DNA from: Rhodobacteraceae bacterium (ex Bugula neritina AB1)
GTDB lineage: Bacteria; Pseudomonadota; Alphaproteobacteria; Rhodobacterales; Rhodobacteraceae
Assembly (NCBI GenBank): GCA_001730095.1
Contig: MDLF01000103.1
Coordinates: forward strand, 1 to 48,807
Length of the DNA: 48,807 nucleotides
Direction: 5' to 3'
Made by a program: the position numbers and the translations under genes. Positions 1 through 48,807 of the stretch are shown piece by piece. Numbering within the stretch: position 1 is the first letter of the stretch; each line of letters begins with the position of its first letter. The notes under the pieces are model-generated. The model saw only the letters and a program-made list of their open reading frames with translations, had not been told where the DNA came from and ran no database searches.

Positions 1-1
1 G

Positions 2-430
2 GTCGAACGTGTCAGCCGCTTCACCATGCTGCTGAAGAACCCGAACAAGCGCACCAAGCCGGTGATGGGGAAAATTATGAAAGCCGTACGCGACCTGCCT
101 CATCTGGCCCGCAAATCAATCACCTTTGATCGCGGTACCGAGTTCGTCAGCTGGCCACATTTGCAGGCCGAAATCGGGACGCAGACATGGTTCTGCGATC
201 CTTCCAGCCCGTGGCAAAAAGGCACGGTCGAGAACACCAATCGAAGGGTCCGAAGATGGCTTCCTCGCAAGCGCGACATTAGGACGATCACAGACGAGGA
301 CATGAAGGTGATCTGTGATCGGCTCAACAATACGCCTCGCAAGTGCCTTGGATGGAAGACGCCCGCTGAAGTCTTCCGTGAAAAGATGATGGAAGAGATG
401 GGCCGATCCCCCTACCCTCAACGCCAATAG
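2..430 (+). CDS. IS30-family transposase, C-terminal part (5' end outside the window)
   Basis: The reading frame is already open at base 2, so this is the C-terminal part of a longer gene cut by the window edge. It shows the later DDE motifs of IS30-type transposases: FDRGTEF (second Asp) and, further on, KGTVENTNRRVRRWLPR (catalytic Glu), followed by the typical LNNTPRKCLGW and TPAEVF segment near the C-terminus. This is the rve integrase core that cuts and rejoins element ends in the nucleus-free cytoplasm. Whether the element is complete depends on sequence to the left. I could not identify its terminal inverted repeat with confidence between 431 and 491. It marks the left edge of the region as a site of past insertion. 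Confidence 0.85.
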   Translation, partial: VERVSRFTMLLKNPNKRTKPVMGKIMKAVRDLPHLARKSITFDRGTEFVSWPHLQAEIGTQTWFCDPSSPWQKGTVENTNRRVRRWLPRKRDIRTITDEDMKVICDRLNNTPRKCLGWKTPAEVFREKMMEEMGRSPYPQRQ

Positions 431-491
431 GAGTCGCAGTTCAGGTATCGCTCACACCAGCGCATAGCCTTTTCCACCTAGCGCCTGATGG

Positions 492-941
492 TCACGGAAA
501 CGGCCCGCCGCCGGTCTTTTGCAGTCGCTCCAGAAACACCTCCAGATCCTCCGCGCTGTCCAACGGTTCCATCGCCTGTTTGATCGCCGTACCGTAGATC
601 TGCCACATCTGCAGCCGCAGCGCCGCGCCGGTCTTTGTCAGGTGCAGCAGCTTGCCGCGGCGGTCCTGTTCGAACACGGTTTCGTGCACCAGCCCCTGTT
701 TTACCATCTGCGCCAGAATACGCGACAGGTTAGATTGCTCAAACAGCAGGTTGCGGGTCAGCTCATAAGCCCGCACGCCGTCCCCTCCTGCCATCTCGAT
801 CCCCCACAATACGTCGTACCATCTGAGCGGCGGCAGCCCCGCCTCCCGCAGCTTGGCCTCCATGTCGCGGTGGGTCTGCCGGTGGGCGCGGTTCAAGAGG
901 ACCCAGATTCTGGTTTCGCGTTTGTTCGGTGTCATGTGCAT
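492..941 (-). CDS. MarR-family transcriptional regulator
   Basis: 149-residue protein with the MarR winged-helix layout: an N-terminal helix (about residues 8-30), a central HTH (about 55-85, ELTRNLLFEQSNLSRILAQM) and a wing containing the DRRGKLLHLT motif typical of the family. It probably binds as a dimer to the dyad at 998-1015, midway between it and the divergent yceI gene, so it likely represses both itself and yceI. The ligand cannot be read from sequence. The start could be Met1 (941) or Met3 (935); neither has a strong ribosome binding site. The neighbouring IS30 end is downstream. Confidence 0.85.
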   Translation of the reverse strand: MHMTPNKRETRIWVLLNRAHRQTHRDMEAKLREAGLPPLRWYDVLWGIEMAGGDGVRAYELTRNLLFEQSNLSRILAQMVKQGLVHETVFEQDRRGKLLHLTKTGAALRLQMWQIYGTAIKQAMEPLDSAEDLEVFLERLQKTGGGPFP

Positions 942-997
942 TCACAAGTGAGTGAGTGTGCAGCTCTGCCTGAGAGTTGCCGGTAGCTAGCAACAAA

Positions 998-1015
998 TAG
1001 ATGCCATAGCATCTA
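998..1015. promoter_or_regulatory. Probable MarR operator (7-bp dyad)
   Basis: Perfect inverted repeat TAGATGC-CATA-GCATCTA, 18 bp overall, lying between the divergent marR and yceI genes. Size, symmetry and position fit a MarR dimer site. Binding is inferred, not shown. Confidence 0.55.
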
Positions 1016-1090
1016 CTATGGGTTCAAGACGTCCTTTGGCCCGTATCTTTTAGAATTGCACCAAGACTAAAATCAGACAGGGATACCGTC

Positions 1091-1669
1091 ATGATGATCA
1101 AGATTGCCACGCTTGCAACCGCAGCACTGCTTGCCGCGCCCGCCGCATTTGCCGCCACCTACAAGACCGACCAGGGTCATACCGAAGTTCAGTTCAGCTG
1201 GAGCCACGCCGGTGTCTCTGTCCAGAGCGGCGAATTCACCGAAGCCTCGGGCACCCTCGATCTTGACCCGGAAAACCCGGAAGCGGCCTCGCTGAGTGTC
1301 ACGATCAACACAAAAAGCCTCAGCACTGGTTTCGGCCCGTTGGACAATCACCTGTCCAGCGCCGATTTCCTGGAGGTCGAGACCTATCCGGAAATCACCT
1401 TTGTCAGCACCGGCATCGAAAAGACCGGTGACACCACTGCCAAGGTCACTGGCGACCTGACCATTCACGGCACCACCCAATCCGTTGTGCTGGATACCAC
1501 CATGACCCATATCGGCCCGCACCCGCTGGGCGGCGCAATCGAATATTATCAGGGCGACTGGGCGGCGTTTTCGGCCTCGACCATCATTGACCACCAGTCG
1601 TTCGGCGTCGGGGGGTTCTCTACCGGGCCGATCACCATCCGCATCAGCACCGAGATGAAAGCACAGTAG
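1091..1669 (+). CDS. yceI: YceI-family periplasmic protein
   Basis: 192 residues. An N-terminal signal peptide (hydrophobic residues 5-21, ending AAFA-A) directs it to the periplasm. The mature part starts YKTDQGHTEVQFSWSHAGVS, the YceI signature, and continues with the lipocalin-like beta barrel pattern (LDNHLSSADFLEVETYPEITF, GDLTIHGTTQ). YceI barrels bind polyisoprenoid or amphiphilic ligands; the ligand here is unknown. An AGGGA at about 1077 precedes the ATG at 1091 with suitable spacing. Divergent from marR and followed by a strong terminator, so it is a single-gene unit, probably under the MarR protein. Confidence 0.9.
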   Translation: MMIKIATLATAALLAAPAAFAATYKTDQGHTEVQFSWSHAGVSVQSGEFTEASGTLDLDPENPEAASLSVTINTKSLSTGFGPLDNHLSSADFLEVETYPEITFVSTGIEKTGDTTAKVTGDLTIHGTTQSVVLDTTMTHIGPHPLGGAIEYYQGDWAAFSASTIIDHQSFGVGGFSTGPITIRISTEMKAQ

Positions 1670-1711
1670 CGGCCGTCCGGGTTCAACAAATTCAGTTCCC
1701 ACAAAATCAAA

Positions 1712-1737
1712 AGCCCCGGATGTTTCCATCCGGGGCT
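1712..1737. terminator. Bidirectional rho-independent terminator (yceI / nqr operon)
   Basis: Perfect 11-bp stem, arms AGCCCCGGATG and CATCCGGGGCT with a TTTC loop. On the plus strand it is followed by CTTTTGTT, on the minus strand by TTTGATTTTG, so it can end yceI and the converging nqr operon. Confidence 0.9.
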
Positions 1738-1761
1738 CTTTTGTTCCGCGTCACTTTTGGC

Positions 1762-2985
1762 TCAGCCGCCGAAGTCATCCAGCATGATATCCTCGCGGTC
1801 CACGCCCAGATCCAGCAGCATGTTGATCACCGACTGGTTCATGATCGGCGGGCCACACATGTAGAACTCGCAATCTTCCGGCGCCGGGTGGTTCTTGAGG
1901 TATTCCTCGAACAGGACGTTATGGATAAAGCCGGTGTAGCCTTTCCAATCGTCCTCCGGCTGGGCATCGGACAGGGCGACATGCCAGTCAAAGTTGTCGA
2001 ACTCTTCGGCCAACTGGTCGAAGTCCTCGACAAAGAACATCTCTTTCTTGGACCGCGCCCCATACCAGAAGCTGATCTTGCGATCGCGGTTCTGCAGACG
2101 CTTCAGCTGGTCGAAAATGTGGCTGCGCATCGGCGCCATGCCGGCACCGCCGCCGATAAACACCATTTCCTTCTGGGTGTCGCGGGCAAAGAATTCGCCG
2201 AACGGACCAGAGATCGTGACTTCGTCACCCGGCTTCAGGTTGAAGATGTAGGATGACATCATACCGGCAGGAATGCCCACAGAACCCGGAGGCGGCGAGG
2301 CAACACGGACGTTCAGCATGATAATGCCCTTTTCGTCCGGGTAGTTCGCCATCGAATAGGCACGCTCAACCGGCTCGTCCACGACGGATTTATACTGCCA
2401 CAGGTTAAAGCGGTCCCAGTCTTCACGGTATTCTTCCTGCACATCGAAATCGGTGTAGGAGAGCTGATGCGCCGGCGCCTCGATCTGGATGTAGCCACCA
2501 GCGCGGAAATTCACATCCTCACCTTCGGGCAGTTCCAGAACCAGCGCCTTGATGAAGGTCGCGACGTTGTCGTTCGACCGCACCTTGCAGCGCCATTTCT
2601 TGACGCCAAAGACCTCTTCGGGGACTTCGACTTCCATGTCCTGCTTGACCGCAACCTGACAGGACAGACGGTCGCCGCAGCCTGCTTCGCGCTTGGTGAT
2701 GTGGCTTTCTTCGGTCGGCAGGATAGAGCCGCCGCCGGAATGCACACGCACCCGGCACTGGGCACAGGTGCCGCCGCCGCCGCAGGCGGAAGGGACAAAC
2801 AGCTTTTCAGCTGCCAGTGTCTGCAAAAGCTTGCCGCCTGCAGGCACCGAGATGGTTTTTTCACCGTTGATGGTGATGTTGACATTGCCGGTCGAGACCA
2901 GGCGGGAGCGGGCGGCCAGAATGATGGCCACCAGCGCCAGCACGATCAACGTGAACAGGACAACGCCGAGCGAGAAAGTTTCCAT
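1762..2985 (-). CDS. nqrF: Na+-translocating NADH:quinone reductase subunit F
   Basis: 407 residues, the usual NqrF length. NqrF is the NADH-oxidising entry subunit. An N-terminal membrane helix (residues 5-24) is followed by a [2Fe-2S] ferredoxin domain with cysteines C68, C74, C77 and C109, then a ferredoxin-NADP reductase type domain with the FAD motif RAYSMANYP, the NADH-binding [12 protein letters not shown] and MCGPP, and the C-terminal DDFGG. Electrons pass from NADH through FAD and the Fe-S centre to the other Nqr subunits while Na+ is pumped out. It is the last gene of the operon and is followed directly by a terminator; nqrM and apbE, often placed here, are not present. Confidence 0.97.
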
Positions 2986-3002
2986 AACTTCGTAACGCTC
3001 CC

Positions 3003-3610
3003 TTACAGTTTGACGCCGCTGAAGGACATGAAGGCCATTGCCATCAACCCAGCGGTGATAAAGGTGATGCCCAGGCCCTGCAGGCCATCCGGCACATCGG
3101 AATACTTCAGCTTCTCGCGCACACCGGCCATTGCAGTGATCGCCAGCGCCCAGCCAAAGCCGGAGGAGAGACCATAAGTGGTTGCTTCCGCAAAGTTGTA
3201 ATCCCGTTCCACCATGAACAGCGAACCGCCCAGAATGGCGCAGTTCACAGTGATCAGCGGCAGGAAGACCCCCAGCGCGTTGTAGAGCGGCGGGAAATAC
3301 TTATCGAGGATCATCTCCAGGATCTGCACCATCGCCGCGATCACCCCGATATAGGAGATCAGACCGAGAAAGGTCAGATCCACATCCGGGAACCCCGCCC
3401 AGGCCAGCGCACCCGGCTTCAGCAGATAGGTCAGCAGCAGGTTGTTGGTTGGCACAGTAATGGCCTGCACCACCATCACCGAAATCCCCAGACCCAGCGC
3501 GGTGGAGATCTTCTTGGATACCGCGATAAAGGTACACATGCCCAGAAAGAACGAGAGCGCGAGGTTCTCGACAAAGATGGCCTTAACGGCCAGTGAAATC
3601 AGCCCTTCCA

Positions 3611-3611
<1 letters not shown>
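3003..3611 (-). CDS. nqrE: Na+-translocating NADH:quinone reductase subunit E
   Basis: 202 residues, six hydrophobic segments, normal NqrE length. NqrE and NqrD are paralogous membrane subunits that together hold the intramembrane iron centre of the complex. Features seen: [26 protein letters not shown] at the start (the conserved [12 protein letters not shown] segment carries the Cys ligand) and NCAILGG later (second Cys). It lies between nqrD and nqrF, with its start codon overlapping the end of nqrD and a short gap to nqrF, consistent with one transcript. Confidence 0.97.
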
Positions 3612-4263
<652 letters not shown>

Positions 4264-4264
<1 letters not shown>

Positions 4265-5067
4265 CAGAACTCTCCCGCTTGCAGGGCAGCCAGGAAGGGT
4301 GCGTAGCCCTCTTCGCCCATCCAGAATTTCACCAGGTTGTCGACACCCACCGAAGTCAGCGTGGCACCGGCCAGCGCGTCGATATGGTGGTCGGGTCCGG
4401 CAGGGCCTTGCGCCTTGGCGACGGTGATCTGCAGGATGCCCTCGGCATCATGCAGTTTCTTGCCGCTCCACAGGGATTTCCAGCGCGGGTTGTCCACCTC
4501 GGCGCCCAGCCCCGGGGTTTCGCCGTGCTGGTAGAACTGCAGCCCAAAGATGTCGTTGCCGTTTTCCTCTACCGCGATGAAACCGTAAAGGGTGGACCAC
4601 AGACCATAGCCGTGAACCGGCAGGATCACCTTGTCCAGCGCGCCTGCGTCATCGCGCAGCAGATAGACGGTCTTGTACCGTGACTGGCGGCCAATGCCTG
4701 CCGGGTCCACATCCAGCGCGCGGCTCAGCTCGGGGTCCTGCGCAGCAGCGCGCCCGTCAAAGCTGGCAGCGTCGAACTGGTCGGTGAACTGGCCAGTCTG
4801 CAGATCCAGCACCTGCGGCTCAAACGCCTTAAAGGCTTCGGCCACATCAGATCCGGGCTGATAAAGCCCCGCCACCTGCAGAACGTTCAGCTGCTTGTCG
4901 AGCTTCTTGTTGATCTCCTGCACCGGGCGCAGGGACACGGCGGCGGTGGACACGATCATCGAAGCCAGCAGGCAGACGCCCACCGCGATCACCAGGGTCT
5001 TGCCGACCGAGTCCGGGGACGCGGCGAGGAAGCGGCCAATCAGGCCTTTGCTTTGGGTCTCAGCCAT
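4264..5067 (-). CDS. nqrC: Na+-translocating NADH:quinone reductase subunit C
   Basis: 267 residues: one N-terminal membrane helix (about 24-45) and a periplasmic FMN-binding domain. The flavinylation motif is [10 protein letters not shown] (D230 to S239), with T236 the expected site for covalently attached FMN; the more usual form of the motif has Ser or Thr where this one has A233. Attachment needs the transferase ApbE, which is not in this window. The gene overlaps nqrB by 8 bases and nqrD by 1 base. Confidence 0.97.
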
Positions 5068-6268
5068 GGCGGCGCGCCCTCCGTTTGATGTTTGCCTGCA
5101 CGACGAAGTAGTCGATCAGCGGTGCAAAGACGTTGCCGAACAGGATCGCCAGCATCATGCCTTCGGGGAAGGCCGGGTTCAGCACCCGGATCAGCACCAC
5201 CATCACACCGATCAGCGCGCCATAGATATAGCGGCCCATGTTGGTGTGGGATGCGGACACAGGTTCCGTGACCATGAAGACCAGACCAAAGGCATAGCCG
5301 CCCAGCACCAGATGCCAGTACCACGGCATTGCAAACATCGGGTTAGTGTCAGAGCCAATGGCGTTCAGCAGCAAGGAGAACGCAATCATACCGCCCAGAC
5401 AGCCCGCGATCAGGCGCCAGTTGGCGATCTTGGTCGCCAGCAGGAACACCAGACCAATGGCGCAGGCCAGTGTGGAGGTTTCGCCAAAGCTGCCCTGAAT
5501 GGTGCCATAGAAAGCATCGGACCATTCAATACCCTTGGCCGCCAGCGCCTGCACGCCTTCGGCAGCCGACACACCCAGCGCCGTGGCGCCCGAGAAACCG
5601 TCAACCGGGGTCCAGACAGAGTCACCCGACATATTGGCCGGATAAGCAAAATACAGGAACGCACGGCCGGTCAAAGCCGGATTCAGGAAGTTCTTGCCGG
5701 TGCCGCCAAAGACTTCCTTGCCGATCACCACGCCAAAGATGATGCCAAGCGCCACCTGCCACAGCGGCGTCGAGGCCGGCATAATAAGAGTGTATAGCAT
5801 CGAGGTCACCAGAAAGCCCTCGTTAACCTCATGGCCGCGCACGGTGGCAAAGACGACCTCAAAGATGCCGCCCGCAACCAGCGTCACGATATAGATCGGC
5901 AGGAAATACAGGAACCCATGTGCGATATTGGCCACCGGGTTGGCCGCATCCAGCGAGATGCCGAACATCTGCAGCAGGGCAATGCGCCAGCCGGTAGCTG
6001 CATCAGCCCCCAGCGCGGCAATTGCCGAATTTGCCTGATAGCCGGTGTTCCACATGCCCCACAGGATGCAGGGGATGGTGGCGAGCACCACATAGGTCAT
6101 GATCCGCTTCATATCGACATATGAACGCGCGTGCGGCGCCGCGGTGGTGACGGTTTTCGGGGTATAAAGGAAGCTTTCCACCATCTCGTAGACGGGGAAC
6201 AGCTTTTCATATTTGCCCCCCTTCTCGAAATGAGGCTCGATCCTGTCAAAGAAGCTGCGCAATCCCAT
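5060..6268 (-). CDS. nqrB: Na+-translocating NADH:quinone reductase subunit B
   Basis: 402 residues with about ten hydrophobic helices. NqrB is the large membrane subunit thought to contain the Na+ channel, riboflavin and a covalent FMN. The flavinylation motif is GFSGATALG, giving T229 as the FMN-carrying threonine. The N-terminal [25 protein letters not shown] region is typical of the family. It follows nqrA by 5 bases and overlaps nqrC by 8 bases. Confidence 0.97.
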
Positions 6269-6273
6269 CCGGC

Positions 6274-7617
6274 TCAGCCCTCCTTTTCAATCTTGGCCAG
6301 GCAGTCGCGCAGCGCTTGCCCGTATTCATATTTGGCGGGGCAGGCAAAACCGACGAGGCCCATGTCCTCTTCGTCCAGCTCCATCGCACCCAGCGCTTGT
6401 GCGGTATCGGTGTCCATCACCAAAAGCGCCCGCAGCAATTGCGTCGGCAGGTAGTCCTGCGGCATCAGCTGCTCAAAGGTGCCGGTGGGCACCATCGCCC
6501 GGCGGCCACCGTTCAGGTTGCTGGTCAGGCCGAACAGCTTGCGGGTCAGGGCCGAGCCCAGCACCGGCTGCACCGCATATTTGCTGCCCATCGGGCGTAT
6601 CCAGCCCAGCGGGATCTGCTTGCGATCTTCCTCGATGAGGGCAATCTGGCGGGCAAAACGGCCAAGGAACGCCAGCGAACCTGCCGCCTGACGGCCCGAC
6701 AGGATAGACCCGGAGATCACCCGCACCGGACCGTCCGCAGCAATCTCGCCGCGGGTCAGCTCATCCGTGGAGGCGCCAGCGACTGTGCGCACCAGACGGG
6801 GGTTGCTTGCGGCGGGACCGGCAATGGCAACCACCACAGAAGGATCCAGATGTCCGGTCTGCAGCAGGCGGCCGATGGCGATCACGTCCTGATAGGAAAT
6901 CGTCCAGACCTGATCTTCGGCACGCACCGGGTTCAGGAAGTGGATATGGGTACCGGCCAGCCCCGAAGGATGCGGACCGGAGAATGCGGCAGCTTCAACA
7001 CCGGCAATATCGCCGCCCGGAATGCTGTCGCCTGTTTTCTGACACAGATAGGTGGTGCCTTCGGTCAGCAGTGTCAGCGCCTTCAGGCCCGCCGCAAACG
7101 CCTCACCTGCGTCATTGATGACCAGCGCGGCATCAGCGGCCAATGGCTCGGAATCGATCGCGGTCACAAAGATCGCGCCCGGCTTGGAGCCCGGTACCGG
7201 CATCTTGGAATAGGGACGGGTGCGGAAGGAGGTCCAGAGACCCGCCGCACATAGTTTCTCTGTCAGCCCTTCGGCAGTGTCCGAATTGCCCGTCGCAGAG
7301 AAGTCGATGCCGGTATCTTCCGCATCGGAAACCGCAATCACCACGCTTTCCAGAACCCGGCGGGCGCCGCGGTTGATTGCCACGACTTTGCCAGTCGCCG
7401 GCGCCACCATCATCGCCTCTTCCGCATCCTTGTTGCAGAACAGCGGGGTTCCGCGCTGAACCTCCTCGCCTTCCTGCACCAGCATACGGGGTTTCAAACC
7501 CAGATAGTCGGGGCCCAGCACCGCCACCGAGGCGATGGTCGGACCGGGGTGAATGACCTGTTCCGGCGCGCCTGTCACCGGCAGATCCAGCCCCTTCCTC
7601 AAGTTAAATGTCTTCAT
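6274..7617 (-). CDS. nqrA: Na+-translocating NADH:quinone reductase subunit A
   Basis: 447 residues, the normal length, starting [20 protein letters not shown], the NqrA N-terminal signature. NqrA is the cytoplasmic subunit, without membrane helices, that contributes to the ubiquinone site. Conserved stretches are visible: [44 protein letters not shown] and [20 protein letters not shown]. It is the first gene of the operon; the ATG is preceded by AAGGACG about 10 bases upstream. The promoter must lie in the 400-base gap at 7618-8018. Confidence 0.97.
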
Positions 7618-8018
7618 ATTTGCGCTACGTCCTTGTGAGGCCGATTCCCGTGGCGGTACTTATCTGTTTCCGGCGGCAGAGACAAAGAAAACGCAAGTTC
7701 GCGGTCGCTTTTGTCTCATTTCCAGCCGGGTCCGGCCCTGATTGATCCGGCGCACTCGAATCAAATTTACCACCGAATGGCAAGCCCGGCTCCCCGCTTG
7801 CCGGGTAAATTCCTGCGTGATCGCAGCTTCTGGGCCAGAATGCCGTCTTAGGGACCGTCAATACGACAGATGCGGCCTGCCGAAACGGCAGGCGCGCAGG
7901 GGCGCTGTGGATAAGACGCCGCGGAAAAACAACTTCTGCCAGAGCCGCCCAGCCTGATGGCGCTAACTTTCGCGGCATCAAAGATATGATTCGCGCCGGA
8001 TTCGGATTTTGCGGTTCC
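7618..8018. promoter_or_regulatory. Gap between nqrA and the island: nqr promoter region
   Basis: About 400 bases without a supported gene. On the minus strand, towards nqrA, TTGTCT and TAAGTA stand 17 bases apart, a possible but weak promoter pair. A perfect DnaA-box sequence is at 7906-7914. A short GC inverted repeat lies around 7876-7893 (GCCTGCCG / CGGCAGGC). No ORF here has family features. Confidence 0.35.
7906..7914 (-). promoter_or_regulatory. DnaA-box consensus (TTATCCACA)
   Basis: TGTGGATAA on the plus strand is the exact complement of the TTATCCACA consensus. It lies upstream of nqrA, not at the rep locus, and may be chance or a regulatory DnaA site. Confidence 0.4.
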
Positions 8019-9143
8019 TTACGCGTCCCAAACGGCCTGTGGCGCCCCCATCAGATCGCGGTCCACGGTGATCCCCAGACCCGGCGCATCTGGCACCAGA
8101 ACGCCGCCGTCTTTGACGGCTGCGTCGAACTCTGCGGTTTGCAACGTCACCATATCGCGGCAATCCAGAATGCAGCGCAACGACCGTTCCGGCACCGTCG
8201 CGCCCAGATGCGCGATGGCGGAAAACGCCACCACAGAGCCGACCGTGTCCTGCACGCTGACCGTGGCACCCGCCGCCAGGCACATGTCCCGGTGCCGCCG
8301 GCCATGGGTCAGCCCGCCCGCCTTGGAGATCTTGAGCCCGATACCGTCGGCCACGTCCTCTGCCAGCATCAGGGCGATGTCCTCATCTTGCTGGACCAGC
8401 TCATCCAGGATGATCGGCACATTGCAGCGCTGGCGCAGCGACATGGTCTCGCGCCAGGTCCGGCAAGGCGCCTCCAGCACAAAATCCAGCCCCTCGGGCA
8501 GCATCCGCAGCATCCGCAACGCGGTTTCGGGCGTCAGCCCGCCGTTGGCATCGACCAGGAAGAACTCGCCCGGCTGCCGGTCTGCAAGGGACGCGCGGAT
8601 GCGCTCGGCGTCCAGCGCCGGGCCGCCTTCGCCGTCAAGGGCACCGATCTTGACCGAATGGCCCAGATAGCCCATCTCGCGGTGCTGCGCCACGCGGGCA
8701 CGCATGTCTTCGGGGCTGCCTGCATAGATCGAGGAGATCACCGGCAGGCGTGTGCCGGTTGACCCGCCCAGCAGCTCGCAGACCGGCATGTTCACCGATT
8801 TGCCGAACAAATCCCAGCAGGCCAGATCAATTGCCGATTTGGCATGATTGTGGCCCAGCAGCGCCTCATCCATCGCGTCGTTGATACGGTCCATCTGGCG
8901 CGGGTCGCGGCCCAGCAGATAAGGCGCGATCTCGGCAATCCCGGCGCAGACCCCCAACGCATGCGCGGCAATATAGGTGGAACCGAACGGCGTGCTCTCA
9001 CCCCAGCCTTCCAGCCCGCTATCAGTGGTGACGCGCACAAAAGTCGCATCAAAGCTGCGGTATTCCCGCCCGCCCGACAGCATGTAAACACCGCCTGAAT
9101 ACGGCAGGTCCAGCTGGTACAGTTCAATCTTCTTGATCTTCAT
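8019..9143 (-). CDS. Enolase-superfamily (MR/MLE) enzyme, cis-3-hydroxy-L-proline-dehydratase-like
   Basis: 374 residues with a capping domain (1-125) and a TIM barrel. Barrel residues: K165 (GHSVKIGA), metal ligands D198 (LVDANGG), E224 (VLEAP) and D247 (ILDELV), and K271 (GLKISKAGG). The sequence, starting MKIKKIELYQLDLPYSGGVY, resembles the cis-3-hydroxy-L-proline dehydratases described in Labrenzia and Roseovarius, which remove water to give delta1-pyrroline-2-carboxylate. Epimerase or other dehydratase activity is possible. It overlaps the upstream ADH-like gene by ATGA and is the last gene of the Rieske-ALDH-ADH operon. Only about 40 percent of the barrel motif matches the second enolase-family gene at 21.5 kb, so the two are distinct paralogues. 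Confidence 0.7.
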   Translation of the reverse strand: MKIKKIELYQLDLPYSGGVYMLSGGREYRSFDATFVRVTTDSGLEGWGESTPFGSTYIAAHALGVCAGIAEIAPYLLGRDPRQMDRINDAMDEALLGHNHAKSAIDLACWDLFGKSVNMPVCELLGGSTGTRLPVISSIYAGSPEDMRARVAQHREMGYLGHSVKIGALDGEGGPALDAERIRASLADRQPGEFFLVDANGGLTPETALRMLRMLPEGLDFVLEAPCRTWRETMSLRQRCNVPIILDELVQQDEDIALMLAEDVADGIGLKISKAGGLTHGRRHRDMCLAAGATVSVQDTVGSVVAFSAIAHLGATVPERSLRCILDCRDMVTLQTAEFDAAVKDGGVLVPDAPGLGITVDRDLMGAPQAVWDA

Positions 9144-10234
9144 GACGTGACCTCAGGGATCATCAGCACCAGCTTGCCGGTGTGCTTCTTGCTCAGGAAA
9201 TCCTCCTGAGCGGTGGCGATCTCTGACAGCGGATAGGTCTTGGCCACCAGCGGGCGGATTTCCCCCGCCTCAATGTAAGAGATCAGATTGGCGAACACCT
9301 CATCCTCCTGGAAGGTGCAGCCCATCAGGGTCAGATCCTTGAGGTATAGCGTGCGCACGTCGATCTCGGAAATCGGCCCGGCGATGGCGCCTGCGGTGGT
9401 GTAACGTCCGCCCCGGCGCAGCACGTCCAGGAACGACGGCCATTGCGGCCCGGCCACCAGATCAACCACCACGTCGACGGAACCTTCGCCCAGTTCCGCG
9501 CGCAAGTCGGCATTGCGGTCGACGACGCGGTCGGCCCCAAGCGCCAGAACCTCATCTGCCTTGGCGGCGGAAGAGAGCGCAATCACGGTTGCGCCGCGGC
9601 GTTTGGCCAGCTGCACAGCGGCAGAGCCAACGCCGCCGGACGCGCCGGAGATCAGCACCGTCTCTGCGCCCAGCCCAACCCGGTGCAGCATGTTTTCCGC
9701 AGTGGAATAGGCGCAGGGGATCGAGGCGAGTTCCGCATCGGACCAGTCGCAGGTCACCGCATGGGTTTCGCGCGCAGGCGCCACTGCGAACTGGGCAAAG
9801 CCGCCATCGCATTCGCTGCCGAAGGTCCAGCATTCATAAGGGCGGTAGTCCACATAGGTCCGCAGCATATTGCGCACCAGAACCCGCTCGCCGATGCGCG
9901 ACGCGTCAACGCCCTGCCCCACCGCTGCGATATGGCCGCAGGCATCCGCGCCCTGAATGCGCGGAAATTCCAGCGGCTTGCCGGACCAGCTGGCGTCATC
10001 ATCGTCGACACTGTCAAAACCCGTGGCACCGCCTGCGTTGGTGTCGGCATCCACCGCCTTGGAATACCAGCCGATACGGGTGTTGATGTCGGTATTGTTG
10101 ATGCCGGCCGCCGCGACGCGGATCAGCACCTCGCCGGGAGCGGGCTGCGGCACCGGCGCGTCGGTGCGGTACTCCAGCTTGTCGATGCCGCCATGGCCGG
10201 TCAGCAGAACCGCCGACATTTTTTCCGGAATCAT
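9140..10234 (-). CDS. Zinc-free medium-chain dehydrogenase/reductase (quinone-oxidoreductase type)
   Basis: 364 residues. N-terminal GroES-like domain, then a Rossmann domain with the NAD(P) motif SGASGGVGSAAVQLAKRRG. The catalytic-zinc cysteine of alcohol dehydrogenases is replaced by Asn in AAGINNTDINTRIGW, and the structural-zinc cysteine cluster is absent, so it belongs to the zinc-independent quinone oxidoreductase branch. An extra segment of about 25 residues rich in Asp and Gly (around 62-85) follows. Good ribosome site GAGGAG 8 bases before the ATG. Preceded by a 96-base spacer with two hairpins, so it may be expressed differently from the upstream genes. Substrate unknown. Confidence 0.85.
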   Translation of the reverse strand: MIPEKMSAVLLTGHGGIDKLEYRTDAPVPQPAPGEVLIRVAAAGINNTDINTRIGWYSKAVDADTNAGGATGFDSVDDDDASWSGKPLEFPRIQGADACGHIAAVGQGVDASRIGERVLVRNMLRTYVDYRPYECWTFGSECDGGFAQFAVAPARETHAVTCDWSDAELASIPCAYSTAENMLHRVGLGAETVLISGASGGVGSAAVQLAKRRGATVIALSSAAKADEVLALGADRVVDRNADLRAELGEGSVDVVVDLVAGPQWPSFLDVLRRGGRYTTAGAIAGPISEIDVRTLYLKDLTLMGCTFQEDEVFANLISYIEAGEIRPLVAKTYPLSEIATAQEDFLSKKHTGKLVLMIPEVTS

Positions 10235-10261
10235 GCCCGTTTCTCCTCGTTTGAAATCAGA

Positions 10262-10320
10262 TTGGCCGGCCCTCCCCTGCCGGCCAAAACAGGCCGATAC
10301 CCCTGTGGGGCCACCGGCCT
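10262..10320. repeat. Two GC hairpins within the operon
   Basis: Arms TTGGCCGGC / GCCGGCCAA (10262-10287, 8-base loop) and then AGGCCG / CGGCCT around an inner CCCC-TGT-GGGG stem (about 10291-10320). No T-run follows on the minus strand. It could be an attenuator or an mRNA-stabilising element between the small gene and the ADH-like gene. Confidence 0.5.
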
Positions 10321-10330
10321 GAGACTTGTA

Positions 10331-10570
10331 TCACAGCTCCAGCGGATGCGCGCGACCGCGCTCCGCCAGGCGGCGGTTCAGCACCTTTGCCTCCGGCATC
10401 CCGGCCTCCAGCGCAAAAACAAAGGCATGCGTCAGGTAAAAGCAGGCCGCATCGATGCTGGCCGCAGCCTCTGCCTGATCACCGGCCAGCGTGTACAGCC
10501 GGACCAGCTCTGCGCTGTCGTTGTTTTCATGCGCCTGCAGCAGCGCCCGGTCGAGGTCTGCGCGCTCCAC
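10331..10570 (-). CDS. Small helical protein of unknown function (79 aa)
   Basis: 79 residues, no signal peptide or membrane segment. It is almost all alpha-helix by composition (MERADLDRALLQAHENND, then Ala/Glu/Leu-rich repeats) and could form a short TPR-like helical hairpin stack. I do not recognise the family. It is probably real because it starts 3 bases after the stop of the upstream aldehyde dehydrogenase, is in line with the operon, and its frame has normal codon use. A role as a small partner or assembly protein for the Rieske enzyme or dehydrogenases is only a guess. Confidence 0.65.
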   Translation of the reverse strand: MERADLDRALLQAHENNDSAELVRLYTLAGDQAEAAASIDAACFYLTHAFVFALEAGMPEAKVLNRRLAERGRAHPLEL

Positions 10571-10573
10571 CCG

Positions 10574-12025
10574 TCACCCCTTCAACGAGATTGCGATGTT
10601 CTTGGTGCGCACGTAATTATACAGCGCCTCCAAGCCCTTCTCGCGGCCAAACCCGGATTTGCCAACGCCGCCGAACGGCGTCGAGATACCGCCCGCAAAC
10701 CATTCGTTCACAAACACCTGCCCGGCGCGCAGACGGTTCGCCGCCCGGTGCGCCCGTGCCAGATCGCGGGTAAAGACACCTGCAACCAGCCCGAACTCGG
10801 TGCCATTGGCCATGGCGATTGCCTCGGCTTCGGTGTCAAAGGGCGTGAAGCAGGTGACAGGGCCGAAAATCTCTTCCTGCGCCACCCGGGCAGACGGGTC
10901 CACATCCGCCAGAATGGTCGGCGCCATGAAGTAGCCCTCCCGCTCCAGCCGGGCACCACCCGAGGCCGCCCGTGCGCCGCTTTGGCGGGCGGTGGCGGTC
11001 AGGGTTTCGATCCCGTCCAGCTGACGGGCCGAGATCACCGGGGTCAGGCCGGGGTTTTCCAGCCCGTGACCAACGCTAAGACCGTTTGCCAGCGCAGCGG
11101 CGCGTTCCACCGCCTCGTCATAGATTGAGCGGTGAACCAGCACCCGCGACATGGCAGAGCAAACCTGACCAGCATTGTAGAAGATGCCGCTTTGCAGAGA
11201 AGACATCAGCGTGTCCAGATTGGCGTCCTCAAACGCCACCGCCGCGGATTTGCCGCCCAGTTCCATCAGCGCAGGCGTCACCGGATTGGCCGCGGCACGC
11301 AGAATGGCCTGGCCAGTGGGAACCGAACCGGTAAAGACGATCTGATCCACCGCAGCGCTTTCCACCAGCCGCGCGCCCAGTTCGGCGCCGATGCCGTTCA
11401 GGATCGAGACTGCCCCGGCGGGCACCTCAGCGCGTTCCAGCGCCACGCCCAGCATCGCCAGCGCCATCGGGTCCAGCTCCGGGGATTTGATGATCACCGA
11501 ATTGCCCGCCGCCATGGCCGGCGCAAGAGAGCGCGCGGCAATCGACACCGGGAAATTCCACGGCACGATCTGGGCAGAGACACCGTAGGGCTCATATACC
11601 GTGTAGTCAGCATAATCCGGGCCGAGCGGGATCGATTTGCCTTCGATCTTGTCGGCCATGCCGCCGTAGTATTCGAAATACTGCGCGGCTTCTTCGAATT
11701 CATCATGCGCCGCACTCAGGCTCTTGCCGCTTTCGCGGCACAGCAGCTGTGCGCCTTCGTCGGCAATGCCGCGGATCTCTGCTGCGATGCGCTGCATCAG
11801 CTGGCCGCGGTTGGCAGGTTTCATGGCCGCCAGATCGCCGCGCTCGAAACTCGCTCGGGCCGCCTCCAGCGCCTTGGCCAGGGTCTCTTCGCCCGCCAGC
11901 GCGCAATCGGCCACATGGTCACCATTGCCCGGATCTTCAACAGCCAGACGTGCGCCGCCGTCGCCTTCCACCCAGGCACCGGCCAGGAAATTCCTGGCCA
12001 GCCCGTCCTTCAGAAAGGCGCTCAT
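10574..12025 (-). CDS. NAD(P)+-dependent aldehyde dehydrogenase
   Basis: 483 residues, full-length ALDH fold. Catalytic set: N157 (PWNFP), E255 (MELGGKS) and nucleophile C289 (NAGQVCSAMSR); the cofactor-binding IIKSPEL and the C-terminal FGGVGKSGFGREKG are present. It oxidises an aldehyde to its acid in the cytoplasm. Its start overlaps the Rieske gene stop by ATGA, so it very probably handles the aldehyde released by that oxygenase (for example a betaine or amino aldehyde, or a semialdehyde). The exact substrate cannot be read from sequence. Confidence 0.9.
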   Translation of the reverse strand: MSAFLKDGLARNFLAGAWVEGDGGARLAVEDPGNGDHVADCALAGEETLAKALEAARASFERGDLAAMKPANRGQLMQRIAAEIRGIADEGAQLLCRESGKSLSAAHDEFEEAAQYFEYYGGMADKIEGKSIPLGPDYADYTVYEPYGVSAQIVPWNFPVSIAARSLAPAMAAGNSVIIKSPELDPMALAMLGVALERAEVPAGAVSILNGIGAELGARLVESAAVDQIVFTGSVPTGQAILRAAANPVTPALMELGGKSAAVAFEDANLDTLMSSLQSGIFYNAGQVCSAMSRVLVHRSIYDEAVERAAALANGLSVGHGLENPGLTPVISARQLDGIETLTATARQSGARAASGGARLEREGYFMAPTILADVDPSARVAQEEIFGPVTCFTPFDTEAEAIAMANGTEFGLVAGVFTRDLARAHRAANRLRAGQVFVNEWFAGGISTPFGGVGKSGFGREKGLEALYNYVRTKNIAISLKG

Positions 12026-13176
12026 GCTGCGCGTCCCTTGGTCACCTGATCGGCCACCCAGGCGTGGAAATTATGGGTCGGCCCGTCCATCGCCGGAGAG
12101 AACCGGCCACCGTCGAACAGCTCGCCGTGGCGGCCCTTCTGCATGCCCTCGACGACAAAGACGTCTTCCTCGAACACGGTCTTCCACAGTTTGGCGTTCT
12201 CGGTGCGCAAGTTGTCCAGCTCTGGCGTTTCTTCGGTCGACTTCGCGTAATACAGCTCGATATGCTCGACAGTGTTTTCGGTATCAACCGGCTCCAGAAT
12301 GATCGCAAACGCATGGTCGCGCTGCACACCCAGCAGAACGTTCGGGTAAACGGCCACATATTCGCCGCCCTCGTCCCATTTGCTGGAAAGCCCGTCGAAA
12401 TCCGGGAACAGCTGGCCGTCTTCGCCCTTCAGCTGGCGATAGACCAAAGTCCCCTGGCCAGAGTAGTGGCCCGGCACTTCGATGTTGTAATGGTCTTCCA
12501 GGCGGGAATAGCTGTTGAGCCCCGGATGCACCCAGGGCAGGTGGTAGCTTTCGCAGTAGTTTTCGACCGCCAGTTTCCAGTTGGTCTTCACTTCCAGCGT
12601 GAAACCAGAGCTTTCGCCGCCGTGATACACCGGGGTTTCGAATTCCTTCCAGCGCTGCAGCAGGTCGGCGTGGACCTCTTCGAACTCCGGCGCTGTGCCG
12701 TCCACATTCACAAACACCACGTCGCGCCAGACATAGGAGCGGATGCGCACCAGGCCCAGCTCGTCCAGCTTGATGTCTTCATGCTTGTTGTTGCCGGGGC
12801 CGCCCACATGCGGGGTCGAGACCAGACGGCCGTTCAGGCCATAGCACCAGCTGTGATAGGGGCAGCGGATCGCGCCGCGGATCTTGCCGGGCTTGTCCAG
12901 CAGGATCATGCCGCGGTGGCGGCAGGTGTTCTGAAACACGCCGACGGCACCGTCAGTGTCACGCACGATCAACAGCGGCATGCCCAGGAAATCCACCGGT
13001 TTCGCATAGCCAGGCTCCGGCACATCCTTGCCAAAGCCGATGCCGGACCAATTGGCAAACAACACCGATCGTTTTTCTTCGGCAAAGACGGTGGGGTCGA
13101 TGTAATGGGCGTTCGGCAGCCCGTTGGCCACATTGACCGGAGCCATCACCGGGGCAAGCGTGTCATGCTTGTTCAT
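12022..13176 (-). CDS. Rieske non-heme iron oxygenase, choline/betaine-monooxygenase type
   Basis: 384 residues from the ATG at 13176, which has a GGAGAGA site; longer upstream codons lack one. Rieske [2Fe-2S] ligands are C85-x-H87 (CRHRG) and C105-x2-H108 (CPYHSW). The mononuclear iron site is in ENYCESYHLPWVHP, with H212 and H217. This pattern belongs to the group containing plant choline monooxygenase, glycine betaine and carnitine monooxygenases and stachydrine demethylase, so an oxidative attack on a quaternary amine is the likely reaction. No reductase partner is in the operon; electrons must come from an enzyme encoded elsewhere. First gene of the operon running to 8019. Confidence 0.88.
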   Translation of the reverse strand: MNKHDTLAPVMAPVNVANGLPNAHYIDPTVFAEEKRSVLFANWSGIGFGKDVPEPGYAKPVDFLGMPLLIVRDTDGAVGVFQNTCRHRGMILLDKPGKIRGAIRCPYHSWCYGLNGRLVSTPHVGGPGNNKHEDIKLDELGLVRIRSYVWRDVVFVNVDGTAPEFEEVHADLLQRWKEFETPVYHGGESSGFTLEVKTNWKLAVENYCESYHLPWVHPGLNSYSRLEDHYNIEVPGHYSGQGTLVYRQLKGEDGQLFPDFDGLSSKWDEGGEYVAVYPNVLLGVQRDHAFAIILEPVDTENTVEHIELYYAKSTEETPELDNLRTENAKLWKTVFEEDVFVVEGMQKGRHGELFDGGRFSPAMDGPTHNFHAWVADQVTKGRAA

Positions 13177-13271
13177 CTGGGTCTCTCCAATGCTGGGAAA
13201 AGATGTGCGCGTTGTGCGCCATAGAATGGAGACAGCCGATTCACTCAATATCAGGAATTTTCGCCTTTGGC

Positions 13272-14186
13272 TTAGCTGGATTCACCCGAGCCTCGACTGA
13301 CCTCGTCAATCACCCAATTGCGGAGCAATCGGGCGGATTCCGACAGCTCCGTATCCGGGCGGCCCACCAGATGGAACCCATGCGGCGCCGTCAGCACATG
13401 CGGGCCGATCGGCACCAGTTGGCCAGAGGCCAGCAAAGGGTGCAGCAGCCGCTGCCAGCCCAGCACCAGCCCGACCCCGTCCTGCGCCGCCTGCAGGGCA
13501 ACCGCATAGTTGTTGACCCGCACACCAGCTGCGATGGGACCGCCGTAGCCAAGCTGGGCAAACCAATCGGCCCAGGTGGTCCAGCTTTTGTCGTCGGATT
13601 CCAGATGCAGCAGCCGCTGCTGCGCCAGCTCCTCCAGCGGACAACCAGTAAGCCGTTCGGCCAGTTCCGCGTTTGCGACAGGCACCAGATGATCGCGGTA
13701 CAGTTCCGTCTGTTCCAGCCGCGTGTCCCGTTCACGCCCGTAGCGGACATAGAAATCCACATCCGGCATGCTGCGGAACTGCCGGTCATTGACGATCTGG
13801 TTGACGTTCACATCCGGGTTCTGGCGCCAGAACCGCACCACCGACGGCGACAGCCACAACGAGGCCACCGCCGAAGTTGACCCGATGGTGACAGTATCCC
13901 CGGCCTGACGGTCGCGGATGGTCTTCAGGCTAAGCGAGATCTTGGAAAACGACGAGGCCAGGGTTTCAAACAGCGCTTCGCCCTCTTCTGTCAGCTCGAC
14001 CCCGCGGTGTTTGCGCTGAAACAGCGGCGCCTGCAGCTCTGCCTCCAGCGCCTTCACCTGATGGCTAACTGCGCCGGGGGTCACCGACAGCTCCTGCGCG
14101 GCATTCTTGAAACTCAGGTGCCGGGCCGCGGCCTCAAAGGCCGCCAGCGTGGTCAGCGGCGGCAGGTTGTAATGGCGGCGGGACAT
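13272..14186 (-). CDS. LysR-family regulator (GcvA-like)
   Basis: 304 residues. N-terminal winged HTH (PPLTTLAAFEAAARHLSFKNAAQELSVTPGAVSHQVKALE, about residues 8-48) and a periplasmic-binding-like effector domain. The NLPPLTTLAAFEAAARHLSF opening is typical of GcvA/AmpR-like members. An AGGAG precedes the start. It sits 95 bases upstream of the Rieske gene in the same direction, an unusual layout for a LysR gene that controls a divergent target. It probably acts on the Rieske operon promoter in that gap. Confidence 0.88.
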   Translation of the reverse strand: MSRRHYNLPPLTTLAAFEAAARHLSFKNAAQELSVTPGAVSHQVKALEAELQAPLFQRKHRGVELTEEGEALFETLASSFSKISLSLKTIRDRQAGDTVTIGSTSAVASLWLSPSVVRFWRQNPDVNVNQIVNDRQFRSMPDVDFYVRYGRERDTRLEQTELYRDHLVPVANAELAERLTGCPLEELAQQRLLHLESDDKSWTTWADWFAQLGYGGPIAAGVRVNNYAVALQAAQDGVGLVLGWQRLLHPLLASGQLVPIGPHVLTAPHGFHLVGRPDTELSESARLLRNWVIDEVSRGSGESS

Positions 14187-14278
14187 CTGCGGCTCCTGGC
14201 ATATAGCTCGGCTGAGGGCGTTTCATTTCAATATGGGAAATGCGCCTTTGAATGCCAGCCCCGGTTTTGTCGGATGCC

Positions 14279-15229
14279 TCAATCAATCCGGCTCCGTTGC
14301 AGCATCGGCGTTACATTAAAGGCCGCCTTGTACACCCGCGAGAAATGGCCGGGACTGTCAAAACCACAGGACAGCGCCACATCGGTCACCGATGCCTCGG
14401 TCTGGATCAGCAGATTGCGGGCGCGCTCCAGCCGCATCTCCATCGAATACTTCTTGGGGGAGGTGTTCAGGTATTTGCCGAACAGCCGCTCCAGCTGGCG
14501 GGTGGAAATTCCGATTTCCTCGGCAATCAGCGCAGGGGAAATGGGATCGCTGATATGGTCGTGCATCATCTGGATCGCCCGGGCCAGATGGCTATTGCGC
14601 ATGCCATTGCGAGACTGCAGCGAGACCTTCTGTTCAGCCGTCGCATTGCGCACCGCGTTATAGACCATCTGATCCGCCACCGCGACGGCAAGGTCATATC
14701 CATGATCCCGTTCAATCAGATGCAGCATCAGGTCCGCCGTGGCGGTGCCACCCGATGCTGTCACGTGTTTTTCATCGGCCACAAACACATTGCGCACCAG
14801 ATTCACCTCTGGAAAGGCCTCCATGAAGCTGTCGTGGTATTCCCAGTGAATTGCCGCCTGCATGCCGTTCAGAAACCCGGCCTCTGCCAGCACCCAAGCA
14901 CCAGAACACAGCGCCCCCACCGCAACGCCGCGCGCCTTTTCCCGGCGCAGCGCGGCCAGCAGCGGCCTGGTCACATGGTTGCGCATGTGGATGCCAGACA
15001 GGGCAAACAGCCGGTCGCATTTGGGGATTGCATCAAACCCGTAATGGACCAGCGTCACCGACCCGTTTGAACAGGTCGCGGTCGCGCCGTTTTCCGATCC
15101 GAACGACCAGTCATAGAGGTCCTGACCGCTGACCAGATTGGCGATCCGCAACGGCTCTACTGCGCAGGAAAATGCGAGATGCGAGAATTCCTCGACCAGA
15201 AGAAAGGCAAAATGCTGGGTATTGGACAT
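14279..15229 (-). CDS. GlxA-type AraC-family regulator (GbdR/CdhR-like)
   Basis: 316 residues from the ATG at 15229. The N-terminal DJ-1/PfpI-like domain (about 1-175) has the ALCSGAWVLAEAGFLNG segment, where Cys is the position of the PfpI nucleophile elbow. The C-terminal AraC domain (about 215-316) has two HTHs, with the conserved GFDSPGHFSRVYKAAFNVTP. This architecture is shared by GbdR and CdhR, which sense glycine betaine and carnitine, so it fits control of quaternary-amine catabolism. Divergent from the GntR operon. Confidence 0.88.
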   Translation of the reverse strand: MSNTQHFAFLLVEEFSHLAFSCAVEPLRIANLVSGQDLYDWSFGSENGATATCSNGSVTLVHYGFDAIPKCDRLFALSGIHMRNHVTRPLLAALRREKARGVAVGALCSGAWVLAEAGFLNGMQAAIHWEYHDSFMEAFPEVNLVRNVFVADEKHVTASGGTATADLMLHLIERDHGYDLAVAVADQMVYNAVRNATAEQKVSLQSRNGMRNSHLARAIQMMHDHISDPISPALIAEEIGISTRQLERLFGKYLNTSPKKYSMEMRLERARNLLIQTEASVTDVALSCGFDSPGHFSRVYKAAFNVTPMLQRSRID

Positions 15230-15373
15230 GGGGTGACCGCCTGACAAGAACCGCGAAGGACCGCACTGTGCAACAGGGCCCTGCAGTCCCGACAGGTTAG
15301 GCCCCCTGCCCCGGTCACTACAAGCTGCTGCACGGCGCAAAGCGTCCGCAAACTGCACACATCATATTTTTTC

Positions 15374-15383
15374 TGTGTACACA
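15374..15383. promoter_or_regulatory. Candidate GntR-FCD operator TGTGTACACA
   Basis: Perfect 10-bp palindrome in an AT-rich stretch about 72 bases upstream of the GntR start at 15455, in the divergent gap with the AraC-type gene. Size and TAC/GTA core resemble FCD-type GntR operators. Confidence 0.4.
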
Positions 15384-15454
15384 ATATGTTTTTTTATGCG
15401 ATAGAGCCGAAAATCCACAGAATCCCGCGCCGCTCGCGTGTCAGGAGAGATGCC

Positions 15455-16165
15455 ATGAAAGACACCTCCAAAAACCGCAAGACAGAGCTGTACATCCGCC
15501 TCAAGACCGCGATCATGACGCTGGAACTGCGCCCCGGCGCCGATCTGGACGAGGCAAAACTGTCCGAAGAGTCGGGGCTCTCTCGCACGCCGTTGCGCGA
15601 AGTGCTGCGCCAGCTGGCGGGCGAAGGCTATGTGGATCTCCGGGAAAACCGCGGCGCGCGGGTCAGCGAGATGTCCCATATGACCCTGCGCGATTTTTTC
15701 CTGGCCGCTCCGATGATCTATGGCGCAGTGCTGCAGCTGGCCGCCAAGAACGCAACCTCTGCCCAAATTGCACAGCTGAAAGAAGCGCAGGAGACCTTCA
15801 GGGCTGCGCTGCGCAGCGGCTCTGGCGCCGACCGGGCGATGGCCAATAACCACTTTCACGAAATCACCGGCGAAATGGCGGATAACATCTATCTGCTGCC
15901 ATCCTTTCAACGCCTGCTGATTGACCATGCCCGCATCGGCATGACCTTTTACCGCTCCCGGGACGCCCGGATGGCGGAGAACCTGGATGAAGCCAGCACC
16001 CAGCACGACGCCATCATCGCCGCCATCGCGGCCGGGGATGAGGCAAAGGCGGGTCAGCTGGCCATCGATCACTGGAACCTGTCGCGCGATCAGATCGAAC
16101 TGTTCGTCATGCCCGCCGGGCTTGACCTGCCGCTCGGATCTGTCGCCCGAACACCCCCTGCATGA
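15455..16165 (+). CDS. GntR-family (FCD) transcriptional regulator
   Basis: 236 residues from the ATG at 15455, chosen because AGGAGA lies 7 bases upstream; an earlier in-frame ATG at 15386 has no site. N-terminal winged HTH (LSEESGLSRTPLREVLRQLAGEGYV, about residues 35-60) and a C-terminal FCD helical bundle with the metal-type histidines NNHFHEI, QHDAI and DHW. It is likely the local repressor of the DapA-ALDH-oxidase operon that begins a few bases after its stop. The effector is probably a pathway intermediate. Confidence 0.88.
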   Translation: MKDTSKNRKTELYIRLKTAIMTLELRPGADLDEAKLSEESGLSRTPLREVLRQLAGEGYVDLRENRGARVSEMSHMTLRDFFLAAPMIYGAVLQLAAKNATSAQIAQLKEAQETFRAALRSGSGADRAMANNHFHEITGEMADNIYLLPSFQRLLIDHARIGMTFYRSRDARMAENLDEASTQHDAIIAAIAAGDEAKAGQLAIDHWNLSRDQIELFVMPAGLDLPLGSVARTPPA

Positions 16166-16173
16166 GGACGCAG

Positions 16174-17091
16174 ATGACCCCAATTTTCAAATTTGAAGGG
16201 ATCTACACCCCGGTGGTGACGCCCTATCACGAGGACGGCAGCGTCAACTGGGACGCCCAGGCCGAGGTGATCGAATATCTGGTTGCGAACGGCGTGCACG
16301 GGCTGATCTCCGGTGGTTCGACCGGCGAAAACTATGCCCAGACCGTTGAGGAACGGCTGGAACTGGCCCGTTTCACCCATGCGCAGCTCAAAGGCCGCCT
16401 GCCGCTGGTTGTCGGCACCGGCGCCATGCTGACCGGCGATTCCATTGCGCTGGCCTCTGGCGCCAAAGAGATCGGCGCCGATGCGATCCTCTTGGCCTCA
16501 CCGCCCTATTCGGTCCCGACCGACCGCGAAAACGCGCTGAATGCGCTGGCCATCGACAAGGCCGCCGATCTGCCGGTGATGCTGTACAACTACCCGCACC
16601 GCACCGGCACCATGATGGGCGAGGAGTTTCTGGACCGCGTTGGCCGCTCCCGCAATTTCTGCGGCATCAAGGAAAGCTCGGGCGATATCAACCGCGTACA
16701 TCTCTTGGCCCGCGACTATCCGCATATCCAGCTGGGCTGCGGCATGGACGACCAGGCGCTGGAGTTCTTTGCCTGGGGCGCGCCCTTCTGGGTCTGCGGC
16801 GGCTCCAACTTTCTGCCGCGCGAACACGTCGCGCTCTATAAGGCTTGCGTTCTGGAGGGCAACTTTGCCAAAGGCCGCCGCATCATGTCCGCGATGATGC
16901 CGCTGATGCGGGTCTTGGAACAGGGCGGCAAGTTCATCCAGACCATCAAACATGGCGTCACCATGAACGGCATCGCCGCAGGCGCCATGCGACCGCCTCT
17001 GAAAGGTCTGAACAAGGACGACAAACGCGCGCTGGAACAGGTCGTGCGGGTGCTGAAACAGAAAATCGCTGACATCGAAGCGGAGGGTTAA
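16174..17091 (+). CDS. DapA (dihydrodipicolinate synthase) family lyase/deaminase
   Basis: 305 residues from ATG 16174 (GAGGAC 7 bases upstream). Class I aldolase TIM barrel: the Schiff-base lysine is K166 in GIKESSGD, the catalytic tyrosine lies in MLYNYPHRTG (Y138/Y140), and GGSTGENYAQT forms the substrate loop. Family members include dihydrodipicolinate synthase, 2-keto-3-deoxy-sugar acid aldolases and pyrroline-4-hydroxy-2-carboxylate deaminase of hydroxyproline breakdown. Given the FAD oxidase and aldehyde dehydrogenase in the same operon and HpbD nearby, the deaminase role is the most attractive, but this is inferred from context. Confidence 0.85.
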   Translation: MTPIFKFEGIYTPVVTPYHEDGSVNWDAQAEVIEYLVANGVHGLISGGSTGENYAQTVEERLELARFTHAQLKGRLPLVVGTGAMLTGDSIALASGAKEIGADAILLASPPYSVPTDRENALNALAIDKAADLPVMLYNYPHRTGTMMGEEFLDRVGRSRNFCGIKESSGDINRVHLLARDYPHIQLGCGMDDQALEFFAWGAPFWVCGGSNFLPREHVALYKACVLEGNFAKGRRIMSAMMPLMRVLEQGGKFIQTIKHGVTMNGIAAGAMRPPLKGLNKDDKRALEQVVRVLKQKIADIEAEG

Positions 17092-17094
17092 GGC

Positions 17095-18594
17095 ATGACT
17101 TTGCTCACTCAGGACGAATACAAATCCATTGCTGCCAATCTGGACCTGCCCACGGGCGCGTTCATCGACGGCAAATACTGCCCAGCCACCTCCGGCAAAA
17201 CCTTTGAGACCGTGAACCCGGCCACCGGCGAGAAACTGGCGGATATCGCCTCTTGCGGCGCCGCAGACGTGGACATCGCGGTCGAAAAGGCACGCGAAGC
17301 CTTTGACGACGGCCGCTGGTCACGCCTGCACCCATCCGAGCGCAAGGATGTGCTGATCCGCCTGTGCAAACTGATGACCCGCAACGCCCGCGAATTGGCG
17401 GTGATGGAGAGCCTCGACAGCGGCAAGACCATCTATGACTGCGAAACCGTCGACGTGCCGGAAACCATCCACTGCATCAAATGGCACGCCGAGGCGGTCG
17501 ACAAGATCTATGATCAGGTCTCACCTGCGTCGGACGATCACATCGCCATGGTGGTGCGCGAACCCATCGGCGTGGTTGGTCTGGTGCTGCCCTGGAACTT
17601 CCCGCTGTTGATGCTGGCCTGGAAAATCGGCCCCGCACTGGCGGCGGGCTGCTCCGTGGTGGTGAAGCCAGCGGCCGAAACCACCCTGACCGCGCTGCGC
17701 GTGGCTGAACTGGCAATGGAGGCAGGCCTGCCCCGCGGTGTGCTGAACATCGTACCCGGCGGTGGCGCCGACGTGGGTGAACCCATCGGCCGCCATATGG
17801 ACATCGACATGGTGTCCTTCACCGGCTCTACCGTGACCGGCAAACGGTTCCTGACCTATTCCGCCGAAAGCAACGCCAAGGAAGTGGTGCTGGAGATGGG
17901 CGGCAAGAACCCCGCCATCGTCATGGAGGACGCCGAGAACCTGGACCGCGTGGCGCAGCACATTGTGAACGGTGCGTTCTGGAACATGGGCGAAAACTGC
18001 TCGGCGTCCTCGCGCCTGATCGTGCACAAGGACATCAAGGCAGAGCTGCTGGAACGTATCACCCATCATGCCAAAGCCTGGAACATAGGTGACCCGCTGG
18101 ACCCCGAAACCCGCATGGGCGCGCTGGTGTCCCAGGCGCATTTCGACAAGGTCTGCGGTTATCTGGAGCAGGCAGATAACGTGGTTCTGGGCGGCAAGGC
18201 GCAGGGCGGCGCCTTTGTCGAAGCCACTGTCGTCGAAGTCCCCGGCAATGACGCCGCACTGGCGCGCGAAGAGATCTTTGGCCCGGTACTGTCGGTGATC
18301 GAAGTTTCCGGTTTCGACGAAGCCATCCAGATCGCCAATGACACTGATTACGGTCTCTGCGCCTCGATCTTTACCGCCAATGCCAAACGCGCCATCCGCG
18401 GCGCGCGGGCCATCCGGGCGGGCACGGTGACGGTGAACAGCTTTGGCGAAGGCGACATCTCCACGCCTTTCGGGGGCTACAAGCAGTCGGGCTTTGGCGG
18501 CCGCGACAACTCGGTTCACGCCCACGACCAGTACACCCAGCTGAAAACCATCTGGATCGATCTGGCCGATGACGCAGACGAGGCTGTGGATTGA
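17095..18594 (+). CDS. NAD+-dependent aldehyde dehydrogenase (PuuC / aminoaldehyde-like)
   Basis: 499 residues. Catalytic N169 (PWNFP), E267 (LEMGGKN) and C302 (MGENCSASSR) match classical ALDH numbering exactly. The sequence resembles gamma-glutamyl-gamma-aminobutyraldehyde and betaine/aminoaldehyde dehydrogenases. It begins 3 bases after the DapA-family stop and ends overlapping the TTG start of the FAD oxidase. In a hydroxyproline route it would oxidise alpha-ketoglutarate semialdehyde; in a polyamine-like route, an aminoaldehyde. Confidence 0.9.
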   Translation: MTLLTQDEYKSIAANLDLPTGAFIDGKYCPATSGKTFETVNPATGEKLADIASCGAADVDIAVEKAREAFDDGRWSRLHPSERKDVLIRLCKLMTRNARELAVMESLDSGKTIYDCETVDVPETIHCIKWHAEAVDKIYDQVSPASDDHIAMVVREPIGVVGLVLPWNFPLLMLAWKIGPALAAGCSVVVKPAAETTLTALRVAELAMEAGLPRGVLNIVPGGGADVGEPIGRHMDIDMVSFTGSTVTGKRFLTYSAESNAKEVVLEMGGKNPAIVMEDAENLDRVAQHIVNGAFWNMGENCSASSRLIVHKDIKAELLERITHHAKAWNIGDPLDPETRMGALVSQAHFDKVCGYLEQADNVVLGGKAQGGAFVEATVVEVPGNDAALAREEIFGPVLSVIEVSGFDEAIQIANDTDYGLCASIFTANAKRAIRGARAIRAGTVTVNSFGEGDISTPFGGYKQSGFGGRDNSVHAHDQYTQLKTIWIDLADDADEAVD

Positions 18595-19931
18595 GCCGCT
18601 ACGCTGCCAAACGCCTGCCCCGGCAGACTGGGGCTGCGGGATGGAATGCCATCCTGCCACCGCAAGACACCCTGCCGGAGCTGGAAAGCGATCTGACCGC
18701 CGATGTGACCATCATCGGCGGCGGATTTGCCGGATTGTCAGCGGCCCGCCGCCTGCACCAGCTGGACCCGTCGCTGAAAGTGGTCCTGCTGGAGGCCGGG
18801 CGCTTCGCCGAAAGCTCTGCCGGGCGCAATTCCGGCTTTATGATCGACCTGCCGCATGATCTGGCCTCGGACAATTATGCAGGCGACGCGCTGGAGGCTG
18901 ACCGCGCCGCCATCGCCATGAACCGCCGGGCGATATCCTTTGCCACAGAAGTGGCCGGGGACTGCGCCCTGCCGCAGGACATGTTCGATCCCGCAGGCAA
19001 AATCAACGCTGCGGCCACCCGCGCGGGCGACCGGCACAACCGCGATTTCGCCGCCCATCTGCTGCGGTTGGGAGAGCCGCATCAGCTGCTGAACCGGCAG
19101 GAGATGCAGGACCGCACCGGGAGTGCGCATTACACCTCTGGCCTTTATGCGCCGGGCACGGTGATGATCCAGCCCGCAGGCTATATCCGCGCCCTGTCGG
19201 CGCATCTGGCGGCGCAGATCAGCGTCTTTGAAAACACCCCCGCAACGGGTTTCGAAAAACAGGGCGCAGGTTGGTTGGTCGCAACCCCAAAGGGCCGCAT
19301 CAGCACCGGCAGGATCATTCTTGCCAACAACGGCCATCTGGAAAGCTTTGGCTTTTACCAGCGCCGCCTGATGCATATCTGCCTTTATGCCTCAATGACC
19401 GAGCGACTGACGCCGGAGCAGATCAGGCGACTGGGCGGCGCCAGCCGCTGGTCAGTGACGCCCGCCAATCCGATGGGCACTTCGGTGCGGCGGATTTCAG
19501 GCTCTTACGGCGACCGTATCCTGATCCGAAGCTGCTCCAGTTTTCATCCCACCATCGAGACCAGCCAGATGCGTCTGCGCAATGCAGGATGGGTGCATGA
19601 CCGCAAGTTCACGGAGCGGTTTCCGCAGCTGGAGGGCGTGCGGATGGAACATCGCTGGGCGGGCATGCTCTGCCTCAGCCGCAACGGCGCGGCGGCTTTT
19701 GGCGAGCTGGACCGGGGGGTGTATTCAGCCTGCTGCCAGAACGGTCTTGGGATCGCCCGCGGCACCCTGCAAGGGATCGGCGCGGCAGAGCTGGTTGTTG
19801 AGGGCGGCTCGGAGATCGCCAGCCATTTTCTGGCGCAGCCGGAGCTGCCCAAACTGCCGCCGGAGCCTTTTGCCTCGCTGGGTGCCAATACCTACCTGAT
19901 GTGGAAGGAATGGCGATCCGGGAAAGAGTAG
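18591..19931 (+). CDS. FAD-dependent amine/imino-acid oxidase (DAO family, OrdL/PuuB-like)
   Basis: 446 residues. The TTG start overlaps the ALDH stop codon (TTGA), and the GAGG-like sequence just upstream supports it. The FAD-binding GxGxxG is in VTIIGGGFAGLSAARRL (about residues 39-55), followed by the ADP-ribose acidic residue LLEAG and the AGRNSGFMIDL motif typical of gamma-glutamylputrescine oxidase and related enzymes. It oxidises a C-N bond to imine/aldehyde, passing electrons to oxygen or the chain. In this operon it could act on D-hydroxyproline, D-proline or an N-methylated amine. Last gene before a terminator-like repeat. Confidence 0.88.
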   Translation: MSRYAAKRLPRQTGAAGWNAILPPQDTLPELESDLTADVTIIGGGFAGLSAARRLHQLDPSLKVVLLEAGRFAESSAGRNSGFMIDLPHDLASDNYAGDALEADRAAIAMNRRAISFATEVAGDCALPQDMFDPAGKINAAATRAGDRHNRDFAAHLLRLGEPHQLLNRQEMQDRTGSAHYTSGLYAPGTVMIQPAGYIRALSAHLAAQISVFENTPATGFEKQGAGWLVATPKGRISTGRIILANNGHLESFGFYQRRLMHICLYASMTERLTPEQIRRLGGASRWSVTPANPMGTSVRRISGSYGDRILIRSCSSFHPTIETSQMRLRNAGWVHDRKFTERFPQLEGVRMEHRWAGMLCLSRNGAAAFGELDRGVYSACCQNGLGIARGTLQGIGAAELVVEGGSEIASHFLAQPELPKLPPEPFASLGANTYLMWKEWRSGKE

Positions 19932-19936
19932 GGGTT

Positions 19937-19991
19937 GGGGGCGCTGCCCCCGGCCTGCGGCCTCCCCCGGAGTATTTTCAGAAAGATGAAT
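19937..19991. repeat. Roseobacter-type GC-hairpin / TATTTT repeat, copy 1
   Basis: Hairpins GGGGGC-GCT-GCCCCC and GGCC-TGC-GGCC followed by TCCCCCGGAGTATTTTCAGAAAGATGAA. It lies between converging genes (FAD oxidase and SDR). A second copy with the same tail is at 40836-40895. Probably a bidirectional terminator-like intergenic repeat. Confidence 0.7.
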
Positions 19992-20016
19992 GGCCAAGGG
20001 GCCGCAGTCCGCTGCG

Positions 20017-20751
20017 TCAGGGCAGGCTCAGCTGGGCCATGCGTCCGCCATCGACGGTATAGACCTGGCCGGTGATGAAGCCCGCATCCTCGGAGGCCAG
20101 AAACGCCACCAGTGCCGCCACTTCCGCAGGCTTGCCGGTGCGGGCCACCGGGTGAATGCGGCCGATGTCCCGGCGGAAGGCCTCCGGGTCGGGCATCGAG
20201 GCAATGAAATCATTGTTCAGCTCCGTATCGATCCAGCCCGGCGCCACCGCATTGCAGCGGATGCCCTCGGGACCGTGATCAACTGCAACTGCGCGCGTGA
20301 GGCCGTGCAACCCCGCCTTGGAGGCGCAATAGGCGGCGTGGCCGGGATTGCTGCCCAGCCCTTCGATAGAGCCTGTGTTGACGATATTGCCCTTGGTCCT
20401 GCGCAAATGCGGCAGCGCCGCCCGGATCATCAGGAAAGGTGCAGTGAGGTTCACCGTCAAGCTGCGCTGCCAGTCCGCGGGGGACATGTCCTCGACGCGG
20501 GCCTCCTGCATCATGCCGGCGTTGTTCACCAGCACGTCCAGCCTCCCTGCCCTGCGGACAGTTTCAGTCACCACCTCTGCGGGGCTGTCCGGATTGGTGA
20601 AATCCGCCGGGATTGCCTCAAACTCCGTGTCCGCGCCGCGCTGCGCGGTAAAGACACGGGCGCCCTCGTCAGCCAGCCGGCGGGCAACCGCCTGACCGAT
20701 GCCGCTGCGGCCGCCGGTGACCAGCGCAACCTTGCCGTCAAACCGGCTCAT
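20017..20751 (-). CDS. Short-chain dehydrogenase/reductase (first of a pair)
   Basis: 244 residues from the ATG at 20751, which overlaps the stop of the upstream SDR (ATGA). Cofactor motif [19 protein letters not shown], the NNAG motif, catalytic Ser in VNTGSIEG and the YCASK catalytic Tyr-Lys, with the usual C-terminal [10 protein letters not shown] cytoplasmic NAD(P)-dependent oxidoreductase of the FabG-like classical type. Paired with the next gene and HpbD-like enzyme, it likely reduces or oxidises a hydroxyl or keto group on a betaine or proline derivative. Confidence 0.9.
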
Positions 20752-21482
20752 GACACCGGTTTCCCGCCATTGACCTCGACCAATGCGCCGCACATGTAGC
20801 GCGCCGCGTCCGAGGCCAGGAACATCACCACATCGGCAATGTCATCGGGCTCTGCGATCCGCCCCAGAGGCACCGTCGTGCCGAGTTCGGCAACAGCTGT
20901 ATCCGGGTCAAAGCCGCGCTTTGCAAACCCGCTGCGCAGCATCGGGGTGTTTACCTCATTTGGGCAGACCGCATTGATGCGGATACCCTGATGGGCGTGA
21001 TCCATGCCCATGCATTGGGTCAGCGAGGCTATTGCTGCCTTGGTCATGCAATACAGCGCATGGTTCGGACCCGGCGCCTTGCCGCCCCAACAGGAGGCGG
21101 TGTTGACAATGGCGCCGCCGCCGGTCCGTGCCATCAGCGGGATCGCGGCGCGGCAGATCCGGAACGGCGCCTGGACATTCACCCCCATCGACAGATCCCA
21201 GTCCGCATCCGAGGTATCGGTCACCGGGCCGCGGGTGATGACGCCCGCGTTGTTGATGACGATGTCAAGGCCACCCAAGGCATCAAAGGCCGCCTGCGGC
21301 AGCGCGTTTGCATAATCTGCGTCCAGCAGGTCGCCCGGCAGATGGGCCTCCGCCTTGAGAGCGCTGGTGTCGCGGTCCGCAACTGCCACCCTGGCGCCTG
21401 CAGCCTGTAGGCGCTGCACAATGGCCGCACCGATGCCGCCTGCCGCGCCGGTGACCAGTGCGCATTTTCCCTGAAAATCCAT
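20748..21482 (-). CDS. Short-chain dehydrogenase/reductase (second of the pair)
   Basis: 244 residues. [20 protein letters not shown] cofactor loop, VINNAG, catalytic Ser in NTASCWGG and Tyr-Lys in [15 protein letters not shown] follows in place of the common APG. Acidic residue after beta 2 (VADRD) suggests NAD preference. It lies 14 bases after the HpbD-like gene and overlaps the first SDR. The two SDRs are about as similar as any two classical SDRs and are unlikely to be a recent duplication. Confidence 0.9.
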
Positions 21483-21496
21483 AATCCTGTCTCCAA

Positions 21497-22600
21497 TCAG
21501 AAAGACGCGACCGGCGCGCCGAACAGGCCTGCGTCCGGGGTGATGCCCAGGCCCGGACCCTGCGGCACCGCGATATGGCCGTCTTCGATGCGGATGCCGT
21601 TTTCCGCGTCATAGTTGCCCGCGATATAGGGGGCAGCCAGCCAGACGCCCTCCAAAAGCTCCGGTTTCACCGTGGCGCCGATATGGGTGCAGGCCGCTGC
21701 GATAATGTCACCGCCCCAGCTGTCGTCACAAGTATGCGGCAGGTTGCGGGCCTCGCAAATGTCGCGAAAGGCGCGCATCGGCTGCAGCCCGCCAATGCGG
21801 GTGACCTTCATTCCGAAGCCATCCACCAGCCCGGTGCCTGCAGCAGTGATTACCGTATTCAGGCTGGTGCTGTTTTCATCCATGTAGATGCCGTGGCCGA
21901 TCTGCGGGCGGATTTTCTGCAGGTCTTCCAGCGTGTTGCAGGGCTGTTCCATGATAAAAGGAATGTCCGGGCATTCGCGGCTGACGCGCAGCGCATCGCG
22001 GGTGGTCCAACCGCGGTTGCCATCCACCGCCAGCCGCATGCCGGACCGGCCGATGCGCTCCCAGACCTTGCGAATGGTTTCGATGTCGATCTCCACGGGG
22101 CGGCCGCCGACTTTGATCTGCAAGCGCGGATAGCCCTCTGCCTGTTTTTCTGCCGCCAGGCGCGCGATGTCGTCCGGGGCGCCGACACCGGTGGCATAAT
22201 AGGACGGGACCCGGTCGGTTGCCGCCCCGCCCAGCAGGGCCGAGACCGCAAGGCCCAGATGCTTGCCCAAAAGGTCATGCGCCGCGATGTCGATTGCCGC
22301 TTTGGCGTAATTATGACCGTTCAGCAGCCCGTCCATGCGGCGGTGGAGGGTCACCGGGGCGACCTCGGCACCGATCAGCCCCTTGGCCATCGCAGCAAGC
22401 GCCGCACGGGCGCCGTCGCCGTGGGATTCGGCATAGGTCGGCCCAACCGGGCAGGTTTCGCCCCAGCCTTCCAATCCGTTGTCCGCCACCAGTTTCACCA
22501 GCGTTGTGTCCAGTGCCCAAACTTTGGCATTGGCCATGGTATAGGGACCGTTCTTCACCGGCAGATCATGCTGGTAGATATGGATTTCCGCGATTTTCAT
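21497..22600 (-). CDS. hpbD: HpbD-like hydroxyproline-betaine / proline-betaine 2-epimerase (enolase superfamily)
   Basis: 367 residues. From memory, the sequence is very close along its length to HpbD of Pelagibaca bermudensis (start [55 protein letters not shown]). Catalytic residues fall at K163 (LQIKVGG) and K265 (GMKVTRIGG), with metal ligands D193, E218 and D241. HpbD interconverts the C2 stereochemistry of 4-hydroxyproline betaine and proline betaine as the first catabolic step. It heads a three-gene minus-strand unit with two SDRs and follows the mttB gene, from which it is separated by a terminator. The ribosome site is weak. Confidence 0.85.
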
Positions 22601-22614
22601 GTTTCGTCCGTGTT

Positions 22615-22648
22615 AAAAAAACGGCCCGCCCGGATCGAAGGGCGGGCC
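22615..22648 (-). terminator. Rho-independent terminator between mttB and hpbD
   Basis: Arms GGCCCGCCC (22623-22631) and GGGCGGGCC (22640-22648), 8-base loop. Read on the minus strand it is followed by seven T. It can end the mttB transcript or attenuate read-through into hpbD. Confidence 0.8.
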
Positions 22649-22661
22649 AGTCGGGGGAAAG

Positions 22662-24218
22662 TCAGTGGCTCTGGTTCAGCTCATCCGCAGCTGGGATCTC
22701 GCGCTCGCGCCGGGCGATGTAATCCAGCAGCGCCTCATTCTTGGCCTCATCCAGTTTTGGCTCCTGGTATTCGGCCAGCAGCTTTTTGGCGCGGGTCAGC
22801 GCGCGTTCGGTGATCTCGACGCTGCCCTCGGCCTGCCATTGCTCGATCGAGTTGTTGTCAAACATCTCTGGCATAAAGAACGCCTGTTGGAAGTTCTCCT
22901 GGGTATGCGGGTGGCCCAGATAGTGACCGCCGGGGCCAACATCCGGCACCGCCGCCAGCGCCTGATCAAAGTCGTGCCATTTCGGCCCCTCCGCCATCCG
23001 GTAGGCCATCGCGCATTGTTCGGCGTCGACGATGAACTTGGCAACCGAGCAATGCATGCCGGCCTCGTTCCAGCCTGCAGAATGCCAGATGTAATTGGCG
23101 CCGGCATGCAGGACTGCTGACAAAGTGGTGGCAGATTCATACCCCGCCTGCGCGTCGAACGTTTTGGCGCCGCCCAGCGTGTTGGAGGTGCGCCACGGCA
23201 CGTCGTAAAACCGCGCCATCTGGCCGATCATAAAGTTCATCAGGCTGATTTCCGGCGTCCCCGCCATCGGCGCGCCGGATTTCATGCTGACAGTCGACAG
23301 ATAGTGGCCATAGATCGCAGGCGCCCCTTTGCGGATGACCTGCGTATAGGCCAGCGCGCTCAGCGCCTCGGCATTCAGCTGCGCCACGGTTGCCGGGACG
23401 GAGGCAGGCGTATTGGCACCGCCCAGCACAAACGGCGAGCACAGAACCGGCTGATTGCGGCGGCAGAAGGCGCGCATCGCGCCCAGCATGGTCTCATCCC
23501 AGACCAAAGGCGAGTTGCCGTTGCAATTGCCTGTGACCACCGGGTGGCTGTCGATGAAATCCTCTCCAAACAGGATCGCGCACATGTCGATCACATCCTC
23601 GGCGTTCTTGGGGCTGGTGGTCATGCCCATGAACGTTTTGTCGGAGTATTTCATCGACGAATAGGTGATGCGCAGATGCCGCTGGCTGATCGGGTGATCA
23701 TAGGGTTCGACGATGTGATGCGCCGAGGAATGCATCGCCGGCATCATATGCGCCAGCTTATGGAACATCGCCAGATCTTCCAGCATCGGATTGCGACGCA
23801 CATCGTCCAGATCGCGCAGGAACGGCGCGCCGGTCATCGGGATGAACATCGAATGCTTGCCGCCCAGGCGCAGGTTCTTTTTCGGATCGCGCGCGTGATA
23901 GGTGAAATCGCTGGGGATGGTTTTGATCAGCTCACGCACCAGCCCGCGGTCCAGATAGACCAGCTCTCCCTCCACCTTGGCACCGGCACGCTTCCAGTCT
24001 TCCAATGCGATGGGATCGCGGAACTGGACACCGACGTTTTCCAGAATGTCCATTGACGCATTGTCGATCTTCTCAACCTGGGCGCGATCCATCACTTCGC
24101 ACAGCGGGATATTGCGGGTCAGGCCGGGCAGCATTTCAAAATTCGGCGCAGTGCGCAGGGCGCGGCGGGCGTGACGGCCGCCGGCGCGCGAGCGGGTCGC
24201 AATGGCTTGCTCAGTCAT
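22662..24218 (-). CDS. mttB: MttB-family (non-pyrrolysine) betaine:corrinoid methyltransferase
   Basis: 518 residues from the ATG at 24218, which has AGGAG at ideal spacing; an upstream ATG at 24359 does not. The protein belongs to the trimethylamine methyltransferase MttB superfamily without an in-frame amber codon, like the glycine betaine and proline betaine methyltransferases MtgB/MtpB. Typical segments are LENVGVQFRDPIALEDW, HDFDQALAAVPDVGPGGHYLGHPHT and the TIM-barrel core. It would transfer one methyl from a betaine to a cobalamin protein. No corrinoid protein or RamA-like activator is next to it in this window. It fits the neighbouring epimerase: demethylation of proline or hydroxyproline betaine. 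Confidence 0.87.
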   Translation of the reverse strand: MTEQAIATRSRAGGRHARRALRTAPNFEMLPGLTRNIPLCEVMDRAQVEKIDNASMDILENVGVQFRDPIALEDWKRAGAKVEGELVYLDRGLVRELIKTIPSDFTYHARDPKKNLRLGGKHSMFIPMTGAPFLRDLDDVRRNPMLEDLAMFHKLAHMMPAMHSSAHHIVEPYDHPISQRHLRITYSSMKYSDKTFMGMTTSPKNAEDVIDMCAILFGEDFIDSHPVVTGNCNGNSPLVWDETMLGAMRAFCRRNQPVLCSPFVLGGANTPASVPATVAQLNAEALSALAYTQVIRKGAPAIYGHYLSTVSMKSGAPMAGTPEISLMNFMIGQMARFYDVPWRTSNTLGGAKTFDAQAGYESATTLSAVLHAGANYIWHSAGWNEAGMHCSVAKFIVDAEQCAMAYRMAEGPKWHDFDQALAAVPDVGPGGHYLGHPHTQENFQQAFFMPEMFDNNSIEQWQAEGSVEITERALTRAKKLLAEYQEPKLDEAKNEALLDYIARREREIPAADELNQSH

Positions 24219-24475
24219 GGCAGTGTTCTCCTTTGGCAAAGAGTTTGGCGGCGCTGTGGCGGGTTGACGTGCAGGATTGCGAAATCCATTTGCAAAAACC
24301 GACACTCCGGTTGCGGGAACCGGCCTGCGAAGGCAGAAAGCAACGGGTCTGTGATCCATGGATTAAAAATCCAGCCCATTTAGAGCCTAAAACAGGTGTT
24401 TCGCAGAGAATCCCTGTTCCCTTGCGGCCCAAGCGGCGCTTTGCGATTGCGCAAAATGCACAATGGAGCAGAAAT

Positions 24476-24484
24476 TTATCCACA
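24476..24484 (+). promoter_or_regulatory. DnaA box (TTATCCACA) upstream of repA
   Basis: Exact consensus DnaA-binding nonamer about 215 bases upstream of repA, in the AT-rich region. It may link replicon initiation or repA transcription to DnaA. Confidence 0.55.
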
Positions 24485-24522
24485 GCGTTACACACATCCG
24501 ACAGTCAGATGAAAATTGCACA

Positions 24523-24540
24523 ATATCAATATGTTGATAT
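24523..24540. promoter_or_regulatory. Inverted repeat, candidate RepA operator
   Basis: Arms ATATCAA / TTGATAT with a TATG loop, about 75 bases before the -35 of repA. RepA/RepB complexes repress repABC promoters at such sites; binding is inferred. Confidence 0.45.
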
Positions 24541-24614
24541 GAAATCAGCCATCCTGTGTCTCGCCAGACGGGGAACCATTGCGCCAGCCTGCTATCCTTG
24601 AAAGAAGGAATCTA

Positions 24615-24644
24615 TTGCACAACGGCCTTCGCATTGCGTATAGA
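24615..24644 (+). promoter_or_regulatory. Probable repABC promoter
   Basis: -35 TTGCAC (24615-24620), 18-base spacer, -10 TATAGA (24639-24644). Transcription would start near 24651, leaving about 47 bases before the GTG of repA. Confidence 0.5.
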
Positions 24645-24697
24645 AACGATAAATAAGGCGATGACGCAAAACAGCGTTACTATCGAGAGGGCAGCAG

Positions 24698-25873
24698 GTG
24701 GCAGTAGCACTCCACATCAATCAGCGTATCCGCGAGAACGCGGAAAACCTCAGTGCGGCCCTCAACAGCCACATGCTGGCCAGTTTTGCGCCAGATGCAA
24801 GGAAGGAATTGCGCCTGTTCAGCGCCGGCGAGGCGGCAGAAATGCTGGGGATTTCGCCCAGCTTCCTGCGCAAGCTGCATTTTGACGGTAAATTCCCCGA
24901 GGTGCACACCACGCCGGGCGGGCGCCGCCACTATTCCGCTGCTGACCTGCTGGCAATGCGCAAGGTTCTGGATGCATCGGCCAAAACACCCGGAACCTAT
25001 CAGCGCGGCCGCCGCGAGGGCGACAAGGTGCAGGTGCTGTCCTTCCTGAACTTCAAGGGCGGATCGGGCAAGACCACGTCGTCGATCCACACTGCACAGC
25101 GGCTGGCGCTGAAAGGTTACCGGGTTCTGGCAGTTGATATCGACCCGCAGGCCTCGCTGACGACGCTTTTCGGCTATAGGCCAGAGGTCGATTTCCTCGA
25201 AACAGGGACGATTTTTGACGCAATCCGCTATGATGACCCCCTGCCCCTGCGCGACATCATCCAAGAGACCTATTTCGCCAATCTGGATCTGGCCCCCGGC
25301 GGGCTGATCCTGCAGGAGTTTGAGCACGAGACCCCGCAGGCGCTGATCAACAATGTGCAGCCCGCGTTTTTCTCGCGCATGGCCGCCGCGCTGCAGGAGG
25401 TCGAAAAGGATTACGACGTGATCATTTTCGATTGCCCGCCGCAGCTGGGCTATCTGACCATGTCGGCACTCTGCGCCTCGACCGGCGTGATCATCACCGT
25501 TGTGCCGAATATGCTCGACATCGCCTCGATGTCGCAGTTCCTGCAGATGAGCGCGGAATTGCTGGATGTCGTGTCCAATGCCGGTGCCTCGCTGGAGTTC
25601 GACTTCCTGCGCTTCCTGATTAACCGGTATGAGCCGAACGACGGACCGCAGCAGCAGGTGGTCGCCTTCCTGCGGCAATTGTTTGGGGATGAAGTGATGG
25701 TCGCCCCGATGCTGAAATCCACAGCGATTTCCGATGCCGGACTGACCCAGCAGACGGTCTATGAGGTCGAAAGATCCATGTTTCACAGGTCAACCTATGA
25801 CCGTGCGGTGGATTCACTGAATCAAGTTAACGATGAAATAGAATCGCTCCTTCAACACGCATGGAGGCGTTGA
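24698..25873 (+). CDS. repA: Plasmid partition ATPase RepA (ParA family)
   Basis: 391 residues beginning with GTG (24698), with AGAGGG upstream. An N-terminal MerR-like DNA-binding part (FSAGEAAEMLGISPSFLRKLH, about 41-61, then GGRRHYSAADL) is followed by a ParA ATPase with deviant Walker A motif FKGGSGKTTS (119-128), switch region DIDPQASLTTLFG and DCPPQLGYLT. RepA drives partition with RepB and parS and represses its own operon. Two-base overlap region with repB shows translational coupling. The protein type defines the replicon's compatibility group, which I cannot assign by eye. Confidence 0.96.
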   Translation: MAVALHINQRIRENAENLSAALNSHMLASFAPDARKELRLFSAGEAAEMLGISPSFLRKLHFDGKFPEVHTTPGGRRHYSAADLLAMRKVLDASAKTPGTYQRGRREGDKVQVLSFLNFKGGSGKTTSSIHTAQRLALKGYRVLAVDIDPQASLTTLFGYRPEVDFLETGTIFDAIRYDDPLPLRDIIQETYFANLDLAPGGLILQEFEHETPQALINNVQPAFFSRMAAALQEVEKDYDVIIFDCPPQLGYLTMSALCASTGVIITVVPNMLDIASMSQFLQMSAELLDVVSNAGASLEFDFLRFLINRYEPNDGPQQQVVAFLRQLFGDEVMVAPMLKSTAISDAGLTQQTVYEVERSMFHRSTYDRAVDSLNQVNDEIESLLQHAWRR

Positions 25874-26847
25874 TGGCACGCAAAGGCATTCTCAGCACGG
25901 CACTCAGCAACCCGGCAGCATCCGCTGGCGGGCCGAAACCCAAAATGATGCCGCGCGGCGCGGTCGGGGCGCTGCAATCCTCGCTCAGCAAGCTGCAGGA
26001 AAGCGCAGTGCAGGAAATCGACGCGGCCCTGATCGACGACGCGGGATACGAGGACCGGCTGGGCCTCAATGGCATTGCCCATAAGCAGCTGGTGGACAGC
26101 CTGCGGACCTATGGGCAACAGGTTCCTGTGCTGCTGCGCCCGCACCCCAAGACGCCGGGGCGGTTTGAGATCGTCTATGGCCGCCGCCGCCTGATGGCAC
26201 TGCGCGAATTGGGCCTGCCGGTCAAGGCAATGATCCGGCAACTGGACGATCATGCGCTGGTGATGGCCCAGGGGCAGGAAAATACCTCGCGGCTGGATCT
26301 GAGTTTCATCGAGAAAGCGTCCTTTGCGGCGCAGCTGCAGGACGGCGGCTATGACCGGCCGACAATTGCCGCTGCGCTGTCGATTGACCTGCCGATGGTG
26401 TCACGGATGCTAAAGGTCGGCACTGCGTTTGAGCTGCCGTTTTTGCGGGCCATCGGCTCTGCCCCCGGCATTGGCCGTGACCGCTGGATGCTGCTGGTCA
26501 AACTGTTCCAGGACCCCGCCGCGCGGACCCGGGCGGTCACTCGGACAAACCGGCCCGATTTTACCACCTTTGACTCCGACGGCCGGTTCGAGGCGGTTCT
26601 GACCCATGCCCGGGGCCTAAGCCAAGCGGAGCAACCGCGCCCTGCCCCGCCAAAAACCCGCGCCCTGCCCGACAGCAACGGTGCTGAGATTGCAGGCATC
26701 AAGACAACCGCCAAGGGCATCACCCTGACGATCTCTGGCAAACACGCGCCCGGCTTTGACGCCTGGTTCGACGCGAACGCAGAAGAGATCCTGGCAGAAC
26801 TTCACGGCCGCTGGCAGCAAGACCAGCCTGAGCAGCCGGAAGAATAA
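25873..26847 (+). CDS. repB: Plasmid partition protein RepB (ParB family)
   Basis: 324 residues from ATG 25873, which overlaps the repA stop by one base and has GGAGG at 25863. The ParB/RepB domain shows VPVLLRPHPKTPGRFEIVYGRRRLMALRELG with the GRRR box, ENTSRLDLSFIEKASFA, and an HTH (YDRPTIAAALSIDLPMVSRMLKVG). It binds parS palindromes, the likely ones being at 28163-28190, 28297-28314 and 29980-29997. The C-terminal part is variable, as expected. A 179-base gap with an antisense RNA separates it from repC. Confidence 0.95.
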   Translation: MARKGILSTALSNPAASAGGPKPKMMPRGAVGALQSSLSKLQESAVQEIDAALIDDAGYEDRLGLNGIAHKQLVDSLRTYGQQVPVLLRPHPKTPGRFEIVYGRRRLMALRELGLPVKAMIRQLDDHALVMAQGQENTSRLDLSFIEKASFAAQLQDGGYDRPTIAAALSIDLPMVSRMLKVGTAFELPFLRAIGSAPGIGRDRWMLLVKLFQDPAARTRAVTRTNRPDFTTFDSDGRFEAVLTHARGLSQAEQPRPAPPKTRALPDSNGAEIAGIKTTAKGITLTISGKHAPGFDAWFDANAEEILAELHGRWQQDQPEQPEE

Positions 26848-26886
26848 GAAGAGCAGAGAAACAGGACAGGAGGCACGTAAACAGGC

Positions 26887-26941
26887 AAAAGAAAAGCCCC
26901 CCAGGACATTACATCCCAGAAGGCCGTTCTCAGATTTAGCA
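26887..26941 (-). ncRNA. Antisense counter-transcribed RNA (incA-type ctRNA) of repABC
   Basis: On the minus strand there is a -35 TTGACA (26976-26971), a 17-base spacer and a -10 CTATTC (26953-26948), giving a start near 26941. The RNA runs about 55 bases and ends in an 11-bp stem (26896-26924, GU pairs included, 7-base loop) followed by TTTTCTTTT. Location between repB and repC, size and structure match the incompatibility RNA of repABC plasmids, which lowers repC expression and sets copy number. Confidence 0.9.
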
Positions 26942-26976
26942 CCTTTGGAATAGCCCTTCAGACTCGTCACTGTCAA

Positions 26977-27000
26977 CTCCATGCCCCGCATGGAGGCGGG
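26977..27000 (+). promoter_or_regulatory. Mutually exclusive hairpins in the repC leader
   Basis: Arms CTCCATG / CATGGAG (26977-26995, loop CCCCG) compete with arms CCCGC / GCGGG (26985-27000, loop ATGGAG), since they share bases 26985-26995. In repABC plasmids, antisense RNA binding shifts the leader to a structure that stops repC expression. This is the likely switch here. Confidence 0.7.
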
Positions 27001-27026
27001 AATTCTTTGTCTTTCGTGAAAATAAC

Positions 27027-28169
27027 ATGGAACAGGCGTCCCAAATCGCATTTGGGCGGCAGGACCTGTGTGGCCAGCTGGCAGGTACTCACGACAAGTG
27101 GGACCTTCTGGCTGCGCTGACGCATGCCGCCGCGGAATTTGAACTGAGCCACCGCAGCCTTGGCGTGCTCAAAGCCCTGCTGACTTTCTTCCCAGAGCGC
27201 GCCTTGCCCGCCGAACCGGACAGCGCCATCGTGTTCCCGTCGAACCGCAAGCTGATGGAGCGGCTCAACGGAATGCCCGAAAGCACCCTGCGCCGCCATC
27301 TGGCCGCCCTCACCCGGATTGGCATTGTCAGCCGCAAGAACAGCCCAAACTGCAAACGCTACGCGCGGCGCAGCGGCGATGACACCCGTTTGGCCTTCGG
27401 TTTCGACCTCAGCCCCCTCGCCCGCCACGCCGGTCAGATCTTTGACGCCGCATTGGATGCGCGTGCCAGGGCCGAACGTCTGGCGATGCTGCGTGACCAG
27501 GTTGCCGTACTGCGGCAGGCGTTGCTGGACGCAGCCGATGAAGCTGCAGCCCCCCTGCTGGAAGCCGCCCGCAAACTGCTGCGCCGCAAGCCTTGCGAAT
27601 TGGGTCTGACTGCGATGGCAAAGACCCTGGAGGCGGAAATTGCCAGCCGGACACCTGCGGAGACCCACCAAGCTCCAGCCCTTTCCGCACGCAAAATGAG
27701 CGCCCCTGTCAGCCAAAATGAGCGGCACATACAGGATTCAGTAAAAAAAGATTCTGACTCTGAACAGGCGCAGACCAAAGCGCCCTGCCCCCAGCCCATC
27801 ACCACAGAGGCACAGGACAGCGATGCCGAGAATACCGGTGATCTGGTCAAGGTCCTGCGCGCCTGTCCCGAAGTACAGACCTATTACCCCGGAGCTTTGC
27901 GCAGCTGGCAGGATGCCGACCGTATCGCAGAAACGCTGTCCCCGATGATGGGAATAGAGATGCCGGTTCTAAGCGATGCCCGTGCCGCCATGGGCCGCAA
28001 AGACGCTGCAACGGTGGTGATCTGCATGCTAGAGAAACTTGGGTCCATCCGCAGCCCCGGCGCATATCTCCGCCGACTTGCACAAAAGGCTCGGGCAGGC
28101 CAGTTTTCCACTGCGCCAATGCTGAACGCGCTGCTGCAGACGGGAAACGGGGTGCACCATCGCGCATGA
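27027..28169 (+). CDS. repC: Replication initiator RepC
   Basis: 380 residues; RepC-type initiator with the N-terminal winged-helix region (HRSLGVLKALLTFFPERALP, then FPSNRKLMERLNGMPESTLRRHLAALTRIGIVSRKNSPN). No earlier in-frame start exists, and the ribosome site is weak, in line with tight control by the leader and ctRNA. The replicon origin of repABC plasmids lies inside repC; an AT-rich stretch at about 27705-27765 in the middle-to-late part of the gene is the probable place. The stop codon is inside a 28-bp palindrome. Confidence 0.95.
   Translation: MEQASQIAFGRQDLCGQLAGTHDKWDLLAALTHAAAEFELSHRSLGVLKALLTFFPERALPAEPDSAIVFPSNRKLMERLNGMPESTLRRHLAALTRIGIVSRKNSPNCKRYARRSGDDTRLAFGFDLSPLARHAGQIFDAALDARARAERLAMLRDQVAVLRQALLDAADEAAAPLLEAARKLLRRKPCELGLTAMAKTLEAEIASRTPAETHQAPALSARKMSAPVSQNERHIQDSVKKDSDSEQAQTKAPCPQPITTEAQDSDAENTGDLVKVLRACPEVQTYYPGALRSWQDADRIAETLSPMMGIEMPVLSDARAAMGRKDAATVVICMLEKLGSIRSPGAYLRRLAQKARAGQFSTAPMLNALLQTGNGVHHRA
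27705..27765. other. AT-rich segment in repC, candidate oriV
   Basis: A run containing CAGTAAAAAAAGATTC is clearly more AT-rich than the rest of repC. In repABC replicons the origin is within repC, so this is the most likely melting region. Position only; no other proof. Confidence 0.4.
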
Positions 28170-28190
28170 TTGTCAGCTGACAATCATGCG
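28163..28190. repeat. parS-like palindrome 1 (perfect 28 bp)
   Basis: Perfect 28-bp palindrome built on the core ATTGTCAGCTGACAAT (28169-28184) with 6 more paired bases on each side. It includes the repC stop codon. The core matches the general TTNNCNGCNGNNAA layout of repABC parS sites and recurs twice. Confidence 0.8.
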
Positions 28191-28415
28191 TCGCTGAACC
28201 TTGCCGACGAAACAGCAGGACCACCCGGAACTGTTCAGCCGCATTGCAGCCTCTGCTTAACATACGAAACTTGCCCGTCGCGCTGGCTGTTGCCGGAATT
28301 GTCAGCTGACAATTTTCAAAAGCCGCCACTGTCACGGTCCATTTGAACCATTGCCTTTGGCCCTGTCAGATGCCCAGAGTGGCGCAAACATTTCCAGCCA
28401 AAGGCAAGGCCTCAC
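28170..28415. other. Gap between repC and the MFS gene
   Basis: Contains most of palindrome 1 and all of palindrome 2, and no gene. The rest shows nothing I can name. Confidence 0.5.
28297..28314. repeat. parS-like palindrome 2
   Basis: Perfect 18-bp palindrome AATTGTCAGCTGACAATT, 129 bases after the first copy of the same 16-bp core. Confidence 0.8.
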
Positions 28416-29741
28416 ATGCTCTCCATCCTTCGCAACCGGACCTATAGGCATTTGTTCCTGGCACAGATCGTCGCCCTGACCGGCACCGGCCTGGCCACCG
28501 TCGCTCTTGGGCTGCTGGCCTTTGATCTGGCCGGCGACCGTGCCGGGGTGGTTCTGGGCACTGCGTTGACGATCAAGATGATCGCCTATGTCACCGTCGC
28601 CCCCATTGCTGCCGCCTGGACGGAACAGTTGGACCGGCGCAAAGTGCTGATAGCCCTGGACATGCTGCGGATGGCTGTCGCCGTTTGCCTGCCGTTCGTC
28701 AGCGAGGTCTGGCAGGTCTATGTGCTGATTTTTGTGCTGCAATCCGCATCAGCCGGGTTTACCCCTGCATTTCAGGCCTCGATCCCTGATGTGCTGACCG
28801 AAGAAAAGGACTATACCCAAGCGCTGTCACTGTCGCGGCTGGCCTATGAGCTGGAAAGCCTTTTCAGCCCGATGCTGGCAGCGGCGCTGCTGGTGCTGGT
28901 CAGTTCCTCAACCCTGTTCTGGGGCACTGCGGCGGGGTTTGCCGGCTCTGCTTTGCTGCTGCTGTCCATCACGTTGCCGTCACCCGCGCCTAGGACGCCA
29001 CGGCCAATCTGGGAACGCACCAGCCGTGGCATCCGCAATTTTCTGCGGACACCGCGGCTGCGGGGGCTTCTGGCGCTTAACTGGGTGGTTTCGGCAATGG
29101 CAGCGATGGTGCTGGTCAATACAGTGGTCCTGGTGCGCGCCGGAATGGAGCAGGGAGAAAGTGCAGTGGCGCTGGCACTGGCCTGTTTCGGCGGAGGGGC
29201 GATGCTGTCGGCAATGCTGCTGCCGCGCCTGCTGCAGCACATTCCCGACCGTCGCGTGATGCTGGCAGGCGGTGCATTGGGGAGTGCGGCGCTGATGGTT
29301 CTGGCATTGACCACGCTGGCGCAGCCGCTGGGCTTTGTCCGGCTGGCAATCGCCTGGTTTGTGATCGGTCTGGGCTATTCTGCGGTCCTGACACCGTCGG
29401 GACGGCTCTTGGCGCGGTCCGCCCATGCCGCGGACCGGCCTGCGATCTTTGCAGCGCAGTTCACCTTGTCGCATGCCTGCTGGCTGGTGTTTTATCCGCT
29501 GTCGGCCTGGCTGATGGCGGTCTGGGGCGCGGGCGTGGCGATGCTGGTGCTGGCACTGTTGGCCTCCGCCGGTCTGGTCGCTGCGCGCCACTTGTGGCCA
29601 GCGGACAGTGGTGCACCGGTTGCACACAGCCACCCGGACCTGCCGCCGGATCATCCGCATCTGCAGGGCAGCCATACACATGCGCATCCGATCATTATTG
29701 ACGATCTGCACACAGAAATACCCCGGAAACAGCGTGTCTGA
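28416..29741 (+). CDS. MFS exporter with histidine-rich C-terminal tail (NreB-like?)
   Basis: 441 residues with about 11-12 hydrophobic helices and the MFS loop AWTEQLDRRKVL between helices 2 and 3. The C-terminal tail (about 400-441) has eight histidines in HSHPDLPPDHPHLQGSHTHAH, ending after a short acidic stretch. His-rich tails of this kind occur in NreB-type nickel/cobalt exporters, so metal efflux is plausible; a general drug/solute exporter is the alternative. The gene has its own terminator and no regulator beside it. It sits between the partition sites and the hut operon. Confidence 0.85.
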   Translation: MLSILRNRTYRHLFLAQIVALTGTGLATVALGLLAFDLAGDRAGVVLGTALTIKMIAYVTVAPIAAAWTEQLDRRKVLIALDMLRMAVAVCLPFVSEVWQVYVLIFVLQSASAGFTPAFQASIPDVLTEEKDYTQALSLSRLAYELESLFSPMLAAALLVLVSSSTLFWGTAAGFAGSALLLLSITLPSPAPRTPRPIWERTSRGIRNFLRTPRLRGLLALNWVVSAMAAMVLVNTVVLVRAGMEQGESAVALALACFGGGAMLSAMLLPRLLQHIPDRRVMLAGGALGSAALMVLALTTLAQPLGFVRLAIAWFVIGLGYSAVLTPSGRLLARSAHAADRPAIFAAQFTLSHACWLVFYPLSAWLMAVWGAGVAMLVLALLASAGLVAARHLWPADSGAPVAHSHPDLPPDHPHLQGSHTHAHPIIIDDLHTEIPRKQRV

Positions 29742-29774
29742 CCCCTGTGCCCCGATATATGAGGGGGTCATTTT
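29739..29774 (+). terminator. Terminator after the MFS gene
   Basis: Arms TGACCCC (29739-29745, including the stop codon) and GGGGTCA (29764-29770) followed by TTTTATG. Separates the exporter from the hut operon. Confidence 0.65.
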
Positions 29775-29846
29775 ATGACTAGACATAATAACTAAAACAA
29801 GTAGCTTATTGCCCGATCGGAAATGAAGCGACTCGGGGGAAACTGC

Positions 29847-31055
29847 GTGACGGAAAGCTATGTTCTGACGGGCGTGAAACTGGCCACGATGGCCAGTTCT
29901 GACACGCCCTACGGGCTGATTGAGGATGGCGCTGTAGCGGTCTCGGACGGGAAAATCCTCTGGGCCGGGGCACGGCAGGAATTGTCAGCTGACAATTACC
30001 CGTGGACGCAAATCAAACTGGACGGGCGGCTGGTAACTCCGGGCCTGATCGACTGCCACACGCATATCGTCTTTGGCGGCAACCGCGCGATGGAGTTTGA
30101 AATGCGCCTGAAGGGGGCATCCTACGAAGAGGTTGCGAGGGCAGGGGGCGGCATTGTCTCAACCGTGTCGGCAACCCGCTCGGCCTCGCTGGAGGATCTG
30201 GTACAGAAGGCGCTGCCCCGGCTGGATGCGCTGATCGCCGAAGGTGCCACGGTGGTTGAGGTCAAATCCGGCTATGGGCTGGATCTGGAAACCGAGCTGA
30301 ACATGCTGCGTGCGGCCCGCCGTCTTGCGGACTTGCGCCCGGTGACCGTGGAAACCACCTTTCTCGGCGCCCATGCCACACCCGGTGAATACAAGGGCCG
30401 GGATGATGACTATATCGACACTGTCTGCATTCCCGCCCTGCGCACGGCGCATGCTCAGGGGCTGGTGGATGCGGTGGATGGGTTCTGCGAAAACATCGCC
30501 TTTGCGCCTGCCCAGATCGAACGGGTGTTCCAAGCAGCGCAGGAGTTGGGACTGCCGCTGAAACTGCACGCCGAACAGCTGAGCCATCAGGGCGGCACCG
30601 CATTGGCTGCGCGGTACGGCGCGTTGTCAGTCGATCATGTGGAATATGCAACCGAGGATGACGCACGGGCAATGGCCGCCGCAGGCTCTGTCGCGGTGAT
30701 CCTGCCGGGCGCGTTTTACACCATCCGCGAAACGCAGGCGCCGCCGATCGACCATTTCCGCGCGCATGGCGTGCCGATGGCGCTGGCAACCGATTGCAAC
30801 CCCGGCTCCTCGCCGCTGACTTCGTTGCTGTTGACAATGAACATGGGCTGCACCCTGTTCCGGATGACACCAGAGGAGGCGCTGGCCGGTGTGACCTGCA
30901 ATGCGGCCAATGCGCTGGGGCTGAACGACCGGGGCCGGATCGCTGCCGGTATGCGCGCCGATCTGGCGATCTGGGACGTGGAGAGCCCTGCCGAGCTGGC
31001 CTACCGCATCGGCTTCAACCCGCTGTACAGCCGTATCTATGAGGGAAAACGATGA
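29847..31055 (+). CDS. hutI: Imidazolonepropionase
   Basis: 402 residues from the GTG at 29847, preferred over the ATG at 29823 because GGGGGA lies 6 bases upstream and the length then fits the family. HutI opens the imidazolone ring to N-formimino-L-glutamate (third step of histidine breakdown). Amidohydrolase motif [17 protein letters not shown], then [42 protein letters not shown] and [16 protein letters not shown] carry the zinc ligands and the substrate site. Codons for ELSADNY contain a perfect parS-like palindrome. Stop overlaps hutH start (ATGA). Confidence 0.96.
29980..29997. repeat. parS-like palindrome 3, inside hutI
   Basis: Perfect 18-bp AATTGTCAGCTGACAATT, the same as palindrome 2, embedded in hutI codons for E-L-S-A-D-N. 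About 1.7 kb after copy 2. Confidence 0.75.
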
Positions 31056-32575
31056 TCGAAATGATCCCCGGCACGGTCACGCTTGCCACGCTGGAAGATA
31101 TCTACCGCAACCTGACCCCGGCCAGGCTGGCGTCTTTGGCGCGTGAACCGGTGGCGGCTGCCGCCAGGATGGTTGCGGATGCCGCTGCCGGTGAGGACGC
31201 CGTTTATGGCATCAACACCGGTTTCGGCAAGCTGGCCTCGACCAAGATCGCACCGGAAGACACCGCCACGCTGCAGCGCAATCTGATCCTCAGCCATTGC
31301 TGCGGGGTAGGGGAGGCACTGCCGGAGGATAAGACCCGGTTGATGATGACGCTGAAACTGCTGTCGATGGGCCGCGGTGCTTCGGGCGTGCGCTGGCTGG
31401 TGATCGAACAGATTGAGCAAATGCTGGAACGTGGCGTGGTGCCGGTGATCCCGTCGCAGGGCTCGGTCGGCGCCTCTGGCGATCTGGCGCCGCTGGCGCA
31501 TATGGCGGCGGCGATGATCGGGGCAGGGGAGGCGACATTCGACGGCACCCGCATGTCCAGCGCAGACGCGCTGAAAAAAGCTGGATTAGAGCCTATTATT
31601 CTGGGCCCCAAGGAGGGTCTTGGGCTGATCAACGGCACCCAGTTTTCCACCGCCTGCGCCTTGGCCGGTCTGTTTGACGCCTGGCGCATGGCCGAGGCCT
31701 CGGTGACCATCGCGGCGCTGACCACGGACGCCATCATGGGGTCCACCGCGCCGCTGGTGGCCGACATCCATTCCCTGCGGGGCCACGCCGGTCAGATAGA
31801 TGTGGCCCGCGAAATGCGCGCCATCATGGACGGATCCGAAATCCGCGAAAGCCACCGCGAGGGGGACACCCGCGTGCAGGACCCCTATTGCATCCGCTGC
31901 CAGCCGCAGGTGGTGGGCGCGGCGCTGGACGTGCTGCGGATGGCCGCCAAGACGCTGGAGATCGAAGCCAACGCCGTCACCGACAACCCTCTGGTGCTGG
32001 TGAACGAAGGCCGCATTGTCTCGGGCGGCAACTTCCATGCGGAATATGTGGGGTTTGCGGCGGATCAGATCGCGCTGGCCGTGGCCGAAATCGGCGCCAT
32101 CGCGCAGCGCCGGGTGGCGCTGATGGTGGACCCGACCCTCAGCCACGACCTGCCGCCGTTCCTGACGCCTGATCCGGGGCTGAACTCTGGCTTTATGATC
32201 GCCGAGGTGACCACAGCGGCGCTGATGAGCGAGAACAAACATCTGGCGAACCCCTGCGTGACCGACTCGACGCCCACGTCGGCCAATCAGGAGGACCACG
32301 TATCGATGGCCGCCCATGGCGCGCTGCGGCTGGGGCGGATGAACGCCAACCTGTCGGTGATCCTGGGGGTCGAAATGCTGTGTGCCGCGCAAGGGGTGGA
32401 GGTGCGCGCACCGCTGCAAACCTCTGCCCGCCTGCAGGACGTGCTGGCGATGCTGCGCAGCGATATCCCGGCGCTGGCCGAGGACCGCTATCTGGCGCCG
32501 GATATCGAAGCTGCCAGCGCCATGGTCCGCGCGGGCCGGGTTGCTGCCGCTGCGGGCGTGGAGATCAGCGCATGA
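31052..32575 (+). CDS. hutH: Histidine ammonia-lyase
   Basis: 507 residues. The MIO cofactor triad A141-S142-G143 is in [15 protein letters not shown], with the early [11 protein letters not shown] motif and [10 protein letters not shown]. HutH removes ammonia from L-histidine to give urocanate, the first step of the pathway. The start overlaps the hutI stop by ATGA, and the stop overlaps hutG the same way. Downstream ATG at 31061 is another possible start. A gene for a histidine transporter is not in this window. Confidence 0.97.
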
Positions 32576-33357
32576 TCGAAGTGACCCAAGGTTCATCGCC
32601 GCTGGTGCTGGGACTGCCCCACACCGGCACCGATGTGCCGCCGGAAGTCTGGAACTGCCTCAATGAGACGGGCCGGGCGCTGGCCGACACCGACTGGCAT
32701 ATCCACGACCTGTATTCCGGCCTGGTGGAGGACATCACAACCGTCCGCACGCCGATCCACCGCTATGTGATCGACGTGAACCGCGATCCGGGTGGTATCA
32801 GTCTCTATCCAGGGCAAAACACCACCACTTTGGTGCCGCTGACGGATTTTGACGGGCTGCCGATCTGGCGCGATGGTATGGCGCCGGATGAGGCAGAGAT
32901 CACCCGCCGCCGCGAGGCCTATCACGCGCCCTATCACGCGGCGCTGATGGCAGCGCTGGAGCGGGTGAAGGCGATCCACGGCTTTGCCATCCTTTATGAC
33001 TGCCATTCGATCCGCGGCGATATCCCGTTCCTGTTTGAGGGCCGTCTGCCGGATTTCAACACCGGCACCAATCTGGGCACCACCTGCGCGCCCGAAATCG
33101 AGGCGCTGACCGTGGCCCGTTGCGCGGCGGCAGAGGGCTATTCCTCGGTCCTCAATGGCCGTTTCAAGGGCGGCTGGACCACCCGCCACTATGGCCGCCC
33201 TGTGGAAGGGCTGCACGCCATCCAGATGGAACTGGCGCAGGCCACCTACTGCCAGGAGGCGCCGCCCTGGACCTATCTGCCGGAGCGCGCGGATGTCTTG
33301 CGCGCCCATCTCACCGAAATTCTGACTGATCTGAAAAACTGGAGGCCCTCGGCATGA
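32572..33357 (+). CDS. hutG: N-formylglutamate deformylase
   Basis: 261 residues from the ATG at 32572, which overlaps the hutH stop; earlier upstream codons lie inside hutH. N-formylglutamate amidohydrolase family (PF05013): [33 protein letters not shown] and [12 protein letters not shown] contain the metal and substrate residues. It makes glutamate plus formate, the last step of the five-step histidine pathway. That route needs HutF, which is not in the window. Confidence 0.95.
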
Positions 33358-35036
33358 GCGATCCCCGCAAGAACACCCGCGATATCTTTCCGCCCACCGG
33401 TTCGGAAATCACTGCCAAATCCTGGCTGACCGAGGCACCGATGCGGATGATGATGAACAATCTGCATCCCGATGTGGCGGAAAACCCGCATGAGCTGGTG
33501 GTTTATGGCGGCATTGGCCGGGCCGCGCGCACCTGGAAGGATTTCGACCTGATCGTCGAGACCCTGAAGACCCTGGAGGAAGACCAGACCCTGATGGTGC
33601 AGTCCGGCAAGCCGGTCGGCGTGTTCCAGACCCACAAGGACGCGCCGCGGGTGCTGATCGCCAACTCCAATCTGGTGCCGCATTGGGCCAATTGGGACCA
33701 CTTCAACGAGTTGGATAAGAAGGGCCTGATGATGTACGGCCAGATGACCGCTGGTTCGTGGATTTACATCGGCACGCAGGGCATCGTGCAGGGCACCTAT
33801 GAAACCTTTGCCGAAGCCGGGCGCCAGCATTTCGGCGGCGACCTGACTGGCAAGTGGATTCTGACCGGCGGTCTGGGCGGCATGGGCGGCGCGCAGCCGC
33901 TGGCCGCTGTATTCGCCGGTGCCTGCTGTTTGGCGGTGGAGTGCAACCCCGACAGCATCGACTTCCGCCTGCGCACCAAATATCTGGACGAAAAGGCCGA
34001 GACCCTGGACGAGGCGCTGGAGATGATCGCGCGCTGGACCGCGGCGGGCGAAGCCAAATCCGTGGGCCTGCTGGGCAATGCGGCAGATGTCTTTGCCGAG
34101 CTGGTAGAGCGGGCCAAGGCGGGCGGAGCGAAACCCGATATCGTCACCGACCAGACCTCGGCGCATGATCCGGTCAATGGCTACCTGCCGCAGGGCTGGA
34201 CCATGGCGCAGTGGAAAGAGATGCGCGAAACAGACCCTAAAGCGGTGGAAACAGCCGCCCGTGCCAGTATGCGCGTGCAAGTCGCGGCGATGTGCCAGTT
34301 CCATGCGATGGGCATTCCCACCGTCGATTACGGCAACAACATCCGCCAGATGGCGCTGGAGGAAGGGCTGGAGAACGCCTTTGACTTCCCCGGTTTCGTG
34401 CCCGCCTATATCCGCCCGCTGTTCTGTCGTGGCATCGGCCCGTTTCGCTGGTGCGCCCTGTCGGGCGACCCCGAGGACATCCGCAAAACCGACGCCAAGA
34501 TGAAGGAGCTGTTCCCCGAAAACGAAGGCCTGCACCGTTGGCTGGACATGGCGCAGGAACGCATTGCCTTTCAGGGCCTGCCTGCGCGGATCTGCTGGAT
34601 CGGCCTTGGTGACCGCCACAAGGCGGGCCTCGCCTTCAACGAGATGGTCCGCAACGGTGAGCTGTCAGCGCCGGTGGTGATTGGCCGCGACCATCTGGAC
34701 AGCGGTTCGGTGGCCTCTCCGAACCGCGAGACAGAGGCGATGATGGATGGGTCGGACGCGGTGTCCGACTGGCCGCTGCTGAACGCGCTGTTGAACACCG
34801 CGTCTGGTGCGACCTGGGTGTCGCTGCATCACGGCGGCGGCGTTGGCATGGGCTTTTCCCAGCATTCCGGCGTGGTGATCTGCTGTGACGGTACCGAAGA
34901 CGCAGACCGCCGCATTGGCCGTGTGTTGTGGAACGATCCGGCCACCGGTGTCATGCGCCATGCGGATGCAGGATATGACATTGCCAAGGACTGCGCCCGC
35001 GAGCACGGGTTGAACCTGCCGGGCATCTTGGGCTGA
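33354..35036 (+). CDS. hutU: Urocanate hydratase
   Basis: 560 residues, standard length. The NAD-binding motif [13 protein letters not shown] is near residue 176; YVELAERAKAGG-like and the C-terminal [22 protein letters not shown] segment with SWCALSGD-like FRWCALSGD are the usual HutU features. It hydrates urocanate to imidazolonepropionate (second step). Its start overlaps the hutG stop (ATGA). A terminator follows at 35059. Confidence 0.97.
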
Positions 35037-35058
35037 TCTGCGGCCAGGCAAACTGTTC

Positions 35059-35085
35059 AGCCGGCTTTCGTATCGAAGGCCGGCT
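35059..35085. terminator. Convergent terminator, hut operon / GntR gene
   Basis: 12-bp stem with one G:T wobble, arms AGCCGGCTTTCG and CGAAGGCCGGCT, loop TAT, followed by ATTCTTCTTT on the plus strand. It includes the last bases of the GntR gene on the other strand. Confidence 0.8.
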
Positions 35086-35758
35086 ATTCTTCTTTCAGCT
35101 GCCGCTGTGCGGTGGCTTTGGCGTCGCTCAGGTGCTGCTCGATTGCTGTTCTGGCGGCCTTGGCATCCCCTGACACAATGGCCTCGCAAATGCCCTGCAT
35201 GTGGGCCGGACCGGATTTTTGCCGGTCTTCGCTGGACAGTGTGACCGCCCGCAACCGGCTGATGCGGCCGTTCAGACGCTGGGTGATTTCCCAGGCGACG
35301 TTATGGCCTGCACCATCAAAGATGATCCGGTAGAATTCAGTTGTGGCCCGCAGCATCGGACCGGGCACGCCTGCGGCCACGGCCTGTTGCAGATCCTGCA
35401 GCGCCTGCTGCAGTGCCGCAGCCAGCTGCGACGTGATGTTTTGCGCGCAAGCGGTGGCGGCGGCGGTCTCCAGCATCTGGCGGATGTCGTAGATCTGCCG
35501 CGCGTCCTCCCAGCTGAGCTGTGCTACGATTGGCCCCTTGCCGGGCAGGATTTCCACCAGCCCCTCGGCCTCCAGATAGCGGATGGTTTCCCGCACCACA
35601 GTGCGGCTGACGCCAAGCTGGTCGCACAGGGGCCGCTCTACCAGCCGTTCACCGGGGGCAAACTGGCCTGCGATGATCGCCGCGCGCATCCGTTCCTGCA
35701 CGATATCGCGCAGGGTCTGCGGCTGATGGTCTATTTTGCTCATGATAGGGCCGGTCAT
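35084..35758 (-). CDS. GntR-family (FCD) regulator of the DUF1185 operon
   Basis: 224 residues from the ATG at 35758, with GGAAGAA upstream; ATG 35743 is also possible. Winged HTH (LCDQLGVSRTVVRETIRYLEAEGLVEILPGKG, about 46-77) and FCD C-terminal domain with a helical bundle. It is divergent from the 35866 operon and 107 bases from it; a 12-bp palindrome sits between the -35 and -10 of that operon, which fits repression. It is not a HutC-type (UTRA) regulator, so it probably does not control hut. Confidence 0.88.
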   Translation of the reverse strand: MTGPIMSKIDHQPQTLRDIVQERMRAAIIAGQFAPGERLVERPLCDQLGVSRTVVRETIRYLEAEGLVEILPGKGPIVAQLSWEDARQIYDIRQMLETAAATACAQNITSQLAAALQQALQDLQQAVAAGVPGPMLRATTEFYRIIFDGAGHNVAWEITQRLNGRISRLRAVTLSSEDRQKSGPAHMQGICEAIVSGDAKAARTAIEQHLSDAKATAQRQLKEE

Positions 35759-35801
35759 GTTTCTTCCGATAGCAACGGGGACAGGGCGGAACAAGGCTGC
35801 A

Positions 35802-35831
35802 TTGACATATTGTATGATGGTATACCATATT
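35802..35831 (+). promoter_or_regulatory. Promoter and GntR operator of the DUF1185 operon
   Basis: -35 TTGACA (35802-35807), 18-base spacer, -10 CATATT (35826-35831). A perfect palindrome ATGGTATACCAT (35817-35828) overlaps the spacer and -10, the classic position for a repressor site. Confidence 0.65.
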
Positions 35832-35865
35832 ACAGCAACTGGAATCAGACAGGAAAGATCCGCCG

Positions 35866-36468
35866 ATGCCCGCCGAAATCCGCAAGACGCTGCTGCATGT
35901 CGAAGAGACCCTGATCGAGGGCGGCAAGGCGGCGGAAACGCCGCTCAGGATGATTGCCGCGGTGGCGGTGATCACAAACCCCTGGGCGGGGCAGGGGTTT
36001 GTCGAAGACCTGCGCCCGGCGATCCACGACTGCGCGCCGGGTCTGGGCGAGAAGCTGACAGCGATGATCCTGGAGGCCGCAGGTGGCGGCGATAAGGTTG
36101 AGGGCTATGGCAAATCCGCCATCGTGGGTGTCAATGGAGAGGTGGAGCATGCCTCTGCGCTCATCCATACGCTGCGCTTTGGCAATCACTTCCGCGAGGC
36201 GGTGGGGGCGAAATCCTATCTGGCTTTCACCAACACCCGCGGCCCGGCCAATGCGCCGCTGCAAATCCCGCTGATGGACAAGAACGACGGGGGGCGGCGC
36301 AGCCATTACCTGACCATCCAGCTGTCGGTGGCGGATGCGCCCGGCCCGGATGAAATCGTGATCGCGCTTGGCGCCTCCATCGGCGGGCGGCCGCATCACC
36401 GCATTGGCGACCGCTATCAGGACCTGAAGGAACTGGGCCATGACGCCGACAACCCTGCCGCGGTCTGA
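35866..36468 (+). CDS. DUF1185 / AA_synth family protein (PF06684)
   Basis: 200 residues. From memory it belongs to the DUF1185/AA_synth family, for which structures from Bordetella and Ruegeria pomeroyi show a chorismate-mutase-like fold; the function is unknown. Motifs seen: KTLLHVEETLIEGG at the start, NPWAGQGFVEDL, GYGKSAIVGVNGEVEHASALIHTLRFG, TNTRGPANAPLQIPLMDK and GGRPHHRIGDRYQDLKELG. It is the first gene of the operon. It overlaps the hydrolase by 29 bases, so the two are probably made together. A role in amino acid metabolism has only been suggested. Confidence 0.85.
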   Translation: MPAEIRKTLLHVEETLIEGGKAAETPLRMIAAVAVITNPWAGQGFVEDLRPAIHDCAPGLGEKLTAMILEAAGGGDKVEGYGKSAIVGVNGEVEHASALIHTLRFGNHFREAVGAKSYLAFTNTRGPANAPLQIPLMDKNDGGRRSHYLTIQLSVADAPGPDEIVIALGASIGGRPHHRIGDRYQDLKELGHDADNPAAV

Positions 36469-37255
36469 CCCCTACGGGGCCGTCACCTGCCTGCGGGCTG
36501 GGCCGGAAAACGGGCAAGGGGCGCCGGTTGTGCTGATCCACGGGGTTGGCATGCAGGCGGCGGCCTGGGGGCCGCAGATTGAGGCGTTGTGCCTGACCCA
36601 TCAGGTCATTGCGCTTGATATGCCCGGCCATGGCGGCAGCGCGCCCCTGCCGGGCTGGGCTGATCTTCCGGAATATGTGGCCTGGCTGCATGAGGTTCTG
36701 CAGGCGCTGGATCTGGGGCCTGTGTCACTGGCGGGCCATTCCATGGGCGCGCTGATTGCCGGCGGGTATGCTGTAAGCCAACCAGAGGACACGGCGCGGG
36801 TGGCGCTGTTGAACGGGGTGTTCCGGCGGTCCGCTGAAGCTCGGGCTGCAGTGGAAGCCCGTGCGGCTGAAATTCGCGCGGGCAGTTTTGATCTGGAAAC
36901 ACCGCTGGCGCGGTGGTTTGGAAAGGGCGCCGCTGACCAGCACGCGCGGGCGCAGGTGGCAAAGTGGCTGTCGGGCGTGAACCTGGAGGGCTACGCTGCC
37001 GCCTATACCGCCTTTGCCCATGGTGACAGCACCTATGCGGACGGGTTTTCGGACATCGCTTGCCCGCTGCTGGCATTGACTGGCGATGGCGATCCGAACT
37101 CAACCCCCGCGATGGCGCGGGCCATGGCAGAGACCGCGCCGCAGGGCCGGGCGGTTGTCATCGAGGGGCATCGGCATATGGTCAACCTGACCGCTCCCGC
37201 CGCGGTCAACGCCGCCCTGCGGGACTGGCTGAACACAGAAGGGGAGCCGACATGA
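36440..37255 (+). CDS. Alpha/beta hydrolase
   Basis: 271 residues. Typical fold: oxyanion HGVGMQ, nucleophile S101 in AGHSMGALIAG, acid in LTGDGDPNSTP and His in EGHRHMVNL. It hydrolyses an ester, amide or related bond. In the Rut pyrimidine pathway an alpha/beta hydrolase (RutD) follows the luciferase-like oxygenase; a similar clean-up role is likely here. Start lies inside the DUF1185 gene; stop overlaps the flavin reductase start by ATGA. Confidence 0.9.
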   Translation: MTPTTLPRSDPYGAVTCLRAGPENGQGAPVVLIHGVGMQAAAWGPQIEALCLTHQVIALDMPGHGGSAPLPGWADLPEYVAWLHEVLQALDLGPVSLAGHSMGALIAGGYAVSQPEDTARVALLNGVFRRSAEARAAVEARAAEIRAGSFDLETPLARWFGKGAADQHARAQVAKWLSGVNLEGYAAAYTAFAHGDSTYADGFSDIACPLLALTGDGDPNSTPAMARAMAETAPQGRAVVIEGHRHMVNLTAPAAVNAALRDWLNTEGEPT

Positions 37256-38178
37256 GCGACATCGATCCGCGCGCCTTGCGCAATGCATTCGGCACCTTCA
37301 TGACCGGTGTCACCGTGGTGACGGCATATGACCCGGACGGCAATCCCATCGGCTTTACCGCCAATTCCTTTACCTCGGTGTCGCTGGACCCGCCGCTGGT
37401 GCTGGTCTGTATTGCCAATTCCTCCAGCAACTACGCGGCCTTTGAACAGGCGGATGGCTTTGCCGTCAATGTTCTGGCCGAGGATCAAAAGGACGTCTCC
37501 AATACTTTCGCACGGCCCGTCGAGGACCGCTTTGCCGCCGTCAGCTGGCAGCAGGGGCCTGAGGGCAGCCCGGTGTTTGAAGGCGTTTCCGCCTGGTTTG
37601 ACTGTTCCATGCACAAACGGGTGGCGGCAGGCGACCATCTGATCCTGATCGGCAGGGTCGCGGCGTTTGAGACCTCGCCCGCGCCGGGGCTGGGCTATGC
37701 CCGTGGCGCCTATGTGACCGCAGCGGCAGAGGCCGAAGCCCTGACACAAGGCGCCAAGCTGATCGTCTCTGCCCTGATTGAGCATGAGGGCAAGGTGCTG
37801 CTCATGGGCAATGAGCAGGGCAAGCTGACGCTGCCGGAAACCCGGGTGGGCAAAGAGGGCGCCTCGGCGGCCCTGGCCCGCCTGATTGCGGACACCGGTG
37901 TCGCGGCGGAGCCGGGGTTCATCTATTCCGTTTTTGAGGACGAAGCGCGCGAACATCAGCACATCTCGTTTCTGTGCCAATCGGCCGGCGGCACACCGGC
38001 CAAGGGTGTTTTCACAGAGCTGACCCAATCCACGCTGATGGATATCGCCGATGCGGCGGTCTGTACCATGCTGGAACGGTTCGCCAGTGAGGCCCGGATG
38101 GGCAATTTCGGGGTGTATTATGGCAATCAGACCACCGGGCAGGTCCGCCCCGTGGCGACAGGGAGCAAGGGCGCATGA
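37252..38178 (+). CDS. Flavin reductase fused to a degenerate Nudix-like domain
   Basis: 308 residues, starting ATG 37252. Residues 1-165 form a HpaC/RutF-type flavin reductase domain (RNAFGTFMTGVTVVTA, NSFTSVSLDPPLVLVC, HLILIGRVAAFE), which supplies reduced flavin to an oxygenase. Residues about 168-285 look like a Nudix fold, but the box is broken: G190 and E196 are kept while the catalytic REUxEE helix reads A-R-L-I-A-D (209-214). It is followed by the luciferase-like monooxygenase in ATGA overlap, its likely partner. The second domain may bind a nucleotide or substrate without hydrolysis. Confidence 0.85.
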   Translation: MSDIDPRALRNAFGTFMTGVTVVTAYDPDGNPIGFTANSFTSVSLDPPLVLVCIANSSSNYAAFEQADGFAVNVLAEDQKDVSNTFARPVEDRFAAVSWQQGPEGSPVFEGVSAWFDCSMHKRVAAGDHLILIGRVAAFETSPAPGLGYARGAYVTAAAEAEALTQGAKLIVSALIEHEGKVLLMGNEQGKLTLPETRVGKEGASAALARLIADTGVAAEPGFIYSVFEDEAREHQHISFLCQSAGGTPAKGVFTELTQSTLMDIADAAVCTMLERFASEARMGNFGVYYGNQTTGQVRPVATGSKGA

Positions 38179-39212
38179 AATTTTCTCTCTTTGCGCATAT
38201 GGAGCGGATTTCTGAAGGCGAGGATCAGAAGCAGCTGTATGACGAATTCATCCAGCTGTGCAAAATCGCTGATGACGGTGGCATGCACGCGGTCTGGACC
38301 GGCGAACATCACGGGATGAATTTCACCATCTCGCCGAACCCGTTCCTGAATCTGGTGGATGTGGCGCGGCACACCAGGAATGTGCGGCTGGGGACGGGGA
38401 CGGTGATTGCGCCGTTCTGGCACCCGATCCGGCTGGCAGGCGAGGCGGCGATGACTGATATCATCACCGATGGCCGTCTGGATCTGGGCATTGCGCGCGG
38501 GGCTTACAGTTACGAATACGAACGCATGTTGCCTGGCATGGATGCCTGGGAGGCGGGCCAGCGCATGCGCGAACTGATCCCGGCGCTGCAGGGCCTGTGG
38601 CAGGGCGATTATGCGCAGGAAGGGGAGTTCCACTCCTTTCCGGAAACCACGTCATCGCCGAAACCGGTGCAGCAGGATGGCCCGCCGATCTGGGTGGCGG
38701 CGCGCGATCCCAACAGCCATGAATTTGCGGTTGCGCAGGGGTGCAACGTGCAGGTGACGCCGCTGTGGAAAGGCGACGCGGAAATCACCGAGCTGATGGG
38801 CAAGTTCAACGATGCCTGCGCCAAACATTCCGAGATGCCCCGGCCCAAGATCATGCTGCTGCTGCACACCTATGTGGCGGACAGCGCCGCGGATGTGAAA
38901 CGCGGGGCGCAGGAGCTGAACCGCTTTTACAATTATTTCGGCGCCTGGTTCATGAACAAGCGCGGTGTCAGCCAGGGGCTGATCGACCCTTTGAGCGACG
39001 AGGAAATCGCCGCGCATCCGTTCTATAGTCCCGAGGCGATGGAGCGCGATCTGGTGATCGGCGAACCGGCAGCGGTGATTGAGCGGCTGAGAAAATATGA
39101 GGCGCTGGGATATGATGAATATGCGTTCTGGATCGACAGCAGCATGAGTTTCGAGCGCAAGAAAGCCTCGCTTGAGCGGTTCATCGCGCACGTCATGCCG
39201 GCCTTTCAGTAG
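38175..39212 (+). CDS. Luciferase-like (LLM class) flavin monooxygenase
   Basis: 345 residues, bacterial luciferase TIM barrel. MKFSLFAHMERISEG, WTGEHHGMNFTISPNP, RLGTGTVIAPFWHPIRLAGEAAMTDIITDGRLDLGIARG and the C-terminal VIGEPAAVIERLRKYEALGYDEY are family features. It uses reduced flavin and oxygen, probably from the upstream reductase domain, to oxidise or open a substrate; the substrate is not known. Comparable in role to RutA of pyrimidine ring cleavage but different in sequence length and neighbourhood. Confidence 0.9.
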   Translation: MKFSLFAHMERISEGEDQKQLYDEFIQLCKIADDGGMHAVWTGEHHGMNFTISPNPFLNLVDVARHTRNVRLGTGTVIAPFWHPIRLAGEAAMTDIITDGRLDLGIARGAYSYEYERMLPGMDAWEAGQRMRELIPALQGLWQGDYAQEGEFHSFPETTSSPKPVQQDGPPIWVAARDPNSHEFAVAQGCNVQVTPLWKGDAEITELMGKFNDACAKHSEMPRPKIMLLLHTYVADSAADVKRGAQELNRFYNYFGAWFMNKRGVSQGLIDPLSDEEIAAHPFYSPEAMERDLVIGEPAAVIERLRKYEALGYDEYAFWIDSSMSFERKKASLERFIAHVMPAFQ

Positions 39213-39354
39213 CTGAGACCCGGTGCGCAACAGGACGCGCCGGGCCTCATTGGCCTGTGGGTGGTGAATGAGCTTGCCGCTCAAGTGGCAGTGTGCGGTC
39301 AATTGGTGAAAAATAACTTCAACCTTCGTCAAAAGTTCATCAAAGGAGCTGAAC

Positions 39355-40818
39355 ATGCAGACCTTCCAGCAGTATATCGGCGGCGCCTTTGAGGACGCAG
39401 GCGCCTCTTTCGCAAGCCTTGATCCGGCCACCGGCAAACCCTGGGCCCAGATGCCAAGCGCATCAGCTGCGGATGTGGATCGGGCCGTGCGGGCGGCGGA
39501 GGCTGCGTTTTTCTCCGCTGATTGGGCGGGGATGACCGCCACCCAGCGCGGCAAGCTGCTGATGCGGCTGGCCGATCTGGTGGCCGAAAACGCGCCCCGG
39601 CTGGCCAGGCTGGAAACCCGCGACACCGGCAAGATCATCCGCGAGACTTCAGCCCAGATTGCCTATGTGGCGGAGTATTACCGCTATTACGCAGGGCTGG
39701 CGGATAAGATCGAGGGCGCGCATCTGCCAATTGATAAACCGGATATGGAGGTCTGGCTGCGGCGCGAGCCGGTGGGGGTGGTTGCTGCCATCGTGCCGTG
39801 GAATTCGCAGCTGTTTCTGTCCGCTGTGAAAATCGGCCCGGCGCTGGCGGCAGGCTGCACGGTGGTTCTGAAAGCCTCCGAGGAAGGCCCGGCGCCGATG
39901 CTGGAATTTGCCCGGATCTTTGATCAGGCGGGCTTTCCGCCTGGGGTGCTGAACGTGATCACCGGCGGACCGGAGGCAGGGGCGGCGCTGACCAGCCATG
40001 CATCGGTGGCCCATGTGGCGTTTACCGGCGGGCCGGAGACTGCGCGCCATATCGTGAGGAACTCGGCGGAGAACCTTGCCTCTACCTCGTTGGAGCTGGG
40101 CGGCAAGTCACCGTTCATCGTGTTTGATGACGCCGATCTGGAAAGCGCTGTGAACGCGCAGGTCTCTGGCATTTTTGCCGCCACCGGGCAAAGTTGCGTC
40201 GCGGGATCGCGGCTGGTGATCCAGAAGGGCATCAAGGACGCCTTCCTGGCCCGGCTGAAGGAAAAGGCCGAAGCGGTGGTGATCGGTGCGCCGGATGACA
40301 TGGCGACTGAAGTCGGACCGCTGTGTACCCTGAAACAGCGGGATCACGCGCTGCGGCTGATCGAGGCGTCGGTTGCGGCTGGGGCAGAACTGGTCACGGG
40401 CGGCACTGCGGCGGACGGGGAGGGGTTCTATTTTCCGCCAACGGTGCTGGATTGCTCAGCCGCGCCAACTGCGCCCTGCCTGTCGACCGAATTCTTCGGC
40501 CCTGTCCTGTCGGTTGTCAGCTTTGAGACCGAGGCGGAGGCTTTGGAGATTGCCAACACCACCGCATTCGGCCTTGCCTCGGGTGTGTTCACCCGGAACC
40601 TCACCTGCGCGCACCGGATGATCCGGGGTATCCGGGCTGGGATCGTCTGGGTCAATACCTACCGCGCGGTCAGCCCGATTGCGCCCTTTGGCGGCCATGG
40701 GCTGTCCGGTCATGGGCGCGAGGGCGGTCTGCAGGCGGCACTGGATTACACCAAGGTCAAAGCCGTCTGGCTGCGCACCAGTGACGAGGCGATCCCCGAT
40801 CCCTTTGTGATGCGCTGA
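39355..40818 (+). CDS. NAD(P)+-dependent aldehyde dehydrogenase
   Basis: 487 residues. N150 (PWNSQ in place of PWNFP), E247 (LELGGKS) and C281 (GQSCVAGSR) form the catalytic set. Own AGGAG site; 142 bases after the monooxygenase, so it may have a promoter of its own or be read through. It would oxidise the aldehyde or semialdehyde product of the operon. Followed by a hairpin/TATTTT repeat. The Ser in place of Phe next to the catalytic Asn is a small deviation from the common motif. Confidence 0.9.
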   Translation: MQTFQQYIGGAFEDAGASFASLDPATGKPWAQMPSASAADVDRAVRAAEAAFFSADWAGMTATQRGKLLMRLADLVAENAPRLARLETRDTGKIIRETSAQIAYVAEYYRYYAGLADKIEGAHLPIDKPDMEVWLRREPVGVVAAIVPWNSQLFLSAVKIGPALAAGCTVVLKASEEGPAPMLEFARIFDQAGFPPGVLNVITGGPEAGAALTSHASVAHVAFTGGPETARHIVRNSAENLASTSLELGGKSPFIVFDDADLESAVNAQVSGIFAATGQSCVAGSRLVIQKGIKDAFLARLKEKAEAVVIGAPDDMATEVGPLCTLKQRDHALRLIEASVAAGAELVTGGTAADGEGFYFPPTVLDCSAAPTAPCLSTEFFGPVLSVVSFETEAEALEIANTTAFGLASGVFTRNLTCAHRMIRGIRAGIVWVNTYRAVSPIAPFGGHGLSGHGREGGLQAALDYTKVKAVWLRTSDEAIPDPFVMR

Positions 40819-40835
40819 ATTGCCAGCGGCGGGAA

Positions 40836-40895
40836 CGAGGGGGCTGCCTGCCCCCTCGCGCTCCCCCGGGGATATTTTGAGCCAGAAGAAGATGG
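40836..40895. repeat. Roseobacter-type GC-hairpin / TATTTT repeat, copy 2
   Basis: Arms CGAGGGGGC / GCCCCCTCG (40836-40858) followed by CTCCCCCGGGGATATTTTGA and an AGAAGAAGATGG tail, matching the copy at 19937-19991 in layout. It follows the aldehyde dehydrogenase stop. Confidence 0.7.
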
Positions 40896-40958
40896 GGCGG
40901 CCTGTTAGTGGCGGATGCGCTATCCGGTGGCGCAGACCCGGCCGGGGAGCGCGTGCAG

Positions 40959-41305
40959 ATGCTGATCAGATCCCGTGATGTGATCGTTCTGGGCGGTACG
41001 GGATTTCTCGGCCGTCGGGTGGTGCGGTGTCTGCAGAGGCAGGGCTGGGGTGTTCTGGACGGTCCCCGCACCCGGCGGAAGGTCTATGAACTGGGCGGGC
41101 CGGATGTGTTTGCCTACCGCGACATCCTGCGGCGGCTGGCGGCGCGTTCCGGTCGGCATCGGCTGCTGCTACCGGTGCCATTTTGGATGTGGCGGCGGCG
41201 CAGGTTGCGCTGATGCGGCATGACAATACCGCAGCCCCGAAGCTTCCAGGGTTTGCTGATTTGGCGATCACGCCGCAGTCTGCTGTTGCCATGGGGCTGG
41301 TCTAG
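40959..41305 (+). pseudogene. NDUFA9-like NAD(P)-binding protein, decayed
   Basis: The N-terminal NAD-binding motif DVIVLGGTGFLGRRVVRCLQRQGW is followed abruptly by DGPRTRRKVYELGGPDVFAYRDILRRLA, a segment that normally lies about 150 residues further on, so a large middle part is deleted. A frameshift near 41187 then moves the C-terminal piece (LDVAAAQVALMRHDN, then PGFADLAITPQSAV) to another frame, ending at the TAG at 41303. The full gene belongs to the complex I NDUFA9-like family of Rhodobacterales. This copy is not functional. Confidence 0.7.
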
Positions 41306-41332
41306 GGGAGAGAGCTGCGGAAACAGAGCAGT

Positions 41333-41352
41333 CCGGGCCAAAGCTGGCCCGG
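41333..41352. terminator. Hairpin, possible weak terminator
   Basis: Arms CCGGGCC / GGCCCGG with loop AAAGCT between the pseudogene and the RidA gene. No strong T-run on either side. Confidence 0.35.
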
Positions 41353-41372
41353 CGCAATTGATGGGTCGCGGA

Positions 41373-41717
41373 TCAGTCGCAGGCCGCGGTGACGATGATT
41401 TCCACCTTCAGGATCTCGCGCGCCAGCTTGGCTTCGCCGCAGGCGCGGGCCGGGGCGTGGCCTTCGGGAACCCAGGCGTTCCAAACCTCGTTCAGTTCCG
41501 CGAAATAGGACATGTCAGACAGCCAGATCACGGTCTGCAGCAGGCGGGTCTTGTCGCTGCCGGCTTCGGCCAGCAGGGCGTCGACCTTGGCCAGGATCTC
41601 GCGGGTCTGTTCGGCGGCGGTGTCTGCCTCGGACACCTGGCCGCTGAGATAGACAGTGCCGTTGTGCTTGACGATCTTGCTGGAGCGGGCGGTGGTGCCG
41701 ATGCGGGTGATGGTCAT
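41373..41717 (-). CDS. RidA-family enamine/imine deaminase (YjgF/RutC-like)
   Basis: 114 residues. The family arginine is R91 in PARACGEAKL, with E106 in LKVEIIVTA. RidA proteins hydrolyse reactive enamines and imines made by PLP or flavin enzymes; RutC of the Rut pathway is one. A monocistronic gene here, on the opposite strand to the monooxygenase operon 2 kb away. It could detoxify imines from any of the oxidases in the window. Confidence 0.92.
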   Translation of the reverse strand: MTITRIGTTARSSKIVKHNGTVYLSGQVSEADTAAEQTREILAKVDALLAEAGSDKTRLLQTVIWLSDMSYFAELNEVWNAWVPEGHAPARACGEAKLAREILKVEIIVTAACD

Positions 41718-41794
41718 GGATCAAGTGCCTTTTCTGTGATGAGCTGCCGCGGTCATAACGGCCGACGCAGCCGGGGGAAAGGGCCAGGGGCTGT

Positions 41795-42679
41795 TCAGAG
41801 GGAACCGGGCAGGGCGATGCCCAGCTTGTCCGGGTTGCGCAGGATGTAAATCCAGGCGATCCGGCCGGTATGGTCCGGCGCCAAGGTGGTGATCGAGTCG
41901 AGCTGCCCGTGCCTGTAGCGCAGGAAAGCCGCTTTGCCGTTGGCAACGGCGGTGCGCAGGGTCCAGCCTGGTTCCGTCTTGGCCCGCTGGTGCAGCGCCT
42001 GGAACACCTGCATGATCTCTGCTCCGCCGCAGAGTGGGCGACGGGCGGCGCGCCGGTTTGCACCGCCGTCAGACAGCGCCACGCTGTCCGGCGTCAGCAT
42101 GGCCAGGGCGGTATCGTAGTTTTCTGCCATCACCGCGCCGAAGAACCGCTGGCACAGGGCGGCGACCTCTTCGGGCGGGGCGTCAAAGCGGGGGCCGCTG
42201 TCCTGCAGCTTTTTCTGCGCCCGGCTGACCAGCTGGCGGCAGGCGGCCTGGGTGGTGCCCAGCACTTTGGCAATCTCGCCATAGCTGGCGTCGAAGGCTT
42301 CGCGCAGGATGAAAGCAGCGCGTTCGCGTTCGTTCAGCCGCTCCATGGCCCACAAAAGCGCCAGCTCGCATTCCTGTGCCAGTTCGAAATGCGGCACAGG
42401 TGCCTGTTCAGCCGCGTGCAGCAGCGGCTCTGGCAGCCAGGGGCCCACATAGGTTTCACGCCGGGTCCGGGCCAGCCGCAGCGTGTCGATGGCGATATTT
42501 GTGGCAACCCGGCGCAGCCAGGCGGTTGGGTTGGTGATCTGATCGCGGTCCGCTGCGGCCCATTTCAGCCAGGTGTCCTGCACCGCGTCCTCGGCGCCGG
42601 ATACTTCGCCCAGCATCCGGTAGCAGATCGACACCAGTTTCGGTCGCTCCGCTTCAAACACATCTGTCAGCATGTTCAT
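41795..42679 (-). CDS. ECF sigma factor, SigJ type (with SnoaL-like C-terminal domain)
   Basis: 294 residues. Sigma region 2 (FEAERPKLVSICYRMLGEVSGAEDAVQDTWLKW, about 9-41) and region 4 (about 110-170, LNERERAAFILREAFDASYGEIAKVLGTTQAACRQLVSRAQKKL) are clear. The C-terminal domain (about 185-294) is SnoaL/NTF2-like, as in SigJ/ECF41 factors, where it regulates activity. Its start overlaps the CxxC-protein stop (ATGA), so the set is an operon. ECF41 sigma genes are often next to carboxymuconolactone decarboxylase-like genes, as here. Confidence 0.93.
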   Translation of the reverse strand: MNMLTDVFEAERPKLVSICYRMLGEVSGAEDAVQDTWLKWAAADRDQITNPTAWLRRVATNIAIDTLRLARTRRETYVGPWLPEPLLHAAEQAPVPHFELAQECELALLWAMERLNERERAAFILREAFDASYGEIAKVLGTTQAACRQLVSRAQKKLQDSGPRFDAPPEEVAALCQRFFGAVMAENYDTALAMLTPDSVALSDGGANRRAARRPLCGGAEIMQVFQALHQRAKTEPGWTLRTAVANGKAAFLRYRHGQLDSITTLAPDHTGRIAWIYILRNPDKLGIALPGSL

Positions 42680-43221
42680 GTCCGCAGCTGCACCTTGATC
42701 GTATCATGTCCGACGTTGACCTGGCTGCAAGTCTTGGCAAAGCCAAGGCCCCGTTTCAAGACCGGATAGATCCGGCCGCTGGAGGCTGCGCAGGCGGCTG
42801 CGGTGACCGCAACTTCGCCAAAGCGCAGGGCGATCTCCTGGCGCAGGTCGTCCAGATCCGCTGCATCGGCAATTGCGGCTTGGGCAAAACGAAAGCCCAG
42901 CCCGACGTTGCCAGCGCTGGCGGCCTGGCCTTGCAGACACAGCGTCAGCATGTCGGCAGGCACCCCGGCCTCCAGCGCCATATTGGTGACCAGCTGGGCG
43001 CAGGGGCCGCAGTCACCGTCCAGGGTAGAGCCGAGCTGCGCCCCCCAGCGGACCTCCAGCGCGGCTTTGGGGCCGTTGTACTGGGTGAACAGTGGCAGGG
43101 CGATGGCCAGCCGCAGCCCCGCCGAGGCTGAGGTTTTGGTAACATGCTGCATATAGGCGGCATCATAGCTGTAGCGGGTGGCAAAGCTTTGGATGGCAAG
43201 ATTGAGAAGGAATTTGATCAT
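42676..43221 (-). CDS. Carboxymuconolactone-decarboxylase-like protein with CGPC motif
   Basis: 181 residues, all-helical. The DCGPCAQLVTN motif gives a C71-x-x-C74 pair as in AhpD-like/CMD peroxidase-type proteins, which act in redox or hydroperoxide chemistry; a decarboxylase role is unlikely. Partner of the ECF41-type sigma factor and part of the same operon (3 bases after the membrane gene, overlap with sigma). Probably a target or sensor of that sigma system. Confidence 0.8.
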   Translation of the reverse strand: MIKFLLNLAIQSFATRYSYDAAYMQHVTKTSASAGLRLAIALPLFTQYNGPKAALEVRWGAQLGSTLDGDCGPCAQLVTNMALEAGVPADMLTLCLQGQAASAGNVGLGFRFAQAAIADAADLDDLRQEIALRFGEVAVTAAACAASSGRIYPVLKRGLGFAKTCSQVNVGHDTIKVQLRT

Positions 43222-43224
43222 CGC

Positions 43225-43626
43225 TCAGGCCTTGTGCGGAGTCAGGGGAAGCGCCCGAGGGGGCAGGGTGAAGGCGGCCCAGAGCACGGCGGCGGCAGGC
43301 AGCTGGATGCCGGTAAAGTTGGTCAACGCGATCAGATCTGCGGGAAAGCCGCGGTGGCTCCAGATCCAGATGTGGAACAGCGCGTGAAACACCAGCCAGG
43401 CAGAGCCGCAGACAGCGGCGCTGCGGTCGGTCTTTAGCGCCGCCCAGGCCAGTGCCAGCCCGCTGGACAGGAAGGCCAGCGCCACATCGCGGGCGAAGTG
43501 AATGTTCAGCGGGCCGGTCATCTGCACACCCGGCAGGGTGGCATACCAGTGCGGCGTGGCCGCCCACATATAGGCGGCGTTGATCAGGGCAAATCCGCCC
43601 GCCGCCGCCAAAATGATCCTTTGCAT
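43225..43626 (-). CDS. Small four-helix membrane protein
   Basis: 133 residues with about four hydrophobic helices (2-20, 46-64, 72-92, 100-122) and a GGAGG site just before the start. HALFHIWIWSHRG has clustered histidines that could bind metal or haem. I do not recognise the family with certainty (DoxX-like or DUF4345-like are options). First gene of the operon with the CxxC protein and the ECF sigma factor. Confidence 0.75.
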   Translation of the reverse strand: MQRIILAAAGGFALINAAYMWAATPHWYATLPGVQMTGPLNIHFARDVALAFLSSGLALAWAALKTDRSAAVCGSAWLVFHALFHIWIWSHRGFPADLIALTNFTGIQLPAAAVLWAAFTLPPRALPLTPHKA

Positions 43627-43709
43627 TGATACCTCCAGAACGCAGGGTCTGAAGGGAAGACGGATCAGGACGCGTGTTTGTGACAGGATGTGCAGCGGTG
43701 GGCTGAAAT

Positions 43710-45218
43710 TTATTGCGCGGCGTGCTGCCGGGCCTGGTCCGGGTATAGCTCTGCCATTGAAACCGAGCGGCCGTTGTCCTGCACGATCCGCGCGTGGCAG
43801 CGCTGCAGCTGCCGCGGATCCGTCACGCCACAGCTATGGGCAAGGGTGGTGACCTCCTTGATCATGTTCTTGGCATAAGAGGCGACACGCACGGCTTTGT
43901 CGGTGGGGTCCAGGCCGAACTGCAGCTTGGGGTTATGGGTGGTGATGCCGGTGGGGCAGGTGTTCTTGTTGCATTGCAGCGCCTGAATGCAGCCGAGCGC
44001 AAACATGAAACCGCGGGCGGAAACCACAAAGTCCGCCCCGGCGCAAAAGGCCCAGGCGACTTCTGACGGGTTGACCAGCTTGCCGCTGGCGCAAACCTTG
44101 ATCCGGTCCCGCAGCCCATGGCCAGAAAGGACATCCACCGCTTTGGGCAGGCTTTCGCGCAGCGGCATGCCCATGTTGTCGATCAGGCTCATCGGGGCGG
44201 CGCCGGTGCCGCCGTCGGCGCTGTCGATGGTGATGAAATCTGGGGCGCTTTCCACACCGCGCGACAAGATCTCCCTGCACAGCCCGTCCAGGAAGCCATG
44301 GGCGCCGAGGACCGCTTTGAAACCCACGGGCTTGCCAGTGACTTCGCGCACATAGGCGATCATGTCCAACAGCTCACCCGCGTTGGAGGCCTCTGGGTGA
44401 CGGTTGGGGCTGATGGCGTCCTCGCCCGGGGTCAACCCGCGTATGGCGGCGATTTCCTCTGTCACCTTGGCGCCGGGCAGGATGCCGCCCTTGCCGGGTT
44501 TGGCGCCCTGGCTGAGCTTTAGTTCGAACATGCGGACGGTTTCATGGGCGGCGGCAGCGCGCAGTTTCGTCTCGTCAAAGCCGCCCTCGGGTTTGCGGAC
44601 GCCGAATTTGCCGGTGCCGATCTGGAACACGACGTCGCAGCCGCCCTCAAGGTGGTAGGGAGACAGCCCGCCTTCGCCGGTGTTCAGCCAGATTCCGGCC
44701 TTGGCGGCGCCATGTGACAGGGCCCGCACCGCGGGTACGGAAATGGCGCCAAAGCTCATGCCGGAGATGTTGAAAATCGACGCTGTGGTGTAGGGCGTGC
44801 GGGCATAGGGGCCGATGGTGACAGCGGCGGGCGGGATGGTGCCCTGTTCGAGATCCGGAAAGGGCGCGTTGGCGAAATAGACGGTTCCTGCCGGACGCAG
44901 ATCACGGGTAGAGCCGAAGGCAACGGTGGAATCCACGTTTTTGGCGGCCCGGTAGATCCAGGAGCGTTCTGCCCGGTTGAACGGCATTTCCTCGCGGTCG
45001 AGCGCAAAGAAATACTGTCGGAAGAATTCGCCCAGATGTTCAAACAGATAGCGGAAGCGGGCGATCACCGGGTAATTGCGGCGTAGGGTGCTGGCGGTCT
45101 GGGTCTTATCGCTGATGTAGACCGCGATCAGCCACAGAAGACCCGCACCGATGGCAAAGATGAAGGCGTAAGACAGGATTTCGAGCAGCGCCAGGACGGT
45201 GCTGGATATCTGGGTCAT
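43710..45218 (-). CDS. FMN-binding glutamate-synthase-family protein
   Basis: 502 residues. Two N-terminal hydrophobic segments (about 8-30) are followed by the FMN-binding TIM barrel of glutamate synthase (KPGKGGILPGAKVTEEIA, ITIDSADGGTGAAPMSLIDNMGMP) and the iron-sulfur cysteines in GCIQALQCNKNTCPTG. The amidotransferase domain of true glutamate synthase is absent, so it is a stand-alone oxidoreductase, probably membrane-anchored. Its reaction is not known; glutamate or another 2-oxoacid/amine exchange is one idea. Upstream GAGGAG supports the start. Confidence 0.9.
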   Translation of the reverse strand: MTQISSTVLALLEILSYAFIFAIGAGLLWLIAVYISDKTQTASTLRRNYPVIARFRYLFEHLGEFFRQYFFALDREEMPFNRAERSWIYRAAKNVDSTVAFGSTRDLRPAGTVYFANAPFPDLEQGTIPPAAVTIGPYARTPYTTASIFNISGMSFGAISVPAVRALSHGAAKAGIWLNTGEGGLSPYHLEGGCDVVFQIGTGKFGVRKPEGGFDETKLRAAAAHETVRMFELKLSQGAKPGKGGILPGAKVTEEIAAIRGLTPGEDAISPNRHPEASNAGELLDMIAYVREVTGKPVGFKAVLGAHGFLDGLCREILSRGVESAPDFITIDSADGGTGAAPMSLIDNMGMPLRESLPKAVDVLSGHGLRDRIKVCASGKLVNPSEVAWAFCAGADFVVSARGFMFALGCIQALQCNKNTCPTGITTHNPKLQFGLDPTDKAVRVASYAKNMIKEVTTLAHSCGVTDPRQLQRCHARIVQDNGRSVSMAELYPDQARQHAAQ

Positions 45219-45397
45219 GGGGTCTGTTGCTCCTCTGTGGCCGGGCCGTGCGCCGCCGGGCTGGCCGGTTCTGTGCGGTGCAGGATTTATAGATACTGCG
45301 GCAGGGAGGCAGAAGTTGTCCAGCCTGCCGAAGACAGCGGGCAGACGGCGACCAGTAAAACCTTGCCTTTGCCGGTTTTTCCGTCCTATCGACGGGA

Positions 45398-47131
45398 ATG
45401 CGCCTGATCCCGTTTCTGATATCCGCCGTGCTGACGATTGCCGTCGCGGCTGGCGTGTTCAAGATCTCCGGCGCCTATTTCCGGTCGGAAGAAGTGGCCA
45501 AGGCCGAGGGGCCGCTGTCGCTCCACCAAAGCGCTGTCATTGCGGAACTGGAACGGTTTTCGCATCTGACCCATGTGCTGGCCCGGGACGCCGCTGTCAT
45601 TGACACGGCCAGCGGGCGGGACACTGGGGTTCTGAACCGGCGGCTGGAGGATTTTGCGGCCAAGGCGGGGCTGGACGCGATTTATCTGATGGATCGGGCC
45701 GGCGTTGCCATTTCGGCGTCGAACTTCAGCCAGCCCGGCAGTTTTGTCGGGCAGAGTTATGCGTTCCGCCCCTATTTCCAGCAGCCCCTGCAGGGCGGGC
45801 AGGGAAGGTTCTATGCCATTGGCACGACCACAGGGTTGCCGGGGTATTTCATTGCCGACGCGGTGCGCAGCGCTGACGGAGAGATCGCCGGGGTCATTGC
45901 CATCAAAATCGGCTTTCAGCAGCTGGAGCAAAGCTGGCGCAGCTCGGGTGAGCAGGTTTTTCTGGCCAATGAGGACGGCGTTGTGCTGCTGGCCTCTGAT
46001 CCGGCATGGCGATACCGCGTGCTGGCGCCGCTGTCAGAGGGGCAGCGGCAGCGGATCAAGGACGCCCGGCAGTTTCCGGGCCAGCCGCTGGAGCTGCTGA
46101 AATGGCAGGCGGGTGACGGGCCGCGAGCAGTGATTTCCGGGCAGGAGCAAATCCACCTGACGGCTGCGATCCCGCCGCACGGCTGGACCTTGCATTACTT
46201 TGCCAGCGATGACCGGGCCACGGCCCGCAGCTGGCTGGTGACGTTGCTGGTCGGCTTTGCCGCCGGGCTGGTTCTGGTTCTGATCCAGGTTCAGCGCGGG
46301 CGCCGGATCAGCGCCGCCCTGGCACGCTCTGAGCATGAGGAAGCCAAGCTGCGCCGGGCCAATGAACTGCTGGCCATAGAAATCGAGGACCGCAAGACCG
46401 CCGAACGGCGCCTGAAGCGGACCCAGGACGAATTGGAACGCGCCAGTCGGCTGGCTGCGCTGGGGCGGCTGGCGGCATCGGTGACGCATGAGCTGGGCCA
46501 GCCGATCACCGCCATGCGCAACCATCTGGTCGCTGCTGAAATTGACCCCGGCGGGCGCGGCCCACTGTCGGGCAGGATCAGCGCGCTGGTGGACCGGATG
46601 GAAGCTATTACCCGTCAGCTCAAGTTTTTTGCGGTCTCCGGGGCAGACACGTTTGCCGACGTGGACCTGAACGGGGCATTGCGCGCGGCGGCTGCGCTGA
46701 TTGAACCCAATCTTGCTGAGGCAGGCGCCAGGCTGCGGCTTGAGCTGAGCGCCGAGCTGGCAGCGGTCACTGGCAGCCGCCTGAGGATCGAACAGGTGAT
46801 GACCAATCTGCTGCGCAACGCGGTGGATGCCTGCGAAGACAGCGCCGATCCGCTGGTTACCGTCCGGACCGGGGTCAGCGACGGCGAGGTCTGGGCCGAA
46901 ATAGAAGACAACGGCCACGGCCTGGGCCAGTCGACGCTTGCCGAATTGCAGGAACCCTTTGTGACCACCCGCGAAAGCGGCCGCGGTATGGGCTTGGGGC
47001 TGGCGATTTCAGCGGGTATCGTACAGGACCACGGCGGCACCATGACTGCCCGCAACACCGCCGCCGGCGGGGCGCTGTTTCGGGTCGGCTTTCCCGTTGC
47101 GGGTCAGGAAATGGAAGAAGATCAGCCATGA
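45398..47131 (+). CDS. dctB: Sensor histidine kinase, DctB type
   Basis: 577 residues. TM1 (4-24), a periplasmic double-Cache sensor (about 25-275), TM2 (279-297), a coiled-coil stretch (310-350), HisKA with phosphorylated H364 in SVTHELGQPITAMRNHL, and the HATPase_c domain (N-box LLRNAVDACED, G-box ENGHGLGQ-like DNGHGLGQ and GMGLGLAIS). DctB senses C4-dicarboxylates or related acids in the periplasm and phosphorylates DctD. It overlaps dctD by ATGA and precedes a TRAP transporter, the usual layout. Confidence 0.93.
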   Translation: MRLIPFLISAVLTIAVAAGVFKISGAYFRSEEVAKAEGPLSLHQSAVIAELERFSHLTHVLARDAAVIDTASGRDTGVLNRRLEDFAAKAGLDAIYLMDRAGVAISASNFSQPGSFVGQSYAFRPYFQQPLQGGQGRFYAIGTTTGLPGYFIADAVRSADGEIAGVIAIKIGFQQLEQSWRSSGEQVFLANEDGVVLLASDPAWRYRVLAPLSEGQRQRIKDARQFPGQPLELLKWQAGDGPRAVISGQEQIHLTAAIPPHGWTLHYFASDDRATARSWLVTLLVGFAAGLVLVLIQVQRGRRISAALARSEHEEAKLRRANELLAIEIEDRKTAERRLKRTQDELERASRLAALGRLAASVTHELGQPITAMRNHLVAAEIDPGGRGPLSGRISALVDRMEAITRQLKFFAVSGADTFADVDLNGALRAAAALIEPNLAEAGARLRLELSAELAAVTGSRLRIEQVMTNLLRNAVDACEDSADPLVTVRTGVSDGEVWAEIEDNGHGLGQSTLAELQEPFVTTRESGRGMGLGLAISAGIVQDHGGTMTARNTAAGGALFRVGFPVAGQEMEEDQP

Positions 47132-48468
47132 GCGGTGCCAAACCTTTCAGCATTCTGGTCATCGACGATGACAAATCCATGCGCCAGTCCGTCTGTGACC
47201 TGCTGGAGGCCGCCGGCTGGCAGACCGTTGCTGTGGCGCGGGCGGCGGTCGGGTTGGAGCGGCTGGCGGAGCTTGCACCGGATGCCATCCTGTCCGATGT
47301 GCGGATGCCCGGCATGTCCGGGCTCGACCTGCTGGCCGGGCTGGATCCTGCCTCGGCGCCGCCGCTGGTGCTGATCTCGGCCCATGGTGATATTCCGATG
47401 GCGGTGAAGGCGATGCAGGACGGGGCCTACAGCTTTGTTGAAAAACCTTATGAGCCGCGCCGTCTGCTGGCCATTCTGCGCCACGCGGCAGAACAGCACC
47501 GGATGCAGCAAAGCAACGCGCGGCTGAAGGCCCGGCTCTATGCGCTTTCGGGGCTGGACCGGGTGCTGCTGGGGCAAACCGCGCCGGTGGTACAGCTGCG
47601 GCAGGAGATTCTGGATCTGGCTGACACTGGCGCGGCCGTCCTGATTGAAGGGGAGACCGGCACCGGCAAGGAGCTGGCGGCACGGGCCTTGCATGATCTG
47701 GGGCCAAACGCCGACGCGCCGTTTCTGGCGCTGAACTGCGCTGCCCTGTCGCCTGCCACTTTCGAAGCAGAAATGTTTGGAACAGACGGCGGGTCTGGCG
47801 GGCGGCTGTTGGCGGCGTCGGGTGGCACCCTGTTTCTGGACGAAATCTGCTCCTGCCCGCTGGAGGTTCAGGCCAAACTGCTGCGGGTGATCGAAGACAA
47901 GCAGATCCTGCCTGCGGGCGGCCAGCTGCCGGTGCCGGTCAGCTTTCGTGTGGTTTCGGCCACCAACGAGGATGCAGAACTTGCAGTGCAGGAAAACCGC
48001 CTGCGCAAGGATCTGCTGTTCCGGCTGAATACGATGGTGCTGAGCCTGCCGCCCCTGCGCCAGCGTCGCGATGACCTGACGCTGCTGGCGGCGCATTTCC
48101 TGTCGCAGTTCGCACAGCTTTATGAAACCGCCGCGCCGGAGATGTCCCAGGACGATTTGACCGCATTGATGGCGCACAGCTGGCCGGGGAATGTGCGTGA
48201 ATTGCGCAGTGTCTGCGAACGCAGGGTGCTGGCGGCGCGCCGCGGTGCCGGCACCATGGCAGCGGCAATCCGCATGGATCAGCAGCTGGAGGATGTGCCG
48301 GACACCCTGCGCGAAGCCGTGGCCGCCTTTGAACGCGAGCTGATCGGCAAGGCGGTGAAGGCCCATGAGGGCCGCATGGACGCCGCTGCCGAGGCGCTGG
48401 GGATCGGCCGCCGTACATTGAACGAAAAGATCGTCAAACTGGGCCTCGACAAGGACGCTTTGCTGTAA
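47128..48468 (+). CDS. dctD: DctD-type response regulator lacking the GAFTGA loop
   Basis: 446 residues. Receiver domain with phospho-accepting D57 and K106; AAA+ domain with Walker A GETGTGKE (175-182) and Walker B GGTLFLDE; C-terminal Fis-type HTH (about 415-440, DAAAEALGIGRRTLNEKIVKLGL). Between the two Walker motifs the usual GAFTGA loop that touches sigma-54 is missing: FGTDGGSGGRLLAASGG takes its place. The protein may therefore act on sigma-70 promoters, like NtrC of Rhodobacter capsulatus. Controls the TRAP transporter downstream. Confidence 0.92.
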   Translation: MSGAKPFSILVIDDDKSMRQSVCDLLEAAGWQTVAVARAAVGLERLAELAPDAILSDVRMPGMSGLDLLAGLDPASAPPLVLISAHGDIPMAVKAMQDGAYSFVEKPYEPRRLLAILRHAAEQHRMQQSNARLKARLYALSGLDRVLLGQTAPVVQLRQEILDLADTGAAVLIEGETGTGKELAARALHDLGPNADAPFLALNCAALSPATFEAEMFGTDGGSGGRLLAASGGTLFLDEICSCPLEVQAKLLRVIEDKQILPAGGQLPVPVSFRVVSATNEDAELAVQENRLRKDLLFRLNTMVLSLPPLRQRRDDLTLLAAHFLSQFAQLYETAAPEMSQDDLTALMAHSWPGNVRELRSVCERRVLAARRGAGTMAAAIRMDQQLEDVPDTLREAVAAFERELIGKAVKAHEGRMDAAAEALGIGRRTLNEKIVKLGLDKDALL

Positions 48469-48473
48469 ATTCA

Positions 48474-48493
48474 CCCTGCGGAAATCCGCAGGG
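48474..48493 (+). terminator. Hairpin after dctD
   Basis: Perfect 8-bp stem CCCTGCGG / CCGCAGGG with an AAAT loop right after the dctD stop. No T-run, so it may be an mRNA end or attenuator before the transporter gene. Confidence 0.5.
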
Positions 48494-48590
48494 CTGCCCG
48501 GATTGTGCGCGCATTTTCCTTCATAGGCAGGGCTGCTGCCATCCCGGATACTCCCCCAATCACATCCGCATGCATCTGGGAGGAGCTTTC

Positions 48591-48807
48591 ATGCGCACTT
48601 ATCTCAAAGGGGCAGCCCTTGCCGCCCTCACCGCAACTTTTGCGACCGAAGCCATGGCAACCGAATGGAATGTCTCGCTGTGGGGCAAGCGACGGGCGTT
48701 TACTGAACACGTCGAAAAACTAGCTGATCTGGTTTCTGAAAAGACTGGCGGCGAGTTCACGCTGAACATCAGCTATGGCGGGCTGTCGAAGAACAAGGAG
48801 AACCTCG
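48591..48807 (+). CDS. TRAP transporter substrate-binding protein, DctP type (3' end outside the window)
   Basis: First 72 residues only. A signal peptide (MRTYLKGAALAALTATFATEAMA) leads into EWNVSLWGKRRAFTEHVEKLADLVSEKTGGEFTLNISYGG, the start of a TRAP solute-binding protein. Strong GGAGGAG site upstream. It would bind an organic acid in the periplasm for a DctQM-type importer encoded further right. Its place after dctBD suggests these regulators control it. The ligand cannot be told from this part. Confidence 0.85.
   Translation, partial: MRTYLKGAALAALTATFATEAMATEWNVSLWGKRRAFTEHVEKLADLVSEKTGGEFTLNISYGGLSKNKENL

Follow-up and report, generated by a model that had tools for sequence, protein, structure and literature searches.

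Trigonelline (N-methylnicotinate) is a nitrogen compound of plants that also occurs in the sea, and the sequence of reactions by which it is degraded, including the roles of TgnC and TgnD, was reportedly set out by Perchat et al. in 2018. On plasmid NZ_CP094644.1 of Acinetobacter sp. PK01, tgnA and tgnB are annotated as the reductase and oxygenase components of a ‘flavin-dependent trigonelline monooxygenase’, and tgnC as a ‘(Z)-2-((N-methylformamido)methylene)-5-hydroxybutyrolactone dehydrogenase’; these names are database annotation, and the comparisons made here are to the PK01 proteins, not to the characterised ones of A. baylyi ADP1. The PK01 hydrolase is annotated merely as an alpha/beta hydrolase, and we take both it and its counterpart described below to be TgnD. 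Ahead of the PK01 tgn cluster lie genes with the annotation of sarcosine oxidase subunits and one for a glycine-cleavage-T domain protein, a group read here as methylglutamate-dehydrogenase-like. Heal and colleagues present TgnA/TgnB as the ring-opening step (Heal et al., 2021; PMC8269262).

The window analysed here, a stretch of 48,807 nucleotides from Rhodobacteraceae bacterium (ex Bugula neritina AB1), contains a similar set of genes. All five ORFs that the preliminary description had read as an operon at 35866-40818 on the + strand were confirmed at that span, and Pfam matches agree with their assignment: a TgnF-like DUF1185 (AA_synth) protein (35866-36468; PF06684, 235 bits), a TgnD-like alpha/beta hydrolase with the putative triad S101-D218-H246 (36440-37255; Abhydrolase_6, 80 bits), a TgnA-like flavin reductase with a C-terminal extension (37252-38178; Flavin_Reduct, 149 bits, residues 14-156), a TgnB-like luciferase-like monooxygenase (38175-39212; Bac_luciferase, PF00296, 182.5 bits) and a TgnC-like aldehyde dehydrogenase (39355-40818; Aldedh, PF00171, 534 bits). 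A sixth gene, for a GntR/FCD-family regulator, is divergent on the - strand (35084-35758, its start ATG at 35758 or 35743 being an uncertain choice made by eye); scanned as 35084-35779, its product matches the Pfam GntR and FCD models at 61 and 84 bits.

The first four structural genes overlap (36440 lies before 36468, 37252 before 37255 and 38175 before 38178). Between the monooxygenase and aldehyde dehydrogenase genes lies a 142-bp gap (39213-39354), a spacer that is single copy in the genome; the same gap spans 0-67 bp in 85/85 relatives, with gene starts extrapolated from alignments. A RidA-family gene (41373-41717, -) is found directly downstream of the operon on the opposite strand, and L. 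thetidis (L031) likewise has a RidA-family gene after its operon. Inspection of the ORFs of 33000-44000 by eye showed no transporter gene, and no succinate-semialdehyde dehydrogenase gene lies beside the operon in the window. Across the 10 relatives aligned, the hydrolase residues S101, D218 and H246 do not vary. Residues 4-303 of the flavin reductase align with PDB 3rh7 (309.7 bits), so its C-terminal extension of ~145 amino acids (window 37744-38178, residues ~165-308) is common to both proteins; a Pfam scan of this extension gave no match, and by eye it is Nudix-like in appearance.

All six genes are present in the same order and orientation on the PK01 plasmid, with identities of 49% for GntR, 69% for DUF1185, 57% for the hydrolase, 49% for TgnA, 73% for TgnB and 69% for TgnC; the aldehyde dehydrogenase is only 35% identical to the PK01 succinate-semialdehyde dehydrogenase. 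Several features of a tgn operon are found in the window: a TgnB-type monooxygenase and adjacent TgnA-type reductase encoded by overlapping genes, a TgnC-type aldehyde dehydrogenase, a TgnD-type hydrolase with its catalytic triad, and the DUF1185 protein TgnF. Because the operon is orthologous to and colinear with the annotated tgn cluster, trigonelline is its very probable substrate, and we consider it likely that this is the trigonelline degradation operon, tgn, of a Leisingera-type bacterium. The oxidative ring opening proposed in the preliminary description survives in outline, in that ring opening of an N-heterocycle is the probable task of a two-component flavin monooxygenase, after which the aldehyde dehydrogenase and hydrolase would act. 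Its claim of a substrate not previously known gives way to trigonelline, and the outcome that it had itself named as contrary to its reading, a known substrate degraded by a known route, is the one to which orthology points, as the operon is very probably an orthologue of an already described pathway.

The same six genes occur in order in 81 of 85 loci (80 from genome contigs and 5 from plasmids), including Sinorhizobium meliloti pSymA, so this gene order is not due to chance. Across all 85 loci, a protein related to the succinate-semialdehyde dehydrogenase of PK01 (49% identity or more) is encoded in the available flanks in 22 cases, or in 20 by best-hit count. Nine of these 22 belong to the 39 loci whose monooxygenase shares 78% identity or more with that of the window, which fits trigonelline and not homarine, and the window monooxygenase keeps 166 of the 169 columns that are invariant in 13 dehydrogenase-carrying loci outside its own group. 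A Roseobacter-type monooxygenase subgroup, unlike its relatives, has this dehydrogenase in 0 of 12 available flanks (L073, L075-L079, L081, L082, L086, L087, L092 and L094), so the substrate could vary within the clade. In two Paraburkholderia loci (L108, L113), a second pair of reductase-like (43-45%) and hydrolase-like (42%) genes lies in opposite orientation beside the tgn-like operon, together with an ABC binding protein 67-68% identical to that of S. meliloti. In a wider survey, 21 of 289 genomes of the class were found to encode a monooxygenase that matches with an E value of 1e-40 or lower, with 11 places at least 56% identical to the window protein and the next at 41%. A colinear reductase and DUF1185 gene adjoin five of these 11 places, three have DUF1185 without an adjacent reductase (G117, G222, G259), and DUF1185 is absent nearby in the other three (G288, G226, G258).

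In a midpoint-rooted tree of 57 monooxygenases, the window protein joins those of Leisingera (support 100/99), which nest in a group of 21 rows, most of them from Roseobacter (99/94). The sister of this group contains the annotated TgnB of PK01 and proteins from Burkholderiaceae, Xanthomonas and Paracoccaceae (joint support 97/88), and the rhizobial enzymes branch outside both groups with weaker support (92/76), so that annotated TgnB, the window monooxygenase and the proteins of rhizobia fall in one clade. Should trigonelline be the substrate of the rhizobial and Acinetobacter enzymes, parsimony would make it that of the window enzyme as well; a switch of substrate on the Roseobacter branch may be compatible with the monooxygenase tree taken alone. 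The window monooxygenase is 90.7-93.6% identical to those of 17 Leisingera plasmid records, and the GntR protein of the operon is 83-87% identical to those of nine Leisingera loci. The window also carries repABC plasmid genes at 24698-28169, whose products exceed the cut-offs of the TIGR03453 (RepA, 573.8 bits), TIGR03454 (RepB, 286.1 bits) and NF040974 (RepC, 290.6 bits) models. The genome as a whole (4.67 Mb, 106 contigs) has one DUF1185 gene, that of the operon.

Elsewhere in the window, the stretch 8019-24359 encodes two enolase-superfamily proteins (with a cis-3-hydroxyproline dehydratase model below its cut-off), a Rieske oxygenase, a GbdR-like regulator (also below cut-off) and an MTTB-family methyltransferase. 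These genes on the same plasmid possibly serve betaine catabolism, and the set is reminiscent of pSym, on which trigonelline and stachydrine genes lie together according to the title of one paper.

Upstream of the DUF1185 gene, a consensus scan predicts a sigma-70-like promoter, TTGACA-18-CATATT, at 35802-35831 on the + strand (one found against a shuffle mean of 0.3), in which the -35 hexamer at 35802-35807 and the -10-like hexamer downstream are consensus matches only. Between the two hexamers lies a perfect 12-bp palindrome, ATGGTATACCAT (35817-35828), a predicted GntR operator. Its core, GTATAC, lies in the 60 bp that precede the DUF1185 gene of 75 of 84 relatives, compared with 43 of 8500 random 60-bp windows drawn from the same loci; it is present in Acinetobacter and Paraburkholderia, and S. 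meliloti has a one-base variant. There is therefore good evidence that the palindrome is a conserved operator. Since the regulator gene and the palindrome occur paired, we infer that the GntR protein binds this site, from which it would repress the operon. A repressor whose operator covers the promoter had been proposed earlier; the divergent GntR gene and the palindrome in the promoter are both in place, and binding of one to the other is presumed from their pairing.

In the proposed route, the reductase (TgnA) would supply reduced FMN with which the monooxygenase (TgnB) would open the pyridinium ring between C5 and C6. TgnC, the aldehyde dehydrogenase, would then oxidise the resulting hydroxybutyrolactone/aldehyde to (N-methylformamido)methylene-succinate, and the hydrolase (TgnD) would split this product into formate, methylamine, CO2 and succinate semialdehyde. 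The DUF1185 protein (TgnF) would assist late in the pathway, whose completion would fall to the products of genes elsewhere in the genome, a succinate-semialdehyde dehydrogenase and enzymes of methylamine assimilation. Every one of these reactions is assigned to the window enzymes by analogy of sequence. For the last steps, which consume succinate semialdehyde and methylamine, the genome holds candidates: a putative succinate-semialdehyde dehydrogenase on another contig (candidate TgnE; best relative in this genome, 56%), and a protein that scores 651 bits with the TIGR03105 glutamine-synthetase-III model (cut-off 469.6, passed in 1 of 14 control genomes) and is presumably a gamma-glutamylmethylamide synthetase. 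The contig of the latter also encodes a protein 36% identical to the glycine-cleavage-T-type protein of PK01. As for the step assigned to TgnD, the hydrolase matches 209 PDB chains, among them alpha-(N-acetylaminomethylene)succinate hydrolase, 3kxp (E 4.5e-9); it scores better with esterases, an enol-lactonase and RutD (3v48, E 5.9e-12), and because so many other hydrolases outscore 3kxp, this likeness is only suggestive.

The main rival to trigonelline is homarine (N-methylpicolinate), or another N-methylpyridinium betaine, degraded by the same chemistry, a reading that we regard as improbable. It would accommodate the one aldehyde dehydrogenase of the operon, since C5-C6 cleavage of homarine plus one aldehyde oxidation should by chemical reasoning give N-methyl-N-formyl dehydroglutamate, for which a single such enzyme would suffice; in addition, a published, conserved homarine pathway is reported to involve N-methylglutamate dehydrogenase, and R. 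pomeroyi is reported in another study to draw homarine down quickly (PMC12817926). However, Heal et al. (2021) judge the action of TgnA/TgnB on homarine unlikely on steric grounds, and describe growth of R. pomeroyi on homarine as less effective than on trigonelline (PMC8269262). The latter comparison is weakened by a correction, which states that the homarine standard was contaminated with picolinic acid (PMC10134881). Other genomes contain diverged operons of DUF1185, hydrolase, monooxygenase (56-57%) and aldehyde dehydrogenase genes without an adjacent flavin reductase gene (L131, L133, L134), which may serve a related substrate, homarine for instance, and lend this reading some support, but the window monooxygenase is closer to annotated TgnB than to these. 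The linked succinate-semialdehyde dehydrogenase counted above is also expected for trigonelline and not for homarine.

Less credible still is a Rut-like pathway for uracil, or for some other amide or heterocycle that has yet to be described, in which DUF1185 would be the key enzyme: flavin reductase, luciferase-like monooxygenase and alpha/beta hydrolase are common to both systems and the hydrolase matches the solved RutD structure, but the match to the RutF model gives 98.6 bits where the cut-off is 254.75 and that to the RutD model 57.9 bits where it is 238.5, the RutA model is absent among 25 of the 26 matches listed, and the tgn-annotated cluster provides a closer and colinear match for every one of the six genes. 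As all six proteins stay below the cut-off of every NCBIfam model in those 25 of 26 matches, the low Rut scores are not decisive alone; the Rut operon also differs from that of the window by RutB and RutE, neither of which is encoded among the six genes of 35084-40818, and on these grounds membership of the Rut pathway was rejected. The preliminary description had likewise seen an operon Rut-like in architecture yet distinct from Rut, without RutB and RutE, and this view is upheld.

With trigonelline as the probable substrate, the DUF1185 protein acquires a context. It exceeds the PF06684 profile cut-off and shares the fold of a family with two solved structures, for which no settled reaction was found in the literature. 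In one study, TgnF, the DUF1185 homologue of the trigonelline pathway, is reported to stimulate TgnE-dependent succinate semialdehyde oxidation, and none of the attempts made there with the authors' own DUF1185 protein, HcdD, is said to have reproduced such stimulation (PMC7913881). The earlier portrayal of DUF1185 as an enzyme with no experimental record is thus too strong. Among the 289 sampled genomes, 56 contain DUF1185, at 84 places, and, by their coordinates, 8 of these 84 have a monooxygenase from this clade no more than ~5 kb away. That DUF1185 lies mostly away from this monooxygenase comes close to what the preliminary description had said would count against it.

Of 20 further DUF1185 regions, one (L194) has a different luciferase-like monooxygenase, and ten neighbouring proteins were scanned from four of them (L188, L179, L193 and L194). 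The neighbours are hydantoinase A/B and a molybdenum-cofactor dehydrogenase, plus two ORFs without a match, in L188; a Rieske oxygenase and a periplasmic binding protein in L179; and an MFS transporter in L193. The L194 variant operon (aldehyde dehydrogenase 61%, hydrolase 40%, DUF1185 59%, monooxygenase 25% and a 204-aa reductase 35%) perhaps serves another heterocycle. DUF1185 genes also form adjacent pairs, with less than 100 bp between their matches, in 12 of the 56 genomes (G287, G071, G165, G037, G194, G277, G263, G231, G210, G163, G148 and G104), which suggests a two-subunit form; none of the pairs in these 12 genomes is near this monooxygenase clade.

In sum, a likely substrate can be assigned to an operon that looked orphan, and DUF1185 gains a testable place in a mapped pathway, which narrows the remaining question to its role there. 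The analysis further suggests that trigonelline use is carried on Leisingera-type plasmids, which bears on marine bacteria that feed on betaines. Relative to the window, the PK01 cluster continues with a cytosine-permease-type transporter and a succinate-semialdehyde dehydrogenase, neither of which follows the operon in the window, and the window is set apart by the gap before its aldehyde dehydrogenase gene. Sinorhizobium meliloti pSymA (CP140958.1) has the same five structural genes in order, at 50-75% identity, in an operon that adjoins noeA/noeB; its GntR gene is oriented with the operon, unlike the divergent one of the window, and a NIPSNAP protein, an ABC transporter and a succinate-semialdehyde dehydrogenase follow. 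Rhizobium etli p42c has these five structural genes as well, with an ABC transporter and succinate-semialdehyde dehydrogenase downstream. At the level of a single enzyme, the 3kxp hydrolase shares the alpha/beta fold of the TgnD-like protein, and both would hydrolyse an N-acyl-aminomethylene succinate to succinate semialdehyde, with acetyl and ammonia in the 3kxp reaction in place of formyl and methylamine.
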